Below are positions 1 to 64,000 of a stretch of 64,000 bases of DNA, piece by piece. The DNA is from Anderseniella sp. Alg231-50. GTDB taxonomy: Bacteria; Pseudomonadota; Alphaproteobacteria; Rhizobiales; Aestuariivirgaceae. The notes under the pieces were generated by a model. That model was not told the DNA's origin and did no database searches. It saw nothing but the letters and a program-made list of their open reading frames with translations. Position numbers and translations under genes: made by a program. Location: contig NZ_LT703003.1 in NCBI RefSeq assembly GCF_900149695.1, positions 1,302,001-1,366,000 on the forward strand. Direction: 5' to 3'. The stretch's first letter is position 1. Each line of letters starts with the position of its first letter.

Positions 1-1088
1 ACAAGATCGATGCGTTCCACGGCACTGGTAAAATCCTCGGCGCGGGCAAGGTCCAGGTGACCCCTGAAAAAGGTGACGCCCAGGTTCTCGAGACCAAGAA
101 CATCTGCATTGCGACCGGGTCTGACGTGGCGCAGCTGCCGGGCATCGACATTGACGAAAAGCAGGTCGTGTCTTCCACCGGCGCGCTGGAACTGACCAAG
201 GTGCCGGGTCACATGGTGGTGGTGGGCGCAGGTGTCATCGGGCTCGAACTGGGTTCGGTGTGGCGCAGGCTCGGTGCCAAGGTGACCGTGGTAGAGTTCC
301 TTGATCACATTCTGCCGGGAACGGACAGCGAAGTAGCCAAGAAGTTCAGGGTCATGCTGGGCAGGCAGGGTTTCCAGTTCAAGCTGGGTTCCAAGGTGAC
401 CGGTGCCAAGACATCAAAATCTGGGGTCAAGGTGACCATCGAACCGGCCAAGGGCGGTGATGCTGAAACACTGGACGCCGACATCGTGCTGGTGGCCATC
501 GGGCGCGTACCCTACACCGACGGACTGGGGCTGGAAGACGCCGGCGTTGCGCTCGATGAGCGCAAACGCGTGATCGTGAATGACCATTTTGCCACCAATG
601 TCCCGGGTATTTTCGCCATCGGAGACGTGGTGCGCGGCGCTATGCTGGCCCACAAGGCAGAGGAAGAAGGCGTCGCACTGGCGGAGCTGCTGGCCGGCCA
701 GGCGGGCCATGTGAACTACGGCATCATTCCCGGCGTCGTCTACACCTATCCGGAAGTGGCATCGGTAGGCAAAACCGAGGACGAACTGAAGGGTGAGGGC
801 GTGGCCTACACGTCGGGCTCATTCCCGTTCATGGCCAATGGCCGCGCCAAGGCCAACCAGACAACCGACGGGTTTGTGAAAGTGCTGGCGGATGCCAAGA
901 CAGACCAGGTGCTGGGCGTGCACATTCTTGGCCCTCAGGCCGGCGAACTGATCCATGAATGTGCTGTGCTGATGGAATTCGGCGGGTCGTCGGAAGACCT
1001 GGCGCGCACCTGCCATGCGCATCCGACCCTGTCGGAAGCGGTCAAGGAAGCAGCCCTTGCCGTCGACAAGCGCGCCATCCATTCATAG
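1..1088 (+). CDS. lpdA: Dihydrolipoyl dehydrogenase (E3), 5'-truncated by the window
   Basis: This is the C-terminal part of the FAD-dependent E3 subunit that reoxidises dihydrolipoamide in the 2-oxoacid dehydrogenase complexes, reducing NAD+. The reading frame is open from base 3 with no start in view. What is visible is the NAD-binding Rossmann segment (VVVGAGVIGLELGSVWRRLG), the second FAD contact (AIGDVVRGAMLAHKAEEEG) and the C-terminal dimerisation domain ending in HAHPTLSEAVKEAAL. That last motif carries the catalytic His and the Glu four residues later that define E3. The N-terminal FAD motif and redox-active Cys pair lie upstream of the window. Family assignment is very secure; which complex it serves cannot be seen here. 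Confidence 0.95.
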   Translation, partial: KIDAFHGTGKILGAGKVQVTPEKGDAQVLETKNICIATGSDVAQLPGIDIDEKQVVSSTGALELTKVPGHMVVVGAGVIGLELGSVWRRLGAKVTVVEFLDHILPGTDSEVAKKFRVMLGRQGFQFKLGSKVTGAKTSKSGVKVTIEPAKGGDAETLDADIVLVAIGRVPYTDGLGLEDAGVALDERKRVIVNDHFATNVPGIFAIGDVVRGAMLAHKAEEEGVALAELLAGQAGHVNYGIIPGVVYTYPEVASVGKTEDELKGEGVAYTSGSFPFMANGRAKANQTTDGFVKVLADAKTDQVLGVHILGPQAGELIHECAVLMEFGGSSEDLARTCHAHPTLSEAVKEAALAVDKRAIHS

Positions 1089-1262
1089 GACAGACTGCCT
1101 GCCGGTACATACAACTGGCTGTTTTATATCGCTCACGCAGCAGCCTGGCGGCTGCGCTCCGCGAGGGCGCACTTCGTGCGGCGGCCGGTCGGCCTTGCCT
1201 CAGCATTTTCGTGCTTCGGAAGGGAATTCATCACCAACGTCATCCCAGCGCGGGCGCTTAAA

Positions 1263-2594
1263 TCAGATTTCCGATTCTGGCTTCAGCCTGCTGCCGTCGA
1301 TCATGCGGGTGTAGCTGAACGGGGCAGGGTCGACCACGGGCGTCTTGCCGGTAACAAGATCGGCCATCAGCTCGCCAGCGCCGGGGCCGATGCCGAACCC
1401 GTGCCCGGAAAATCCGGTTGCCAGAAACAGGCCGGGTACCCGGTCAATACCGGAAATCACCGGAACCGCGTCCGGTGTCACGTCGATGACGCCGGCCCAC
1501 TTGTTGGTGATCCTGACCCCCTTGAATTCAGGATGATCGGCGGCCAGTTCGTTCAGGCATTCATCCAGCACCCAGTCGACCGGCTTCGGGTCCAGCACGC
1601 GAACCTTCTCAAACGGTGACATCTCATCAAGAGACCAGCGCGAAGCCAGCATGGCTTCGGAAATGAAGCGTTTGCCGATGCGCAGTTTCAGGTACGGCCA
1701 TTCAGACCGCAGCGCCGGCAGGAATGCTCTCAGGTATTTGAAGGATGCCGGGATGATGTCAGATACGGTGACCGCATTGTGGGCAATGGTGTAGCCGCCG
1801 TCCGCACGCTTGCGGACCGCGTATTTGCCGCCTGCAAACGACGTCGCATAGGGCAGGTCCAACGGCTCGGTTGCCTGCACGCTGGACAAGGTGATGAGTT
1901 GCGGCAGGTCCAGTCCGAGATTGCCCAGGAAGCGCCGTGACCAGGCGCCACCGGCATACACAACGGACGTACACCTGACCGGGCCGCGCTCCGTCATGAC
2001 GCCTGACACTTTTCCTGCCTCGGTTTCAATGCCGCGGACAGCCCAGCCGGTGAAAATCTGCGCGCCCATGTTCCTGGCGGCCTGGGCGATAGCCGGCGCG
2101 GCGCGTTGCGGTTCGGCCCGTCCATCGCTGTCGGTGTAAAGGGCGCCTGCGAACCTTGCACTGGCGCCGGGTACCAGTTTGTCGAGTTCCTCACCGCGGA
2201 TAATACGGGAATTGACCTGGAACGGTTGCGCGTTCTTTGCCGCCCATGCCTCACGCTGCTGCAGGCCCTTTTCGTCAAGCTCCATGTAGGCGATGCCGCA
2301 CTGCTTGAAGCCGGTGTCAGAGCCTGCGCGGTCGTTCAAATTGCGCCACAACCGCAGTGATTCCACGATCAGCGGCATTTCGCGGCTGTCGCGGCCCATC
2401 TGACGGCACCAGCCCCAGTTGCGGCCCGACTGTTCCCCGGCAATGCGGCCCTTCTCGAACAGGGCGACTTTCAGGCCGCGTTCGGCAAGCTCCAGTGCGG
2501 TGCAGGTCCCGATGATGCCGCCGCCGATGACAACTACATCAACGGCTTCGGGAAGGTCTGTGTCGGACTCGATGAATTCAGGTAAAGGAAGCAT
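1263..2594 (-). CDS. FAD-dependent amine/amino-acid oxidoreductase (DAO family)
   Basis: A 443-residue flavoenzyme of the DAO fold (PF01266), the family of glycine oxidase, D-amino acid dehydrogenases and gamma-glutamylputrescine oxidase. The N-terminal dinucleotide motif VVVIGGGIIGTCTALELAERG starts about residue 20 and is followed by the E of VALFEKG that binds the ribose. A second FAD contact lies near the C-terminus (GLFLATGFSGHGFGIGPGAGELMADL). No signal peptide or membrane segment is seen. I chose the ATG at 2594 over an upstream TTG at 2633 because homologous N-termini begin shortly before the Rossmann strand; no clear ribosome binding site precedes either. The gene stands alone on its strand downstream of xerC, so the substrate cannot be inferred from context. 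Confidence 0.88.
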   Translation of the reverse strand: MLPLPEFIESDTDLPEAVDVVVIGGGIIGTCTALELAERGLKVALFEKGRIAGEQSGRNWGWCRQMGRDSREMPLIVESLRLWRNLNDRAGSDTGFKQCGIAYMELDEKGLQQREAWAAKNAQPFQVNSRIIRGEELDKLVPGASARFAGALYTDSDGRAEPQRAAPAIAQAARNMGAQIFTGWAVRGIETEAGKVSGVMTERGPVRCTSVVYAGGAWSRRFLGNLGLDLPQLITLSSVQATEPLDLPYATSFAGGKYAVRKRADGGYTIAHNAVTVSDIIPASFKYLRAFLPALRSEWPYLKLRIGKRFISEAMLASRWSLDEMSPFEKVRVLDPKPVDWVLDECLNELAADHPEFKGVRITNKWAGVIDVTPDAVPVISGIDRVPGLFLATGFSGHGFGIGPGAGELMADLVTGKTPVVDPAPFSYTRMIDGSRLKPESEI

Positions 2595-2639
2595 GATGGC
2601 GCGAGCATATGGTCGGCGCGGCTTGCTTGCCAAGTGGAA

Positions 2640-2911
2640 TTAGAGCCTTTGAGATCTAAATAGAAACGCTTGACCGAATTTTTTTTTGCGTTCGCTGGCT
2701 AGGCACGGGTCTCGCCGTGGTCTGGTTGACCACAAGAGAGCCGTAACGCCGTCCAGTGGACGCAAAAAACCGGCCTTCGGTGGACCAAATCAGTCCATCG
2801 GCGTCGTTGAAAAGCTCGCCCGATGCACCACATCGCGCTTCGCTTTTCGCCTAGCCGAGTAAACTGATTTGGTGCCATCAAGAATTTCTATTTAGATCTC
2901 AAAGGCTCTAA
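2640..2911. mobile_element. MITE-like element with perfect 27-bp inverted ends
   Basis: The arms at 2640-2666 and 2885-2911 are exact reverse complements over 27 bp (left end TTAGAGCCTTTGAGATCTAA). A second, internal inverted repeat of 11 bp (ACCAAATCAGT at 2784-2794, its complement at 2863-2873) is nested inside. The 218-bp core holds no convincing gene. TA dinucleotides sit at the outer ends, as would be left by a transposase that duplicates TA (IS630/mariner type), but this is inference. The element fills the gap between the 3' end of xerC and the start of the DAO-family gene, so it must carry or abut that gene's promoter. Confidence 0.7.
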
Positions 2912-2918
2912 ACTGCCG

Positions 2919-3881
2919 TCAACCGGCGCGTGGGTGAGCCTTGTCGTATTGCGATAACAGGTGCTCGCGGTCGACGCCGGTATAGACTTGTGTGGTGGAC
3001 AGGCTGGCATGGCCGAGCAGTTCCTGAATGGTGCGCAGATCGGCACCGCCGCCTAGCAGATGGGTGGCAAACGAGTGGCGCAGGGCGTGGGGTGTCGCGG
3101 TTTCGGGCAAGCCCAGTGCCGAGCGAAGTTTCTGCATCAGGAGCTGGATATTGCGGGCGTTGAGCCTGCCGCCGCGTTTACCGACAAACAGCGGGCCTTC
3201 CGGATCAAGGCCAGGCGTCAGGTCGATATAATTCTTTATCGCGTCGGCCGCAGCGGGCAAAACGGGCACAAGCCGGGTCTTGCTGCCCTTGCCGAGAATA
3301 CGCAGCACGTCGTCATTGGGTGGTACTGGCGCCTCATGCCGGTCCAGGTTCAAGGCTTCCGATATGCGCAGTCCGCAGCCGTACAATAACATCAGGACAG
3401 CCGTGTCGCGGGCAATGATCCAGGCTTCTGCAGCACCGGACATATTGCTTTCGACCAGATTCACCGTCTGTTTCGCAGCTTCCGTATGCAGCGGTTTTGG
3501 AATGGCATGGGGCAGCTTGGGCGAGCGCAGGGTGGCAACGGCCGGGTTGCGCAGAATGCCTTCATTGTCGAACCAGCGGTACAAGGTGCGGATGGCGGAC
3601 AGTTGCCGCGCCATGGTTCGGCTTTCAACACCGGTATTGCGCCTTGCTGCCATGAAGGCGCGGAAGTCTAGGGGCTTGAGGGTTTCCAGGTCACGCAAGG
3701 AGGCGGGGCGGCCCAGGTGATCTGCCAGGAAACGGGTGAACTGGGTGATGTCGCGGATGTAGGCATCCAGGGTGTGCGGGCTGACCTGTTTCTCAATGCC
3801 CAGATGGCCGACCCATGCGGCTATCTTTGCAGCGGCATCGTCAGCAGCATTGAACTGGATAGGCTGGTCGGCGGATGACAT
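2919..3881 (-). CDS. xerC: Tyrosine recombinase XerC
   Basis: A 320-residue site-specific recombinase that, with XerD, resolves chromosome dimers at dif during division. The N-terminal SAM-like core-binding domain spans about residues 20-105 (VSPHTLDAYIRDITQFTRFL). The catalytic domain retains the full set: Arg in YGCGLRISEALNL, Lys in GKGSKTRLVPV, the HxxR of HALRHSFATHLL, the His of LLGHASLSTTQ and the nucleophilic Tyr in the next residues (VYTGV). I prefer XerC to XerD because of the divergent N-terminus and the typical alphaproteobacterial location near priA and lpdA; the two paralogues are hard to separate without alignment. The ATG at 3881 gives the usual family length. The gene ends just before the inverted-repeat element. 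Confidence 0.88.
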   Translation of the reverse strand: MSSADQPIQFNAADDAAAKIAAWVGHLGIEKQVSPHTLDAYIRDITQFTRFLADHLGRPASLRDLETLKPLDFRAFMAARRNTGVESRTMARQLSAIRTLYRWFDNEGILRNPAVATLRSPKLPHAIPKPLHTEAAKQTVNLVESNMSGAAEAWIIARDTAVLMLLYGCGLRISEALNLDRHEAPVPPNDDVLRILGKGSKTRLVPVLPAAADAIKNYIDLTPGLDPEGPLFVGKRGGRLNARNIQLLMQKLRSALGLPETATPHALRHSFATHLLGGGADLRTIQELLGHASLSTTQVYTGVDREHLLSQYDKAHPRAG

Positions 3882-3978
3882 GCGGCCAGTCTAGCTGATT
3901 CTGGTTAATGCGTTACTGATGTCGTGTGTGAACTCGCAGCCTTGCTGCACCAAAAACGGCCTGCCAAACCGAGATGAT

Positions 3979-5850
3979 CTAATTCTTGTGTGGCGATGAC
4001 GTATTTGGCGCTCCTTGCTTGGGCGATTTACCTTTCGACTTTGCGGTCGGTTTTGCATTTTTGTTTTTGTTTTTGTTTTTGTTTTTGTTTTTGTTTTTGT
4101 TTTTGTTCTTACTGCGCGACGGTTTGGACGAATCGGATGTGGTTTGCCCGGATCGCCACTTCTCTTTGTTTTTCCCTCTCGGTTTTGGTTTCGACGCGGC
4201 GCGATCATGAGGCTTCTTGGTGCTATGCGGCGGTCTAGGATCATTCGGGGTCGAGTCAAAGTCTGGCTCAGCGTCAAGGCGTTTGAGCACGGCACCGGCT
4301 TCAAGCGTCATATCGGGCCCGACGCCTTCGAGAAACCTGTCTGCGCTGGCTGCCGAAATCTCGACAAAGCTTACATCCTGCTGGATGCGGATTGCGCCAA
4401 TCTGCTTGCTTGAAATGCTGCCCACCCGGCACAGCATCGGCAGCAGCCAGCGCGGCTCGGCATTCTTCGACCGCCCGATCGAGATCGAGAACCAGACACT
4501 TGGTCCGAACGGCTCTGAGGAACGCGGCTTCCGTTCGCGTTCCGGCGCATGCGGTGTGGCCGCGGACAATTCTTCCGGCGCAGATACCTTCGCATTGTGC
4601 AGCCGCAAGTAGGCGGCGGCGATCTGCTCGACGCTGTGCCTGTCGACCAGCTTGGTGACGAAACCGCGTTCGGCGTCGGTGACCTCTTCTTCCCAGACAG
4701 GATTGGACAGCAGCCGCTCTTCATCCCGGGCCAGGACATCGCCTGCCGATGGTGGCTCGCTCCACTCGGCACGCACCTTGGCGCCCTGTAACAGCCGTTC
4801 GGCCTTGCGGCGCAGTTTGGCGGGCACAATCAGCGCGCTGACGCCCTTGCGTCCGGCCCGCCCGGTGCGCCCGGAACGGTGCAGCAGGGTTTCTGAATTC
4901 GACGGCAGGTCGGCGTGGATCACCAGTTCCAGCTTGGGCAGGTCGATGCCGCGCGCGGCCACATCAGTGGCCACGCAGACCCGCGCGCGCCCGTCGCGCA
5001 TGGCCTGCAGCGCATGGGTACGCTCGTTCTGGGTCAGTTCGCCGGAGAGCGCCACGACAGAGAATCCCCGGTTTGAAAACCGTGTCGTGAGCCGGTTGAC
5101 GGCGGCCCGCGTATTGCAGAACACCAGCGCGTTCTGGGCCTCGTAAAAGCGCAGAACGTTGATCACTGCATTTTCTATATCGCGCGGGCTGACATTTAGC
5201 GCGCGGTATTCGATGTCGGCATGCTGGGTCTTTTCGGCGGTGGTGGTCACGCGCACTGCGTTGCGCTGGTATTTCTTTGCCAGCGCCGCGATGGCGCGCG
5301 GCACGGTGGCGGAAAACATCAGCGTGCGCCGCTGCGCAGGGGCCTCTCCCAGAATGAACTCCAGATCTTCGCGAAAACCGAGATCCAGCATCTCGTCGGC
5401 CTCATCGAGCACGATGGCGCGCAGGCTGCCGGTGGTGAGCGAGCCACGCTTGATGTGATCGCACAGCCGTCCGGGTGTTGCGACAACGATATGGGCGCCC
5501 CTGTTGAGCGCCTGGCGTTCGCTGCGCATGTCCATGCCGCCGACACATGACGCGACGACGGCGCCGGTTTTCCCGTACAGCCACGCAAGCTCGCGCTTGA
5601 CCTGCAAGGCCAGCTCGCGTGTCGGCGCGATGACCAGGGCCAATGGATCAGAAGCCGGTTCGAAATGCTCGGCGTCGCCCAGCAGCGTGGGCGCGATGGC
5701 CAGGCCGAAACCGACGGTCTTGCCCGATCCCGTCTGTGCCGAGACCAGCAGGTCGGCATCGTCGAATTCCGGTTTGGCGACTTCCTGCTGTACGGGTGTA
5801 AGGTCGGTGTATCCGCGCTGTTCAAGCGCGGCGGCGAGGGTCTTGATCAT
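3979..5850 (-). CDS. DEAD-box ATP-dependent RNA helicase (DeaD/DbpA-like)
   Basis: A 623-residue RNA helicase probably acting in ribosome assembly or mRNA remodelling. In order it has the Q-motif region (GYTDLTPVQQEV), Walker A SAQTGSGKTVGFGLAI, motif Ia PTRELALQ, motif Ib TPGRL, motif II DEAD, motif III SAT, then RecA2 motifs ATDVAARGID and HRSGRTGRAGRKG. A DbpA/CsdA-type RNA-binding domain follows around residues 455-520 (FGPSVWFSISIGRSKNAEPR). The last about 90 residues are basic and disordered, including nine consecutive Lys-Asn pairs encoded by a hexanucleotide microsatellite. I start it at ATG 5850, not the upstream in-frame TTG at 5868. No neighbour is co-oriented closely enough to suggest an operon. 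Confidence 0.92.
   Translation of the reverse strand: MIKTLAAALEQRGYTDLTPVQQEVAKPEFDDADLLVSAQTGSGKTVGFGLAIAPTLLGDAEHFEPASDPLALVIAPTRELALQVKRELAWLYGKTGAVVASCVGGMDMRSERQALNRGAHIVVATPGRLCDHIKRGSLTTGSLRAIVLDEADEMLDLGFREDLEFILGEAPAQRRTLMFSATVPRAIAALAKKYQRNAVRVTTTAEKTQHADIEYRALNVSPRDIENAVINVLRFYEAQNALVFCNTRAAVNRLTTRFSNRGFSVVALSGELTQNERTHALQAMRDGRARVCVATDVAARGIDLPKLELVIHADLPSNSETLLHRSGRTGRAGRKGVSALIVPAKLRRKAERLLQGAKVRAEWSEPPSAGDVLARDEERLLSNPVWEEEVTDAERGFVTKLVDRHSVEQIAAAYLRLHNAKVSAPEELSAATPHAPERERKPRSSEPFGPSVWFSISIGRSKNAEPRWLLPMLCRVGSISSKQIGAIRIQQDVSFVEISAASADRFLEGVGPDMTLEAGAVLKRLDAEPDFDSTPNDPRPPHSTKKPHDRAASKPKPRGKNKEKWRSGQTTSDSSKPSRSKNKNKNKNKNKNKNKNKNAKPTAKSKGKSPKQGAPNTSSPHKN
4058..4105. repeat. Hexanucleotide microsatellite (TTTTTG)8
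   Basis: Eight perfect tandem copies of TTTTTG on the plus strand lie inside the helicase gene. On the coding strand they read as AAA-AAC, giving most of a run of nine Lys-Asn pairs. The unit is six bases, so slippage would change tail length by whole dipeptides and keep the frame. Confidence 0.95.
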
Positions 5851-6167
5851 GGTGTTCACTTGTCGCAATCGTCTGGGTGAAATGGCTCACCAACCTGAAG
5901 TCAAGGCGAGCCGTGATTACCGCAATGCGCACCCAGGTTCCAAGCGCCGCGATATGCTGCAAATAGCGCCGATCACAGGGAATGTACAGGGTCCAGTTAT
6001 CGCCAGTCAGGTGTTGTACTACCGCCTACCCTCATCAAGGGCGTTTTTGAAGCGTAAGGATGCCGACGACGTTGTTCTGTACATTCGCTCGAAAATCGAT
6101 TGTGCTTCGCGTCCGGACAAGACGGTCGGGAGCCAGGTGCTGCTGAGTATGGCGGAGAAAGAAGCTT
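5851..6167. other. Intergenic stretch, possible 97-residue reading frame
   Basis: This stretch separates the helicase and methyltransferase starts and should hold both promoters. A plus-strand frame from the ATG at 5882 to the TGA at 6173-6175 could encode 97 residues and would overlap the methyltransferase start. It has no recognisable domain and no clear ribosome binding site, so I do not call it a gene. A purine-rich GGAGAAAG at about 6151-6158 is a plausible ribosome binding site for the methyltransferase. Confidence 0.3.
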
Positions 6168-7016
6168 ATGAATGATGATGTGTCACGGTCGTCTGAATAT
6201 ATTCATGGCAGTTCGCCGGAGGAACAACACCGGTTGTCCCTGCTTAATGGTATTTTGAATGAGTCGTGCCTGAGAGAGCTCAATCTCCAGCCGGGAGAGA
6301 AAGTCCTGGATCTTGGCAGTGGCCTTGGTCAGTTTACCCGTCTGATTGCACGGACAGTGGGCAGCGAGGGGCATGTAGTCGGAATTGAGCGGGATCGCCA
6401 TCAAATAATGCAAGCGAAAAGCCTCGCGGACAGTTCGGGGGAAACGGAGCTTGCGGAGTTTCGCAAAGGCGATGCGCTGGAGCTCCCGTTGAGTGGGTCG
6501 GAACTGGGAACGTTCGACGTTGCTCATGCCCGCTTTCTTCTGGAGCATATTCCCCGCCCGGCACTGGTCATTGAACAGATGGTTCGTTCGGTTCGCCCTG
6601 GCGGAAGAATTTTTGTCTCTGATGATGATCATGACAACTTTCGTCCGTGGCCCGAACCTCGCGGTTTCCACGCCCTTTGGCAGGCGTACGTACGTTCGTA
6701 TGAGAGGCTTGGCAATGACCCGTATGTCGGTCGTCGCCTCGTCTCGTTGCTTCGAGATGCCGGGCTAACCTCCATTCGCAACACTTGCGTGTTTTTTGGG
6801 GGCTGCGCAGGAAATGAAAGGTTTCAGGCTGTCGCTGACAATCTGATTGGTGCCCTTGAGGGAGCCAAAGACGCAATGCTGTCTGAAGCATTCCTGGATG
6901 AGGAGTCTTTCGACACTGGCATGGACGGGCTTCAGCACTGGAAAGCGCATTCTTCAGCGGTCTTGTGGTACACGGTGTGTTGCGCAGAAGGGACCGTACC
7001 AAACCAAACTATCTGA
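6168..7016 (+). CDS. Class I SAM-dependent methyltransferase
   Basis: A 282-residue soluble methyltransferase. The SAM-binding motif I is clear (KVLDLGSGLGQFTRLIARTV, about residues 44-63), followed by the acidic ribose-binding residue in VVGIERD and a post-II motif DVAHARFLLEHIPRP. The overall layout resembles UbiE/COQ5-type and small-molecule methyltransferases, but nothing identifies the acceptor. The ATG at 6168 is preceded by GGAGAAAG at a slightly long spacing. The gene is flanked by genes on the opposite strand, so it is probably monocistronic. Function beyond the methyltransferase fold is unknown. Confidence 0.8.
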   Translation: MNDDVSRSSEYIHGSSPEEQHRLSLLNGILNESCLRELNLQPGEKVLDLGSGLGQFTRLIARTVGSEGHVVGIERDRHQIMQAKSLADSSGETELAEFRKGDALELPLSGSELGTFDVAHARFLLEHIPRPALVIEQMVRSVRPGGRIFVSDDDHDNFRPWPEPRGFHALWQAYVRSYERLGNDPYVGRRLVSLLRDAGLTSIRNTCVFFGGCAGNERFQAVADNLIGALEGAKDAMLSEAFLDEESFDTGMDGLQHWKAHSSAVLWYTVCCAEGTVPNQTI

Positions 7017-7079
7017 CTTTGTCTGGCGTCAGCGCCAATGGGGACACAGTTTGCCGTGTCGGTTTATGGATACACGCGT

Positions 7080-7733
7080 TCAAAGTATTTTCTGGCCGGT
7101 CTTGGCCCAGTCTGCCGTGAAGGCTTCAAGGCCCTTGTCGGTCAGCGGGTGCTTGACCAGGGCTTTCAGGGTGGCCGGCGGCACGGTTGAGACATCTGCG
7201 CCGGCAAGGGCAGCCTGCTTGACGTGGTTTACCGTGCGGATCGAAGCGGCCAGGATTTCGGTGCGGAAATCGTAATTGTCGTAGATTTCGCGGATTTCCT
7301 CGATCAGTTCCATGCCGTCCAGGCCGATATCATCAAGGCGACCGATGAACGGAGAAATGAAGGTGGCACCGGACTTGGCTGCCAGCAGGGCCTGGTTGGC
7401 GTTGAAGCACAAGGTGACATTGACCATGGTGCCTTCGCCGGTCAGCGTGCTGCAGGCTTTCAGCCCATCCCAGGTGAGCGGCACCTTGACTGTGACGTTG
7501 CTGGCGATTTTCGCCAGGTGGCGGCCTTCGGCAATCATGCCGTCGGCGTCGAGTGCGACTACTTCCGCCGACACCGGACCGGGGATCATCTTGCAGATTT
7601 CGGCGATGGTTTCCTTGAAATCACCGCCGGACTTGGCCACCAGTGACGGGTTGGTGGTAACACCGTCGAGCAGACCCATGGAAGCCAGTTCGCGAATCTC
7701 GTCAAGGTCGGCAGTATCGGCAAAGAATTTCAT
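7080..7733 (-). CDS. Small transaldolase / fructose-6-phosphate aldolase family
   Basis: A 217-residue TIM-barrel enzyme of the short transaldolase (TalC/FSA) subfamily, half the length of the classical TalB form. The N-terminus [20 protein letters not shown] and the GVTTNPSL strand are diagnostic. The Schiff-base lysine is in [12 protein letters not shown]. Members either transfer dihydroxyacetone in the pentose phosphate pathway or cleave fructose 6-phosphate, and sequence alone does not settle which. A short transaldolase gene beside priA is a common arrangement in Hyphomicrobiales. The gene is divergent from priA, so the 130-bp gap carries both promoters. Confidence 0.93.
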
Positions 7734-7862
7734 GGATCGGGTCCGTTAAATGATGATGGTTGGCGCGAACCTAGCACCGGTGTACAGGCAAGCCAATGGC
7801 GAAGTGATGCGCACAGTGTTGTGGTTGATCCGCGCACCCGTTTGCGCCAGCTTGGGCTTCAT

Positions 7863-10028
7863 ATGACGACGGATTCGACAGTTCAGGTATTACTGCCGCT
7901 GGCACTGGATGATGCCTACACCTACCTGGTGCCGGACGGCATGACGCTCGCCCCCGGCGACTATGTGCGCGTGCCCCTGGGCCCGCGTCTGGTCATCGGC
8001 GTGGTCTGGGACACGGGCGGCGAGGTACCGGATACGGCCAGGCTTCGTGCGGTCAGCGAAAAATACGAAACGCCTGCCATGCCGGAGTTGCACCGGCAGT
8101 TCATCAACTGGGTAGCGCAGTACTATCTAGAGCAGCCGGGTTCTGTCCTGCGCATGGCGTTGCGGGTTCCCGAGGCGCTCGGTGCGCCGCGCCAGCAAAT
8201 CGCCTACCGCGCATCCGGACAGCAGCCGCAAAAAATGACCGCACAGCGCACACGGGTTCTCGAAGTGGCAAGCGACGGGCTGGCGCGGCGCACGCCGGAA
8301 CTTGCCCAGGAAGCAGGCGTCGGCGCATCAGTGGTGAAGGGGCTGGTCAAGGCAGGTGCACTGGAAGCCGTCACACTACCTGCCATGGCAGCTTTTGCAG
8401 AACCGGAATTGAACCATAACCGGGTCGAGCTGTCGGACAGCCAGACGCTGGCGGCAGCGGATTTGCGCAAGCAGGTCACAGGGCGCGGATTTTCAGTGTC
8501 ACTGCTGGATGGGGTGACGGGTTCCGGCAAGACGGAAGTTTATTTCGAGGCCATGGCAGCAGCCCTGGCGCAAGGCAGGCAGGTATTGCTGCTGTTGCCG
8601 GAAATTGCGCTGACGGGGCCGTTCCTGCGCCGGGTGGAAGAGCGCTTTGGTGTGCCGCCGGCGGAGTGGCACTCAGCAGTTCGCCCGCGAGAGCGCGAGC
8701 GGGTCTGGCGCGGTGTGGCCAGCGGCGAGGCGCGCATCGTGGTCGGCGCGCGCTCGGCCCTGTTCCTGCCGTGGCAGCGGCCCGGCCTGATCGTGGTGGA
8801 CGAGGAGCACGAGCCTGCCTTCAAGCAGGCCGAAGGCGTCAACTACCATGCCCGTGACATGGCTGTGCTGTATGGCTCCCTGGGCGGGTTCCCGGTGATA
8901 CTGGCCTCGGCCACGCCGTCGATGGAATCGCTGTGGAATGCCGGCAAGGGACGCTATGGCCATGTCCGGCTTGAAGCGCGTTACGGCAAGGCGCAGTTGC
9001 CTGACATCAGCCTGCTCGACATGCGGGCTGAAAAAATGCCGTCCGGTGAATGGATGGCGCCGGCCCTGACGCAGGCCGTGGCTGAAACGCTGGGCAAGGG
9101 TGACCAGGCGCTGCTGTTTTTGAACCGGCGCGGCTATGCACCACTGACCCTGTGCCGGACCTGCGGGTTCCGGCTGGCCTGTCCACAGTGCGCAAGCTGG
9201 CTGGTGGAGCACAGGTTCAGGGGCAGGCTCGCGTGTCACCATTGCGGACATGAGGAACCGGTACCGGATGCGTGTCCGTCATGCGGCAGCGAAAACACCC
9301 TGGTGCCATGCGGACCTGGTGTCGAGCGGCTGGCGGAAGAAGCAACCCAACGATTTCCCGATGCGAAGATTGCAATCCTGTCGTCGGACCTGTCACGCGG
9401 TGTGCTGCTGAGGGATACCCTGCAGGCCATTGCGCGCGGCGACTACAACCTCATCATCGGGACGCAACTGGTGGCCAAGGGGCATCACTTCCCGCAACTG
9501 ACCCTTGCCGGCGTCATCGACGCTGACCTGGCGCTGGAAACCACCGATCCGCGTGCCGGTGAACGGACCTGGCAGATGCTGGCCCAGGTGTCCGGCCGGG
9601 CAGGGCGCGGCGACAAGACCGGCCGTGCCCTGGTGCAGACCTATATGCCGGACCACCCCTTGATGCAGGCATTGGCCGCCGGTGACCGTGACGGTTTCCT
9701 GGCCCATGAAAGTGATATTCGCGAGCGCGCCATGTTGCCGCCGTTCGGGCGCATGGCCGGCATTATCATATCGGGCAGTGACCGGGATGAAACCGGCCGG
9801 TTTGCCCAGAGCCTGTTGCGAACCGTGCCGGACGCCAAGGATGTGCAGGTGCTTGGGCCGGCACCGGCGCCATTGTCCATGGTGCGTGGCCGTCACCGGT
9901 TCCGCTACCTGGTGATGTGCGCACGCGATGTGGACATCCAGGCCTATCTGCGCCAGTGGCTTGGCGGCATCAAGCCCAGGGGCTCGCTCAGGCTGGCGAT
10001 CGATGTCGACCCGTACAGTTTTCTGTAG
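7863..10028 (+). CDS. priA: Primosomal replication restart helicase PriA
   Basis: A 721-residue 3'-5' superfamily 2 DNA helicase that recognises stalled forks and reloads the replisome. The N-terminal 3'-DNA-end-binding domain (VQVLLPLALDDAYTYLVPDG) is followed by Walker A GVTGSGKTEVYFEAM (about residue 218), the DEEH box (about 313), and an insertion with eight zinc-binding cysteines between about residues 430 and 480 (CRTCGFRLACPQC and CHHCGHEEPVPDACPSCG). The helicase C-domain includes IIGTQLVAKGHHFP and QVSGRAGRGDKTGRALVQTY. I chose the ATG at 7863; an in-frame GTG at 7821 would add 14 residues unlike the family N-terminus. Its TAG stop overlaps the first base of the hairpin repeat at 10028. 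Confidence 0.95.
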   Translation: MTTDSTVQVLLPLALDDAYTYLVPDGMTLAPGDYVRVPLGPRLVIGVVWDTGGEVPDTARLRAVSEKYETPAMPELHRQFINWVAQYYLEQPGSVLRMALRVPEALGAPRQQIAYRASGQQPQKMTAQRTRVLEVASDGLARRTPELAQEAGVGASVVKGLVKAGALEAVTLPAMAAFAEPELNHNRVELSDSQTLAAADLRKQVTGRGFSVSLLDGVTGSGKTEVYFEAMAAALAQGRQVLLLLPEIALTGPFLRRVEERFGVPPAEWHSAVRPRERERVWRGVASGEARIVVGARSALFLPWQRPGLIVVDEEHEPAFKQAEGVNYHARDMAVLYGSLGGFPVILASATPSMESLWNAGKGRYGHVRLEARYGKAQLPDISLLDMRAEKMPSGEWMAPALTQAVAETLGKGDQALLFLNRRGYAPLTLCRTCGFRLACPQCASWLVEHRFRGRLACHHCGHEEPVPDACPSCGSENTLVPCGPGVERLAEEATQRFPDAKIAILSSDLSRGVLLRDTLQAIARGDYNLIIGTQLVAKGHHFPQLTLAGVIDADLALETTDPRAGERTWQMLAQVSGRAGRGDKTGRALVQTYMPDHPLMQALAAGDRDGFLAHESDIRERAMLPPFGRMAGIIISGSDRDETGRFAQSLLRTVPDAKDVQVLGPAPAPLSMVRGRHRFRYLVMCARDVDIQAYLRQWLGGIKPRGSLRLAIDVDPYSFL

Positions 10029-10075
10029 ATCAGTATAGTTTCCGATTGAATCAGTCAGAAACTATAAAACTGATC
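10028..10075. repeat. Dispersed hairpin repeat, copy A
   Basis: A 48-nt palindromic unit directly at the priA stop codon. The outer stem GATCAGT/ACTGATC encloses a stem with TATAGTTTC/GAAACTATA at its base and a GAATC loop. It aligns without gaps to copy B at 51255-51302, and many of the differences are paired changes that preserve the stem. About 15 nt further on, TAGAGCAAC is shared with copy B; here its complement encodes the last residues and stop of the transglycosylase gene. It probably also ends both convergent transcripts. Confidence 0.8.
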
Positions 10076-10089
10076 GTTTTTGATGGGCT

Positions 10090-10746
10090 CTAGAGCAACA
10101 CCGGACCAGACGGACCCGTGTAACCGAAGCCCGGGGCTGACGACCTGAACCGGTCGCGGCGATATTTGTCTGAATTGCTGCGCTTGACCTCGACAGAGTC
10201 TGCATAGTTCTTGGCCGCTTCGGGCAGCTTCTTGGCGTAGATACCGGCGTTGTAATAAGCGACCGACCCGCGGTTCAGGGCTTTGCGCAGATAGCGCAGG
10301 CCGTAGTGCAGGTTGGTGTCGGGATCATACAGGTCATCGCAGGTGCCCTTGTAGCCGATGCCGCGGGCGGTCTGGCATTTGAGCTGCATCAGGCCGATCT
10401 CGCCGGCTGCACCGGTAACGTTCGCGCGAAAGCTTGATTCCTGGAGCACCACCGCCAGGGCGGTATCAATAGGTACATCGGCTCCTTCGGCATGAACGTG
10501 AATCTTTGCCAGGATCACCGGGCGTGGCCGCTTTATCTTCGTGCGCTGTGTCCCGGCAATGGTCTTGGCAGCCTTTTTGGCTGGCTTTTCGGTTATCCGG
10601 TTGTAAACGAGTTGTGCCGCTGCAGAACGCTGTGAAGCAGCAGCGGAGACGTCCCTGGCAGACTCCTGTGGTTTGGCTGTGACAGTCATTGGCAAGCAAA
10701 CTGATGCCGCCAGCGCGATCGCGCTGAACAATTTCCTCGATGTCAT
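10090..10746 (-). CDS. Secreted lytic transglycosylase, SLT domain
   Basis: A 218-residue peptidoglycan-cleaving enzyme. It starts with a signal peptide (MTSRKLFSAIALAASVCLPM, cleavage probably after VTA). A basic linker (KPAKKAAKTIAGTQRTKIKR) leads to an SLT lysozyme-like domain: the catalytic Glu lies in VVLQESSFRANVTG, followed by AAGEIGLMQLKC and DPDTNLHYGLRYLRKAL and the AYYNAG motif. I use the ATG at 10746, which places the signal peptide at the N-terminus; an upstream in-frame start at 10788 would bury it. The last codons and stop (complement of 10090-10100) fall in the TAGAGCAAC part of the hairpin repeat, so the C-terminus may have been shaped by that element. Confidence 0.9.
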   Translation of the reverse strand: MTSRKLFSAIALAASVCLPMTVTAKPQESARDVSAAASQRSAAAQLVYNRITEKPAKKAAKTIAGTQRTKIKRPRPVILAKIHVHAEGADVPIDTALAVVLQESSFRANVTGAAGEIGLMQLKCQTARGIGYKGTCDDLYDPDTNLHYGLRYLRKALNRGSVAYYNAGIYAKKLPEAAKNYADSVEVKRSNSDKYRRDRFRSSAPGFGYTGPSGPVLL

Positions 10747-11161
10747 GTAAAATGTACTCCGGTAGTTTCGCCGTGTCGGGGCGCACAAGGCACCCGTGGT
10801 TACGCATGCCGACGGTTGGTCGGCAAAAAATTCCCTTGTTGATCAATGGTTACAGTCACTTGGAAATGCCGCCGCGTGACTGTCCCTGGCCGTCTGGCGC
10901 AAGCTCTAATGAGAAGCTTGGGCTTTATTTGGAACCTGTATGGACAGTTTCAAGGCAACAATGTGTCTGAGATTGCGGCAATCCGCCGCCATGTCACAGT
11001 TGCGCCACGCATATGCCTGTGCTAGATCGAGCGCGCAACTGGGAAAGCACGGCTTGCCGGGTAAAACCGGTTGCGGGGAATTACCAAAATAAGTCAGGTA
11101 TTTGCACTGTTTTCGGTGGTGCCTGAAGTCCGCAAAACCGCCAAAGTGAGTACACCTCCAC
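10747..11161. other. Intergenic region upstream of atp operon
   Basis: No gene is supported in these 415 bases. The region must contain the divergent promoters of the transglycosylase and the atp operon. It includes a perfect 9-bp inverted repeat CAGTTGCGC (10997-11005) / GCGCAACTG (11033-11041) with a 27-nt loop, about 120 bp before atpH. I could not identify convincing -35/-10 boxes. Confidence 0.6.
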
Positions 11162-11721
11162 GTGACGGCTCAAGAACAAAAAGCAACAGGCATGCCGGGG
11201 CGTTACGCCACCGCTCTGTTTGAATTGGCACAGGAATCCAACTCGGTCGGCCAGGTTTCGGCTGATCTGGATAGTTTTGCTGCCATGTTGGATTCATCCG
11301 AAGATCTGACCCGGCTGGTCCGCAGCCCGGTGTTTGGTGCCGGTGAACAGATTGCGGCGCTGGATGCGGTTTTCGCACAGGCCGGGATCAAATCCATTGC
11401 AGCGAATTTTATCAGGCTGGCGGCCAACAACCGCCGGCTTTTTGCTGTCAGGAACATGATCGGGGCATACAGGTCCCTGGTCGCTGAAGCGCGCGGCGAA
11501 ATTGCCGCTGAAGTCGTTTCCGCTGAAAAACTCACTGCTGCACAGCTTTCCAAGCTGAAGGCAGAACTCAAGGCTTCGGTTGGCTCTGATGTAGAGCTGG
11601 CCACTACCGTTGATCCGTCGATACTCGGCGGACTTATCGTCAAAGTCGGTTCCCGTATGGTCGATAACTCACTTCGTACCAAACTCCAGAACCTCAAGGT
11701 TTCCATGAAAGGGGTCAGCTG

Positions 11722-11722
<1 letters not shown>
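11162..11722 (+). CDS. atpH: ATP synthase F1 subunit delta
   Basis: The 186-residue delta subunit of the stator that links the F1 alpha-beta head to the b subunits. The N-terminal helical domain is typical ([12 protein letters not shown], then [10 protein letters not shown]), and the C-terminal domain ends in the conserved [20 protein letters not shown] followed by RTKLQNLK. The start is the GTG at 11162, which gives the short N-terminal extension usual in alphaproteobacteria; an ATG at 11192 is the alternative. Its TGA overlaps the atpA ATG by one base, so the two are translationally coupled. It is the first gene of atpHAGDC; F0 genes are not in the window, as usual in this class, where they form a separate operon. 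Confidence 0.96.
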
Positions 11723-13254
<1,532 letters not shown>

Positions 13255-13297
13255 TTGGCGCTGTTCGTAGAGATCAACTGAGGGAAAATCAGGGACT

Positions 13298-15732
<2,435 letters not shown>

Positions 15733-15764
15733 TCCGGTTGCAAGACTGATTAACGGAGAGCCTT

Positions 15765-16163
15765 ATGGCCGATCTCTTGAAGTTTGAACTGGTATCACCT
15801 GAGCGGCTGTTGTCGTCAGGCGACGTGCAGCAGGTTGTCGTGCCAGGCACCGAAGGCGAGTTTACCGTTCTGGTCAATCACGCCCCGGTCTTGTCGACAC
15901 TCAAGCCCGGCGTTGTAACCGTCACCGATGAAAGCGGTAATGCAGAACGGATTTTCGTGCGTGGCGGATTTGCGGAAGTAAATCCTGCCGGCCTGACCAT
16001 CCTGGCTGAAGAAGCTGTTGCGGTGAGCGATCTTTCAGCAGACGACCTGGCGCAGAAAATCCAGAATGCGCAGGAAGACGTGAACGACGCCAATGATCCT
16101 GAGAAAAAGCGCCGGGCGCAGGAAACTCTCGATCATCTGACGCAATTGCAGTCAGCGCTTTAA
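15765..16163 (+). CDS. atpC: ATP synthase F1 subunit epsilon
   Basis: The 132-residue epsilon subunit, part of the rotor and a regulator of ATP hydrolysis. The beta-sandwich domain shows the family motifs KFELVSPERLLSSGDVQQV, PGTEGEFTVLVNHAPVLSTL and FVRGGFAEVNPAGLTILAEEA. The C-terminal helical hairpin (about residues 88-132) is present. CGGAGAG just upstream of ATG 15765 is the ribosome binding site. It is the last gene of the operon and is followed by a strong intrinsic terminator. Confidence 0.97.
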   Translation: MADLLKFELVSPERLLSSGDVQQVVVPGTEGEFTVLVNHAPVLSTLKPGVVTVTDESGNAERIFVRGGFAEVNPAGLTILAEEAVAVSDLSADDLAQKIQNAQEDVNDANDPEKKRRAQETLDHLTQLQSAL

Positions 16164-16187
16164 GGCGAACTTGCAGACACTGAATTC

Positions 16188-16218
16188 AAGCCGGGCGGTC
16201 AAATGCCCGGCTTTTTGT
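16188..16218 (+). terminator. Intrinsic terminator of the atp operon
   Basis: AAGCCGGGC (16188-16196) pairs perfectly with GCCCGGCTT (16205-16213) around an 8-nt loop, followed by a T-rich run (TTTTTGTTT). It lies 25 bp after the atpC stop. Confidence 0.93.
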
Positions 16219-16241
16219 TTGTGAAAAGGGATTGTGCCCAC

Positions 16242-16850
16242 ATGAAACAGACATCACCATCGGCAGACCGCAACATGGACATCGTGCGTGACTGGTTGCT
16301 CAAGATTGTACCGGAAACGGCGCGTGACCTGCTGGAAGTATCATCCGGCACCGGCCAGCACGGGGCGCATTGTGCGCCGGCAATGCCGCACCTGCGCTGG
16401 TGGCCGACCGAGTTCGACCCGGACAGGCTGGCCAGCATTGCTGCCTACGCCGCTGATGCCTCATCCGGCAACCTGATGCCGGCGCAGCAGCTTGATGTGC
16501 TGGACAGCGCGTGGGAAGACACGGTGAAACCAGGGCGCGCCGACGTTATTGTCAACATCAACATGATCCATATTACACCGTGGCAGGCGTGCACCGGGCT
16601 GCTGAGAGGTGCCGGGCGCAAGTTAGGCGCCGGCGGCCTGCTGGTCTTCTACGGTCCGTTCCGGCAGCGTGATGTGGAGACGGTTGAGAGTAACGAGGCT
16701 TTCGAGGTGTGGCTGAAAAACCAGGATCCGGCCTATGGCATCAGGGTTCTGGAAGAGGTCGCCGAAGAGGCATCGCGGCACCAGCTGTCATTGTCTGACA
16801 TCCTGCCGGTGCCGGCCAACAACCTGATTGTGGTATTCAAACGGGATTAG
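16242..16850 (+). CDS. DUF938 family SAM-dependent methyltransferase-like protein
   Basis: A 202-residue protein of the DUF938 (PF06080) family, which has a class I methyltransferase fold and no established substrate. Visible family features are the N-terminal SPSADRNMDIVRDWL, the SAM loop LLEVSSGTGQHGAHCAPAMP, the acidic WPTEFDP, NINMIHITPWQACTGLLRGA and GGLLVFYGPF. I begin at ATG 16242; an earlier in-frame ATG at 16203 lies inside the atp terminator hairpin and is unlikely. It follows the terminator in the same direction, so it needs its own promoter or readthrough. Confidence 0.9.
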   Translation: MKQTSPSADRNMDIVRDWLLKIVPETARDLLEVSSGTGQHGAHCAPAMPHLRWWPTEFDPDRLASIAAYAADASSGNLMPAQQLDVLDSAWEDTVKPGRADVIVNINMIHITPWQACTGLLRGAGRKLGAGGLLVFYGPFRQRDVETVESNEAFEVWLKNQDPAYGIRVLEEVAEEASRHQLSLSDILPVPANNLIVVFKRD

Positions 16851-16888
16851 GACACCGCGCGAACCGGCGTGGGATCGAACCTGTTTGG

Positions 16889-17392
16889 CTAAAGATGCCT
16901 GAACGCGCTGATGACCTGGCTGTACACCTGGCGCTTGAACGGCACGATCAGGTCTTCAAGCTCGTCCATGTCGGCCCAGCGCCACTCGTCGAATTCCGGC
17001 TTGTGGCCAATGCCCGAAATATCGATTTCAGAGTCTGCGCCGGTAAACCGGCAAGCGACCCATTTCTGTTTCTGTCCCCGATAGCGGCCTTTCCAGGCAA
17101 CACCGACCAGGTGGTCGGGCAAATCGTAGGTGAGCCAGTCATCGGTTTCCGCCAACACCTCCGCCGAGTGCACGCCGGTTTCTTCCGTCAGTTCGCGCAT
17201 GGCGGCTGAGCGGACATCCTCGCCCTCATCAATGCCACCTTGCGGCATCTGCCACCACATGCCCACACCTGCGGCTTCATCATCGTTTTCCTGGACGATG
17301 CGATGGCCGATCCATACTTTTCCATGTGAATTCAGCAGCATGACACCGACGCATGGACGGTAGGGCAGATTGTCAAGTGGTGCGGTGGTCAT
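16889..17392 (-). CDS. rppH: RNA pyrophosphohydrolase (Nudix)
   Basis: A 167-residue Nudix hydrolase that removes pyrophosphate from the 5' end of mRNA and so triggers decay; the same family also hydrolyses dinucleoside polyphosphates. The N-terminal [20 protein letters not shown] is typical of RppH. The Nudix box is complete: [20 protein letters not shown], then TGV. The C-terminus [20 protein letters not shown] also matches. I start at ATG 17392, because upstream sequence in the same frame overlaps the next gene and shows no homology. It is the last gene of a minus-strand run with yibQ and ctpA. Confidence 0.95.
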
Positions 17393-17414
17393 GAGAGCGT
17401 GCTCGAGAAACCGG

Positions 17415-18716
17415 CTAACTGCGGCGGGCAGCGAAAGCGGCAGACACCGGCACCAGTAGAATATTGCGCCCGGCAAGTCCCTGTGCCCACTGGTCGATTG
17501 CTTCGATCGTGGACGGCAATCCGGATCCGGTTGCGATGGCGATGCCGCTGTGGCGGGCCTGTGCCTCCAGCCTTTGCAAGGCCGCCAGAACCGATGCCGG
17601 CGAGCCGTCTCCGTCAAGGCTGACAACCGCAGAGCGTGCGTCCAGGCCCAGAATTCCTGCAAGCTGGGTGGCGCGTGACAGGCCCTTGCTGCCGTCGTCG
17701 ACATAGATCAGGCCACGTTTGCCGAGCTCTTTCAGGACCGGGCTTATGGCATCATTGTTGCTGGCAAACTGGGCGCCCAGGTAGTTGGTCACGCCGGCGT
17801 ATCCGGCAAACCGTCCAAGATGCCAGCGCAGAGAGTCGAGGTTTTTCTGCGGCGGGACCGAGGTCAGCAGGGTGTGCGGGCCGGGGTCGATGGACGGATA
17901 GCCGAACGGTTCCATCGGTAAATGGATATACAGTTCGTGACCACGGGACCTGGCGTCATTGGCCTGCTGCTGCAGGTTTTCACCATAGGGTGCGAATCCC
18001 AGTGATACTTCCGGCGGCAGCCTGTTGATTGCCGTTCTGGTCAAACTCTCGTTCAGGCCCATGCCGCCAATCAGCAGTGCCACTTTTGGCATGTCCGATG
18101 CCAACTGTTCACGGGAAACCGGGCGGGCGTAGATGGTTGACGGTCTTGACCCGTCCTTGGCACGCCGGGGCAATGGTCCGTGCGGGCCCTTGCCGGTTAT
18201 CTTGGCTACCGGTGCCGGCACCAGTGCCAGGCTGGCTCGCGACGGGATCAGGGCCTGTTGATTGCGGGATGGCGCCAGGTCGTCCATGGACAGGGCGCCC
18301 GGCGGGCTTTCCACGTCGCCTGAAGATGTGTTGCGGTTTGCCAATTGCTGCCGGCGCTTGTCCAGGTCAGTTTCTCCACCTGCCTGCTGCCTGCTGCCAA
18401 GGTCGGAGAGATCGAGCACCGGAGTATCGGCACCGGTGTCCTGAGACAGTTCTTCATCGCCTGCATCGGCATCCTGCAGCGATGTTGCGGCAGGTTTTTT
18501 GACAGACGACGTAATGATCGGATCAGATGTGTCGATGCGCATGTGAACGACGGGCTCGCCGCCATAAGGTTCATGGCTGACCACGAGCCAGCCCGCCATG
18601 CCGCCCAGAACAGTTATGCAGGCAAGTGATGTTGCACGCAGGGCAGACGGGCGCGCTGAAAACATGCGTGCCGGCAATGAACGCCGTTTCAACGGCTGGC
18701 GAAGGTCATTTTCCAT
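17415..18716 (-). CDS. Divergent polysaccharide deacetylase family protein (YibQ-like)
   Basis: A 433-residue membrane-anchored or exported protein. One N-terminal hydrophobic segment (about residues 29-47) is followed by a long low-complexity linker to about residue 190 and then a divergent polysaccharide deacetylase domain (DUF610/PF04748). Motifs: [70 protein letters not shown], and [16 protein letters not shown]. The family lies next to envC and ctpA in many proteobacteria and is thought to act on the envelope. Biochemical activity is not established. Confidence 0.9.
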
Positions 18717-18953
18717 TTACAGCCTACCCAAACTCCCTGTGAGTTGCTGTGAGCACTTGCCTTAATCTATTGGCCAAGCGCGGAAACTATACTCGCGAAA
18801 TTGCTGATTCGTACCGAAGTAAAGTACAATTTGAAGTTGCCGGGACGCGGGCACAGTCAACGTCAGATTTGTTTTTGATGGCGCTATCATCCACCAGGCC
18901 GGCGCAACGCGTTGCGATCAAGAAACCGCAGGACTCAAAAATCAGACGAAAGC

Positions 18954-18974
18954 GGCGCGAGCATTGCTCGCGCC
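18954..18974 (-). terminator. GC-rich hairpin after ctpA
   Basis: GGCGCGAGC (18954-18962) and GCTCGCGCC (18966-18974) form a perfect 9-bp stem with a 3-nt loop, 63 bp past the ctpA stop on the minus strand. Only a weak, interrupted T-rich stretch follows. A second hairpin, GACCGGT/ACCGGTC at 18987-19005, lies between it and ctpA. The rest of 18717-19036, the gap between yibQ and ctpA, holds no gene I can support; a perfect 14-bp palindrome is at 18903-18916. Confidence 0.6.
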
Positions 18975-19036
18975 GGTCTGTATCGGGACCGGTATAAAAC
19001 CGGTCTGGGCTTTCGCGGTTCCCTGAGCGGCCCGGT

Positions 19037-20377
19037 CTAGTTTGCTGAGGTGCCGGACTGGGCAGTTGTCGGCGCTTCAGCCTTCTTCGGTGTCTGTTCG
19101 ACCGTCTTGCCGTCAAGCAGGTCGATGGCTGCCTTGAGCTGCAGGTCCTTTTCCTTGTCTGCCGGTACATAGGACGACGAGCCGGTGGATTCTTCACCTT
19201 CGCCCTCACCGGTCAGGTGGCCACGCAGGGAGGCTTCCGAGGTGGTGCGGCTGGCCTGGGCCTTCAGTTCTTCCGGCAGTTCCTGCTCGATCTTGATGTC
19301 CGGCTTGATGCCCTTGGCCTGGATCGAGGTGTTGGACGGCGTGTAGTAGCGCGCAGTCGTCAGGCGAATGGCACCTTCCGATCCGAGCGGAATAATGGTT
19401 TGAACAGATCCCTTGCCGAACGAACGGGTGCCGAGAATGGTGGCGCGCTTATGATCCTGCAAGGCGCCAGCAACGATTTCAGACGCCGACGCCGAGCCGC
19501 CATTGATCAGGACGACGATTTTCTTGCCGTCGCTGAGGTCGCCATTGGTTGCCGTCGAGCGGTCGGTTTCAGAGCCGTTGCGGCCCCGGGTGGATACGAT
19601 AACCCCCTTGTTGAGGAAGCTGTCGGACACCGAGATGGCCTGATTGAGCAGGCCGCCGGGATTGTTGCGCAGGTCAATAATGTAGCCTTTCAGCTTGTCA
19701 CCAAGCTGGGTCTTGATCTTTTCGACTGCCTTTTCGAGGTTGTCCTGGGTCTGGTCGTTGAAGGACGAAATACGGATATAGCCGATGTCATCGCGTTCAA
19801 CGTTGAAGCGCACAGCGCGAATCTTGATGATGGCGCGCTTGATGGTTACGTCAAACGGCGCATCCTTGCCCTTGCGTACGATTGTAAGTGTGATCGGCTC
19901 ACCGACCTTGCCGCGCATCTTGTCGACGGCTTCATTCAGGGTCAGGCCGCGAATTTCCTTGCCGTCGATCCGGGTGATCAGGTCATTGGACAGAATGCCG
20001 GCTTTCTGAGCCGGTGTTTCGTCGATGGGGGCAACCACCTTGACCACTTCCTTTTCCATGGTCACTTCGATGCCGAGACCGCCGAATTCGCCGCGGGTCT
20101 GAACCTGCATGTCCTTGAAACGTTTCGGGTTCATATAACTGGAATGCGGATCAAGACCGGACAGCATGCCGTTGATGGCCGTGTCGATCAGCTTTTCAGA
20201 ATCAGGCTCTTCGACATAATCGGCCCGGACACGATCAAACACGTCGCCAAACAAATTCAGATAGCGATAGGTTTCCTGATTGGATGCGTTCGCATAGTTC
20301 AGCGATTGCCAGGCGCCGGTGGCTGCGATAAAGCCGACCACGAAGGCGCCGGCGATCTTCAGGTTTGTTTTGTGCAT
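19037..20377 (-). CDS. ctpA: C-terminal processing protease, S41 family with PDZ domain
   Basis: A 446-residue periplasmic serine protease. A signal/anchor segment (KIAGAFVVGFIAATGAW) is followed by the S41 N-terminal domain (GMLSGLDPHSSYMNPKRF), a PDZ domain (about residues 85-165, FGGLGIEVTMEKEVVKVVAP) and the protease core. The catalytic Ser lies in NGGSASASEIVAGAL and the Lys in GTRSFGKGSVQTIIPL, the Ser/Lys dyad of CtpA enzymes. A Ser/Gly/Gln-rich C-terminal tail ends it. I start at ATG 20377; GGAAAG lies about 13 bases upstream. Alternatives are 20395 and 20410. Downstream of envC in the conserved cell-envelope group. Confidence 0.95.
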   Translation of the reverse strand: MHKTNLKIAGAFVVGFIAATGAWQSLNYANASNQETYRYLNLFGDVFDRVRADYVEEPDSEKLIDTAINGMLSGLDPHSSYMNPKRFKDMQVQTRGEFGGLGIEVTMEKEVVKVVAPIDETPAQKAGILSNDLITRIDGKEIRGLTLNEAVDKMRGKVGEPITLTIVRKGKDAPFDVTIKRAIIKIRAVRFNVERDDIGYIRISSFNDQTQDNLEKAVEKIKTQLGDKLKGYIIDLRNNPGGLLNQAISVSDSFLNKGVIVSTRGRNGSETDRSTATNGDLSDGKKIVVLINGGSASASEIVAGALQDHKRATILGTRSFGKGSVQTIIPLGSEGAIRLTTARYYTPSNTSIQAKGIKPDIKIEQELPEELKAQASRTTSEASLRGHLTGEGEGEESTGSSSYVPADKEKDLQLKAAIDLLDGKTVEQTPKKAEAPTTAQSGTSAN

Positions 20378-20466
20378 TACGTGTCGGCTTTCCATCAAGG
20401 GTTGGATCAACGATCCTGATTAGCTGAGCATTCAATGTAAAGATTAGCGCGCTGTCGCACTTCTCG

Positions 20467-22155
20467 CTAGCCTTCATTTCCGCCATTATTGCGGCGAAGC
20501 ACCGCTTTTTGTCCGCGATCCACCCACCAGCGGGATGAATCGATTGCATTGGCGCCTTTTCTTACTTCTACGTACAGGATTGGCCTTGGATCGTCTATGC
20601 GGTCTCCGATCAAAGTTCCGCGAGCCGTATGTTCGCCCATCGTCCCGACAGGCTCACCGGCGGCGAGTGATTGTCCGGCAGAAACGGTGATCTTGTCCAG
20701 ACCTGCAAGCAACAAATGGTAGCCGTCGCCGGCATTTATGATGATCAACTTGCCATAACTGCGAAACTCGCCGGCAAATTCCACGTCACCGTCCGCCGGT
20801 GTGGTGATCTGAGCCAGTTTCCCGGTGGCAATATGCAGGCCCTCCGAGCGCCCGCCATAACCGTCCTTGTCGTTGAAATTGCGCACACGTTCGCCTTGTG
20901 CCGGATAGGCCAGCTTGCCAATGGACGAAGCAAACCGCACAGCAGGTTTCCGGCGCCTGCGTTCGGCGGCCGCTTCCTGCTTTTGTTTCAGCTCAAGAGC
21001 AGCCTGGCGGCGGGCCTTTTCTTCTGCTGCCCTGGCTACCCGTTCCGCCTCGGCGGCTTTTTCCTCGGCGATTTTCAACTCGGCAAGCCGTTTTGCTTCT
21101 GCCTCGCGTGCCTCTTGTTCAGCAATCTGGCGCGCCTTTTCAGCGGCAAGCCTGGCGATCCGTTCGGCTTCGGCCTTCTTTTCCTGCTCGGCTTTCAGCT
21201 CAGCCAACCGTCTTGCTTCAGCTTCGAGGGCTTTTTGTTCAGCAAGCAGGCGCGCTTTCTCCGCAGCTGCCCGGGCAATCCTTTCGGCTTGTGCCTTTCT
21301 CTCAGCGGCTTCTTTCGCCTCGGCAATCCGCCTGGCTTCGGCTTCACGGGCTTCTTGCTCCGCTATCCTGCGTGCCTCTTCTTCGGCCGCCTTGGCCTGG
21401 GCCTTGCGGCGCGCCTCGGCAAGGCTTGCCAGCAACTGGCGAATATCCTTGGCCCGTTGCGCCAGTTTCAGGGCGCGCTTCTGTTCGGCTGCCAGTTCGC
21501 GGGCGGTTTTCGCCAGCAGGGCCTGCTTGCGGACCAGTAATGCCTCCAGCTCGGTGCGTGCAGGTCCGAGATTGGTAATATGTGTGTCCAGTTCATCCCG
21601 GGCCGCCACTATGCGCTGGCGAACGGCTTCAAGCTCCGCCAGTTCGCGGGTGAGGCTGGCAGCCTGGCCTTTCAGGTCGGGCACGATGGCACCGAACAGC
21701 AGGGCACCGCGCACCGCGCGGGTTGCATCGTCAGGCTCAACCGCCAGTGGCGGCGGCGGATTGCGTTCCAGCTTCTGCAATCCGGCAAGCAGTTCGGCGA
21801 GCACGCCGCGCCTGGAGCGCAGCCTGGAGCGCAGCGTGTTTTCCTTCAGCGCCAGCGAAAGCAGTTTTTTCTCGCTTTCAGCAATGCGGGCTTCGCGTGA
21901 CTGGATGTTGCCGGCCAGTGCGACGAGCCGGTCCGACACGCTGGCCATTTCCTCCGCCAGCACTTCACGTTCGCGATCCAGCGCGGCCGACCGTGTCTTT
22001 GCCTGCCCGATTTGGCGTTCAATGGTGCGCAGGCGGTCGGTTTCCTCATCCAGATTGCCCTGGTTCGAGGTGTCTTGCGCATGGGCAGAGCCTGTCGCCA
22101 GCCACAAAGCGGTTGCAGACAGCAGAATTGCATTATGGAACGCACGTATCAGCAA
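20467..22155 (-). CDS. envC: EnvC-like murein hydrolase activator with TolA-like coiled coil
   Basis: A periplasmic protein of about 562 residues. A signal peptide (ILLSATALWLATGSAHA) is followed by a coiled coil (about residues 25-240), a second charged helix made of near-repeats such as EEARRIAEQEAREAEARRIA (to about 395), and a C-terminal LytM (peptidase M23) domain. The LytM zinc ligands look lost: where active enzymes have HxGxD this reads SEGLH, and the final HxH position reads LYVEV. That fits an amidase activator, as in E. coli EnvC, not a peptidase. There is no ATG: I use TTG 22155, which has GGAAAG four bases upstream; an in-frame TTG at 22185 is possible. Confidence 0.87.
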   Translation of the reverse strand: MLIRAFHNAILLSATALWLATGSAHAQDTSNQGNLDEETDRLRTIERQIGQAKTRSAALDREREVLAEEMASVSDRLVALAGNIQSREARIAESEKKLLSLALKENTLRSRLRSRRGVLAELLAGLQKLERNPPPPLAVEPDDATRAVRGALLFGAIVPDLKGQAASLTRELAELEAVRQRIVAARDELDTHITNLGPARTELEALLVRKQALLAKTARELAAEQKRALKLAQRAKDIRQLLASLAEARRKAQAKAAEEEARRIAEQEAREAEARRIAEAKEAAERKAQAERIARAAAEKARLLAEQKALEAEARRLAELKAEQEKKAEAERIARLAAEKARQIAEQEAREAEAKRLAELKIAEEKAAEAERVARAAEEKARRQAALELKQKQEAAAERRRRKPAVRFASSIGKLAYPAQGERVRNFNDKDGYGGRSEGLHIATGKLAQITTPADGDVEFAGEFRSYGKLIIINAGDGYHLLLAGLDKITVSAGQSLAAGEPVGTMGEHTARGTLIGDRIDDPRPILYVEVRKGANAIDSSRWWVDRGQKAVLRRNNGGNEG

Positions 22156-22229
22156 ATGAGCTTTCCAGCATTTTCGATGGTCCAAGGCACCGGATCAGGA
22201 GATTTTTCGGCCCGCCATCCGCCGAATCG

Positions 22230-22712
22230 TTAGTCCCGGTGATACGGATGATTAACCAAAATGGTGACCACCCGGTAAATCTGTTCCGCCAAAAGCACAC
22301 GCGCCAGCATGTGCGGCCAGGTCATATGACCAAATGACACTACATATCGGGCTTTTTTGCGGATTTCCGCCGCATGGCCGTCCGGGCCGCCGACAGCGAA
22401 AACCAGATCCCGGGTGCCTGATTCCAGCTCTGTCTTGATGATGCCGGCAAATTCGGCCGTGTTGATCGCCTTGCCACGCTCATCAAGCACGACGAGCGCG
22501 GCCCCCGAGGGCGCCGCATTTGCCAGCAATTCAGCTTCTTCACCGGCTCGCGCGGAGGCCTTGGGTTTGCGGGATTCGGGGAAATCAACAACGTTGAGTT
22601 CGGTTATTCCGGCCTGCCTGCCCGCCTGGCGGGTGCGCTTTGCATAAGTGTCGACAAGCTCTGCCATTGGTCCGGCCTTCATCCGGCCGATGGCGGCTAT
22701 GGTCAGTTTCAC
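22230..22712 (-). CDS. rlmH: 23S rRNA (pseudouridine1915-N3)-methyltransferase
   Basis: A 160-residue SPOUT-class methyltransferase that modifies pseudouridine 1915 in helix 69 of 23S rRNA. The N-terminus MKLTIAAIGRMKAGPM and the knot region ALVVLDERGKAINTAEFA, LVFAVGGPDGHAAEIR and VVSFGHMTWPHMLARVLLAE are conserved. The extreme C-terminus IYRVVTILVNHPYHRD contains the invariant HPYHR. It lies 11 bp after rsfS, in the usual nadD-rsfS-rlmH order, and 74 bp before envC. Confidence 0.97.
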   Translation of the reverse strand: MKLTIAAIGRMKAGPMAELVDTYAKRTRQAGRQAGITELNVVDFPESRKPKASARAGEEAELLANAAPSGAALVVLDERGKAINTAEFAGIIKTELESGTRDLVFAVGGPDGHAAEIRKKARYVVSFGHMTWPHMLARVLLAEQIYRVVTILVNHPYHRD

Positions 22713-22723
22713 CCGAAGTCTCT

Positions 22724-23125
22724 TTAAGACGCGGCGGTGTCAGCCGGTGCGTCCGGCGACCAGAGTTTCTCGATATTGTAGAAGGTGCGGACTTCCGGCC
22801 GGAAGATGTGAACGATCACATCGCCTGCGTCCATGACCACCCAGTCACAATGGGGCAGCCCTTCAACGCGGACATTCTTGTAGCCGGCTTCCTTCAGGGC
22901 GTCGGACAGCTGGTCGGTAATGGCCGAGACATGGCGGTTCGACCGCCCCGATGCCACAACCATGGTGTCAGCCAGTGCCGCCTTGCCATTGAGGTCGATT
23001 GAAACGACATCTTCGGCCTTGGCATCGTTAAGGCATGACTTGATGATCTTGGGGAGGGGTGGCGTGGCCTTGCGGCGAGACGCAGGCGCTGGTTTAACGG
23101 CTGTGCTTTGCGAGCCGCTACGCAT
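22724..23125 (-). CDS. rsfS: Ribosomal silencing factor RsfS
   Basis: A 133-residue protein that binds L14 on the 50S subunit and blocks subunit joining when nutrients are short. After a basic N-terminal tail of about 25 residues come the family motifs LNDAKAEDVVSIDLNGKAAL, ADTMVVASGRSNRHVSAITD and GLPHCDWVVMDAGDVIVHIF, then RPEVRTFYNIEKLW. It is close to rlmH. Normally nadD would precede it directly; here 1.45 kb with a gene on the other strand intervenes, so it needs its own promoter. Confidence 0.96.
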   Translation of the reverse strand: MRSGSQSTAVKPAPASRRKATPPLPKIIKSCLNDAKAEDVVSIDLNGKAALADTMVVASGRSNRHVSAITDQLSDALKEAGYKNVRVEGLPHCDWVVMDAGDVIVHIFRPEVRTFYNIEKLWSPDAPADTAAS

Positions 23126-23539
23126 AGATTGACTTGTCAGGGTTCGGGTCCTCTTGATGGCTGGAAGGCATGCGGGCTTGCTGCCTTGCAGTAATCTGTT
23201 TCTGACGGTTTGGCTGCACGATGTGCTTCTTGACCTATTCCGTTGAACGAGTGGACGTTAACAGTCAACAGGTTACGCCCGATTCTGTCGCGATTCAAGC
23301 GGTTCAGTGTGACGTGACGATGACTTTTGCGCCTTTTTGACGGGTTTGGGGCCGGGGCCCACTAGCCGAGAGAGAACGCCGGATGTCGGTTCTGAGTCTA
23401 AAGTGGACTTCGGTTCGTCGTGACATCATTTCCAGCAGCTGCCATCAGGAGACGATCTGTATTCACGTCGTGCTCTACCTCTGACTGTCTGCCGGTGCTA
23501 CATTAAATTGATGAATGCACTCAAAAAAATCATGAAGGC
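23126..23539. other. Gene-poor stretch between rsfS and the RCC1-like gene
   Basis: No coding sequence is supported in these 414 bases. The stretch should contain the promoters of rsfS (minus) and of the RCC1-like gene (plus). It is part of the 1.45 kb that separates rsfS from nadD. Confidence 0.6.
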
Positions 23540-24484
23540 ATGGCGAAATCCAACTTAAATATAATAACAGCAGTCCTTACTGTTTTGTGCTCGGTTTTGG
23601 GTGGAGCACCGGGCCATGCGGACAGCACGTCGCCACGTTTGGCCGCATACTATGACCTGAAAATGCTGCTTTGTGACCAAACGGCTTATCAATGGAGAGG
23701 GAGCGACCCCCCGCAGCTCGCAGCAGAGGACGTTGTCCAAGTCGGCGTCGGTCGTGATGCGAGTTATGTGCTGACTACATCGGGCCGACTTCTGACCTGG
23801 CGTGAAGAATTGGACGAGAAGCAGGAAATACTTGATCAGGTCACCTGGTTTGCGGCCGGTCGCACCGGCGTGATTGCGGCGCGTTCAGACGGGAACCTGA
23901 TGTATTTGGCCCGAACTAAGAGTTGGTTCGGAGAAGGCGAGCTGGTCCAAACAAAAACGGTTGATGGTTCCATAGTGACCGCGAGCATAGGTGACAGCGC
24001 CAATTACCTGGTAACCGGCGATGGCACTCTGTTCGTAAAGGGGTTTGCGCATCGCGGGCAGTATGGTGATGGAAAGCTGGAGCCTTCCGAAGTGTTTGTT
24101 GCCGTTGCAGGCGACGTGGCCGCCGTCAAGGCTCATACGGGTCATGCCATATTGCTGAAACGAGATGGCACCGTCATGGGAACCGGTGGAAACATATACG
24201 GTCCTCTCGGACGGCATGGTATCGGCGATAAAGCCATTGTCTGGGGTTCAATATTTCAGGACGCTGATGCGATTGCCACGGGTTCCAGCCACAGTTTGGC
24301 AATTCGACGAGATGGCTCATTGTGGCGTTGGGGACGTGATATCGGCCTCGATCCGGAAAAGATCATGGATAAGGTCGTTGCAGCGGCGGCGGACCAGAGC
24401 GGCAGCGTGGCATTGTCGGGCGACAATACACTCTGGCAATGGGAACGCGGTCAGCAACCCAGACAACACTTTCAGTGCCCGTAG
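23540..24484 (+). CDS. Secreted RCC1-repeat (beta-propeller) protein
   Basis: A 314-residue protein with a signal peptide (LNIITAVLTVLCSVLGG, then APGHADS). The mature part reads as RCC1/BNR-like propeller blades: repeated units of the form VVQVGVGRDASYVLTTSGRL, VTASIGDSANYLVTGDGTLF, VKAHTGHAILLKRDGTVMGT and AIATGSSHSLAIRRDGSLWR, each with a Gly/His-Ser pair then a DG turn and Trp. Bacterial RCC1-like proteins have no common function; binding of a protein or glycan is possible. No GGAG-type ribosome binding site is obvious; AAGGC precedes the ATG. It sits alone, opposite in direction to its neighbours, splitting the nadD-rsfS pair, which suggests a later insertion. Confidence 0.75.
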   Translation: MAKSNLNIITAVLTVLCSVLGGAPGHADSTSPRLAAYYDLKMLLCDQTAYQWRGSDPPQLAAEDVVQVGVGRDASYVLTTSGRLLTWREELDEKQEILDQVTWFAAGRTGVIAARSDGNLMYLARTKSWFGEGELVQTKTVDGSIVTASIGDSANYLVTGDGTLFVKGFAHRGQYGDGKLEPSEVFVAVAGDVAAVKAHTGHAILLKRDGTVMGTGGNIYGPLGRHGIGDKAIVWGSIFQDADAIATGSSHSLAIRRDGSLWRWGRDIGLDPEKIMDKVVAAAADQSGSVALSGDNTLWQWERGQQPRQHFQCP

Positions 24485-24576
24485 TGGGTAGTTTCCGACA
24501 TCTCGGGAACAGCCAGCAGTGGCAGCTTTGTCCGCATAGCCGACCTGTGATTTTCTAAGATCGTTGCGTTTTGAGT

Positions 24577-25191
24577 CTAGCCGCCACTGGTGGCATTGCC
24601 GTTGCGGATGGCTGTCGAGCTTTCAGGACGCAGGGGCATGTTCAGGAAGCACCAGGCGGGTGCCGCCCTGTCGGCCAACTGACCGGCATCAGCTGCGTCC
24701 AGACGGTGGCCTGCCAACAGGCGCGCGGCCGGTGAACTGAGCGCCTTTCGGGTCCAGCCGGGCCGGGCAAACACGGCCAGTGGCAGGGTCGCCGGGATTT
24801 GCCGCCAGTCGTTCCAGTGATGTAACCCTGCAAAACTGTCCGCGCCCATGATCCAGACAAACCGGGAGTGCCGGAACATCGGCGCCAGGGCGTTAAAGGT
24901 CTGCGCTGTGGTGCGGGTGCCGAGTTCTGCTTCCATGCCGGTCACAACCAGCCGTGGATTTGCCGCGAGGCTTTTGGCGAGGGCCAGGCGGTCGTCGAAA
25001 TCTCCGGTATCTCGGGCGTCCTTGAGCGGGTTCTGCGGCGACACCAGCCACCAGACCTGGTCCAGCTGCAGCCGTTTCAGGGCTTCTTCCGACACCGCGA
25101 CATGACCGTCATGGGCCGGGTTGAAGGACCCGCCAAACAGGCCGATGCGCTGGGCCGATATGGCGGAAACGGAATACAGGCCGGAAATCAT
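24577..25191 (-). CDS. nadD: Nicotinate-nucleotide adenylyltransferase
   Basis: A 204-residue enzyme that joins ATP and nicotinate mononucleotide to give deamido-NAD in NAD synthesis. The nucleotidyltransferase motif GLFGGSFNPAHDGHVAVSEE near the N-terminus carries the HxGH-type catalytic pair. WWLVSPQNPLKD, FVWIMGADSFAGLHHWNDW and the C-terminal RPESSTAIRNG (SSTxIR) follow. I start at ATG 25191, just 10 bp after the proA stop; the frame is open further upstream but only as a shadow of proA. It is the last gene of the obgE-proB-proA-nadD run before the interruption. Confidence 0.96.
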   Translation of the reverse strand: MISGLYSVSAISAQRIGLFGGSFNPAHDGHVAVSEEALKRLQLDQVWWLVSPQNPLKDARDTGDFDDRLALAKSLAANPRLVVTGMEAELGTRTTAQTFNALAPMFRHSRFVWIMGADSFAGLHHWNDWRQIPATLPLAVFARPGWTRKALSSPAARLLAGHRLDAADAGQLADRAAPAWCFLNMPLRPESSTAIRNGNATSGG

Positions 25192-25201
25192 CGAGCGTCC
25201 G

Positions 25202-26490
25202 TCACGGCCGGGTCTGTCCGGAACCGCGCACCTGGTACTTGAACGTGGTGAGCTGTTCGAGTCCGACCGGGCCACGGGCGTGCAGCTTGCCGGTGGCGAT
25301 GCCGATTTCCGCGCCAAAGCCGAACTCGCCGCCGTCGGCAAACTGGGTCGAGGCATTGTGCATGACAATGGCGCTGTCCACCTCGTTCAGGAAACGCACG
25401 GCGGTATCGGCGTCGTCGGTGATGATGCAGTCGGTGTGCTGCGACCCGAAGCGGGCAATATGGTCCATGGCGTCATCCAGCCCCGTCACCGATTTCATGG
25501 CGATGACGGCGTCGAGGAACTCCATGCCCCAGTCGGCGTCACTTGCCGGCACGCTGGCCTGCGATACGGCATTGACCGCCTGATCTGCATGTACTTCGCA
25601 GCCCTTCGCCCTCAGAGCATTGATGATGGCGGGCGCATGGCTGGCCACCACATCCTCATGCACCAGCACACATTCGGCTGCGCCACATACACCGGTGCGG
25701 CGCATTTTCGCGTTGGTGATGATGTCCACCGCCATGACGGGATCAGCCGCCTTGTCGACATAGACGTGGCAGATGCCTTCAAGGTGGGCAAACACCGGCA
25801 CACGCGCTTCGTCCTGAACGCGGCCGACCAGTGACTTGCCGCCGCGCGGCACAATGAGATCGACGGTGCCGCCAAGGCCCTGCAGCATCATGCCGACCGC
25901 GGCACGGTCAGGCGTGGGCACCATCTGGATCGCCGCTTTGGGAAGCCCTGCTTCCTCAAGACCTGCCTGCAGGCACTCGACGATCAGGCCGGAGCTGTCA
26001 TGACTGTCCGAGCCGCCACGCAAAATCGCGGCATTGCCAGACATCATGGCCAGCGCGCCGGCATCTGCGGTGACGTTGGGCCGGCTCTCGTAGATAATGC
26101 CAATGACGCCGATGGGGACGCGCACCCGGGTGAAGTCCAGTCCGTTGGGCCGTTGCCAGTTGGCCATGACGGCGCCGACCGGATCGGGCAGGGCTGCGAC
26201 AGCTTCCAGGCCTTGTGCCATTGCCTCTATACGCTCGACCGTCAGTGTCAGCCGGTCGATAAACGAGGCCGGTTTGCCGGTGGCTTCAGCGCGTGCAACA
26301 TCTGATTGATTGGCTTCCAGCAACCGTGCCTGCGAGGCCCGGATTCGCGATGCCATGGCCTGCAGGGCAGCCTGTTTGTCGGCTGTCGGCGCAGTTGCCA
26401 GTATGGTTGCGGCATCGCGGGCGCGATTGCCAAGGGCCAGCATGTCGCGCTCCAGGTCAACTGCAGCGGCGGCGATGGTTTCAGCCATGT

Positions 26491-26494
<4 letters not shown>
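25202..26494 (-). CDS. proA: Glutamate-5-semialdehyde dehydrogenase
   Basis: A 430-residue enzyme of proline synthesis that reduces gamma-glutamyl phosphate to glutamate semialdehyde with NADPH. It has the ALDH-superfamily fold: [47 protein letters not shown], and the catalytic Cys in [20 protein letters not shown]-terminal [20 protein letters not shown] and [20 protein letters not shown] are typical. The start overlaps the proB stop as ATGA, so the two pathway enzymes are coupled. Confidence 0.97.
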
Positions 26495-29260
<2,766 letters not shown>

Positions 29261-29286
29261 TCCTTGAAATGCCCCCTAAACGGCAA

Positions 29287-29317
29287 ACGGGGAGATGGTG
29301 AATTTCCATCTCCCCGT
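29287..29317 (-). terminator. Hairpin between rpmA and the acetyltransferase gene
   Basis: ACGGGGAGATGG (29287-29298) pairs perfectly over 12 bp with CCATCTCCCCGT (29306-29317). On the minus strand it lies 73 bp past the rpmA stop and 27 bp before the acetyltransferase start. The following T-rich stretch is weak, so it may act as a partial terminator or processing site. Confidence 0.7.
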
Positions 29318-29389
29318 CGGTGTTCATGATGTCATCTCACCGGGGCGATGGGCACCGGTGGTTCGGGCAAAACCCGTTGTCCGGTTGCT

Positions 29390-29659
29390 TTACTCTGCAG
29401 CTGCCGGCATCGGGACAACGGACACGAAGGTGCGTCCGTTGGCACGGGCGCGGAATTCCACGTGACCTTCGGATGTAGCGAAGATGGTGTGGTCCTTGCC
29501 GATACCGACATTGTCGCCGGGATGCCATTTGGTGCCGCGCTGGCGGATGATGATGTTGCCGGGGATGACGCGTTCGCCACCGAATTTCTTGACGCCGAGG
29601 CGGCGGCCTGCGGAGTCACGTCCGTTGCGGGATGAACCGCCTGCTTTTTTATGAGCCAT
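29390..29659 (-). CDS. rpmA: 50S ribosomal protein L27
   Basis: The 89-residue L27 protein, whose N-terminus reaches the peptidyl transferase centre. It begins [20 protein letters not shown] and continues [20 protein letters not shown] and [20 protein letters not shown], all highly conserved. No N-terminal cleavage peptide is present (that occurs in Firmicutes). It follows rplU after 31 bp, with GGAG before the ATG. Confidence 0.98.
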
Positions 29660-29690
29660 GAGTTTGCTCCTTTAACAAATCGTGTTCGGT

Positions 29691-30224
29691 TTACTTCTTG
29701 TCCGTGTCGGCTTTCTTGGCAGCAGCCTTCTTGGCCGGCGCTTTTTTAGCAGCCGCTTTCTTGGCGGCCGGCTTGGCCTCTGCCTTGGCTTCAGCCTTTT
29801 TGGCCGGCGCTGCCTTCTTGGCCGCAGGCTTGGCGTCTTCCTTCGACTTTTCTTCCTTGGCCGGCGCTGCCTTCTTGGCTGCAGGTGCTGCGGCCTTCTT
29901 GGATGGCTTCTTGCCGCCGGTCAGGATTTCGGTGATCTGGACCTGCATCAGGTCCTGGCGATGACCGTTCTTGCGGCGGTAGTGCTTGCGGCGCTTCTTC
30001 TTGAAGATGATGATCTTCGGGCCGCGCGACAGGGCCATGACCTGGCCGGCAACGGTGGCGCCGTCGATCATCGGCGTGCCGATTTCGACATTGCCGTCAC
30101 CGGCAACCATGAGCACGGGAAATTCTACAATGTCACCTTCTTCAGCGCCTGTGCGCTCGATTTCGATGACGTCTTCAGCAGCAACACGATACTGTTTGCC
30201 GCCGGTCTTGATGACTGCGTACAT
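29691..30224 (-). CDS. rplU: 50S ribosomal protein L21 with Ala/Lys-rich C-terminal extension
   Basis: Residues 1-102 form a normal L21 ([20 protein letters not shown], then [20 protein letters not shown] and QVQITEIL), which binds 23S rRNA. The remaining about 75 residues are an added low-complexity tail rich in Lys and Ala (for example [19 protein letters not shown]). L21 in most bacteria ends near residue 103. Long tails of this type occur in some alphaproteobacteria. It is the first gene of rplU-rpmA; its promoter must lie in 30225-30518, which holds no gene. Confidence 0.96.
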
Positions 30225-30518
30225 TCTTTTAGGTCCTTATCTTTTTTCTCGCCGCGCCTTGCGGTGCTGAAAGGGGTTTGTCTAAACCTCTGTCAGGCTT
30301 GAATTTTTATGGTTTTTATTGAACCTCAGGCAGCGCATTTCTCGCAAGCCGGCACCAATTGCCGCTCACGACTGGCGGTTTGGTATATCCAAGGGCCCTG
30401 CAAGTCAAGCAAAAGCGGGCTTGAAGGTAACCGCCGGTTACTGTATCAGAGCGCTGCCCTGGCAGGGAAAAAGCCTTAAGAAACCAGGTTTCCGACAGCG
30501 CCCTGCCAACGCATCTTA

Positions 30519-30608
30519 GGAGAGGTGCCAGAGTGGTTGAATGGGGCGGTCTCGAAAACCGTTGAGCGTGCAAGCGTTCCGGGGGTTCGAATCCCCCTCT
30601 CTCCGCCA
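30519..30608 (+). tRNA. tRNA-Ser (anticodon CGA)
   Basis: A 90-nt serine tRNA with encoded CCA. The acceptor stem GGAGAGG pairs with CCTCTCC, the discriminator is G, and the anticodon loop CTCGAAA gives anticodon CGA (codon UCG). A long variable arm (about 30563-30580) and GTTCGAATC T-loop follow. The long variable arm is the class II mark of tRNA-Ser. Confidence 0.97.
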
Positions 30609-30671
30609 GTTGTTTCATGCAAGTGTGTGTTCTGAAGGCCACTTGGCGGCGAACGACAGGAGTGCAATAGC

Positions 30672-31022
30672 ATGGCAAAAACCAAACAGGCAGGCAATGA
30701 AGTTTTCGTGGCCTTCCAGGTCATCCCCCGGGTGCGCGAGGGGAACAATTTCGAGATTGTGGACAAGGCAATCGAGGTCGTTAAGCAGGCCGGTGTGCCG
30801 TTTCAGGTGGGCGCCATGGAAACCACCATGAAGGGTGATCTGGATCAGCTTCTGGACATCGCCAAGCACGCGCAGCAAGTGTGTCTTGATAATGGCGCCG
30901 TCGAAGTCATTACCAATATCAAGATTCACAACAAGACGCCTGACGCGACCGATACATTCTGCACCTATGATCGCGGCGTCACGCCTGCCAATCACATGTT
31001 TGTCGACAACGGTTCGACCTGA
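30672..31022 (+). CDS. Thiamine-binding family protein (MTH1187/YkoF-like)
   Basis: A 116-residue protein of the PF01910 family, small alpha/beta proteins of which some bind thiamine or its pyrimidine. Family features are the N-terminal strand FVAFQVIPRVREGNNFEIVD, the central AGVPFQVGAMETTMKGDLDQ and VITNIKIHNKTPD. No signal peptide or membrane segment. A ribosome binding site AGGAG lies about 12 bases before the ATG at 30672. It stands alone after the tRNA-Ser gene; no TPP riboswitch or thiamine genes are next to it, so a role in thiamine metabolism is not supported by context. Confidence 0.82.
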   Translation: MAKTKQAGNEVFVAFQVIPRVREGNNFEIVDKAIEVVKQAGVPFQVGAMETTMKGDLDQLLDIAKHAQQVCLDNGAVEVITNIKIHNKTPDATDTFCTYDRGVTPANHMFVDNGST

Positions 31023-31042
31023 ACTCCCAAAACCGGGGACTG

Positions 31043-31295
31043 CAGCTTACCAAACGCCTACGCAACCAAAATCACGGCGGTTGTGGGTACGCCGTCGCGT
31101 GTTTCAAACCGCATTTCCACTGCCTTGCGTTCGGCTGCCGACAGTCGCCAGTACAACACATCGCGCTCATTGCCGGGTTCACCGGCAAGGCAGAACTGTG
31201 TGGTGAGTGTACGCGTGCCGGTAATCACCTTGACGTGGATGTGGGGAGCGCGGCCGGGATAGGGCACCGTGCGGATGGCGCGGAACCGGTAGTGG
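31043..31295. repeat. Direct repeat, copy 1 (dioxygenase 3' end)
   Basis: This segment aligns without net gaps to 32004-32256, a constant offset of 961 bp. The match begins at CAGCTTACC, just past the dioxygenase stop, and runs to about CGGAACCGG. It is a duplicated 3' part of the dioxygenase gene that has since diverged. Confidence 0.9.
31058..31295 (-). pseudogene. Truncated intradiol dioxygenase copy
   Basis: The frame encodes about 75-80 residues matching the C-terminal third of the intact dioxygenase at 32019-32636: compare VPYPGRAPHIHVKVITGTRT here with VPYPGRTPHIHVKVITGQRT there. The C-terminal two iron-binding histidines (HIH) survive, but everything upstream, including other ligand tyrosines, is missing. 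Upstream of about 31295 the frame continues to 31363 with unrelated residues. No ribosome binding site or start of the right kind is seen. Best read as a partial duplication, now a relic. Confidence 0.8.
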
Positions 31296-31505
31296 CACCG
31301 GATGCCGGCTTCGGCGCTCCGGCTCCTTGCGATTGCTTCACCCGTGCTCCGGGACCAGTTCACCAGCGGCTGGAACTGGCACTTATTATGAACACTGCAT
31401 TCATTTCGAGTTCAGACTCACATCGCTACCTTCCCCTTAAATCAATGAGGCATCCCGGCAGATAAGCAAACAAGAATACGGATGCCCGAATGTGAGGATA
31501 AAACA

Positions 31506-31796
31506 ATGAATACCAAACCGGTCACGATGCTGGGTCTTGCAGCTGCCGCGTTCATGATAGCCAGTGGTTTTTCCGCAACTCCAGCCGAAGCGCGTGCCCA
31601 ATGCATCTTTGTAGCCACCAATGGCGGAACCTGGGCCGTTGCCACCCAGGGGTCAGCACGCAGAATGTCCACCGCCTGCCGCAGGGCCAAGCGCCGTTGT
31701 AATCGCAAGCTGAACCGGGCCAAGCGCCGTGGTGAATTTCGCCGCAGCGGAACGCCACGTTGCCACAAGCACTCGGGACGCGGTGTGAGCTTCTGA
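31506..31796 (+). CDS. Small secreted Arg-rich protein of unknown function
   Basis: A 96-residue protein, not recognised. A clear signal peptide (VTMLGLAAAAFMIASGFSA, probable cleavage after AEARA) is followed by a short hydrophobic start and a strongly basic second half (for example RRAKRRCNRKLNRAKRRGEF) with three cysteines in the mature protein besides the one near the cleavage site. GAGGA ten bases upstream supports ATG 31506. The basic, cysteine-bearing mature part would fit binding to an anionic surface or nucleic acid, which is only a guess. A hairpin GGCCTCT/AGAGGCC at 31843-31861 may end its transcript. It lies between the two dioxygenase copies. Confidence 0.65.
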   Translation: MNTKPVTMLGLAAAAFMIASGFSATPAEARAQCIFVATNGGTWAVATQGSARRMSTACRRAKRRCNRKLNRAKRRGEFRRSGTPRCHKHSGRGVSF

Positions 31797-32003
31797 GCAC
31801 GGGCACTTTTTGCATCGCAGATCAGTTGCCGAAACGCGTTGAGGCCTCTTGAATAGAGGCCGCCAGGCATTGAGTGTGACAGTAGAGCAGATTTCACGTT
31901 TATCGCGATGTTTCACCGGGCAAAAAGAACCAGTATTGGACTTCACTTCATCCGTCCGGGCAAACCAGACAAGAACGCGGTCGCGGAAAGCTTCGACGGA
32001 CGG

Positions 32004-32256
32004 CAGCTTACCAGACGCCTAAACTATCAAATTCACTTTGGTTGTGGGCGCGCCGTCGCGTGTTTCAAACCGCATTTCCACCGCCTGACGCTCGGTTGTC
32101 GACAGTCGCCGGTACAGAACATCGTTCTCATTGCCGGGTTCACCGGCAAGGTAGAGCTGCGTGGTCAGGGTACGCTGACCGGTAATCACCTTGACGTGGA
32201 TGTGTGGCGTGCGGCCCGGATAGGGTACCGGCCGGATGGTGCGGAACCGGTATTGG
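32004..32256. repeat. Direct repeat, copy 2 (in the intact dioxygenase gene)
   Basis: Partner of 31043-31295. It spans the stop region and the C-terminal third of the intact dioxygenase gene. Confidence 0.9.
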
Positions 32257-32636
32257 CCGTCCTTGCCGGTGACGTGATGGCCGAACCCCTGAAATGCGCT
32301 GTCGCGCGGTGTGTCGCGATCATCGCCGGTGTGCAGGTACCGGCCATTGGCGTCGCACTGCCAGATTTCCACCCGTGCGCCTGATACCGGATTTCCATCT
32401 CCATCCGTCACTTGTCCGGTCAGGTAGATGATCTCGCCGCCGGCCTCGCGCACCTGGCCTTCTGTGCGCACAAGATCGTTGTCGGCATCATCGAACCGCA
32501 TGTCAGGTTCCGGATAATAAGGGCCTTCCGTTGCGCCCGGTGTGGCGACCAGGGCCTGGGCCGCCTGCGGCATCACAGCCGCTGCAACGCCTGCCGTTGA
32601 CGTTTTCAGAAATGTCCTGCGTGTGCCTTTGCCCAT
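32019..32636 (-). CDS. Intradiol ring-cleavage dioxygenase with Tat signal
   Basis: A 205-residue non-heme Fe(III) dioxygenase related to protocatechuate 3,4-dioxygenase and catechol dioxygenases. The N-terminus has a twin-arginine signal (TRRTFLKTSTAGVAAAVMPQ), so it is probably exported. Core motifs: GATEGPYYPEP, GNPVSGARVEIWQCDANGRY, YLHTGD, and VPYPGRTPHIHVKV with the C-terminal Tyr and His-x-His ligands. Exported intradiol dioxygenases of this size occur in many soil and marine bacteria, with poorly known substrates. No ring-catabolism gene adjoins it; a truncated duplicate lies 0.96 kb downstream. Confidence 0.87.
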   Translation of the reverse strand: MGKGTRRTFLKTSTAGVAAAVMPQAAQALVATPGATEGPYYPEPDMRFDDADNDLVRTEGQVREAGGEIIYLTGQVTDGDGNPVSGARVEIWQCDANGRYLHTGDDRDTPRDSAFQGFGHHVTGKDGQYRFRTIRPVPYPGRTPHIHVKVITGQRTLTTQLYLAGEPGNENDVLYRRLSTTERQAVEMRFETRDGAPTTKVNLIV

Positions 32637-32861
32637 TTGGTGTACTCCCGCATCAGGTTGTGCCGCGCTGGATAGTATGTAGGTATCCCTGCATCCGGAC
32701 TGAACCTCTGCGCGACTTGATTGCCGGTAAACTTTTCGTTTTCCGGCTGGCAGCGATTGATCCGGGCACAGTCACAAGTGTCAGGAACGTGATTTGCGCT
32801 CGCGCCGGAATACCGGAAACCATGGACCGAACGAGTGACCGTTTTGCGATTGTAGCCAGTC

Positions 32862-33665
32862 ATGCACCCGAGTCTGAAAGTTATATTGATTCTGCTCGCA
32901 GCGTTTGCCTCTGGCACTGCGAAAGCCGCACAAGAGTTTGATCTTGTCGCCATTCCTGCCGGCACGGCTCAGCTTGGTGATCGGAGCGGCGATGCCAACG
33001 AGGTCCTGCGGTCTGTCAAAATTCCGGCCTTCCGGCTGATGCGCACGGAGGTGACCAACCGGCAATTTTCGCGTTTCTTCCTGGCCAGTGGATACCGTAC
33101 CACCGTCGAACAGGCAGGCAAGGCGCATGTCTGGTGGACCCGCTGGGACCAGAAATCAGGCGCGAACTGGCGCCGTCCGCAAGGCCCGCAGAGCAGTCTT
33201 GACGGCCTTGCGGATCACCCCGTGGTGCAGGTATCGGCCAGGGATGCGGAGGCTTTCTGCAAGCACCATGGCCTGCGCCTGCCGAGCGAAGAGGAATGGG
33301 AATATGCCGCGAGGGGGCCGCAGGGACTTCGATACCCGTGGGGAAACAGGCTGACGCCTGCTTCCCTAGCTGAACGGTCCAATGCCGGGACCTATGCGTG
33401 TTGTGCCGCGTCAGACGCGGACGGGTTTTTGCGCACCGCGCCGGTCGGTTCCTTTCCGCGTGGCCGCTCGCCCTTCGGCCTGGATGACATGGCCGGCAAT
33501 GTCTGGGAGTGGACGTCGAGCCGGTTTCCGGGTTCGCCCGGCATGCGTGTCATCCGCGGCGGTGGCTGGGGCAACAACCCCTATTGCCTGCGAGCCGCCT
33601 ATAGGCACGGCAACCCGCCCGATATCGGCCTCGACATGGTGGGGTTCAGATGCGCTGCCGATTGA
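32862..33665 (+). CDS. Exported SUMF1 / formylglycine-generating-enzyme-fold protein
   Basis: A 267-residue protein with a signal peptide (KVILILLAAFASGTAKA) and a full SUMF1 domain (PF03781). Motifs: FDLVAIPAGTAQLGDRSGDA, MRTEVTNRQFSRFFLASGY, HPVVQVSARDAEAFCKHHGL, RLPSEEEWEYAARGP, GLDDMAGNVWEWTSS, and MRVIRGGGWGNNPYCLRAAY. True formylglycine generators have two cysteines five residues apart in that last segment. Here only the second is present, so sulfatase-activating activity is doubtful; ergothioneine-type or other SUMF1 functions are alternatives. No sulfatase gene is nearby. Confidence 0.85.
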   Translation: MHPSLKVILILLAAFASGTAKAAQEFDLVAIPAGTAQLGDRSGDANEVLRSVKIPAFRLMRTEVTNRQFSRFFLASGYRTTVEQAGKAHVWWTRWDQKSGANWRRPQGPQSSLDGLADHPVVQVSARDAEAFCKHHGLRLPSEEEWEYAARGPQGLRYPWGNRLTPASLAERSNAGTYACCAASDADGFLRTAPVGSFPRGRSPFGLDDMAGNVWEWTSSRFPGSPGMRVIRGGGWGNNPYCLRAAYRHGNPPDIGLDMVGFRCAAD

Positions 33666-33753
33666 ACGCGCACTGATTTCTTCAGTTGCAATACATTAAC
33701 GGGTCATATTTCCTGCCACTGAACTGAAATCCTAAAAACCTAAGGAATGCAGC

Positions 33754-34713
33754 ATGGCGATCAGGACGGCAATCATCGGGCTTGGGATCATGGGACGCAG
33801 GATGCTGGAGCACATGCTGCTGCATGACGGGTTTGCACCGGCGTATCTGTGGGACCCGGATGCCGAGAGCTGCCGGCTGGCGGCGGAGATCGCGCCGGAC
33901 AGTGAGATCATGGCCAGTGCCGACGCCGCCATCGAGGCTGCCGACCTCGTCTATCTTGCCTGCCCGCCGGTGCCGCGCAAGGCCTTCGCGCTGGCGGCAG
34001 CTGCGGCAGGCAAGGCGGTGTTTCTGGAGAAACCACTGGGGGTTGATGTCGATGAAAGCACTGACCTGGTCCGGCAACTGACCGATGCCGGGATCCCGGT
34101 GGCAGTCAACTTCACCCAGGCCGCAGGGGCCGCCCTGACCCAGATTTCCACCGCTGCCGACGCCGGGGACCTGGGAGACCTGGTCGGTGTCGATATTGTC
34201 GTGACCTATGCCAACTGGCCGCGGAAGTGGCAAAGGTCAGCCGACTGGCTGCGGTTCCGGGTCGAGGGCGGCATGACGCGGGAAGTCATTTCGCACTTCC
34301 TGTTTTTCTCGGAACGGGTTCTCGGACCCTTGTCGCTGGTCTGGGCGCAGCCGTCATATCCTGCTGACGGCACCTTATGCGAAACCCACATGCTGGCCCG
34401 GCTGGAAACCGCAGACGGGCGTCCGGTCACGGTCATGGCCAGTGTCGGCGGTGCCCAGCCTGACCGGCAGGAACTGACCATCAAGGGGACTGGCGCCAGC
34501 CGCCGGGTCACGGAGTTTTATCGCGATGCGATGTCGGACGGCGGCGAGTTTTCAGCCGTAGCCGCCGAGCCCGGAGACCCCCGGGCAGTGAGCCTGAAAG
34601 CGCAGCTTGATGATCTGTTACTGCTTGTCGACGGACAGCCAAACCGGCTGGCAACGCTTCAGGAGGCGCTGAGGGTGCAGAAGCTGGTCGAAGCCATGCT
34701 GGCCGGATGCTGA
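33754..34713 (+). CDS. Gfo/Idh/MocA family NAD(P)-dependent oxidoreductase
   Basis: A 319-residue dehydrogenase. The N-terminal Rossmann motif AIIGLGIMGRRMLEHML is followed by the family EKP signature (AVFLEKPLGVDVDESTDLVR, about residues 90-109), whose Lys acts in catalysis. The C-terminal alpha/beta substrate domain includes GGMTREVISHFLFFSERVLG, with a His at the catalytic position. Family members oxidise sugars, inositols or reduce sugar-like ketones; the substrate is unknown. TAAGGA upstream supports ATG 33754. It is monocistronic as far as the sequence shows. Confidence 0.88.
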   Translation: MAIRTAIIGLGIMGRRMLEHMLLHDGFAPAYLWDPDAESCRLAAEIAPDSEIMASADAAIEAADLVYLACPPVPRKAFALAAAAAGKAVFLEKPLGVDVDESTDLVRQLTDAGIPVAVNFTQAAGAALTQISTAADAGDLGDLVGVDIVVTYANWPRKWQRSADWLRFRVEGGMTREVISHFLFFSERVLGPLSLVWAQPSYPADGTLCETHMLARLETADGRPVTVMASVGGAQPDRQELTIKGTGASRRVTEFYRDAMSDGGEFSAVAAEPGDPRAVSLKAQLDDLLLLVDGQPNRLATLQEALRVQKLVEAMLAGC

Positions 34714-34889
34714 GGCGTCCCTGATTAAGGAATTGTGTTTTCCACTGTCCACCGCTTTACACACTCCGGCATTGCCACGCGCATCACAAAAGGCAAGATT
34801 GTAACTGCCCGTGTGGCGCAAGGTTGAGATATCGAATGGTGACGGCACTGCTGCGCGGCTTGTGAACAGGCCGCAGTCGAGGTGAGGAT

Positions 34890-35162
34890 ATGGCCACCAA
34901 ATGGATAATCAGGAAATACGAGAGCAATGCCCTGAAATGGGAAAAGGTACTGCCGGGCAACATGTCAAACAAACGTGTTGAATCAGTCCTGCAACGGCTG
35001 GTGTGCATGAACCTGAGTACCGACGAGATCCTGTCATCGTCCCTGAACGCGGAGGCACCGGGACGCACCAGCCATCTTGACCGGGTCGGCAGCGGCACGC
35101 TGTTCATATACGGACACAATCCCTACTACACCGCTGAACACCGGCAGGCGGTTTCAATATGA
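34890..35162 (+). CDS. Orphan 90-residue hypothetical protein
   Basis: I do not recognise this protein. It is small and polar with no signal peptide or membrane segment (for example WIIRKYESNALKWEKVLPGN, RVESVLQRLVCMNLSTDEIL). A very good ribosome binding site, GAGGTGAGGAT, sits just before ATG 34890, which is the main reason to call it a gene. It lies between a Gfo/Idh/MocA gene and a convergent BLUF gene. Confidence 0.5.
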   Translation: MATKWIIRKYESNALKWEKVLPGNMSNKRVESVLQRLVCMNLSTDEILSSSLNAEAPGRTSHLDRVGSGTLFIYGHNPYYTAEHRQAVSI

Positions 35163-35195
35163 CAGTCGGCTGGTAGTTGCAAAAACACTGAAACC

Positions 35196-35642
35196 CTAGT
35201 CGTCAGCAAATTCGTCGGAATAGAACGACATCATGATTTCCAGGGCGTCGGACAGGTCGCCGCCTCTGGCGCGGGTCCAGAAATCCGCGGAGCCGAGGTC
35301 GGAATAGCCTTCGAATTTTGCCAGATCGGCCGCGTCTGCGTTGCGGAAACCCATGGACCAGTCTGGAAAATTCCGTTCTGAAATCTCGCCCTGTTCCAGC
35401 ACGACCTTGGTGTGGTGGCGCTTGTCGGCCTCGATCCTGGCGAAGGCGGCGAGTACTTTATCTTCCGGTCCCTCCAGCAGCTGCATGAAGTTTGCCCGGT
35501 TTTCCGACGGGGTGAACTTGTAGATCAGCAGCCCGGTGATGCCGTCTTCGGTATTGTAATCACGGCTTTTTTTCAGGATGGCGGTGAGATCGTCCTCGCT
35601 CATGGGACGGGCGGCCTGGCTGACATAAATCAGGTGGTACAT
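35196..35642 (-). CDS. BLUF blue-light photoreceptor, single domain
   Basis: A short flavin photoreceptor of about 148 residues. All key BLUF residues are visible: Tyr6 in LIYVSQA, Asn30 in SRDYNTEDGITGLLIY, Gln54 in FMQLLEG, and Trp95 with Met97 in FPDWSMGF. These form the FAD pocket and the Tyr-Gln switch. After the domain only about 50 residues follow, with no output domain, so it belongs to the stand-alone (BlrB/PixD-like) BLUF proteins that act through protein partners. The ATG at 35642 gives the usual start; AAGGCG lies about 13 bases upstream. In-frame starts at 35660 and 35717 are less likely. Confidence 0.9.
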   Translation of the reverse strand: MYHLIYVSQAARPMSEDDLTAILKKSRDYNTEDGITGLLIYKFTPSENRANFMQLLEGPEDKVLAAFARIEADKRHHTKVVLEQGEISERNFPDWSMGFRNADAADLAKFEGYSDLGSADFWTRARGGDLSDALEIMMSFYSDEFADD

Positions 35643-35820
35643 GGGTATTATCGCCTTCATGCGTAGTTCAATCGACATCGTGCCATGCACAGGCACCGGT
35701 GGATTACCGGCAGGCATATACGCATCTGTGGGCGTGGCACAAGTGCTGTGTAACGGGTTAGGCCGGCCTGCGGATCAACATGGCCATGTCAATCGTGTCG
35801 CTATTGTCGAACAATTATCT

Positions 35821-35857
35821 ATTTCACATTATCAAATTTGATTTGAGAATGCGAAAT
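35821..35857. promoter_or_regulatory. 37-bp palindrome, candidate operator of the IclR gene
   Basis: Two 17-bp arms, ATTTCACATTATCAAAT and ATTTGAGAATGCGAAAT, are complementary at 15 of 17 positions around a TTG centre. The middle contains the perfect 12-bp palindrome ATCAAATTTGAT (35831-35842). It ends 71 bp before the iclR start and is AT-rich compared with its surroundings. TTGACT at 35862-35867 could be a -35 box for iclR. Location and symmetry suggest a regulator site; BLUF lies 179 bp away on the other side. Confidence 0.6.
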
Positions 35858-35928
35858 ACTATTGACTCTGATGGGCCGTCTGAGATTGAATGTGTCAGCT
35901 TCTTCGACAAGGTGAACTGGATTGACGA

Positions 35929-36798
35929 ATGGCAACCGGCGCAAAATCGGCAGTGAACACTGAGCCTGTTGAGACAGGCGCGCCTGACGGCCCGGACACG
36001 GTGCCGCCGGAGAAAATGCCTCGCACCATCCAGTCGGTTGAACGCGCACTGGACATTCTGGAAATCCTGGCGGATGCCGATGGCGAACTGGCGCTCAACG
36101 AGCTTGCCGCCGGCGCGCAGCTGAATTCGTCGACCTGCCATCATCTCCTGGCCACCCTGGTAAAGCGCGGCTATGCCGGCCAGACCTCGCGCACCCGCAG
36201 CTATTTTCTCGGCCCCCGCATCACCGACCTGTCGGACAGCCGGCTGAAACAGTTCAACCTGTCCGAAATCGCCATGCCGGAACTCAGGCGCCTGAACGAC
36301 ACGACGCTGGAAAGCGTGCACCTGGCGGTTCTGCAAGGCACATCACTGGTGACCTTTGCCAAACTCGATTCCAAGCTGCCGATCCGGGTTGGATCGGATG
36401 ACGGCATGAAGGCTGATGCGGCGCACGCCACGGCGACCGGCAAGGCCATCCTCGCCTGGCTGCCGGAGCCTGAAATTGCCCGGGTGATTGCGCAGGGCGG
36501 GCTGAAACGGTTTACCGACAAGACAATTTTGACGATCTCGGAGCTGATGGAAGATCTGCGGCTGGTGCGCCGCAACGGCTATTCACTCGACAATGAGGAG
36601 TTCCAGGCCGGCGTCGTGTGTGTCGGTGCCGCCATTCGTGATCACGCCGGTGCGGTGATCGGCTCGGTCAGCGGGTCCATGCCGCGCATGCGGGCTGACG
36701 GCGATCACATGGTCAAGGTCAAACACGCCGTGCAGGACTGCGCGGCGCGAATCTCATCGCGGTTCGGCAACCCGGAACCGGAGCCAACCCACACCTGA
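35929..36798 (+). CDS. IclR family transcriptional regulator
   Basis: A 289-residue regulator. After a 30-residue N-terminal tail, the winged helix-turn-helix is typical (QSVERALDILEILADADGEL, LNSSTCHHLLATLVKRGYAG). The C-terminal effector-binding domain shows GMKADAAHATATGKAILAWL, YSLDNEEFQAGVVCVGAAIR and AVIGSVSGSMPRMRADG. IclR proteins usually control adjacent catabolic operons, sensing the substrate or an intermediate. It is read in the same direction as the 13-kb catabolic cluster that follows, and only 55 bp separate it from the alcohol dehydrogenase. The palindrome upstream may be its own operator. Confidence 0.93.
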   Translation: MATGAKSAVNTEPVETGAPDGPDTVPPEKMPRTIQSVERALDILEILADADGELALNELAAGAQLNSSTCHHLLATLVKRGYAGQTSRTRSYFLGPRITDLSDSRLKQFNLSEIAMPELRRLNDTTLESVHLAVLQGTSLVTFAKLDSKLPIRVGSDDGMKADAAHATATGKAILAWLPEPEIARVIAQGGLKRFTDKTILTISELMEDLRLVRRNGYSLDNEEFQAGVVCVGAAIRDHAGAVIGSVSGSMPRMRADGDHMVKVKHAVQDCAARISSRFGNPEPEPTHT

Positions 36799-36853
36799 AA
36801 ACAGCAAGCGCAACAAAATGCGCTGGAAAAAACACGAACGAGGAGACGTAAAA

Positions 36854-38017
36854 ATGGCAATGCCGATTGATGTAAAGACCAGCACCGACTATCCGATCCC
36901 GGAAACCATGAAAGCCTGGGTGTTGGGCAATCCCGGCGACATCTCCTTGCAGGACAAACCGGTTCCGGCCCCTGCCAGGGCGGAAGTGCTGGTGCGCATC
37001 GACGCGGTGGCCATTTGCGCAACCGACCTTGAGATCATCCATCACGGCCCGCCGGCGCAGATCAACGGCCAACTGCCGTTCAACCAGAATTTCACGCCTG
37101 GCCATGAATATATGGGAACCGTGGTCGCGCTCGGCCCCGGCGTTGACGAGTATGCAATCGGTGAACGGGTTACCGTGGAAATTCATGCAGGTTGTGGCCA
37201 GTGCAAGCGCTGCCGCGAAGGCATGTACACCTCGTGCCACAATTACGGGAAAAACTATGGTGACGTGAACAAGGGCCACCGGGCCAACGGTTTCACCACC
37301 GATGGCGGTTTCTGCGAATACCAGGTCAACAACATCAACACGCTGGTGCACGTCGACGACAACATGTCGGACGAAGAGGCAACCCTCGTCGTGACCGCCG
37401 GCACAGCCATGTACGGGCTCACCGAACTGGGCGGGCTTGTCGCCGGTGAAAGCGTGGTCGTGACCGGACCCGGTCCGATCGGCCTGATGGGCGTGGCTGT
37501 GGCAAAGGCCATGGGCGCTCAACCGGTGATCCTGACCGGTACGCGCGACAACCGGCTTGAAATCGGCAAGCAGCTTGGTGCCGACCACGTCATCAATGTG
37601 CGCAAGGAAGACCCGGTCGAGGCGGTGCACAAGATCATGGGCGGCAAGGGCGTCGACTATGTGGTCGAGTGTTCGGCGGCGCCCAACGGCATCAACGAGG
37701 CGGCACAGATGGTCAATCGCGGTGGCCGTATCTGCCTGGCAGCGTTCCCGCATGAATCGCCTGCAGTGGATGTAGCCCACCTGGTGCGTAACAACATCTA
37801 TATCTTCTCCATCCGTGGCGAGGGCAAAAGCGCCACCCACCGGGCCGAAGCCTATATGCGGCAGAAACGCTTCGACGCGACGCTGATCCACACCCACACG
37901 TTCGACATGGGCGATTTGCCTGAAGCGCTGCGTTACGCCAAGGACCGGGTGGAAGATGCCATCAAGGTGGTGGTGAAGAACGATCATGCGCAAAGCCAGC
38001 GCGCAGCGGCGGAGTAG
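36854..38017 (+). CDS. Zinc-dependent alcohol/polyol dehydrogenase (MDR family)
   Basis: A 387-residue medium-chain dehydrogenase. Catalytic zinc ligands are Cys in AICATDLEIIHH and HE in TPGHEYMGTVVALGPGVDEY; the structural zinc has four Cys in AGCGQCKRCREGMYTSC. The NAD-binding loop is VVTGPGPIGLMGVAVAKAMG. It resembles sorbitol/threonine dehydrogenases, so the substrate is probably a secondary alcohol of a polyol. The ATG at 36854 follows GAGGAGACG. First enzyme of the cluster. Confidence 0.92.
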   Translation: MAMPIDVKTSTDYPIPETMKAWVLGNPGDISLQDKPVPAPARAEVLVRIDAVAICATDLEIIHHGPPAQINGQLPFNQNFTPGHEYMGTVVALGPGVDEYAIGERVTVEIHAGCGQCKRCREGMYTSCHNYGKNYGDVNKGHRANGFTTDGGFCEYQVNNINTLVHVDDNMSDEEATLVVTAGTAMYGLTELGGLVAGESVVVTGPGPIGLMGVAVAKAMGAQPVILTGTRDNRLEIGKQLGADHVINVRKEDPVEAVHKIMGGKGVDYVVECSAAPNGINEAAQMVNRGGRICLAAFPHESPAVDVAHLVRNNIYIFSIRGEGKSATHRAEAYMRQKRFDATLIHTHTFDMGDLPEALRYAKDRVEDAIKVVVKNDHAQSQRAAAE

Positions 38018-38051
38018 CACCGACTGCAGTGTACAACAGCGGAGACGCCCG

Positions 38052-38969
38052 ATGCTGACATGTGACCAGTACCATATGCCGACCAGCCTGGCCGACGCAC
38101 TTGCCATGTGGCAGGACGCTGCAGACGGCACAAGGCTTGTAGCCGGCGCCACCGACATTCTGCCGTGGGCGCGGGAAGGCCGCGCCGGGGATGTTCACCT
38201 GCCGGCCATGATAGACCTCTCCCGCGTGCCTGAACTGGATGGTTATACGGTCAAAGACGGCCGCATCCGACTGGGCGCCAACGTCGTCTACCAGCAGTTC
38301 CTGAGCGATGAAAAGCTGCGTAAATTGCTGCCGTGCATGCCCTATTGCGCGGTGTGGTTTGCCGACGACCAGATTCGCGAACAGGCGACCCTGGCCGGCA
38401 ATATCGTCAATGCCTCACCGGCGGCAGACGGTACCCCGCCGATCCTGGCGCTGAACGGCGAGATTGAAATTGCCCGTCTTGACGACGGCGATGTCGCCAG
38501 TCGCAGTGTTGCCATCGGTGATTTCATCAAGGGGCCAGGTGCGACCGACCTCAAGCCGGGGGAAATTGTCACTGCCGTTACCTGTGACACGCTGGAAGGC
38601 TATGGCGGATCGTTCCAGAAGGTCGGCCAGCGTCGCTCGCTGGTGATCTCCTCGGTGTGTGCGGTTGCCTGTATCAAGCTGGACGAAGCGACCGGAACCG
38701 TTGCCGATATCCGCCTGGCGCTCGGCGGCATCAGCCCGGTGCCGCTACGCCTGAGCAGTGTTGAACAAGCGCTCACAGGCAAGCGGCTGACACGCGAGAT
38801 GATTGTCGAAGCAAGCCGGTCACCTGCAGACCTGGTGGCCTCGCGCACCCGCCGCGAATACCGGCGTGTTGTGGTTCGAGGGTTTGTAGAGGCTGCCATC
38901 GAGGATGCGCTGGCTGACTGCGGAGCAGCCCTGCCAAATGCCGAAACCAGGGAGACAGCAAATGTCTGA
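38052..38969 (+). CDS. Molybdenum hydroxylase FAD subunit
   Basis: A 305-residue FAD-binding subunit of the xanthine dehydrogenase/CO dehydrogenase family (PF00941 plus CO_deh_flav_C). The FAD contacts are AGATDILPWAREGRAGDVHL and QIREQATLAGNIVNASPAAD followed by GTPPILALN. It passes electrons from the [2Fe-2S] centres to NAD+ or another acceptor. The ATG at 38052 follows GGAGACG; an upstream in-frame ATG at 37986 overlaps the dehydrogenase gene and is rejected. Its stop overlaps the start of the next gene by 8 bp. Confidence 0.9.
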   Translation: MLTCDQYHMPTSLADALAMWQDAADGTRLVAGATDILPWAREGRAGDVHLPAMIDLSRVPELDGYTVKDGRIRLGANVVYQQFLSDEKLRKLLPCMPYCAVWFADDQIREQATLAGNIVNASPAADGTPPILALNGEIEIARLDDGDVASRSVAIGDFIKGPGATDLKPGEIVTAVTCDTLEGYGGSFQKVGQRRSLVISSVCAVACIKLDEATGTVADIRLALGGISPVPLRLSSVEQALTGKRLTREMIVEASRSPADLVASRTRREYRRVVVRGFVEAAIEDALADCGAALPNAETRETANV

Positions 38970-40860
38970 ACAAACCCAAACCGACCTGCAACTGGAATTC
39001 AGGATCAACGGGCGCAACATGAAGCGGCGGGCAAAGCCGCACCAGCGCCTGCTGGACTTCATCCGTGACGACCTTGCCCTGACCGGTGCCAAGGAAGGCT
39101 GCGGCGCCGGTGAATGCGGCACCTGCTCGGTGTTCGTCGACGGCAAGCTGGTCAAGTCCTGCCTGATGCCGGTGGCCAAGATCAACGAGGCGACAATTGA
39201 GACGATCGAAGGCCTCACCGGATGGGGTGGAGACCTGACGCCGGTGCAGAAGGCGTTTCACAAGACCGGCGCCAGCCAGTGCGGTTACTGCATTCCCGGC
39301 ATGGTGATGGCGGCAACCTCGGCCCTGCGCGAAAACCCGAAAGCCGACATCGAGGAAATCAAGGAACGCCTAGGCGGCAATATCTGCCGCTGCACCGGCT
39401 ACACCAAGATTTTCGAAGCTGTCGAAATGGCCCGTGACGTGCTGTCGGGCGAGAGCAACCCAACCGTTTTGGAAGCCGACGGTGCGGGTAAATCCTATAT
39501 CGGCAACAATGTCCGCCGCCTGGATGCGCCGAGCAAGGTTGCCGGCCGGTTGCGTTATGCGGGCGACATGGTGATGCCGGGCATGCTGCACATGCAGGTG
39601 CTCAGAAGTCCGCATGCCCATGCGCTGATAAAGTCCATCGACACAAGCGAGGCCGAAAGCCTGCCCGGCGTGGCCTGTGTCGTTACCGCTGACGACGTGC
39701 CCGGAGAAGACGGCTTCGGCGTGTTTGTGCACGACCAGCCGATCATGGCGCGTGGCCGGGTGCGGTATGTAGGTGAAGCCATTGCCGCCGTTGCTGCCGA
39801 TGACGTGCTGACGGCGGCGCGTGCGGTATCCCTTATCAAGGTCGAGTATGAACCGGTTGCAGCGGTGTTTGACGCGGAAGAGGCCATGCAGAACGGGGCG
39901 CCGGTGGTGCATGAGTATGCGCCGGACAATGTCGTAAAGCACATTCCCATTCGCAAGGGTGATCTTGAACAGGGTTTCGCGGACGCCGACCTGGTGGTCG
40001 AGCAGAGTTATGACACCCAGGCGGTTGAACACGCTTACCTGGAGCCGGAAGCGGGTATCGCCTATGTCGATCATGACGACGTGGTCACGGTCGTGTCGCC
40101 GAGCCAGAACATCACCCATCACCGGCACATGCTGGCCAAGATCATCGACAGGCCGATCAACAAGGTCCGGTTCATCATGAGCCCCGTCGGCGGCGGTTTC
40201 GGCGGCAAGGAAGACATGATCTACCAGGGCATGCTGGCGCTGGCGGCGATGAAGACGGGCGCACCTGTGCGGCTGGTTTACACGCGGGAAGAATCCATCA
40301 TTTCAACCGCCAAACGCCACCCGGCACGCATCACCTACAAGATGGGGTTGAAGCAGGATGGCCGCATAACCGCCGTGTCCTTCAGGATGGTCTGCGACGG
40401 CGGCGCCTACGGGCTTTCGACCGAAGGCGTCATGCGCAAGGCCGCCATCCTGTCGTGCGGACCGTACAATGTGCCCAATGTCCAGATCGACGTGTACGGC
40501 ATCTACACCAACAACACGCCGTCAGGCGCCTTCCGTACATTCGGCGCGATGCAGTCGCAGTTTGCCACGGAGTCCCACATGGATATCTGCGCGGAAAAGC
40601 TCGGCCTGGACCCGTTCGAAATCCGGCGCATCAACATGATGCATGACGGCGCGGTCACCCATACGCAGCAGAAACTGGGATCCGTTTCGATGGGCCGCGT
40701 GCTTGACGAGGCTGAAAAGGCGAGCCGCTGGGACGCGGGGCCGGCCGGGATGCGCGGCCAGGAGCGCACTGATCTTGGCGGTGATGATACACGTCCACCC
40801 TGCACACTGGGGGCACGGTTCCGCAAAGCGGGTGATGATGATCGCCAGGAGGTGGCATGA
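38962..40860 (+). CDS. [2Fe-2S] subunit fused to N-terminal half of Mo-binding subunit
   Basis: A 632-residue protein with two parts. Residues 1-160 are the ferredoxin-like subunit: CGAGECGTCSVFVDGKLVKS and CGYCIPGM with GNICRCTGYTKI provide the eight cysteines. From about 175 follow the molybdenum hydroxylase a/b hammerhead domain (VAGRLRYAGDMVMPGMLHMQ) and the first molybdopterin domain, with GGGFGGKEDMIYQ and SGAFRTFGAMQSQFATE. The order resembles E. coli XdhD, but this protein stops after the first Mo domain. The last about 40 residues are low-homology and run to a TGA overlapped by the next ATG (ATGATG). CO dehydrogenase is excluded by the absence of its AYxCSFR motif. Confidence 0.88.
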   Translation: MSEQTQTDLQLEFRINGRNMKRRAKPHQRLLDFIRDDLALTGAKEGCGAGECGTCSVFVDGKLVKSCLMPVAKINEATIETIEGLTGWGGDLTPVQKAFHKTGASQCGYCIPGMVMAATSALRENPKADIEEIKERLGGNICRCTGYTKIFEAVEMARDVLSGESNPTVLEADGAGKSYIGNNVRRLDAPSKVAGRLRYAGDMVMPGMLHMQVLRSPHAHALIKSIDTSEAESLPGVACVVTADDVPGEDGFGVFVHDQPIMARGRVRYVGEAIAAVAADDVLTAARAVSLIKVEYEPVAAVFDAEEAMQNGAPVVHEYAPDNVVKHIPIRKGDLEQGFADADLVVEQSYDTQAVEHAYLEPEAGIAYVDHDDVVTVVSPSQNITHHRHMLAKIIDRPINKVRFIMSPVGGGFGGKEDMIYQGMLALAAMKTGAPVRLVYTREESIISTAKRHPARITYKMGLKQDGRITAVSFRMVCDGGAYGLSTEGVMRKAAILSCGPYNVPNVQIDVYGIYTNNTPSGAFRTFGAMQSQFATESHMDICAEKLGLDPFEIRRINMMHDGAVTHTQQKLGSVSMGRVLDEAEKASRWDAGPAGMRGQERTDLGGDDTRPPCTLGARFRKAGDDDRQEVA

Positions 40861-41873
40861 TGGAACGTAAAATGCGCGGCCGCGGCATGGCGGCAAGCTG
40901 GTATGGCATAGCACGCACAGCGACCATCGACCGGGCCGGGGCCTGGGCAGAGCTTGATGACGGCGGCACGGCAAAGATCGTCACCGGCGTTACTGAAATC
41001 GGTGAAGGCATCCTGACCCTGCTGGCCCAGGTGGCGGCAGAGGAAATGGGCATCAAGCCGGAAGATATTACCATCGGCGACAATGACACGGCGCGCTCGC
41101 CGGAGGCAGCCCATGCCGGCGCCACCCGGCAAACCTACATGATCGGCAACTCGGTTGCACTGGCATGCCGTGATGCGCGCGCCAAGCTGGACAAGGAACT
41201 GGCCGATCACTGGGACGTGGAGGCCGACAGTATTGAAGCGTTTGACGGTGAAATCTGGTCAAAAGACTCGAACCTGAAAATGTCCATGGAAGAAGCAGTG
41301 GACATCTGCAAGAAGCGCGGCGTCGTGCCGGTGGGATCGGGATCGTTCACCGCCCATGGCACCGGGCTTGATCCGGTCGATGGCTCCGGCAGCCCGTGGC
41401 AGGCCTATGTGTTCGGCACCCAGGTGGCGGAGGTTGAAGTTGATACGGTAACCGGTGAAGTGCAGGTGCTGGGCATCTGGGCCTCGCATGACGTGGGCAG
41501 GGCTATCAATCCGCGCGGCGTGGAAGGCCAGATCGAAGGTGGTGTCGTGCAGGGGCTCGGGCAGGCCCTGATGGAAGATTACCAGCTCGAGGACGGACAT
41601 ACCAAGACGCACGGGTTTGCAAAGTACATCCTGCCGACCGCGCTGGATATTCCCGAAATCAATACGGTTATCGTGGAAGACCCCGATCCGAAGAGTCCGC
41701 TGGGCGCGAAGGGCATCGGAGAACCGGCACTGGTGCCGACCGCACCGGCCATCATGAACGCAATCCATGACGCTGTCGGCGTGCGCATTACGTCACTGCC
41801 GGCAACGCCTGAAAAAGTGCTGGCGGCGCTGGAAGCCAAAGCGGCTTCCGGTCAACTGGAAGCTGCTGAATGA
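40857..41873 (+). CDS. C-terminal half of molybdenum hydroxylase Mo subunit
   Basis: A 338-residue protein matching the second molybdopterin-binding domain. It begins MMERKMRGRGMAASWYGIAR, the usual start of this domain in full-length subunits. TEIGEGILTLLAQVAAEEMG and DNDTARSPEAAHAGATRQTY bind the cofactor. KGIGEPALVPTAPAIMNAIH near residue 286 carries the catalytic Glu. Together with the previous protein (632 + 338) it makes one XdhD-sized polypeptide. The four-base ATGA overlap would couple translation. Either the subunit works as two chains or the gene has split. Confidence 0.87.
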   Translation: MMERKMRGRGMAASWYGIARTATIDRAGAWAELDDGGTAKIVTGVTEIGEGILTLLAQVAAEEMGIKPEDITIGDNDTARSPEAAHAGATRQTYMIGNSVALACRDARAKLDKELADHWDVEADSIEAFDGEIWSKDSNLKMSMEEAVDICKKRGVVPVGSGSFTAHGTGLDPVDGSGSPWQAYVFGTQVAEVEVDTVTGEVQVLGIWASHDVGRAINPRGVEGQIEGGVVQGLGQALMEDYQLEDGHTKTHGFAKYILPTALDIPEINTVIVEDPDPKSPLGAKGIGEPALVPTAPAIMNAIHDAVGVRITSLPATPEKVLAALEAKAASGQLEAAE

Positions 41874-41952
41874 AGTGAAAACCGCCGGAAGACAAAATGC
41901 ACCGGCATATCCAACGGGCCCGTAGCGGGCTCGGTAACCCTGGGAGGAAACC

Positions 41953-42924
41953 ATGAGAAACATGAACCTGAAATCGTTGTTGCTGGGGGCAACTGCATCT
42001 GTCTTTCTGCTGGCCGGACTGAATGTCCAGGCGCGTGCGGAATTCCCTGAAAAACCGGTTGAGATGACCGTGTTGTTCGGTGGCACGGCACAGACCATCG
42101 GCCAGTTGCTGGCGGACCTGATGTCGAAAAACCTGGCCAACCCCGTGGTTGCAGTCAGCCGCACTGGCGGCGGCGGCGCGGTCGGGTACTCGCATGTCCA
42201 GTCGACAGATGCCGACGGCTACAACATGGTGTGGAACTCCAATTCGGTGAGCACGTCGCATTATCGCGGCAACATGAAATTCAACTATGAAGCGTTCACC
42301 CCCATCGCCCGGGTGAGCGTCGAAACACCGGCGCTGGCGGTCAGCGCCGATTCCGGCTGGAAATCGCTTAAAGAGATGGCCGATGCCGTCAAGGCCGGCG
42401 ACAGCAAGCTGAAAGTGGGCATTTCCGGTAACGGCTCGTTCACCCACCTGACGTCTGCAGCCCTGTTCGACAAGATGGGCATTGCCGACAAGGTGGTCTA
42501 CGTGCCGTACGGCAAGGGCAAGGCGCCGGTTGAACTGCTTGCCAAGCGTGTCGATGCCGCCGTGCAGTGGCCGGGGCAGTTCATCCCGCACCAGCAGGCC
42601 GGCAAGCTGTCGATCCTGTGCGTGACCGGCAAGGACCGCATTCCACAGCTCAAGGACACACCGTCATGTGCCGAGGCCGGTGCGACGGACCTGAACATCA
42701 CCATGTGGCGCGGTCTGGCGGCACCTGCGGGTACACCTGCCGATGTGGTTGCCAAGCTGCAGGATGCAGCCAAGGCAGCGATTGCATCGGACGAGTTCCA
42801 GTCAGCCGCCGACAAGATCGGCTTTGAGGCGTCGTTCCTGCCGGCAGACGAGTTCGGTTCGCTTATCGCCTCGGATGATGCCGCGATCAGTGACCTGATG
42901 GGCAAGCTGGGCCTGAAGAAATAG
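41953..42924 (+). CDS. TTT transporter solute-binding protein (Bug/TctC)
   Basis: A 323-residue periplasmic binding protein of the Bug family. A signal peptide (SLLLGATASVFLLAGLNVQA) is followed by the mature fold: FPEKPVEMTVLFGGTAQTIG, VAVSRTGGGGAVGYSHVQST, and the C-terminal AAPAGTPADVVAKLQDAAKA. Bug proteins bind carboxylates, aromatic acids and related small molecules; no ligand can be named here. GGGAGGAAACC before ATG 41953 is a strong ribosome binding site. First of the three transporter genes tctCBA. Confidence 0.94.
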   Translation: MRNMNLKSLLLGATASVFLLAGLNVQARAEFPEKPVEMTVLFGGTAQTIGQLLADLMSKNLANPVVAVSRTGGGGAVGYSHVQSTDADGYNMVWNSNSVSTSHYRGNMKFNYEAFTPIARVSVETPALAVSADSGWKSLKEMADAVKAGDSKLKVGISGNGSFTHLTSAALFDKMGIADKVVYVPYGKGKAPVELLAKRVDAAVQWPGQFIPHQQAGKLSILCVTGKDRIPQLKDTPSCAEAGATDLNITMWRGLAAPAGTPADVVAKLQDAAKAAIASDEFQSAADKIGFEASFLPADEFGSLIASDDAAISDLMGKLGLKK

Positions 42925-42934
42925 GCCGCCCGGC

Positions 42935-43432
42935 ATGGTCTCGCGTCGCTCCGATATCATACTGAGTACCATACTGCTTGTGGTATCGGCACTTTGGTGC
43001 TGGGGAGTGGTCACCACCATTCCCGGTGCCGAAGACGGCTCGCGCCTTGGCGCCAGGGGGTTTCCCCTGGGCCTTGGCCTGCTGCTGGGCGGATTGAGCC
43101 TGGTCATTCTGCTGCAAAGCCTGCGGCCCGTATCTGCAGAGACCGCCGGCGATGAAGCCGAGCCGTCGGACATCAGCAGTGGTGTTGAAGTCTGGGCAAT
43201 CACCGCCACGGTCGGGCTTCTGGTCGGATACGCGGTGCTGCTTGAATACACCGGCTTCATGATTGCAACCGCGCTGGTCGTGGCAGCGGCTGTCGGGCCG
43301 GTACTGGGCATCTGGCGGCCGAGGCTGATCGCAGGCATGTCGGTCGGTCTGTCACTGGGCATCTATCTGGTTTTCGGCAAGCTGCTCGGTGTCTACCTGC
43401 CGTACGGCAAACTTATCAACCTGGCATTCTAG
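42935..43432 (+). CDS. TTT transporter small membrane subunit (TctB)
   Basis: A 165-residue membrane protein with four hydrophobic helices (for example IILSTILLVVSALWCWGVVT, LGLLLGGLSLVILLQ and TGFMIATALVVAAAVGPVLG). It is the poorly conserved small subunit of the tripartite tricarboxylate transporter, identified by size, topology and position between the Bug and TctA genes. Confidence 0.9.
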   Translation: MVSRRSDIILSTILLVVSALWCWGVVTTIPGAEDGSRLGARGFPLGLGLLLGGLSLVILLQSLRPVSAETAGDEAEPSDISSGVEVWAITATVGLLVGYAVLLEYTGFMIATALVVAAAVGPVLGIWRPRLIAGMSVGLSLGIYLVFGKLLGVYLPYGKLINLAF

Positions 43433-43441
43433 GAGCGCGGC

Positions 43442-44974
43442 ATGGATGCATTCGCCAGCGCCCTGGGGGCCGTTTCAGACCCGTTCACGCTGCTTGCCAT
43501 CGTGGCCGGCGCGATCATCGGTATCGTGTTCGGCTCCGTGCCGGGGCTGACTTATTCCATGGCACTGGCACTGGTGCTGCCGATCACCTTCAAGTTTGAC
43601 ACCAGCGCCGCCGTCGGCATGTTGCTGGGGACTTACATAGGCGGCATGACGGGCGGTTCTGTATCTGCGATCCTGCTTGGCATACCAGGCACGCCGTCTG
43701 CGGCTGCGACCGTGCTTGACGGCTACAAGATGACCCGCAACGGACGCGCCGGGCTGGCGCTGGGCGGTGCGGTTCTGGCCAGCGGGTTCGGTGGCATCTT
43801 CAGCCTGCTGGTGATGATCGTCTCGGTTGATCTGGTGGCCCGCCTGGCCATTCAGTTCGGGCCGGTGGAGATTTTCGCGCTGGTGCTGTTCGGCCTGTCG
43901 ACGATCTGCGGACTGGCTGGAAAATCGCTGGTGCGCGGCATGATTGCCGGTGTCATCGGTCTGCTGCTGATGACCATTGGCCTGGACGACATGGACGGTG
44001 TGGCGCGCATGACGTTCGGGTGGACACCCTTGCTGCAGGGCGTAGACCTGCTGGTGGCCATGGTCGGGCTGTTCGCCGTGCCGCAGATCATGAAGACGCT
44101 GATCGACTACAAGCTCGACCGGGCGTTCAGGCTGAACGCATCGGGTGTGCGCAGCGAACTGCCCACTTTCAAGCAGTTGCGCAATTCATTCTGGCTGATG
44201 TTGCGCTGCTCGGCACTGGGAACCGGCGTCGGCTCGATCCCCGGTACCGGCGGGCCAATCGCGGCTTTCCTGGCGTACGATCACGCAAAACGGTTTTCGA
44301 AAGAACCGCAACGGTTCGGCAAGGGCAAGCTGGACGGCGTGATGGCACCTGAATCGGCCAACAATGCCGTCACCGGCGGCGCCATGATCCCGCTTCTGTC
44401 ACTCGGCATACCGGGTGATCCTGCAACGGCCGTCATGCTTGGCGGGTTCCTGATCCACGGACTGGTGCCGGGGCCGATGCTGTTCACCCACAACAAAGCG
44501 GAAGTCTACCTGATCTACCTGGCGATACTGGTCTCGTACATCACGGTGGTGGTGTTCCAGTATTTCGGCATTCGCGGTTTCGTGAAACTGCTGAAAGTAC
44601 CGCCGCACCTGATGGCGGTGGGCATTCTCATCATGTGTGGCGTCGGGACGTTTGCCATCCGCAATTCGTTTCTCGATGTCTACATGATGGTCGGTGTGGG
44701 CCTGATCGGTTATCTGCTGATGCGGGCGCGCATTCCGGTGACGCCGATCATTCTCGGCCTGGTGCTGGGACCGACGCTGGAGCGCGAGTTCCGCACCGCA
44801 GTGATCATGTCCGAAGGCAGTTTCGGGGTATTCTTTTCATCTGCCACGGCTGTCATTTTTTACGCGTTGACCATCGCCGTCATCGGGTTCCATTTCTACG
44901 GCCAGATGCGCGACGCCAAGAAAACGCGGGATGCGGTAAACGGCAAGAAAGCACAACAACAGGGGGCAGGCTGA
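43442..44974 (+). CDS. TTT transporter large membrane subunit (TctA)
   Basis: A 510-residue membrane permease with about 12 helices. The family signature is clear: GSVPGLTYSMALALVLPITF, AILLGIPGTPSAAATVLDGY, and the repeat GSIPGTGGPIAAFLAYDHAK later. GGAMIPLLSLGIPGDPATAV is the second conserved motif. Together with TctC and TctB it would import an organic acid by secondary transport. The C-terminus is basic and charged. It ends five bases before the first candidate start of the next gene. Confidence 0.95.
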   Translation: MDAFASALGAVSDPFTLLAIVAGAIIGIVFGSVPGLTYSMALALVLPITFKFDTSAAVGMLLGTYIGGMTGGSVSAILLGIPGTPSAAATVLDGYKMTRNGRAGLALGGAVLASGFGGIFSLLVMIVSVDLVARLAIQFGPVEIFALVLFGLSTICGLAGKSLVRGMIAGVIGLLLMTIGLDDMDGVARMTFGWTPLLQGVDLLVAMVGLFAVPQIMKTLIDYKLDRAFRLNASGVRSELPTFKQLRNSFWLMLRCSALGTGVGSIPGTGGPIAAFLAYDHAKRFSKEPQRFGKGKLDGVMAPESANNAVTGGAMIPLLSLGIPGDPATAVMLGGFLIHGLVPGPMLFTHNKAEVYLIYLAILVSYITVVVFQYFGIRGFVKLLKVPPHLMAVGILIMCGVGTFAIRNSFLDVYMMVGVGLIGYLLMRARIPVTPIILGLVLGPTLEREFRTAVIMSEGSFGVFFSSATAVIFYALTIAVIGFHFYGQMRDAKKTRDAVNGKKAQQQGAG

Positions 44975-45006
44975 AGCAGATGCTCGATACGTCGAAAGAG
45001 GCAGAT

Positions 45007-46878
45007 ATGGGTGATGCGGCAAGGCTGCGGGCCAAGGCGATCAGCAAGGCCGGCGGGCTCGACAAGGCCCTGGCCGATGGCGTCATCGACGACATGGTCG
45101 AGGTGTCATTGTCGGAAGGTCTCGTTCTGGGTCTGCTCAGACAGGGCGTGCGGAAATACTTCGCGATTTTCGGCCACGGCTCGACGGACCTTGGCGAGGT
45201 GTTGCGCATTTATGATGAAGAAGGCGTCACCCGGACCGTCAATTGCCGCAATGAGGTGGAGATGGCCCATGCCGCCACTGCACTTTCCTGGCAGTACGGT
45301 GAAACCTGCGCCGTCGTCACCTCAATCGGCCCCGGCGCCCTGCAGGCCATGGCCGGCTCACTGGCGGCAGCGTCCAATGGTGTCGGCGTCTACCACATCT
45401 ATGGTGACGAGACGACGCAGGGCGAAGGCTACAACATGCAGCAGATACCCAAGGAGCAGCAGGGCCTGTTCGGTCAGATCGGTGCACTGATGGGGCAATC
45501 CTACGTGCTGCATACGCCCGGTGCGCTGCGTGACTGCATGCGGCGCGGCACGGCGTGCGTGCATCATCCTTACAAGGCCGGGCCGTATTACGTGTTGCTG
45601 CCGCTGAACACCCAGCCGCAACTGACCCAGGTGAACCTGGCGACCTTGCCCGGTGCGCTCACTGTTCCGGCCACGGCACCTGCCGACGATATCGCTTATG
45701 CCGATGCGCTTGACAGGCTTGCCGCCTCGAAACGCCCGGTGATCAAGGCAGGCGGCGGCACGCGCGGGCATGACGACGTGGTGCGGCAGCTGGCCGAACG
45801 CATCGGGGCGGTGGTGGTGCAGTCGCCCGGATCAACCGGCGTACTGCCCGATGCGCACCCGCAGAACATGCATGTGGGTGGTTCCAAGGGATCGATTTCC
45901 GGCAACTATGCCATGGACAATGCCGACCTGCTGATTGCCATGGGCACGCGCGCGGTGTGCCAGGCAGACTGCTCCGGTGTCGGCTATCCGAATGCCCAGG
46001 CGGTGATCAATATCAACGGCGACCTGTCCGACCTGATGCACTATGCCAACACGGTTGGCCTGCCGGGCGATATTTCCGCAGTGACGTCGAAATTGCTGGA
46101 ACAGATGACTGGTTCAAACTCGATCGATCCGGCCGCCAGGTCGGATTGGCTTGATGCCTGTGCGGCGCAAAAACAGGCCTGGATCAGGTTCAAGGCGGAA
46201 CGGTTTGCGGCCGAACCGATTGCAGACGAGGCTTGGGGACGGGACGTGCTGACCCAGCCGCTGGCCATCAAGATTGCGGCAGACCATGCCGCAGCGCTGG
46301 ATGCAGCGAAGTTTTTCGATGCCGGCGACGTTCAGGCCAACGGCTTCCAGGTCGTAGAAGATAACCGGACGGGAGATACCTACACCGAGACCGGCGCGTC
46401 CTATATGGGATTTTCCGTCTCGGCACTGCTGGCCTCGGGCGCGGCCGACGAGCCGCGTTACGGCGTGGCGTTCACCGGTGACGGATCGTTCATGATGAAC
46501 CCGCAAATCCTGATTGACGGTGTGGAGCATGGTGTCAAAGGCATGATCGTGCTGTTTGACAATCGCCGGATGGCTGCCATTACCGGCCTGCAGCAAGCGC
46601 AATACGGCGAGGAATTCCGGACCAACGACCAGGTGCCGGTTGACTATGTGCAGATGGCGTCATCGGTCGCCGGCGTAAAGGCGGTGTTTGCCGGATATGA
46701 CCAGGACAGCCTGCGCAGGGCACTGGACGAGGCAGGCCAGCATGACGGCCTGTCGCTGGTGCATGTGCCGGTCTATGCCGGCACAGATGCCATTGGCGGC
46801 ATGGGGGCTTACGGATCATGGAATGTGGGTAACTGGGTTGGCGATGTGCAGGCCCGTTATCTGAAACAGAAAATCTGA
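45007..46878 (+). CDS. ThDP-dependent enzyme of the IolD type
   Basis: A 623-residue ThDP enzyme of the acetolactate-synthase superfamily. The N-terminal domain has AIFGHGSTDLGEVLRIYDEE and the catalytic Glu in CRNEVEMAHAATALSWQ. The C-terminal ThDP motif runs from GDGSFMMNPQILIDGVEHGV to VLFDNRRMAAITGLQ. The pattern IFGHG...RNE...LLFDN-like is closest to IolD, which hydrolyses the ring of 3D-trihydroxycyclohexane-1,2-dione. The enzyme here may cleave a different 1,2-diketone. I start at ATG 45007 because AAAGAGG lies at ideal spacing; ATG 44980 would add nine residues. Residue-level comparison with IolD is from memory of the family. Confidence 0.82.
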   Translation: MGDAARLRAKAISKAGGLDKALADGVIDDMVEVSLSEGLVLGLLRQGVRKYFAIFGHGSTDLGEVLRIYDEEGVTRTVNCRNEVEMAHAATALSWQYGETCAVVTSIGPGALQAMAGSLAAASNGVGVYHIYGDETTQGEGYNMQQIPKEQQGLFGQIGALMGQSYVLHTPGALRDCMRRGTACVHHPYKAGPYYVLLPLNTQPQLTQVNLATLPGALTVPATAPADDIAYADALDRLAASKRPVIKAGGGTRGHDDVVRQLAERIGAVVVQSPGSTGVLPDAHPQNMHVGGSKGSISGNYAMDNADLLIAMGTRAVCQADCSGVGYPNAQAVININGDLSDLMHYANTVGLPGDISAVTSKLLEQMTGSNSIDPAARSDWLDACAAQKQAWIRFKAERFAAEPIADEAWGRDVLTQPLAIKIAADHAAALDAAKFFDAGDVQANGFQVVEDNRTGDTYTETGASYMGFSVSALLASGAADEPRYGVAFTGDGSFMMNPQILIDGVEHGVKGMIVLFDNRRMAAITGLQQAQYGEEFRTNDQVPVDYVQMASSVAGVKAVFAGYDQDSLRRALDEAGQHDGLSLVHVPVYAGTDAIGGMGAYGSWNVGNWVGDVQARYLKQKI

Positions 46879-46893
46879 CCAGGGAAAACCAAC

Positions 46894-48330
46894 GTGTATC
46901 AGGACTTTCAGCTTTATATCGACGGCGAATGGGTTTCGGCAAAAGGCGGCGCGACCAAGCAGGTATTTGACCCGGCAAACGAAGACGAGATAGGCAAGAT
47001 TTCAGATGCCGGCAGCGATGACCTGGACCGGGCGTTGTCCGCTGCGGAGGCGGGTTTTGCAGAATGGAAACAGGCCGGCACCTGGGAACGGGCCGCAAAG
47101 ATCCGCAAGGTTGCCGACCTGATCCGGGAACGGCTGAACACCATTGCCACGATCATGTCTATCGAGACCGGCAAACCGCTGGCCGAAGCCAAGGGCGAGA
47201 CCAATGGTGCGGCTGACCAGTTCGAATGGTATTCGGAAGAGACCAAGCGGATTTACGGCCAGCTGATCGGCTCGCGTACCCATGACAGCCGCCTGGCGGT
47301 GATCTACCAACCGGTCGGTGTTGTGGCTGCGTTTTCGGCCTGGAACTTCCCGGCCCTGCTGCCGGCGCGCAAGATTGCGGCAGCACTCGCCGCCGGGTGT
47401 TCGGTGATCATCAAGCCGGCCGGGGAAGCACCCGGTTCCTGCGCCCTGATCGTCCAGGCCTGTCATGATGCGGGGATTCCGAAAGGTGTGGTGAATTTCG
47501 TTACCGGCAATTCAAGCATGATCGCAAAGCATCTGATCTCATCGCCGGTGGTGCGCAAGGTTTCGGTGACCGGATCGGTGCCGGTTGGCAAGGAAATCCT
47601 GCACCTGGCGGCGGATGGCGTCAAAAAGGTATCCATGGAACTGGGCGGGCACGGCCCGGTCATCGTGTTCGAAGATGCCGACGCTGAAAAAGCTGCGGAA
47701 GTATGCGCCGGCACCAAGTTCAGGAATTGCGGCCAGGTGTGCATTTCACCGACGCGGTTTTACGTCCATGAAGCCAGATATGATGCCTTTGCCGCCAAGT
47801 TTGCCCAGGTCGCCAGATCCATCAAGGTGGGACGCGGCATGGACGAAGGGACGCAGATGGGCCCGATGGCCAATTCACGCGGGCTGGAGACCATCAAGAC
47901 GATGGTTGCCGATGCCGTCGACAAGGGCGCGGAAATCCTGGCCGGGGGCCAGCAGCCGAAGGATTTCAATCGCGGCTTCTACTATGAGCCCACAGTGCTG
48001 GGCCGGGTGCCGGACGATGCCATGGTGATGACTGAAGAGCCGTTCGGGCCGGTTGCGCCGCTGACGACATTCACCGAGTACGATGATGTCATGACCCGGG
48101 CCAACTCATTGCCGTTTGGTCTGGCCGGATACCTGTTCACCCACGATCTGGGCACGGCGACCCGCGCGTCGGAAGACATGGAGGTTGGCATGGTCGGCGT
48201 CAATGAAATGCTGCTGGCAACCGCAGAAGCACCATTTGGCGGTATCAAGGAAAGCGGCATGGGGCGCGAAGGCGGATCGCTTGGCATTCATGACTATCTT
48301 GAGCCAAAGTATGTCAAGATGAAGCTTTAA
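46894..48330 (+). CDS. NAD(P)+-dependent aldehyde dehydrogenase
   Basis: A 478-residue ALDH-superfamily enzyme. Signatures: AAFSAWNFPALLPARKIAAA, cofactor GSVPVGKE, catalytic Glu in MELGGHGPVIVFEDADAEKA and the nucleophilic Cys in FRNCGQVCISPTRFYV. The C-terminal MTEEPFGPVAPLTTF is usual. It resembles succinate-semialdehyde and sugar-derived aldehyde dehydrogenases. The start is GTG 46894, with AGGGAAA upstream. It follows the ThDP enzyme by 15 bp and could oxidise the aldehyde produced on ring or C-C cleavage. Confidence 0.95.
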   Translation: MYQDFQLYIDGEWVSAKGGATKQVFDPANEDEIGKISDAGSDDLDRALSAAEAGFAEWKQAGTWERAAKIRKVADLIRERLNTIATIMSIETGKPLAEAKGETNGAADQFEWYSEETKRIYGQLIGSRTHDSRLAVIYQPVGVVAAFSAWNFPALLPARKIAAALAAGCSVIIKPAGEAPGSCALIVQACHDAGIPKGVVNFVTGNSSMIAKHLISSPVVRKVSVTGSVPVGKEILHLAADGVKKVSMELGGHGPVIVFEDADAEKAAEVCAGTKFRNCGQVCISPTRFYVHEARYDAFAAKFAQVARSIKVGRGMDEGTQMGPMANSRGLETIKTMVADAVDKGAEILAGGQQPKDFNRGFYYEPTVLGRVPDDAMVMTEEPFGPVAPLTTFTEYDDVMTRANSLPFGLAGYLFTHDLGTATRASEDMEVGMVGVNEMLLATAEAPFGGIKESGMGREGGSLGIHDYLEPKYVKMKL

Positions 48331-48348
48331 CAGGGTTGCCCCGATAAC

Positions 48349-50067
48349 ATGTCAGACAGCAAAGAATTCGGTCTCGCCAAGGGACTGACCAACTATGGTG
48401 ATCGTGATTTTTCGATCTACCTGCGCCGGTCTTTCGCCAGCTCGATGGGGTATTCGCGCGACATGCTGTCGAAGAAGATCGTCGGCATCGCCTACACACC
48501 GTCCGGCTACAACAACTGCCACCGGCATTTTCCGGAAATGCTGGAGGCGGTCAAACGTGGTGTCCTGACTGCCGGTGCGTTGCCGGTGGAGTTTCCCACC
48601 ATTTCGCTCGGTGAAGTATTCCTCAACCCGACCAGCCTGAAGTTCCGCAATCTGATGTCCATGGACACAGAGGAGATGATCCGGGCGCAACCAATGGATG
48701 CGGTGGTGCTCATGGGCGGGTGCGACAAGACGGTGCCGGCACAGTTGATGGGTGCCGTGTCTGCCGACCTGCCGGCGGTGCAGATTGTTGCCGGCCCGAT
48801 GATGACGTCGCGCCACGGCGAGGAGCGCCTCGGGGCCTGTACCGACTGCCGCCGCTTCTGGGGCAAGTACCGTGCCGGCGAGATCGATACGGATGAGATC
48901 AACACGGTCGAAATGCGGCTTGCGACAACCGCCGGGACCTGCGCCGTCATGGGCACGGCGTCGACGATGGCGTGTATCGCTGAGGCGCTTGGCATGTCGT
49001 TTCCCGGAACCGCCGCCATTCCGGCAGTGCATGCCGACAGGCTGCGCGCGGCGGAGGCGACCGGTATTGCGGCAGTCAACCTGATGGCTCGGCCGGTCAG
49101 GCCTTCCGAGATCATCACCCGCGACAGCGTAGAGAACGCATTGCGGGTGTTGCTGGCGCTGGGCGGCTCGACAAATGCCATTGTCCACCTCACGGCCATT
49201 GCGGGCAGGGCGGGCATCGACATCCCGCTGACCTGGTTGAACGAGCTATCCGAGACAACACCTGTGCTGGTCAACCTGAAGCCGGTCGGATCGCACTACA
49301 TGGAGGACTTCTTTTATGCCGGTGGCCTTGGCGCGGTACTGCGTGAACTGAAACCGTTGCTGAACCTGGATTGCGCGACCGTGACCGGTGATACACTGGG
49401 AGAGAGACTTGACCAGCCTGCGGAACCTGCTGATCGCAAGGTTATCTCCAGTGCACGATCACCGCTCGAAGCCAAGGGCGGCCTGGTGGCGCTGTTCGGC
49501 TCACTGGCACCGAGGGGGGCGATTCTGAAACGGTCGGCTGCCGATAACACGCTGTTCGAGAAGGAAGGCCGCGCCGTGGTGTTCAGTTCGCTGGAAGATC
49601 TGGCCGCCCGCATCGATGATCCGGACCTGGACGTGACGGCGGATGACTTTCTGGTGCTGCAGAACGCCGGGCCGACAAGCCCGTCGGGCATGCCTGAGGC
49701 AGGCTACCTGCCGATCCCGAAGAAACTTTCCTCGCAAGGGGTCAAGGACATGGTGCGGATATCGGATGCAAGGATGTCAGGCACGGCTTTCGGTACGATT
49801 GTGTTGCATGTGACACCGGAGGCGGCACAGGCCGGGCCATTGGCGCTGGTGCAGAATGGTGACCGCATTCGCCTGTCCGTCGAAAACAAGACGATTGACC
49901 TGCTGGTGGACGAGGAGGAACTGGAACGGCGCCGGGCAAGCTATCAGTCCAGTGCGCGTGACGCAGCGACTTTGCGTGGCTACGACAAGCTCTATGCCGA
50001 GCAGGTGCTGCAGGCAGATGAAGGTTGCGATTTCGCATTCATGAAACCGGTGCAGGATGACCGATGA
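48349..50067 (+). CDS. IlvD/Edd family dehydratase
   Basis: A 572-residue iron-sulfur dehydratase of the dihydroxy-acid/6-phosphogluconate dehydratase family. Cluster and active-site motifs: MGGCDKTVPAQLMGAVSADL, CTDCRRFWGKYRAGEID, AGTCAVMGTASTMACIAEAL, and DARMSGTAFGTIVLHVTPEA near the C-terminus. The CTDC and the WGKY region resemble sugar-acid (pentonate/hexonate) dehydratases more than IlvD of leucine synthesis, consistent with its catabolic neighbours. It would remove water from a 2,3-dihydroxy acid to give a 2-keto-3-deoxy acid. Its 3' end overlaps the MFS gene by 11 bp. Confidence 0.93.
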   Translation: MSDSKEFGLAKGLTNYGDRDFSIYLRRSFASSMGYSRDMLSKKIVGIAYTPSGYNNCHRHFPEMLEAVKRGVLTAGALPVEFPTISLGEVFLNPTSLKFRNLMSMDTEEMIRAQPMDAVVLMGGCDKTVPAQLMGAVSADLPAVQIVAGPMMTSRHGEERLGACTDCRRFWGKYRAGEIDTDEINTVEMRLATTAGTCAVMGTASTMACIAEALGMSFPGTAAIPAVHADRLRAAEATGIAAVNLMARPVRPSEIITRDSVENALRVLLALGGSTNAIVHLTAIAGRAGIDIPLTWLNELSETTPVLVNLKPVGSHYMEDFFYAGGLGAVLRELKPLLNLDCATVTGDTLGERLDQPAEPADRKVISSARSPLEAKGGLVALFGSLAPRGAILKRSAADNTLFEKEGRAVVFSSLEDLAARIDDPDLDVTADDFLVLQNAGPTSPSGMPEAGYLPIPKKLSSQGVKDMVRISDARMSGTAFGTIVLHVTPEAAQAGPLALVQNGDRIRLSVENKTIDLLVDEEELERRRASYQSSARDAATLRGYDKLYAEQVLQADEGCDFAFMKPVQDDR

Positions 50068-51265
50068 CAGCTTCAGGTGGGTCGTGCTTTTCGGCTGCTG
50101 GTTGCTGTACTTCGTGTTTGGCTTGAGTGTCACCAGCCTTGCGCCGCTGGTCGGTGAAATCACAAGTGAACTCAGTTTAAGCCGGGCCGACATGGGGATG
50201 GTGCTGGGCGCCTGGCAGTTTGTCTACATTTTCCTCGCCATTCCGGTCGGCTTTGCGCTGCAGCGCCTGGGCGCCGGAAAGATGTTGATACTGGCTGCAG
50301 TGATTATAGCTGCATCCGGCATCAGCCGGTCCCTGGCCGAAAGCCACTGGTCGCTTCTGGCCGCCGTTGCTGTTTTTGGCCTGGGAGGCCCGGTGGTTTC
50401 TGCCGGTGTGCCGCAGACGGTTTCAAAATGGTTCACCGGCAACCAGCGCGGCCTGGCCATGGGCATTTACATAACCGCTCCTCCGATCGCCGGCATAGTG
50501 ACGTATTCCCTGACCCAGAGCACGCTGCTGCCGGCACTCGGTGACTGGCGAGCCGTGCTTCGGCTGTGGGCGCTGTGTGCAGCGGTGGCCGGCGTCATCT
50601 GGTTGCTGATCTGGTTGGCGGGCAGGCGAATTGACCGTAAGCAGGCGACCCGCAGCGAGACTCCTCGCGCATACAGGCTGGCCGATGCGGCGGGCCTGTT
50701 TTCCCATCGCAACACCTGGTTGCTGCTAGCCGTCGGCATGGGCGTGTTCACCATAGACCACGGGCTTCGCAACTGGTTGCCCGAGATATTGGTAGCCAGT
50801 GGCCTTACAGCCGCGCAGGCCGGCTATCTGGCCTCCATCGCGGTCGTGTGCGGGGTGGCCGGTGCCCTGCTGTTTCCGGCAATGGCCGTGGCCCGGCGAC
50901 GGCGCAAGGTGCTGATCTCCATGTTCGTGATGTCGGCAATGGGCTGCATTGCGCTGCAGGGATGGTCCTACCCGTTGCTTGTTGCCGGGCTGGTGCTGGT
51001 CGGTGCCTCTTCCGGCGCCATGATGACGATCAGCATTCTCACCCTGATAGAGCAGGACTATGTCGGCCCGGAGCGGGCGGGAATAGCGGGCGGGATTTTC
51101 TTCTCGTTCGCCGAGGTCGGCGGTGTCATGGGACCGGTGATGTTCGGCCTCCTGCATGACCGCACCGGCGGGTACGATGTCTCGCTTTATGTGCTGGCGT
51201 GTGTAGCGCTGCTGTTGTGCGTGCTGGTACAGGCAATTCAGCCAGCCAGGCCTAGATCAGGATGA
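50057..51265 (+). CDS. MFS transporter
   Basis: A 402-residue major facilitator permease with about 12 helices (for example GMVLGAWQFVYIFLAIPVGF, LLLVGAS-type segments). GLAMGIYITAPPIAGIVTYS and GPERAGIAGGIFFSFAEVGG are the conserved intra-family segments. The substrate is unknown; it may export or import a pathway compound alongside TctCBA. The start overlaps the dehydratase end. The last codons (Arg-Ser-Gly, TGA) are encoded within repeat copy B at 51255-51302. Confidence 0.88.
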   Translation: MTDDSFRWVVLFGCWLLYFVFGLSVTSLAPLVGEITSELSLSRADMGMVLGAWQFVYIFLAIPVGFALQRLGAGKMLILAAVIIAASGISRSLAESHWSLLAAVAVFGLGGPVVSAGVPQTVSKWFTGNQRGLAMGIYITAPPIAGIVTYSLTQSTLLPALGDWRAVLRLWALCAAVAGVIWLLIWLAGRRIDRKQATRSETPRAYRLADAAGLFSHRNTWLLLAVGMGVFTIDHGLRNWLPEILVASGLTAAQAGYLASIAVVCGVAGALLFPAMAVARRRRKVLISMFVMSAMGCIALQGWSYPLLVAGLVLVGASSGAMMTISILTLIEQDYVGPERAGIAGGIFFSFAEVGGVMGPVMFGLLHDRTGGYDVSLYVLACVALLLCVLVQAIQPARPRSG

Positions 51266-51302
51266 TTTTTGGTTGAATCAACCAAAAATCATAAACCTGA
51301 TC
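51255..51302. repeat. Dispersed hairpin repeat, copy B
   Basis: The 48-nt unit has the outer stem GATCAGG/CCTGATC and the inner perfect 13-bp stem ATGATTTTTGGTT/AACCAAAAATCAT with loop GAATC. It begins inside the MFS gene, whose TGA (51263-51265) it supplies. It is aligned without gaps to copy A (10028-10075). Confidence 0.85.
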
Positions 51303-51315
51303 GCTTTTAAAGTGT

Positions 51316-51356
51316 TAGAGCAACTTTATGGGTTCAGTTGACCCCATGTTGCTCTA
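51316..51356. terminator. Second hairpin of the repeat, likely bidirectional terminator
   Basis: TAGAGCAAC (51316-51324) pairs with GTTGCTCTA (51348-51356), with ATGGG/CCCAT inside. It lies between the convergent MFS and cco genes and shares TAGAGCAAC with the region after copy A. Confidence 0.7.
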
Positions 51357-51379
51357 GACCGGCCTGGTGAAGACTGCTG

Positions 51380-51520
51380 TCAGTCTTCGTCGTCCAGTAT
51401 GCGTTCTGCCGCGCCGTCGAGGTCGTCGTACTGGCCGTTGCGCAGGCTCCAGATGAAAGCTGCCAGTCCCAGGCATCCGAGAAACAGGGCTATGGGGATC
51501 AGGAACATCAGAAGGTTCAT
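51380..51520 (-). CDS. ccoS: Cytochrome cbb3 oxidase maturation protein CcoS
   Basis: A 46-residue membrane protein. One helix (MNLLMFLIPIALFLGCLGLA, continuing AAFIWSL) is followed by RNGQYDDLDGAAERILDDED, the acidic tail typical of CcoS (GQFDDLEG-like). It is required with CcoI for cofactor insertion into CcoN. The ATG at 51520 overlaps the ccoI stop as ATGA. Confidence 0.95.
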   Translation of the reverse strand: MNLLMFLIPIALFLGCLGLAAFIWSLRNGQYDDLDGAAERILDDED

Positions 51521-53841
51521 TTCATGACCTCCAGCCTGGCCGGTGCGCGTGGTCCGCGCTCCATGGTTTCTTGCCGGGCTGCACTGGCGGTTGTAGCCGG
51601 GAGGATCTCATCACGGTTCACCAGGTTCAACCGCAGGCTGTTGGCAACCACCACGATGGATGATGCCGACATGGCAATGGCGGCGATGAGCGGGGTGACA
51701 TGGCCCAGCACGGCAAACGGGATGGCGATGCAGTTATAGCTGATCGCCAGCGCGAAATTCTGCCGGACCGTCCTGCCGGTCCGCCGCGCGACGGATAGTG
51801 CGATCATGATCGAACCCAGCCCCTTGCCGGTAAACACCAGATCGGACGAGGCGCGCCCGACATCAGACCCGGAGGCAGGTGCAATCGAGACATGGGCCGC
51901 ACTCAGAGCGGGGGCATCGTTGAGGCCGTCGCCGGCATACAACACCTTGTGGCCCGCGCGCTGCAGCTCTTCGATGCGTGCAAGCTTGTCGGCGGGTTTC
52001 AAGGCAGCACGGGCCCTTGAAATACCAAGTGTCGCTGCCGCGCTTTGTACAGGTGTGTCGGCATCGCCTGACAATACTTCCAGGTCGAGACCGGCAGCCC
52101 GCAAGGCGGCAATGGTAGATGGCGCATCGGCGCGCAGGGTATCGGACAACCGGAAACTGACCAGGTCACCGCCGGCAACTGCGAAGCACACTTCACTGAA
52201 TTCATGATCGGTAGCAGGCTCCTGTGGGGCGGCAATCTCCGCCACCCAGTCGCGCCGGCCAAGGCGAATCTTCTTGGCTTTCCACACAGCTTCCAGACCA
52301 AAGCCTGCATGTTCCGCCACATCTGACAACAGCAGGCCGGACCGGTTTTCACGCAAGCCAGCAACTGCCTTGGCAGCCGGGTGTGATGACAGGCCTGCCA
52401 GCAGGCTCGCCAGTGCGTGATCGGTATCACCGCCACCTTCGACACTGGAAATATGCGGCATGCCAAGCGTCAGCGTTCCGGTCTTGTCGAATACAGCGGT
52501 GTCGACTTCGGCCAGTTTCTCAAGTGCTGCGCCGTCCTTCACCATCACGCCCGACCGGTACAGCCGGTTGGCGGCGACGACCTGGGCAATCGGAACCGCC
52601 AGGCCGAGCGCGCACGGGCAGGTGATGATCAATACGGCAATCGATACGTAAATCGAGGTGTGCCAGTCGCCGCCGGTTGCAACCATCCAGCCGGCAAAAC
52701 TCAGCGCTGCCAGAATGTGGACAACGGGTGCATAGATACGCGCGGCCCGGTCGGCGATGCGGACATAGCCGGACTTGCTGTGCTCGGCAGCTTCCATCAT
52801 GGCCATGACTTCGGCCACGAACGACTTGTCAGCGCTTCGGACAACCCGCAGGGTCAACGGCCCTGACAGGTTGAGCACGCCGGCCTCGATTTCAAGTCCC
52901 GGCGAGGCTGCCACGCTTGCGCTTTCACCGGTTACCAGCGATCGGTCAAGGTCACTGAAACCGTCGATGACGCTGGCGTCGACCGGTATGCGTTCACCGG
53001 CCGCCACCATGATCTCGTCGCCTTCGCAGAGGTCTCCCAGAGATACATATGACTGTGCGCCATCGGCGCTCAGGCGAACCGCGCCCGAAGGGACCAGCCG
53101 CGACAGTTGCATTATGGCGCTATGGGCGCGTTCGCGCATCATGTGGTCGAGATAGCGGCCAATCAGCAGAAAGAACAGCAGGGTCACCGACGCATCGAAA
53201 TAGGCTTCGTGATGCCCGATGAGGCTTTCGTGGACACTCATGCCCAGCGCCATCAGTACCGCCAGTGAAATGGGGACATCCATGTTGAGGCGCCGGTTGC
53301 GCAGCGCACCCAGTGCCGACAGCAGGAACGGGCGCACGGCAAACAGGCATGCAGGTACGGCAATCAGTCCGGATATCAGCTGGAACAGTTTCTCGGTTTC
53401 AGCATCCGCCCCGGACCACACCGATACGGACAACAGCATGACGTTGGCGGCGGCAAAGCCAGCAACGGCCAGACAGACCAGCAACTGCCGGCCGGTTTGG
53501 CGCGCCGAGTTCGAAACATCCTCCAGATCGAACAGTGACGCCTCGAAGCCCAGGTCGGACAGGGTCTGCAGAAAGCTCACGTGGTGATCGGCCTGCGGTT
53601 GCCACTGCACGGTTACGCGCTTGGTGGACAGGTTGGCACGGGCGTTCTTCACGTCCGGCAATTCCGCCAGGCCACGCTCGATTGTGCGAATGCAGCCGAC
53701 ACAGTGCATGGCGGGTACAATGAAATCCGTCTGCACGCTGCCATCAGGCATGGTGTGAGACGCTGCCAGCATGCGTTCATGATCAAGCCGGTGTTTCAAC
53801 GCAACTGATGACGGCACCGAGCTTGCGCTGCAACAGGTCAT
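51517..53841 (-). CDS. ccoI: Copper-exporting P-type ATPase CcoI (FixI)
   Basis: A 774-residue P1B-type ATPase delivering copper for the binuclear centre of cbb3 oxidase. An N-terminal metal-binding domain (AMHCVGC, about residues 44-50) is followed by eight helices, the CPC motif in ITCPCALGLAVPIAQVV, the phosphorylation site DKTGTLT and hinge GDGLNDAPAL. The start overlaps the ccoH stop by four bases (ATGA). Position after ccoGH identifies it as CcoI and not a general copper pump. Confidence 0.96.
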   Translation of the reverse strand: MTCCSASSVPSSVALKHRLDHERMLAASHTMPDGSVQTDFIVPAMHCVGCIRTIERGLAELPDVKNARANLSTKRVTVQWQPQADHHVSFLQTLSDLGFEASLFDLEDVSNSARQTGRQLLVCLAVAGFAAANVMLLSVSVWSGADAETEKLFQLISGLIAVPACLFAVRPFLLSALGALRNRRLNMDVPISLAVLMALGMSVHESLIGHHEAYFDASVTLLFFLLIGRYLDHMMRERAHSAIMQLSRLVPSGAVRLSADGAQSYVSLGDLCEGDEIMVAAGERIPVDASVIDGFSDLDRSLVTGESASVAASPGLEIEAGVLNLSGPLTLRVVRSADKSFVAEVMAMMEAAEHSKSGYVRIADRAARIYAPVVHILAALSFAGWMVATGGDWHTSIYVSIAVLIITCPCALGLAVPIAQVVAANRLYRSGVMVKDGAALEKLAEVDTAVFDKTGTLTLGMPHISSVEGGGDTDHALASLLAGLSSHPAAKAVAGLRENRSGLLLSDVAEHAGFGLEAVWKAKKIRLGRRDWVAEIAAPQEPATDHEFSEVCFAVAGGDLVSFRLSDTLRADAPSTIAALRAAGLDLEVLSGDADTPVQSAAATLGISRARAALKPADKLARIEELQRAGHKVLYAGDGLNDAPALSAAHVSIAPASGSDVGRASSDLVFTGKGLGSIMIALSVARRTGRTVRQNFALAISYNCIAIPFAVLGHVTPLIAAIAMSASSIVVVANSLRLNLVNRDEILPATTASAARQETMERGPRAPARLEVMK

Positions 53842-54332
53842 TGTCCGGCGTCCGGCTTGACGATCAGGCGGCTGTCCAGGCGGTAATCGCCGTGGCTGCT
53901 GGTGCCGCGCACCGATACCTGCCAGATACCGGGCTGCAATTTGTCCCTGGCGTGATAGATGCCATTGCCCTGGTGCACCATCACCACCCGGTGATCCGCC
54001 TGTTCAAATGCCGGACGGCCGATCCGGGCAACTGATGCGTCCAGCACAACCGGCTGGCCCGCCTTGTCCGTCAACGACAGGACAACTGCACCATTGCTGT
54101 AGGTGATGTCGCCGGTCCATCCGCGCGCAGCCTGCAATTTGGCCTGCTCCAGTTCGCGGTTGAATGCTTGTGAAGCCACATAGGAATTCTTGACCACCAG
54201 CCCGGTCCAGCTCCTGGTGGCAAAGGCGGCCATTGTCAGGTTGACGATGATGATGACACCGAAGAACGCCAGCATGGCAAACAGCATATGGCGTCCTGTG
54301 AACTGCTTGGGCTGTGTTGTCGGTGTCTGCAT
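53838..54332 (-). CDS. ccoH: FixH family protein CcoH
   Basis: A 164-residue protein with one N-terminal membrane helix (MLFAMLAFFGVIIIVNLTMA) and a periplasmic domain of the FixH type: SWTGLVVKNSYVASQAFNRE, LDASVARIGRPAFEQADHRV, and IWQVSVRGTSSHGDYRLDSR. CcoH assists assembly and stability of the cbb3 complex. Three bp follow the ccoG stop before it; the stop overlaps ccoI. Confidence 0.94.
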   Translation of the reverse strand: MQTPTTQPKQFTGRHMLFAMLAFFGVIIIVNLTMAAFATRSWTGLVVKNSYVASQAFNRELEQAKLQAARGWTGDITYSNGAVVLSLTDKAGQPVVLDASVARIGRPAFEQADHRVVMVHQGNGIYHARDKLQPGIWQVSVRGTSSHGDYRLDSRLIVKPDAGQ

Positions 54333-54335
54333 GGT

Positions 54336-55895
54336 CTATTGTCCTGTGCCTGAAGGCGCTTCAAACCGCACATTCGCGGTCACCGTGTCAGCGCTGCTTG
54401 TGTCAACAACCTTAAAAGCAAAGTCGGTTGTCTTGGCGGCAATGGCGTCCTTCGACAGGGTGACAAAGGCGCGGACATTGCGCAACTGGTTTGCTTTAAC
54501 ATCAAGCGTGCCGCCATCGCCTTGACCCCGGTCACTGGCTTCCAGCTTGAGCGTTGCTCCCGTCAGTCCGTCCAGCGCAATACGAAACGAGCGTGGTTCT
54601 GTTCGCATGTTGAGGATCTTGATCTGGTAGCCGTTGCGGATAGATCCGTCACTGAGCTGCACGAATTGCGGATTGCGGTCATGCAGGACATTCACATCCA
54701 GCGGACTGCGCATCAGCAGTGCGGCTATCAGGCCGAGGCCGATGGCCGCGTAGATTGCCGTGTAGATCGCGGTGCGCACGCGGATCACGTTGCGCCAGTT
54801 GAAGTGTTGCACGGCATCGATGAGCCGGCCTTCGGGACGCACCAGCTGCGGCTGGATTGCTGCAGCCCGTGTTCCGCCTGTCGCCAGCGCCATGTTGTGT
54901 TCGTAGGTGGCAAGCGTCGAATAGGAGATCAGCCCCCTGTCGCGGCCGATTTTTTCCATCACGCCGTCACAGGCATCGATACACAAGGCGCAGGTGATGC
55001 ACTCAAGCTGCTGGCCATCGCGAATGTCGATGCCCATTGGGCAGACCGCCACGCAGGCATTGCAGTCAACGCAATCGCCGACAAATTCGCCGGCGGCGAT
55101 GGCTTTCTTGGCATGGCGGGTACGCGGTTCGCCGCGCCAGTCATTATAGGTGACGGTCAATGAGTGTTCATCAAGCATGGCCGCCTGGATGCGTGGCCAC
55201 GGGCACATGTAGGTGCATACCTGTTCGCGCATCAGGCCGCCGAATATGTAGGTGGTCGCCGCTAAAACGCCGACGGTGGCGTAGGCCACGAAGGCGGCGT
55301 TACCGGTCACAAAATCCTTCAGCAGGGTGGGCGCGTCGGCAAAGTAGAAGATCCACGCACCGCCGGTCGCCACCGCAATCAGCAGCCAGACAACATGCTT
55401 TGAGGCCCGCTTGACTATTTTGGCGCCGCTCCAGGGGGCGGCATCAAGCTTGATGCGGGCATTGCGGTCGCCTTCAAAAAACCGCTCGACCACCAGGAAC
55501 AGGTCGACCCAGACGGTCTGCGGGCAGGTATAGCCGCACCAGGCCCGGCCCACGGTGGAGGTCACCAGGAACAGGCCGATACCCGCCATCACCAGCATGC
55601 CGGCCACGAAAAAGAATTCATGCGGCCAGATGTCGATGAAAAAGAAGTAGAATCGCCGGCTTGCCATGTCGATCAGGACGGCCTGGTCGGGGGCAAACTC
55701 ACCACGGTCCCAGCGCAGCCACGGGGTGATGTAGTAGATGCCGAGCGTAACCGCCATGATCACCCATTTGAGCGAGCGGAATGAACCGCTCGCCCGTTTC
55801 GGGTGGATTTTCTGGCGTGCCGCGTACAGCTCACGGTTGTGCTGGGCGTTTACGGCTTCAGCATCAAAGGTTTCGACGTTCGTGTCAGATGCCAT
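54336..55895 (-). CDS. ccoG: CcoG (FixG) membrane iron-sulfur protein, cupric reductase
   Basis: A 519-residue membrane protein with several helices and ferredoxin-like clusters: CGYTCPQTVWVDLF, CTYMCPWPRIQ, CVDCNACVAVCPMGIDIRDG and CITCALCIDACDGV. The C-terminal periplasmic Ig-like domain begins near residue 395. CcoG proteins reduce Cu(II) to Cu(I) for cbb3 assembly. First gene of the ccoGHIS set, 24 bp after ccoP. Confidence 0.96.
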   Translation of the reverse strand: MASDTNVETFDAEAVNAQHNRELYAARQKIHPKRASGSFRSLKWVIMAVTLGIYYITPWLRWDRGEFAPDQAVLIDMASRRFYFFFIDIWPHEFFFVAGMLVMAGIGLFLVTSTVGRAWCGYTCPQTVWVDLFLVVERFFEGDRNARIKLDAAPWSGAKIVKRASKHVVWLLIAVATGGAWIFYFADAPTLLKDFVTGNAAFVAYATVGVLAATTYIFGGLMREQVCTYMCPWPRIQAAMLDEHSLTVTYNDWRGEPRTRHAKKAIAAGEFVGDCVDCNACVAVCPMGIDIRDGQQLECITCALCIDACDGVMEKIGRDRGLISYSTLATYEHNMALATGGTRAAAIQPQLVRPEGRLIDAVQHFNWRNVIRVRTAIYTAIYAAIGLGLIAALLMRSPLDVNVLHDRNPQFVQLSDGSIRNGYQIKILNMRTEPRSFRIALDGLTGATLKLEASDRGQGDGGTLDVKANQLRNVRAFVTLSKDAIAAKTTDFAFKVVDTSSADTVTANVRFEAPSGTGQ

Positions 55896-55919
55896 TTCGG
55901 CTAATGCCCTATATGCAGG

Positions 55920-56801
55920 TTATTGGCTCGCGGCCTGTTCACCGCCACCAAGGCTATGTACGTAAACGGTCAACTGCTTGACTTCAGCCTCGCTGAGTTT
56001 CAGTCCCCAGGCCGGCATGACACCATGCTTCGGCTTGGCGATCTGGGCGGAAATCAGGCCTGCCGTATTCCCATAAAGCGACAAGGCATCGGCCAGGTTG
56101 GGCGCACCGAATTCGCGTCCGCCCTTGCCGTCATCGCCATGGCATACTGCACAATTTTCGGCGTAGATGGCAGCGCCGCTCTTTGCCGCAGTGGCATCAT
56201 GTTCCTGTGATGACAACTGCAGCACATACTGAGTCACGTCCGCAATCTGCGCCGGTTCCAGAACATCGTCTCCAAAAGCCGGCATTTCCGACTGCCGGGC
56301 GTCATCATCATCAATATTGCGCACGCCGTGCTTGATGGTGAGGTAGATCGACTCCAGGTCACCGCCCCACAGCCAGTCATCATCGTTCAGGTTCGGATAT
56401 CCGGGTGCGCCCTGGGCGCCTGAGCCATGGCACTGCGAGCAGTTGACCTTGTACAGGGACGATCCACCTGCAACGGCAAACCGGAACAGTTCCTCGTTGC
56501 TGCGAATGTCTTCCAGGCCGGTGCTGTCGATCCTGGACACGAGACCGGCCTTGGACGCTTCGACCCTTTCCAGTTCCTCATGCAGCAGCGACCTGTTGGT
56601 CACACCTGAGATGCCCATGGTCGAACCTTCCAGAAGGGGAATGGCGGGGTAATAGATCACATAGCCGACAGACCAGATGATGCAAGCGTAAAAGGTCCAC
56701 AGCCACCAGCGCGGCAGCGGGTTGTTAAGTTCCTTGATGCCGTCCCATTCATGGCCGGTCGTTTCGACGCCGGAGACGTCGTCAATTTCATTTTTCGCCA
56801 T
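55920..56801 (-). CDS. ccoP: Cytochrome cbb3 oxidase diheme subunit CcoP
   Basis: A 293-residue diheme cytochrome c. Two N-terminal hydrophobic segments (LWTFYACIIWSVGYVIYYPA) anchor it, and two heme-binding sites follow, CSQCHG (about residues 130-140) and CAVCHGDDGKGG. It carries electrons from the cytochrome bc1 pool to CcoO/CcoN. The start overlaps the end of ccoQ by 14 bp. Confidence 0.97.
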   Translation of the reverse strand: MAKNEIDDVSGVETTGHEWDGIKELNNPLPRWWLWTFYACIIWSVGYVIYYPAIPLLEGSTMGISGVTNRSLLHEELERVEASKAGLVSRIDSTGLEDIRSNEELFRFAVAGGSSLYKVNCSQCHGSGAQGAPGYPNLNDDDWLWGGDLESIYLTIKHGVRNIDDDDARQSEMPAFGDDVLEPAQIADVTQYVLQLSSQEHDATAAKSGAAIYAENCAVCHGDDGKGGREFGAPNLADALSLYGNTAGLISAQIAKPKHGVMPAWGLKLSEAEVKQLTVYVHSLGGGEQAASQ

Positions 56802-56955
56802 GATCGTCGTCCTCTCTCAACGGAATCTGTGCAACATCGTCCGCGATTTTCTTTGAGCCGGGCCTGAAGGTGAACAGCACGATGCCGATGAACAGGATGG
56901 TCAGGTAGAGCAACCCCCAGCTGTCGGCGAATTGACGGAAAGTATTGTAATCCAT
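56788..56955 (-). CDS. ccoQ: Cytochrome cbb3 oxidase subunit CcoQ
   Basis: A 55-residue single-helix protein that stabilises the cbb3 complex. It reads MDYNTFRQFADSWGLLYLTI then LFIGIVLFTFRPGSKKIADD and ends in a polar tail; the FRPGSKK motif is diagnostic. AGGAGGCGAAACCC precedes ATG 56955. It overlaps ccoP and lies 12 bp after ccoO. Confidence 0.96.
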   Translation of the reverse strand: MDYNTFRQFADSWGLLYLTILFIGIVLFTFRPGSKKIADDVAQIPLREDDDHGEK

Positions 56956-56967
56956 GGGTTTCGCCTC

Positions 56968-57708
56968 CTAGCGCCGGTTGGCTTGCGAATTGGCATCGTA
57001 GGACTTGAAGTCCACCAGGGTGCCCAGCATCTGCAGGTACGCCACCATCGCGTCCATTTCAGTCAGTGTTGACGCATCGCCGTCGAAATTGCTGACCACG
57101 GCTTTCGGATACCGCTCCTTGACTGCATCGGCCCCGTCGCTGTCGGGATCAGCCTGTGCCGCAGCATCGGCGGCGGCCTGGTCGATCATCTCCTGTGTAT
57201 AGGGCACGCCGAGCGTGGCATTGGCATTCAGGCTGCCGGCAAGGTTGCTGGTGTCGAGCTTGGTTGTGAGCAGGAACCCGTATGACGGCATGATGGATTC
57301 CGGCACCACGGAACGCGGGTCCTTCAGGTGTGCAACGTGCCAGTCGTCTGAGTACCTGCCGCCTACGCGGGCCAGGTCCGGTCCGGTGCGTTTCGAGCCC
57401 CACTGGAACGGCCGGTCATACATGGATTCTGCAGCCAGCGAATAATGGCCGTAGCGCTCCACTTCGTCGCGGAATGGCCGGATCATCTGGCTGTGACACA
57501 GGTAACACCCTTCGCGGATGTATATGTCGCGGCCGGCAAGCTCCAGCGGAGAATAGGGCCTGACACCTTCGACCTTCTCGATGGTGTTCTTCACATAGAA
57601 CAAAGGTGCGATTTCAACGATGCCGCCGATCATGACTACGACCAGTGAACCAGCCGCCAGCAGGGTGACGTTGCGCTCAAGTGCGCCGTGTTTGTTGAGT
57701 ATAGACAT
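56968..57708 (-). CDS. ccoO: Cytochrome cbb3 oxidase monoheme subunit CcoO
   Basis: A 246-residue cytochrome c with one N-terminal helix ([20 protein letters not shown]). Heme attachment is at [10 protein letters not shown] (about residue 70); the distal Met lies in the IMPSYGF region (axial). [20 protein letters not shown] and the C-terminal [13 protein letters not shown] are conserved. It links CcoP to CcoN and follows ccoN by 12 bp. Confidence 0.98.
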
Positions 57709-57720
57709 TTTCGATGCCCC

Positions 57721-59349
57721 TTATTCTGCTGGAACCGCTGATGATGCCGTGCCGGCGGACCCCATGGGGACCTCCTTGCGAACATCACCACGAATGGTCC
57801 GGTAGATATTGTAGGCCATCACCAGGCCGCCGATCAGATACAGGCCACCGCCAATCGTGCGCATGACGTATTCGGGATGAATGGCGCTTACGCTTTCGAC
57901 GAACGAGTTCACCAGGAAGCCCTGTTCGTCATACTCGCGCCACATCAGGCCCTGGGTGATGCCGGCAACCCACAAGACGGCGGCGTAGATCACGATGCCG
58001 ATGGTGGCCAGCCACAAGTGCCAGTTCACCAGCCGCAGCGAATACAGCCTGTCGCGGTTCCACAGTTTCGGCACCAGATAGTAAATCGCGCCGAACGAGA
58101 TCATGCCGACCCAGCCGAGTGCGCCGGAGTGCACGTGGCCGATGGTCCAGTCGGTGTAGTGGGACAGTGAATTGACCACCTTGATCGACATCATCGGGCC
58201 TTCGAACGTCGACATGCCATAAAATGCCAGCGCCAGCACCATCATGCGGAGGATGGGGTCTGTGCGCAGCTTGTCCCAGGCGCCCGACAGGGTCATCAGG
58301 CCGTTGATCATGCCGCCCCACGAGGGCATCCACAGCATGATGGAAAACACCATGCCGAGTGTCTGCGCCCAGTCCGGCAGTGCGGTGTAGTGAAGATGGT
58401 GCGGGCCGGCCCAGATATACAGGAAGATCAGTGACCAGAAGTGAATGATCGACAGCCGGTAGGAATACACCGGGCGTTCAGCCTGCTTGGGCACGAAATA
58501 GTACATCATGCCGAGGAAGCCTGCGGTGAGGAAGAAACCGACGGCGTTGTGGCCGTACCACCACTGTGTCAGGGCGTCCTGTACACCGGCAAACGCCGAA
58601 TAGCTTTTGACACCCAGCAACGACACCGGCATGGCCAGGTTGTTGACCACATGCAGCATGGCGACTGTAATGATGAAGGCCAGATAGAACCAGTTGGCCA
58701 CGTAAATGTGAGGTTCCTTGCGCTTGACGATAGTGCCGATGAAAACTGCCAGATAGGCGACCCAGACAATGGTCAGCCAGATATCGACGTACCATTCAGG
58801 TTCGGCGTATTCCTTGGACTGGGTGATGCCGAGCAGGTAGCCGGTTGCCGCCATGACGATGAACAGCTGATAGCCCCAGAAAACGAACCAGGAGAGATTG
58901 CCGCCCCAGAGCCGGGCCCGGCAGGTGCGCTGGACCACGTACAGGCTGGTGCACAGGAGCGCATTGCCGCCAAATGCAAAGATTACCGCAGACGTGTGAA
59001 CAGGGCGCAGGCGGCCAAAATTCAGATACGGTTCGATATTGAACACGGGCCAGGCCAGCTGGGCTGCAATGATAACGCCGACCAGAAAGCCGACCACACC
59101 CCAGACCACTGTCGCAATAACGCCATAGCGCACCACGTCGTCCATGTAACCGGAGGTATCTTCGGCAATTTTCGGCTGGCCGGCAGGTGCAAACTGCACC
59201 CTGCGCATCAGCACGATCGAACTGCCGGAAAGAATGAAGAACAGGATCCAGGCATGCGCCTGAAACAGCGGATCTGCGGCAAATGCTGCGCCCATCAGCG
59301 CAAGAAATGTTGCCAGGACCATGGCTGCTAGTTCGTAACCGTATTTCAT
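57721..59349 (-). CDS. ccoN: Cytochrome cbb3 oxidase catalytic subunit CcoN
   Basis: A 542-residue heme-copper oxidase of the C family, with about 12 helices. Visible residues are the His of [40 protein letters not shown] with copper ligands, [20 protein letters not shown] and [20 protein letters not shown]. It reduces O2 at high affinity under microoxic conditions. I start at ATG 59349; an upstream in-frame start at 59490 would add 47 unrelated residues. An FNR-type site lies about 85 bp upstream. Confidence 0.98.
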
Positions 59350-59433
59350 GTCAGGAGCCCCCAGACATTGCGCCTTCTTAAAATGGCGGGCGTGTACCGA
59401 TCGCGAACATGGCCGCAGTGCGTTGTCTGGACA

Positions 59434-59447
59434 TTGATCTGTGTCAA
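59434..59447. promoter_or_regulatory. FNR/FixK-type binding site upstream of ccoN
   Basis: TTGATCTGTGTCAA matches the FNR consensus TTGAT-N4-ATCAA at nine of ten fixed positions. It lies 85-98 bp upstream of ccoN and about 93 bp upstream of the divergent hemerythrin-like gene. The adjacent fnr gene makes it a likely target. Confidence 0.8.
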
Positions 59448-59539
59448 GGCAGGCCTGCGACATCATGCTCAGTGTGCGTTGAGTGCACATCTGATGCGCG
59501 TGAATGTCAACTTATAGTCCTGAGGCCTGGTGACGTCCG

Positions 59540-60028
59540 ATGCTGATTTATCTGCTTGAACCGTCCGGAACCGACGTACAGGAGTTTGGCAAGAGCCTCA
59601 CCGAGTTCCGGCAACATCACCGCCTGAAAATGAAGCTTTGCGATGCGCTGGAGGACTTCGCCGATTGCCTGCCCAACCAGGTTGACGTGCAAAGTTGCCT
59701 GGCTTTGTCGAGGTGCGTTCTGCCGACAGTCCGAAATGCCCAGATGATGGAAGAGACCCAACTGTTCCCGCGGTTGATGCAGGCTTATCCGGACGACAAG
59801 CGTCTGCAGGCGAGCCTGGACCGGCTGCGCCAGGAGCATCTGGAAGACGATTCCTTTGCAGATGAGATTGCGTGCCTGCTGCACGACTGCGGTTGTACGG
59901 GAAGGCCTGCAAACCCTGAGTCCGCGGGCTACATGTTGCGTGGTTTTTTCTCTTCGATCCGGCGGCATGTGGCCTTTGAACACGAGTGCCTGATACCGCT
60001 GATCGAGTACAAGACCAGGGGCAAGTAA
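59540..60028 (+). CDS. Hemerythrin-like HHE-domain protein
   Basis: A 162-residue helical protein. A hemerythrin-type arrangement of metal ligands can be seen: LTEFRQHHRLKMKL, MMEETQLFPRLMQ, RQEHLEDDSFADEI, and IRRHVAFEHECLIPLIEY. Such di-iron proteins bind oxygen or NO or protect iron-sulfur clusters. It is divergent from ccoN and shares the intergenic FNR-type site, and convergent with the fnr gene (6-bp gap), consistent with an oxygen- or NO-related role. The His pattern is a family inference; no metal binding is shown. Confidence 0.8.
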   Translation: MLIYLLEPSGTDVQEFGKSLTEFRQHHRLKMKLCDALEDFADCLPNQVDVQSCLALSRCVLPTVRNAQMMEETQLFPRLMQAYPDDKRLQASLDRLRQEHLEDDSFADEIACLLHDCGCTGRPANPESAGYMLRGFFSSIRRHVAFEHECLIPLIEYKTRGK

Positions 60029-60034
60029 CTGGCT

Positions 60035-60778
60035 TTAATCACCACCGGAGATTGCGACCAGCCTGTCGGTATCATGAACCGTTACTTCAAGGTTCTTCCT
60101 GATATCGATTGCCCCCATCTTGCGCAGCTTGGTCATCTGCCGGCTGACCGTTTCCAGGGTCAGGCCAAGAAAGTCGGCGATATCGGCTCGTTTGAGCGGC
60201 AGCATGAACTCGCTGTGGGTCGGATTGTCAGGAGCCGGTTTGCCGATATGGTCAGCCAGCAGCAGCAGGAAGCTGGCAACCTTTTCCTGAGCCGTTTTAC
60301 GCCCGAGTGTCACCATCCAGGCTCTGGCATCGTCGAGCTGGACCAGGGTCTGTTCAAGCAGGCGATGTTCAAAATCCGGTTGCTGTTTGAGCATGTTCTC
60401 AAGTTCGGCCTTGGGGAACACGCAGATCTCGACATCGGTTGCAGCTTCTACGGAAATCGACACTTTTTCGGAGAACGGCTTGCCGATGAACTCCGGCGCA
60501 AACTGCAGCCCGACAATCTGCTGGCGTCCGTCACTGAGCAGTTTGGTCAGTTTTACCGCACCTGAGACAATGTTGGCATAGTCCACGACTTCATCGTCTT
60601 CGAAACTGATTGTCTCGCCGTGAACGATTTTGCGCCGGCGTGTCACGGTAGAGAAGTGAGCCAGCTCGGACGCTTTCAAGGCGCTGCAGATTCCGAATTG
60701 CCGTGCACCGCATGCCTTGCATCCGGCCGGGATGTTGGCTTCGTCAATCTCAAATTGTGGCCGGTCGGTGGATTGCAT
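60035..60778 (-). CDS. fnrL: FNR/FixK family oxygen-responsive regulator with Fe-S cysteines
   Basis: A 247-residue CRP/FNR-family activator. Cysteines at about residues 20, 23 and 31 (GCKACGARQFGIC) plus a central Cys119 (TDVEICVFP) match the four [4Fe-4S] ligands of FNR/FnrL/FnrN, so it should sense oxygen directly. The DNA-binding helix has LTLETVSRQMTKLRKMGAI, with the E-xx-SR of FNR site recognition. ATG 60778 is preceded by GGAGAACAA. It faces away from the cco genes beyond the hemerythrin-like gene and probably activates them. The symbol follows alphaproteobacterial usage; fnrN is equally possible. Confidence 0.93.
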   Translation of the reverse strand: MQSTDRPQFEIDEANIPAGCKACGARQFGICSALKASELAHFSTVTRRRKIVHGETISFEDDEVVDYANIVSGAVKLTKLLSDGRQQIVGLQFAPEFIGKPFSEKVSISVEAATDVEICVFPKAELENMLKQQPDFEHRLLEQTLVQLDDARAWMVTLGRKTAQEKVASFLLLLADHIGKPAPDNPTHSEFMLPLKRADIADFLGLTLETVSRQMTKLRKMGAIDIRKNLEVTVHDTDRLVAISGGD

Positions 60779-61117
60779 AATTTGTTCTCCGCATATGCAC
60801 ATAAGCAGTTCATCACGTGCATGCAACAATCTGAATATACCATTGTGACGCAGGACAATGTGCCGGTCATTCAAGTCCATTCCGCGTCCAATGCCTGAAG
60901 ACGGTTAACCGTCTGAATTTACCCGTGGTTTTGACCGATCTCCACCAAAGCAGGTCAATTCGCCGGGATTTGTTGTGTTCTGAGACGAATGCGGGTCTCA
61001 AGCTATACCATCGTCGAATAGCGGAGCCCGCTAATCTACTATTGGTTGTACAAGGCTAAAATTTAGCTTGAACGGCAAGGGAAGCAATCTTGCCGCATTT
61101 CCTAACGGGAGGATTGA
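60779..61117. other. Intergenic region between fnr and livK-like gene
   Basis: No gene is supported. Structure seen: CATTGT-N8-ACAATG at 60841-60860, about 63 bp upstream of fnr; TGAGAC/GTCTCA at 60981-61000; and the hairpin CGGCAAG/CTTGCCG at 61073-61095 in the leader just before the livK-like gene. A strong ribosome binding site, GGGAGGA, precedes ATG 61118. Confidence 0.6.
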
Positions 61118-62467
61118 ATGTCAAAACTTAATTTCACGCGTCGTGGCCTGATCAAGTCGGGCGCTGCAGTTGGCGCCGGCCTTGCCATGCCAACACTGCT
61201 GACGCGTCCAGCGTATTCTTACACCAACGAACCGAAGGGCGGCACTGTCACGCTCGGGTTCAATGTGCCCCAGACCGGACCTTATGCCGACGAAGGCAAT
61301 GACGAGTTGCTGGCACAGAAGCTTGCTGTCGAACACCTCAATGGTGAAGGCGACGGCGGTTGCCTTGCCACGTTCACATCGAAGGCGCTCAAGGGCAACG
61401 GTATCCTTGGCAAGAAGGTGCAGTTCGTAACCGGCGACACTCAGACCAAGTCCGACGCTGCCCGCGCATCAGCCAAGTCGATGATCGAAAAAGACGGTGC
61501 CGTCATGATCAACGGTGGTTCTTCTTCAGGCGTGGCCGTGGCTGTTCAGGGACTGTGCCAGGAAGCTGGCGTCATCTTCATGGCCGGTTTGACCCACGCC
61601 AACGACACCACCGGCAAGGACCGCAAGGCAAACGGCTTCCGCCACTTCTTCAATGCCTACATGTCCGGTGCCGCTCTGGCACCTGTGCTGGCCAAGGAAA
61701 TGGGCAAGGATCGTCGCGCATATCACCTCACGGCTGACTATAACTGGGGCTGGACCCAGGAAGAGTCGATCAAGGCTTCCACCGAAGCCATGGGTTGGGA
61801 AACCGTCAACACGGTAAAGACCCCGCTCGCATCGACCGACTTCTCATCCTATATCGCTCCCGTGATCAACGCAGGTGCAGACGTGCTGGTTCTGAACCAC
61901 TACGGCGGCAACATGGTCAACTCACTGACCAATGCGATTCAGTTCGGCCTGCTGGACAAGGCAGTGAACGGCAAAGACTTCAAGATTGTCGTTCCGCTTT
62001 ACTCAGAGCTGATGGCGGCAGGTGCCGGCGACAACATCAAGGGCGTGCTGGGTTCGATGAACTACAACTGGCAGCTGGACAATGCCGGCTCCAAGGCCTT
62101 CGTCAAGTCGTTCGGTGAAAAGTACGGACGTCCGCCGTCGAATTCGGCACAGACCTGCTATGCTCAGGTTCTGCTCTATGCTGACGCATGCGAACGTGCT
62201 GGAACGTTCAACCCGTGTGGGGTTGTCGAGGCTCTGGAAGGCTTCGAGTTCGACGGTCTCGGCAACGGTCCAACGAGCTACCGCAAGGAAGATCACCAGT
62301 GCTTCAAGGACGTTCTCGTCGTGCGCGGTGCTCAAAATCCAAGCACGAAGTTCGACACGCTGGAAATCGTGGAGATTACCCCGGTTGCCAATGTCACATA
62401 TCCGCCAAACCATCCTATGTTCGGTGGTGATGACGCTACACTTGGCAAGTGTAATTCGGGCGCCTGA
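61118..62467 (+). CDS. ABC transporter substrate-binding protein, branched-chain amino acid type
   Basis: A 449-residue periplasmic binding protein (Peripla_BP_6 family). The N-terminus is twin-arginine-like: TRRGLIKSGAAVGAGLAMPT, followed by LLTRPAYS. The mature part shows GGTVTLGFNVPQTGPYADEG, VMINGGSSSGVAVAVQGLCQ, and YAQVLLYADACERAG. It is longer than E. coli LivJ, like urea/amide-type binding proteins, so the ligand is uncertain. It is followed by livH and livM; a hairpin at 62489-62516 separates them. Confidence 0.9.
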   Translation: MSKLNFTRRGLIKSGAAVGAGLAMPTLLTRPAYSYTNEPKGGTVTLGFNVPQTGPYADEGNDELLAQKLAVEHLNGEGDGGCLATFTSKALKGNGILGKKVQFVTGDTQTKSDAARASAKSMIEKDGAVMINGGSSSGVAVAVQGLCQEAGVIFMAGLTHANDTTGKDRKANGFRHFFNAYMSGAALAPVLAKEMGKDRRAYHLTADYNWGWTQEESIKASTEAMGWETVNTVKTPLASTDFSSYIAPVINAGADVLVLNHYGGNMVNSLTNAIQFGLLDKAVNGKDFKIVVPLYSELMAAGAGDNIKGVLGSMNYNWQLDNAGSKAFVKSFGEKYGRPPSNSAQTCYAQVLLYADACERAGTFNPCGVVEALEGFEFDGLGNGPTSYRKEDHQCFKDVLVVRGAQNPSTKFDTLEIVEITPVANVTYPPNHPMFGGDDATLGKCNSGA

Positions 62468-62488
62468 TCGTTCGATTTTTCAAGAGTT

Positions 62489-62516
62489 GTGCACCGGTTC
62501 GATTGAACCGGTGCAC
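62489..62516 (+). terminator. Perfect hairpin between the binding protein and permease genes
   Basis: GTGCACCGGTTC (62489-62500) and GAACCGGTGCAC (62505-62516) form a 12-bp stem with loop GATT, followed by ATTTAAT. It lies 22 bp after the binding-protein stop and could partly terminate transcription or protect the upstream mRNA. Confidence 0.7.
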
Positions 62517-62582
62517 ATTTAATGCTGATATCCAGCATCTGGTGGGCAATTTCATTATTAAATTTTCAGTGGTACCGGGAAC

Positions 62583-63605
62583 ATGGATGCATTCCTTCTT
62601 CAGGTTCTGAATGGCCTAGACAAGGGCAGCGCTTACGCTCTTATAGCCTTGGGCCTAACGCTTATCTTTGGAACGCTGGGCGTTGTAAATTTCGCCCATG
62701 GGGCGCTCTTCATGATCGGTGCATTTGTTGCAGTAACCCTGCAGCGGGTGCTGAACCTGTCAATTGTGACCCTCGATCCGGAGAAAAAGGATTTTCTGGG
62801 CAATCCGCTCCAGATTCAGACACCTTACGTGGAGGCGTGGTTCGGCGAAGCCACCGGCCAGGCGATCATAAACTGGTCGGTGCCGCTGGCCATACTGGCC
62901 GCCATTCCGATCATGCTGCTGATCGGCTATGTCATGGAACGTGGTCTGATACGCCACTTTTACAAACGACCCCACGCAGACCAGATACTCGTGACTTTCG
63001 GTCTCGCGATTGTCATGCAGGAGATCGTGAAGGCGATTTTTGGTGCCAACCCCATCCAGACGCCTGCACCTGACATTCTAGCGGGGGTATGGAATTTGGG
63101 CGCGTGGCTGGACCTGAGCCTACCTTATCCGTCATGGCGTATCGTGTATTTCGTGTTTGCCGCCATTGTCATTTCCGGTGTTTTTGCGTTCCTTCAGTTC
63201 ACGACCTTTGGCATGGTTGTGCGTGCCGGCATGGCTGATCGGGAAACCGTCGGCCTCCTGGGGATCAACATTGACCGTCGCTTCACGCTGATGTTCGGCG
63301 TTGCTGCCGCGGTGGCGGGACTTGCCGGCGTCATGTACACGCCGATCAATCCGCCGAACTACCACTGGGGCATGGATTTCCTCGTTCTCAGCTTCGTAGT
63401 TGTTGTTGTCGGTGGCATGGGTTCGCTGCCGGGTGCTGTACTGGCGGGATTCCTGCTGGGTATTCTGGAAAGTTTCGCGTCCACGACCTGGGCCACAACG
63501 ACGATCCCCGGTATCAATCAGATCATCATTTATCTTGTCGCAATCATCATCCTGCTTGCCCGCCCGCGCGGTCTTATGGGACGCAAAGGCGTGATGGAGG
63601 AGTAA
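62583..63605 (+). CDS. livH: ABC transporter permease, LivH type
   Basis: A 340-residue membrane permease. It begins [20 protein letters not shown] then [20 protein letters not shown], the LivH N-terminal motif, and includes [40 protein letters not shown] and [20 protein letters not shown]. About eight helices are present. It follows the binding protein after the hairpin and precedes livM by 4 bp. Confidence 0.94.
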
Positions 63606-63609
63606 GGCA

Positions 63610-64000
63610 ATGTTCGGACTTGATAAAAAAGACACGACAATGTTCTTGTTCGTGATTGCCATCACGCTGCTGGCACCATTTCTGCTGAACCCGTTTCCCA
63701 CCGAATCCGCATTGGCACAGTTCAATGCCGGCTATCCCGATTTGATGCAGCGCTTTGTGATTTTTGGCATCTTTGCCATCGGTTTCAACATACTGTTTGG
63801 CCTGACCGGCTATCTGTCATTTGGCCATGCGGCGTTTCTGGGCGTCGGTTCGTATGCGGCTGTGTGGATGTTCAAACTGTTGAGCTTCAACATCATCCCG
63901 GCGATTGCCCTGTCCATCGTTGTGGCAGGCGTGTTCTCGCTCGCTATCGGATATATCTGCCTGCGCAGATCGGGCATCTATTTTTCGATCCTGACGCTTG
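63610..64000 (+). CDS. livM: ABC transporter permease, LivM type, 3'-truncated by window end
   Basis: The first 130 residues of a LivM permease: [20 protein letters not shown], then [20 protein letters not shown] and [16 protein letters not shown], which is the family's [19 protein letters not shown] motif. It starts 4 bp after livH with GGAGGAGTAAGGC upstream. The rest lies beyond base 64000. Confidence 0.92.

Follow-up and report, generated by a model that had tools for sequence, protein, structure and literature searches.

The closest described relatives of the element reported here are IS630-family MITEs, themselves relatives of Tc1/mariner, which share with it a short non-coding sequence, inverted ends, TA borders, many copies and ISs carrying the same end boxes. 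In contrast to these, the middle of the element's arms was hypervariable but matched, its core consisted of two long hairpins in which pairing was kept, and no such IS was found in its own genome. QMITE2 of Coxiella burnetii is described as a MITE with 23-29 bp ends, a 113-145 bp core and a strongly folded predicted transcript, but with duplications of 7-9 bp where the present element has TA (PMC10969869). REP and REPIN palindromes are also repeated extragenic palindromes, described as 20-40 bp long with a GTAG or CGTC tag at one end (PMC3733652, PMC3116915), whereas the present element is 266 bp long and has TAGAGC at both ends; its length and ends place it outside both groups. Br-REP1 of Bradyrhizobium is likewise an alphaproteobacterial repeat, with three palindromes and the centre CCGGAATCTCGAGATTCCGG, and was set apart from the element by its published description (PMC5082802). 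For the matched arms, the nearest process is quasipalindrome template switching, which makes or keeps inverted arms perfect. It is known in E. coli to make imperfect inverted repeats more perfect (PMC7202029) and has been proposed to maintain hairpins (PMC8794818); these sources describe it for reporters and RNA genes, while here it is proposed for a mobile family. In the literature searched, no description of this element family was seen.

The window (the whole stretch of 64,000 nucleotides of Anderseniella sp. Alg231-50 that was analysed) carries the element between two minus-strand genes, which we take to be xerC (2919-3881) and a DAO-family gene (1263-2633). An earlier note had described a non-coding element with exact inverted ends at this place, and this was confirmed: the outer 27 nt (2640-2666 with 2885-2911) were exact and TA was found at both borders. 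The arms in full (2640-2673 / 2878-2911) were 34 nt long and 94% complementary. Since T2640 and A2911, the outermost pair, are located beyond the TA, the element including its TA dinucleotides spans 2641-2910 (270 bp). The features were as follows.

2641..2910, forward strand: whole element with flanking TA, from the sequence, 13 other places in the own genome and a site that is empty in four congeners.
2641-2642 and 2909-2910: flanking TA dinucleotides, with the element proper at 2643-2908 (266 bp).
2641..2673, forward strand: 5' arm, composed of the TAGAGC terminal box, a variable middle, a GAA-C box and TTGA, from inverted-repeat detection, per-position conservation in 71 copies and IS630 ends in the same register.
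2674..2773, forward strand: core hairpin I, corresponding to helices 2-5 in the consensus structure of 25 copies.
2780..2878, forward strand: core hairpin II, corresponding to helices 6-8 in the consensus structure of 25 copies.
2814..2839, forward strand: hairpin II tip with consensus GCTTGCCCGATGNNCNNCATCGCGCT, conserved more widely than any other sequence of the family, from the exact pattern in at least 120 stretches and from 15/385 genomes of the class at no more than one mismatch.
2878..2910, forward strand: 3' arm, reverse complement of the 5' arm with the outer part exact, from inverted-repeat detection and conservation in 71 copies.

The window copy differed from the tip consensus GCTTGCCCGATGNNCNNCATCGCGCT at one position. 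The nested inverted repeat of the earlier note was present and formed the stem of the second, inner hairpin (ACCAAATCAGT / ACTGATTTGGT), and a further inner inverted repeat paired 2682-2698 with 2753-2769. The reported lack of a gene was also borne out, as the element had no gene-sized ORF and its longest frame was 60 aa. The single-strand fold of the element reached -149.3 kcal/mol against -76.3 ± 4.8 kcal/mol for shuffles (z = -15, equalled by 0 of 200 shuffles) and the opposite strand gave z = -13.9. The stability of the fold was far beyond chance.

The reading of the element as a MITE was supported by its shortness, lack of coding, inverted ends, dispersed copies, empty sites at three loci and ISs with matching ends in relatives. 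The own genome (4.61 Mb in 8 contigs, 99.4% complete) held the element at 14 places including the window copy, 12 of them full length with both ends and two partial. The 27-bp arm that the earlier note had recommended as a search handle turned out to be unique to the window copy in the own genome, where it matched only its own other arm; the arm is thus the least conserved part of the element and not the most. A second recommended check, for an empty site in the xerC-DAO gap of close relatives, was positive: the element was absent in G001, G002, G003 and G004, the congeners with both flanks matched, and the flanks were directly joined there with 1 to 79 bases between the flank matches. G005, G006, G009, G012 and G015 gave no judgeable flank pair. 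The window insertion is therefore confined to its species among the genomes in which both flanks were found, with single-TA precision unreadable at this site because the short gap has diverged. The site of a second own-genome copy was empty in G001 and G002, and that of a third (L013) in G002, G003 and G004. An element occupying the same place in distant relatives with no copies elsewhere, which according to the earlier note would speak against a MITE, was not seen, the site being unoccupied in relatives.

At the TA of L013, G001 carried an apparently unrelated insertion of ~220 bp instead (L283 / L288; G001:C14, between 94428 and 94656). This insertion starts with TAGAGC, ends with GCTCTA, holds a GTCATTCCAGCGAAGGCTGGAATCC palindrome and has a clean TA duplication compared with G003. 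A clean TA against an empty site was seen for this different TAGAGC-ended insertion and not for a copy of the family.

Searches with the window element as query gave matches in 13 of 60 genomes (own included). The hairpin II tip was found in exact form in at least 120 stretches of genome contigs and, at no more than one mismatch, in 15 of 385 genomes drawn across the class (own included; backward control 0), so the family is broad but patchy across Alphaproteobacteria. Among the matches listed (80 titles), the carriers of the tip were Alphaproteobacteria or unspecified Proteobacteria, with a range that extends from Hoeflea and Nitratireductor as far as Thalassospira and Inquilinus; Thalassospira mesophila and Inquilinus limosus were among the carriers. 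Plasmid and phage collections gave no match to the element. For comparison of copies, 108 places were found first, and those without findable arms were then left out together with L034, a duplicate of L103. A total of 76 places were kept at an arm score of at least 40, ends were recognised in 72 of them (not in L058, L084, L033 and L044), and the nested inverted dimer L082 was dropped, resulting in 71 full copies. For one comparison, the subset of 55 copies that were <95% identical was used.

The ends of the 71 full copies were TAGAGC in 54 and TACC in 17. TA was found on both sides in 47 of the 54 TAGAGC copies, a count that is not independent because the ends were located with the TAGAGC motif itself. 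The next base outward was C on the left in 36/54 and G on the right in 36/54, which suggests YTAR targets. TACC copies showed a 3-bp TNA-type duplication, identical in 11 of the 17, which differs from the IS630 rule, and no partner element was identified for this end class. Outside Anderseniella, further ends (TAGCCC, TAGTCC, CTAGTGGC and TTAGGGCC) were found around the same hairpin II tip in a survey that judged the loci not marked 'edge'. L203, L163 and L202 (Inquilinus, Rhodospirillaceae) had TAGTCC or TAGCCC ends and the same tip in otherwise different letters, and the folds of L163 and L203 reached -194 and -223 kcal/mol. In addition, at five own-genome copies (L011, L012, L013, L020 and L021) the stop codon of a neighbouring gene, as placed by rough ORF calls, coincided with the TAG at the element end.

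The guess of the earlier note at an IS630-like full transposon was supported, in that nine IS630-family ISs with matching ends were found in the same order, though none in the own genome. G004 carries L147, a complete IS630-family IS of 1,095 bp with OrfA/OrfB (NF033545, E 2.2e-14 and 3e-36), whose ends start with TAGAGCGG and have GGATC or GAATC at positions 23-27. Eight further IS630 elements of the order, 1,048-1,087 bp long, had TAGAGC ends (one TAAAGC). The nine were drawn from 19 loci examined, the rest being partial, cut, or with other or no recognisable ends. Overall, the nine ISs (1,048-1,095 bp) carried TAGAGC in 8/9 and TAAAGC in 1/9, and 8/9 had a GAATC box at 23-27 at one end or both. 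The arms of the element had both IS630 boxes at the same spacing, and the commonest versions at 23-27 were GAATC, GAACC, GAAAC and GAAGC. An IS630-type MITE with end boxes in the same register is well supported.

Searches of the own genome with PF13358 and NF033545 gave no match and hence revealed no IS630 partner present there today. In a set of 60 genomes that includes the own one, 13 were element-positive and 13 IS630-positive above the cut-off, with 3 shared (G004, G006 and G044); presence of the element and a strong IS630 match did not go together in this set. The transposase must accordingly have arrived and been lost again, or be divergent. Other candidate partners were rejected. With 0 matches to PF01609, the own genome gave no sign of an IS4/IS5 partner, and the 2-kb arm pair in L127 proved to be an IS701-family IS (NF033540, 6.6e-120) within a copy, its transposase gene (L127:967-2316) lying at CTAG inside hairpin I of a G006 copy. 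The arm pairs of L175 and L207 enclosed long ORFs which by eye did not appear transposase-like.

The element is an unusual MITE, since the middle of its arms was the most variable part and yet was complementary within each copy. The arm middles occurred in 60 distinct versions in 71 copies. Within a copy, the match between the two arm middles was 0.95 (54 copies, minimum 0.81) compared with 0.60 in the IS630 ISs (9 ISs, maximum 12/16) over the middle 16 positions, without overlap (Mann-Whitney p = 4.6e-7, with copies that are not independent). The matching is therefore a property of the element and probably not a demand of the transposase. In closely related copy pairs, the arms diverged at two to three times the rate of the core. 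With rising divergence, the share of positions with two-sided arm differences rose from 3% to about 47%, while that with one-sided differences was steady at 5-9%. Read by hand at a single diagnostic position in each copy, the arm types were equal in 3 of 4 single-hairpin copies, as opposed to 2 of 19 two-hairpin copies for which both ends were listed (for G006, among the copies listed). The single-hairpin forms were rejected as proof of arm copying and are a hint at most, because a plain deletion together with one substitution would explain them equally.

Pairing in the core was assessed on alignment A1, which comprised 25 of the 71 copies (<88% identical, 301-nt forms left out). The consensus structure of these diverse copies had 103 predicted pairs, 73 of them with two-sided changes. 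Cells were paired in 95.8% of cases versus 81.2 ± 0.4% when shuffled and at most 39.4% when slid, and 381 cells had two-sided changes versus 97 in shuffles. Transcribed RNA tolerates G.U pairs and not A.C pairs. The G.T:A.C ratio of the element, counted on RNAalifold pairs on which it depends, was 122:104 on the fold of one strand, 162:100 on that of the other and 95:101 on the pairs common to both folds, the last being the fairer count. The control, RNase P RNA from 30 relatives taken out of 58 listed matches, gave 152:14, 15:78 and, on common pairs, 77:13. The balance of G.T and A.C in the element (95:101), against 77:13 in RNase P, indicates that the pairing is kept in DNA. Covariation with G-U tolerance on a transcribed strand, as in structured RNA, was not found in the element, and with 0 Rfam matches the arms did not appear to belong to a conserved RNA, the other finding that the earlier note had set against its own reading. 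Conserved mispaired stretches persisted inside both hairpins, and the hairpin architecture was kept across unlike ends. Homology between hairpin I and reversed hairpin II is not claimed, because only L021 beat all 300 shuffles (43 vs. a maximum of 41) and the other four did not.

The variants included single-hairpin forms of 158-163 nt, forms of 301 nt, forms of ~365 nt with a 102-nt two-hairpin insert, the inverted dimer L332 and a copy containing IS701, which suggests that hairpins are gained and lost as units. Smaller repeated hairpins were nested inside copies in G004 and G005 (L324-L331, L333-L336, L339 and L340); one of these was a two-hairpin unit of 102 nt, located inside a main hairpin or between the two, and the other a GGAGCG...CGCTCC hairpin within hairpin II.

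Overall, the element is probably a non-autonomous IS630-type MITE with stems kept complementary, most likely by fold-back copying. An IS630-family transposase acting in trans would recognise the TAGAGC terminal box and the GAATC-like box 16 nt further in, and would insert the element at TA with a preference for YTAR targets. The letters between the boxes and in the core would be largely free as long as the stems stay complementary. During replication, the palindromic strand would fold back and the nascent strand would serve as template; a change in one arm would thus be copied to the other, so that still-active lineages would carry matched arms and hairpins. Such templated re-matching would be the cause of the matched arms and stems, and the conserved hairpin II tip may have a protein-binding or structural role.

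The main rival of fold-back copying is selection acting on the same MITE, where transposition or persistence needs a DNA cruciform or single-strand hairpin and only matched copies stay active. Strand-symmetric two-sided changes fit any DNA-level pairing, and selection for a cruciform predicts the same two-sided changes as fold-back copying. The hairpin architecture retained across unlike ends and the conserved mispaired stretches, which were not ironed out in either hairpin, also point towards selection. The related IS630 ISs with mismatched arm middles (0.60) argue against it, since the transposase there can probably do without paired arms, and we regard selection as somewhat unlikely. It is improbable that the element is a MITE served by a different transposase family, such as one that duplicates TNA, and that its TAGAGC resembles IS630 ends by coincidence: the TNA duplicated in 11 of 17 TACC copies and the own genome without IS630 would agree with this, but nine IS630 ISs had TAGAGC or TAAAGC, and in eight of them one end or both also showed the second box, equally spaced. 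The very stable fold and the strong covariation would be explained by a conserved structured RNA with a regulatory or catalytic function, its mobility being incidental. This reading is disfavoured as highly improbable, given that neither strand showed a G-U excess compared with 152:14 in the RNase P of relatives, that no Rfam match was obtained, that the window copy was absent in congeners and that occurrence was patchy.

A conserved RNA is commonly considered proven when base pairs change on both sides. The family passes the covariation test with ease and fails the strand test which real RNA passes, and it is therefore a natural control for RNA discovery; its many independent copies could make DNA template switching between inverted arms measurable in nature. 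More tentatively, the copies may represent a class-wide mobile DNA family that inherits pairing and not letters through fold-back synthesis, with a core that has been joined to two or more types of end and a hairpin II tip that may bind a factor. Fold-back synthesis would then keep arms and hairpins matched and produce strong covariation without RNA function.

Finally, the suggestion that the element provides the promoter of the DAO-family gene was unsupported, as the search detected no promoter-like site within it; the sole match was on the minus strand at 2633-2604, outside the element and between it and the DAO gene. Elsewhere in the window, an in-frame run of TTTTTG hexamers at 4062-4112 lay at the 3' end of a putative DEAD-box helicase gene and encodes a Lys-Asn repeat tail. 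It is possibly a length-variable tract.

Follow-up and report, generated by a model that had tools for sequence, protein, structure and literature searches.

A molybdenum hydroxylase of Anderseniella sp. Alg231-50 with a molybdenum subunit probably divided into two chains, encoded in a conserved operon

The window analysed here, a stretch of 64,000 nucleotides from Anderseniella sp. Alg231-50 (contig NZ_LT703003.1, positions 1,302,001 to 1,366,000), carries two adjacent genes, here named L and M, which very probably encode a working molybdenum (Mo) hydroxylase of the xanthine dehydrogenase (XDH) family whose Mo subunit is permanently divided into two chains. Judged from sequence comparison, the split hydroxylase is genuine and widespread, and the split is a real and lasting design, not a sequencing error, because dozens of related bacteria from sea and soil share it. 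Most bacteria build the Mo part of such an enzyme as a single chain.

The L gene (38962..40860; all features are on the forward strand and are given in window positions) encodes a chain of 632 residues that joins [2Fe-2S] (FeS) domains to the first Mo-binding half; the second half, of 338 residues, is encoded by the M gene (40857..41873). In L, the Pfam domains Fer2 and Fer2_2 were located at residues 14-62 and 81-155 (38962..39426 for residues 1-155), the Ald_Xan_dh_C hammerhead domain at residues 195-298 (39544..39855) and MoCoBD_1, which bears the motifs GGGFGGKED (residues 410-418) and AFRTFG, at residues 316-559 (39907..40638). MoCoBD_2 covers residues 5-266 of M. Each of these matches was highly significant, and the two chains between them contain all the domains expected in the XDH family, namely two [2Fe-2S] domains, hammerhead, MoCoBD_1 and MoCoBD_2. 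The family motifs were also found, with the cofactor loops GGGFGGK and AFRxFG in place and the Glu of GxGEPAL present as the catalytic Glu289 of M, within GIGEPAL (residues 286-292). Among 54 relatives, the cluster cysteines of L are invariant, Lys493, Arg525 and Phe527 are each kept in all 54 aligned rows and Glu417 in 53 of them, while Tyr16 and Glu289 of M are kept in all 23 rows that cover these positions. The coordinates, lengths, domain content and ATGA overlap given for both reading frames in the original prediction agreed with the ORF list and Pfam, and its claim that key residues are retained in both halves (GGGFGGKED in L and GIGEPAL in M) was confirmed.

The stop of L and the start of M overlap in an ATGA (40857..40860), so that M starts at ATG 40857 or ATG 40860. 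The putative M ribosome-binding site, AGGAGGT (40847..40853, a Shine-Dalgarno (SD) match of 7-8 nt), lies inside the codons for the last L residues, and in near relatives too the last L codons double as the M ribosome site. Only the L frame is open 5' of the M start; the M frame is full of stops there and the third frame is closed as well. Among the 74 split loci described below, L and M overlap by 4 bases in 23 and by 1 base in 31, and are separated by 1-10 bases in 19 and by 209 bases in one; they thus overlap or nearly abut in 73 of 74. An SD match of at least 6 bases precedes M in 23/74 loci, a count inflated somewhat by taking the best of several candidate M starts per locus; for in-frame ATG/GTG codons within L genes the figure is 95 of 3261. 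Translation of M from this overlapping start, preceded by a ribosome site within the last part of L, would lead to coupled and roughly equal synthesis of the two chains.

The original prediction had proposed a search for the same split in homologues. The identical L/M break was found in 74 of 80 loci taken from species genomes, isolates among them; these loci were found by probes from the window protein M, one of which was its N-terminus, and the set is therefore biased toward close and split relatives. The one-chain layout occurred among the 80 only in four Firmicutes (L088-L091) and in two proteobacterial metagenome-assembled genomes (MAGs; L018 and L050), the latter two showing that the L/M split is not absolute. 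The FeS domains are fused to L in every one of the 71 split loci in which no contig end cuts the L gene. Isolates with the break include HIMB114 (SAR11), Rhodovulum, Aurantimonas, Nioella and Xanthobacter, and a finished plasmid of Phaeobacter piscinae S26 bears the same operon, with L and M annotated as separate CDSs. Two more carriers came from 385 genomes of the class drawn independently; their M frames are short as well (350 and 362 aa). The break shared by these relatives bears out the predicted genuine two-chain Mo subunit with FeS domains fused to its first half.

The C-terminal tail of L (residues 593-632, 40738..40857) had been described as about 40 residues without family resemblance before the TGA. 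This proved wrong, as the tail is conserved in split and one-chain relatives. It aligns throughout the split relatives and is also found in the one-chain L018 and L050, with the consensus (W590 included) WE.GAP..RG..R.DL....R..CTLGARF...EVA, of which the EVA ending is present in many split relatives. The one-chain Firmicutes keep the first half of the tail, after which the chain continues into MoCoBD_2. Comparison of the tail with three near relatives gave pS values of 0.58, 0.33 and 0.58 and pN values of 0.022, 0.034 and 0.079, respectively. Being aligned and constrained as protein in relatives, the last 40 residues of L are the long inter-domain linker of the L/M family itself, unbroken in the one-chain relatives. 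The segment is shared by split and one-chain members of the family; the linker of L002, a paralogue in the same genome with the one-chain FeS-Mo layout of the XdhD type, is much shorter than the L tail. The linker is predicted to be disordered, with no confident predicted structure in either a split L or a one-chain relative, and in AlphaFold models the break falls in this low-confidence segment between compact domains. With split and one-chain relatives on hand, a direct test of linker function is possible.

A search for MoCoBD_2 in 58 alphaproteobacterial genomes gave 130 matches, among which only two short frames were counted once the frameshift-like L095 and frames lying at contig ends were set aside; both were in the window's genome, one of them being M itself. 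The expectation that a two-chain Mo subunit would be uncommon is in keeping with these two interior, non-frameshift cases among 130. The other short frame belongs to a second split pair (L094) on another contig of the window's genome. In this pair the FeS and FAD subunits have genes of their own and cox-like accessory genes are present; short M frames recur in the relatives of the pair from four further genomes.

In a tree of both Mo halves, which was built by a quick method and contains long branches, the split proteins together with L018 and L050 formed a proteobacterial group adjoining the one-chain Firmicutes, and nicotinate dehydrogenase and the other paralogues fell outside this clade. 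The AU test did not reject a single clade of all split rows (p 0.33), and placing L050 outside that group gave a score slightly above that of the free tree. Tree and AU results are compatible, among other histories, with a single break, possibly plus a re-fusion in L018, a direction of change that we infer. Most simply, the split would have arisen once, in a branch of the proteobacteria, when the long linker of a one-chain FeS-Mo ancestor resembling the Firmicutes relatives was interrupted. The split of nicotinate dehydrogenase looks independent of that of L and M, its deep placement in the tree being unsure.

L and M belong to a conserved operon. It begins with an IclR-family regulator (35929..36798, 289 aa; present in 58 of 62 long loci), a zinc-dependent, Tdh/IolM-like dehydrogenase (36818..38017, 399 aa) and a FAD subunit with the Pfam domains FAD_binding_5 and CO_deh_flav_C (38052..38969, 305 aa), which overlaps the L start by 8 bases. 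Downstream of M are the genes of a carboxylate transporter, namely a TctC-like solute-binding protein (41953..42924), a TctB-like small membrane protein (42935..43432) and a TctA-like permease (43442..44974), followed by an IolD/acetolactate-synthase-like TPP enzyme (45007..46878, start approximate), a succinate-semialdehyde-dehydrogenase-like aldehyde dehydrogenase (ALDH; 46894..48330) and an IlvD/Edd-family dehydratase near L-arabinonate-dehydratase-type enzymes (48349..50067). The transporter proteins, ALDH and dehydratase were assigned in part from their Phaeobacter orthologues, by RefSeq name in the case of TctC. In each of the 62 long loci, L and M are accompanied by the FAD subunit, the zinc dehydrogenase and the IolD-like TPP enzyme. 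The transporter varies, being TctCBA in the window versus a Na_sulph_symp/CitMHS-type carrier in Firmicutes.

By analogy with NdhL/NdhM, the two Mo-subunit chains of nicotinate dehydrogenase, L and M would fold separately and pair at the Mo cofactor through the usual domain interface. The FAD subunit encoded upstream would complete an L-M-FAD unit in which electrons pass from Mo through the two [2Fe-2S] clusters to FAD. From its gene families, we take the operon to suggest that an organic anion is taken up and is oxidised by the Mo enzyme and the zinc dehydrogenase; the TPP enzyme presumably indicates cleavage, after which an aldehyde and a hydroxy acid would be converted to central metabolites, the order of these steps being our reading. 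Family and context make catabolic hydroxylation of an imported organic anion the most likely role, with a probability of about one half, and the hydroxylation would be an early step of a route in which the zinc dehydrogenase and a TPP-dependent enzyme that cleaves carbon-carbon bonds also take part. Somewhat more tentatively, the split hydroxylase may be the signature enzyme of an undescribed organic-anion catabolic pathway of marine and soil Alphaproteobacteria (SAR11 included), with a one-chain form in gut Firmicutes and a core that always consists of the Mo hydroxylase, the zinc dehydrogenase and the IolD-like TPP enzyme. No description of the operon was found in the literature on homarine/molybdopterin, on Mo hydroxylase/trihydroxycyclohexane or on transporter/XDH/IlvD/TPP/SAR11 combinations. 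The conserved operon points to a pathway whose substrate seems undescribed.

Gene pairs of this kind could be misread as frameshifted genes. The one-chain layout does exist, in Firmicutes and two MAGs, and frameshift errors do occur in MAGs, as in L095, which reads WEYD* and then restarts; its break and restart, unlike the L/M junction, fall inside a domain. A frameshift introduced by sequencing or assembly into an ordinary one-chain gene is nevertheless hardly credible here, since the other frames 5' of the M start are closed by stops, relatives retain the overlap and the ribosome site, the tail shows protein-type evolution in the frame that contains the stop, and the same break is found in 74 independent loci and a finished plasmid, so that isolates and finished records refute such an error in practice. 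An alternative frame joining the two halves, or unbroken genes in close relatives, had been named beforehand as findings that would speak against the split; no such frame is open over the junction, and close relatives share the break. Decay of a broken gene, with one or both halves non-functional, deserves as little credence, for nothing beyond the break itself favours it, and against it stand the cofactor and catalytic residues kept in both halves, a pN far below pS in the Mo-binding body of L and the intact surrounding operon. It is also very improbable that programmed frameshifting or readthrough joins L and M into one chain. The sequence would be compatible with a change of frame at the ATGA, but 19 of the 74 relatives have gaps of 1-10 bases between the genes and one has a gap of 209, and the relation of the L frame to the M frame therefore varies; moreover, M has its own strong ribosome site, and inspection of the window sequence revealed no slippery sequence at the junction.

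The two-chain hydroxylase proposed here has to be weighed against identity with the nicotinate dehydrogenase of Eubacterium barkeri (NdhF/S/L/M, PDB 3HRD), its closest precedent. In that enzyme the Mo subunit is split at the same MoCoBD_1/MoCoBD_2 border; NdhL and NdhM are the best split PDB matches of L and M, M residues 5-328 align with NdhM 2-328 (E 3e-76), and the L model matches the fold of 3hrd_A with a TMt of 0.89. The operon neighbours (IolD-like TPP enzyme, IlvD dehydratase and zinc dehydrogenase) are not known from the nicotinate route and count against this identity. Tyr16 of M corresponds to NdhM Tyr13, which was modelled as binding the ring nitrogen of nicotinate (PMC5746545). The sequence similarity to L and M is only moderate, however, and nicotinate dehydrogenase has a separate FeS subunit, NdhS, whereas in the window enzyme the FeS domains are fused to L and the four-subunit layout was not found. 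Past the domain that aligns, NdhL stops after about 14 residues, and L continues for about 40 more, its conserved tail; nicotinate dehydrogenase also has Leu at the position of Glu417 and a Mo-Se centre, and it sits on another branch, outside the Firmicutes-plus-proteobacteria clade of the quick, long-branched tree. A nicotinate dehydrogenase of this type is thus very unlikely. The predicted L/M enzyme is like nicotinate dehydrogenase in siting Mo between two chains but, with its fused FeS domains, additional linker tail and different tree position, is not of that type.

Other known enzymes resemble the L/M pair in layout or fold. The aldehyde oxidoreductase MOP of Desulfovibrio (1SIJ, 1DGJ) has FeS domains fused before the Mo domains with no FAD between, as here, and is the best fold match both of L and of the one-chain relative L050 (TM 0.83/0.88). 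MOP is a single chain of 907 aa and is not known to include a separate FAD subunit. The XdhD or selenium-dependent xanthine dehydrogenase type (TIGR03311) is the best NCBIfam match for L and has the same domain order, but in one chain. The scores of L and M for this family (515 and 136 bits) lie below its curated cut-off of 830, and a search of the genome for selenium markers gave no YqeB match and SelD only below the cut-off; identity as a selenium-dependent hydroxylase was rejected on both grounds. The alpha subunit of 4-hydroxybenzoyl-CoA reductase (1RM6) has homologous Mo domains that match both L and M highly, but it is a one-chain Mo subunit with a separate FeS subunit. A purine xanthine dehydrogenase proper requires Glu802 and Arg880 (bovine XDH numbering; roles partly after PMC5746545); Glu802 is kept in the family, but the Arg880 position is Lys in 54/54 rows, and this assignment was also rejected. 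A split Mo subunit has its precedent in NdhL/NdhM of nicotinate dehydrogenase, the one other enzyme in which a comparable split is already known, and the variant described here differs from it in its fused FeS domains and linker tail. The L/M pair would thus be a further, widespread and heritable case of a Mo-hydroxylase active site formed from two chains, here with a fused FeS domain.

The genome that holds the window's pair encodes another split Mo subunit at locus L094 (G000 contig C4, about 260.2-263.0 kb), with the L chain at 5272-7041 and the M chain at 4247-5269, both on the minus strand. At this locus FeS and FAD are encoded by separate genes, and SRPBCC (CoxG-like) and MoxR/VWA (CoxD/E-like) genes are also present. 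The L chain bears a Pro/Ala-rich C-terminal extension, and the M frames are likewise short in L094 relatives from four other alphaproteobacterial genomes. The CoxL-like gene of locus L095 (G007 contig 432, 1-1268) has a stop at WEYD* and a new start in mid-domain; the MAG is fragmented, and this break is probably a frameshift.

Within the window, a short ORF (31058-31363) closely resembles the C-terminal half of the adjoining intradiol-dioxygenase-like gene (32019-32636), both being on the minus strand, and is probably a truncated duplicate. The entire operon of the split hydroxylase is plasmid-borne in Phaeobacter piscinae (pS26_248, L105), where a transhydrogenase subunit gene adjoins it.

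Both Mo halves are joined in a single chain on two proteobacterial MAG contigs, L018 and L050; L018 is nested among split relatives and may represent a re-fusion of the two halves. The Firmicutes clusters L088-L091 also hold a one-chain relative. These clusters encode a Na_sulph_symp/CitMHS-type carrier and, varying by cluster, a split transketolase, a LacAB/RpiB isomerase, an SDR and an ALDH, which hint at a sugar-acid-like substrate.
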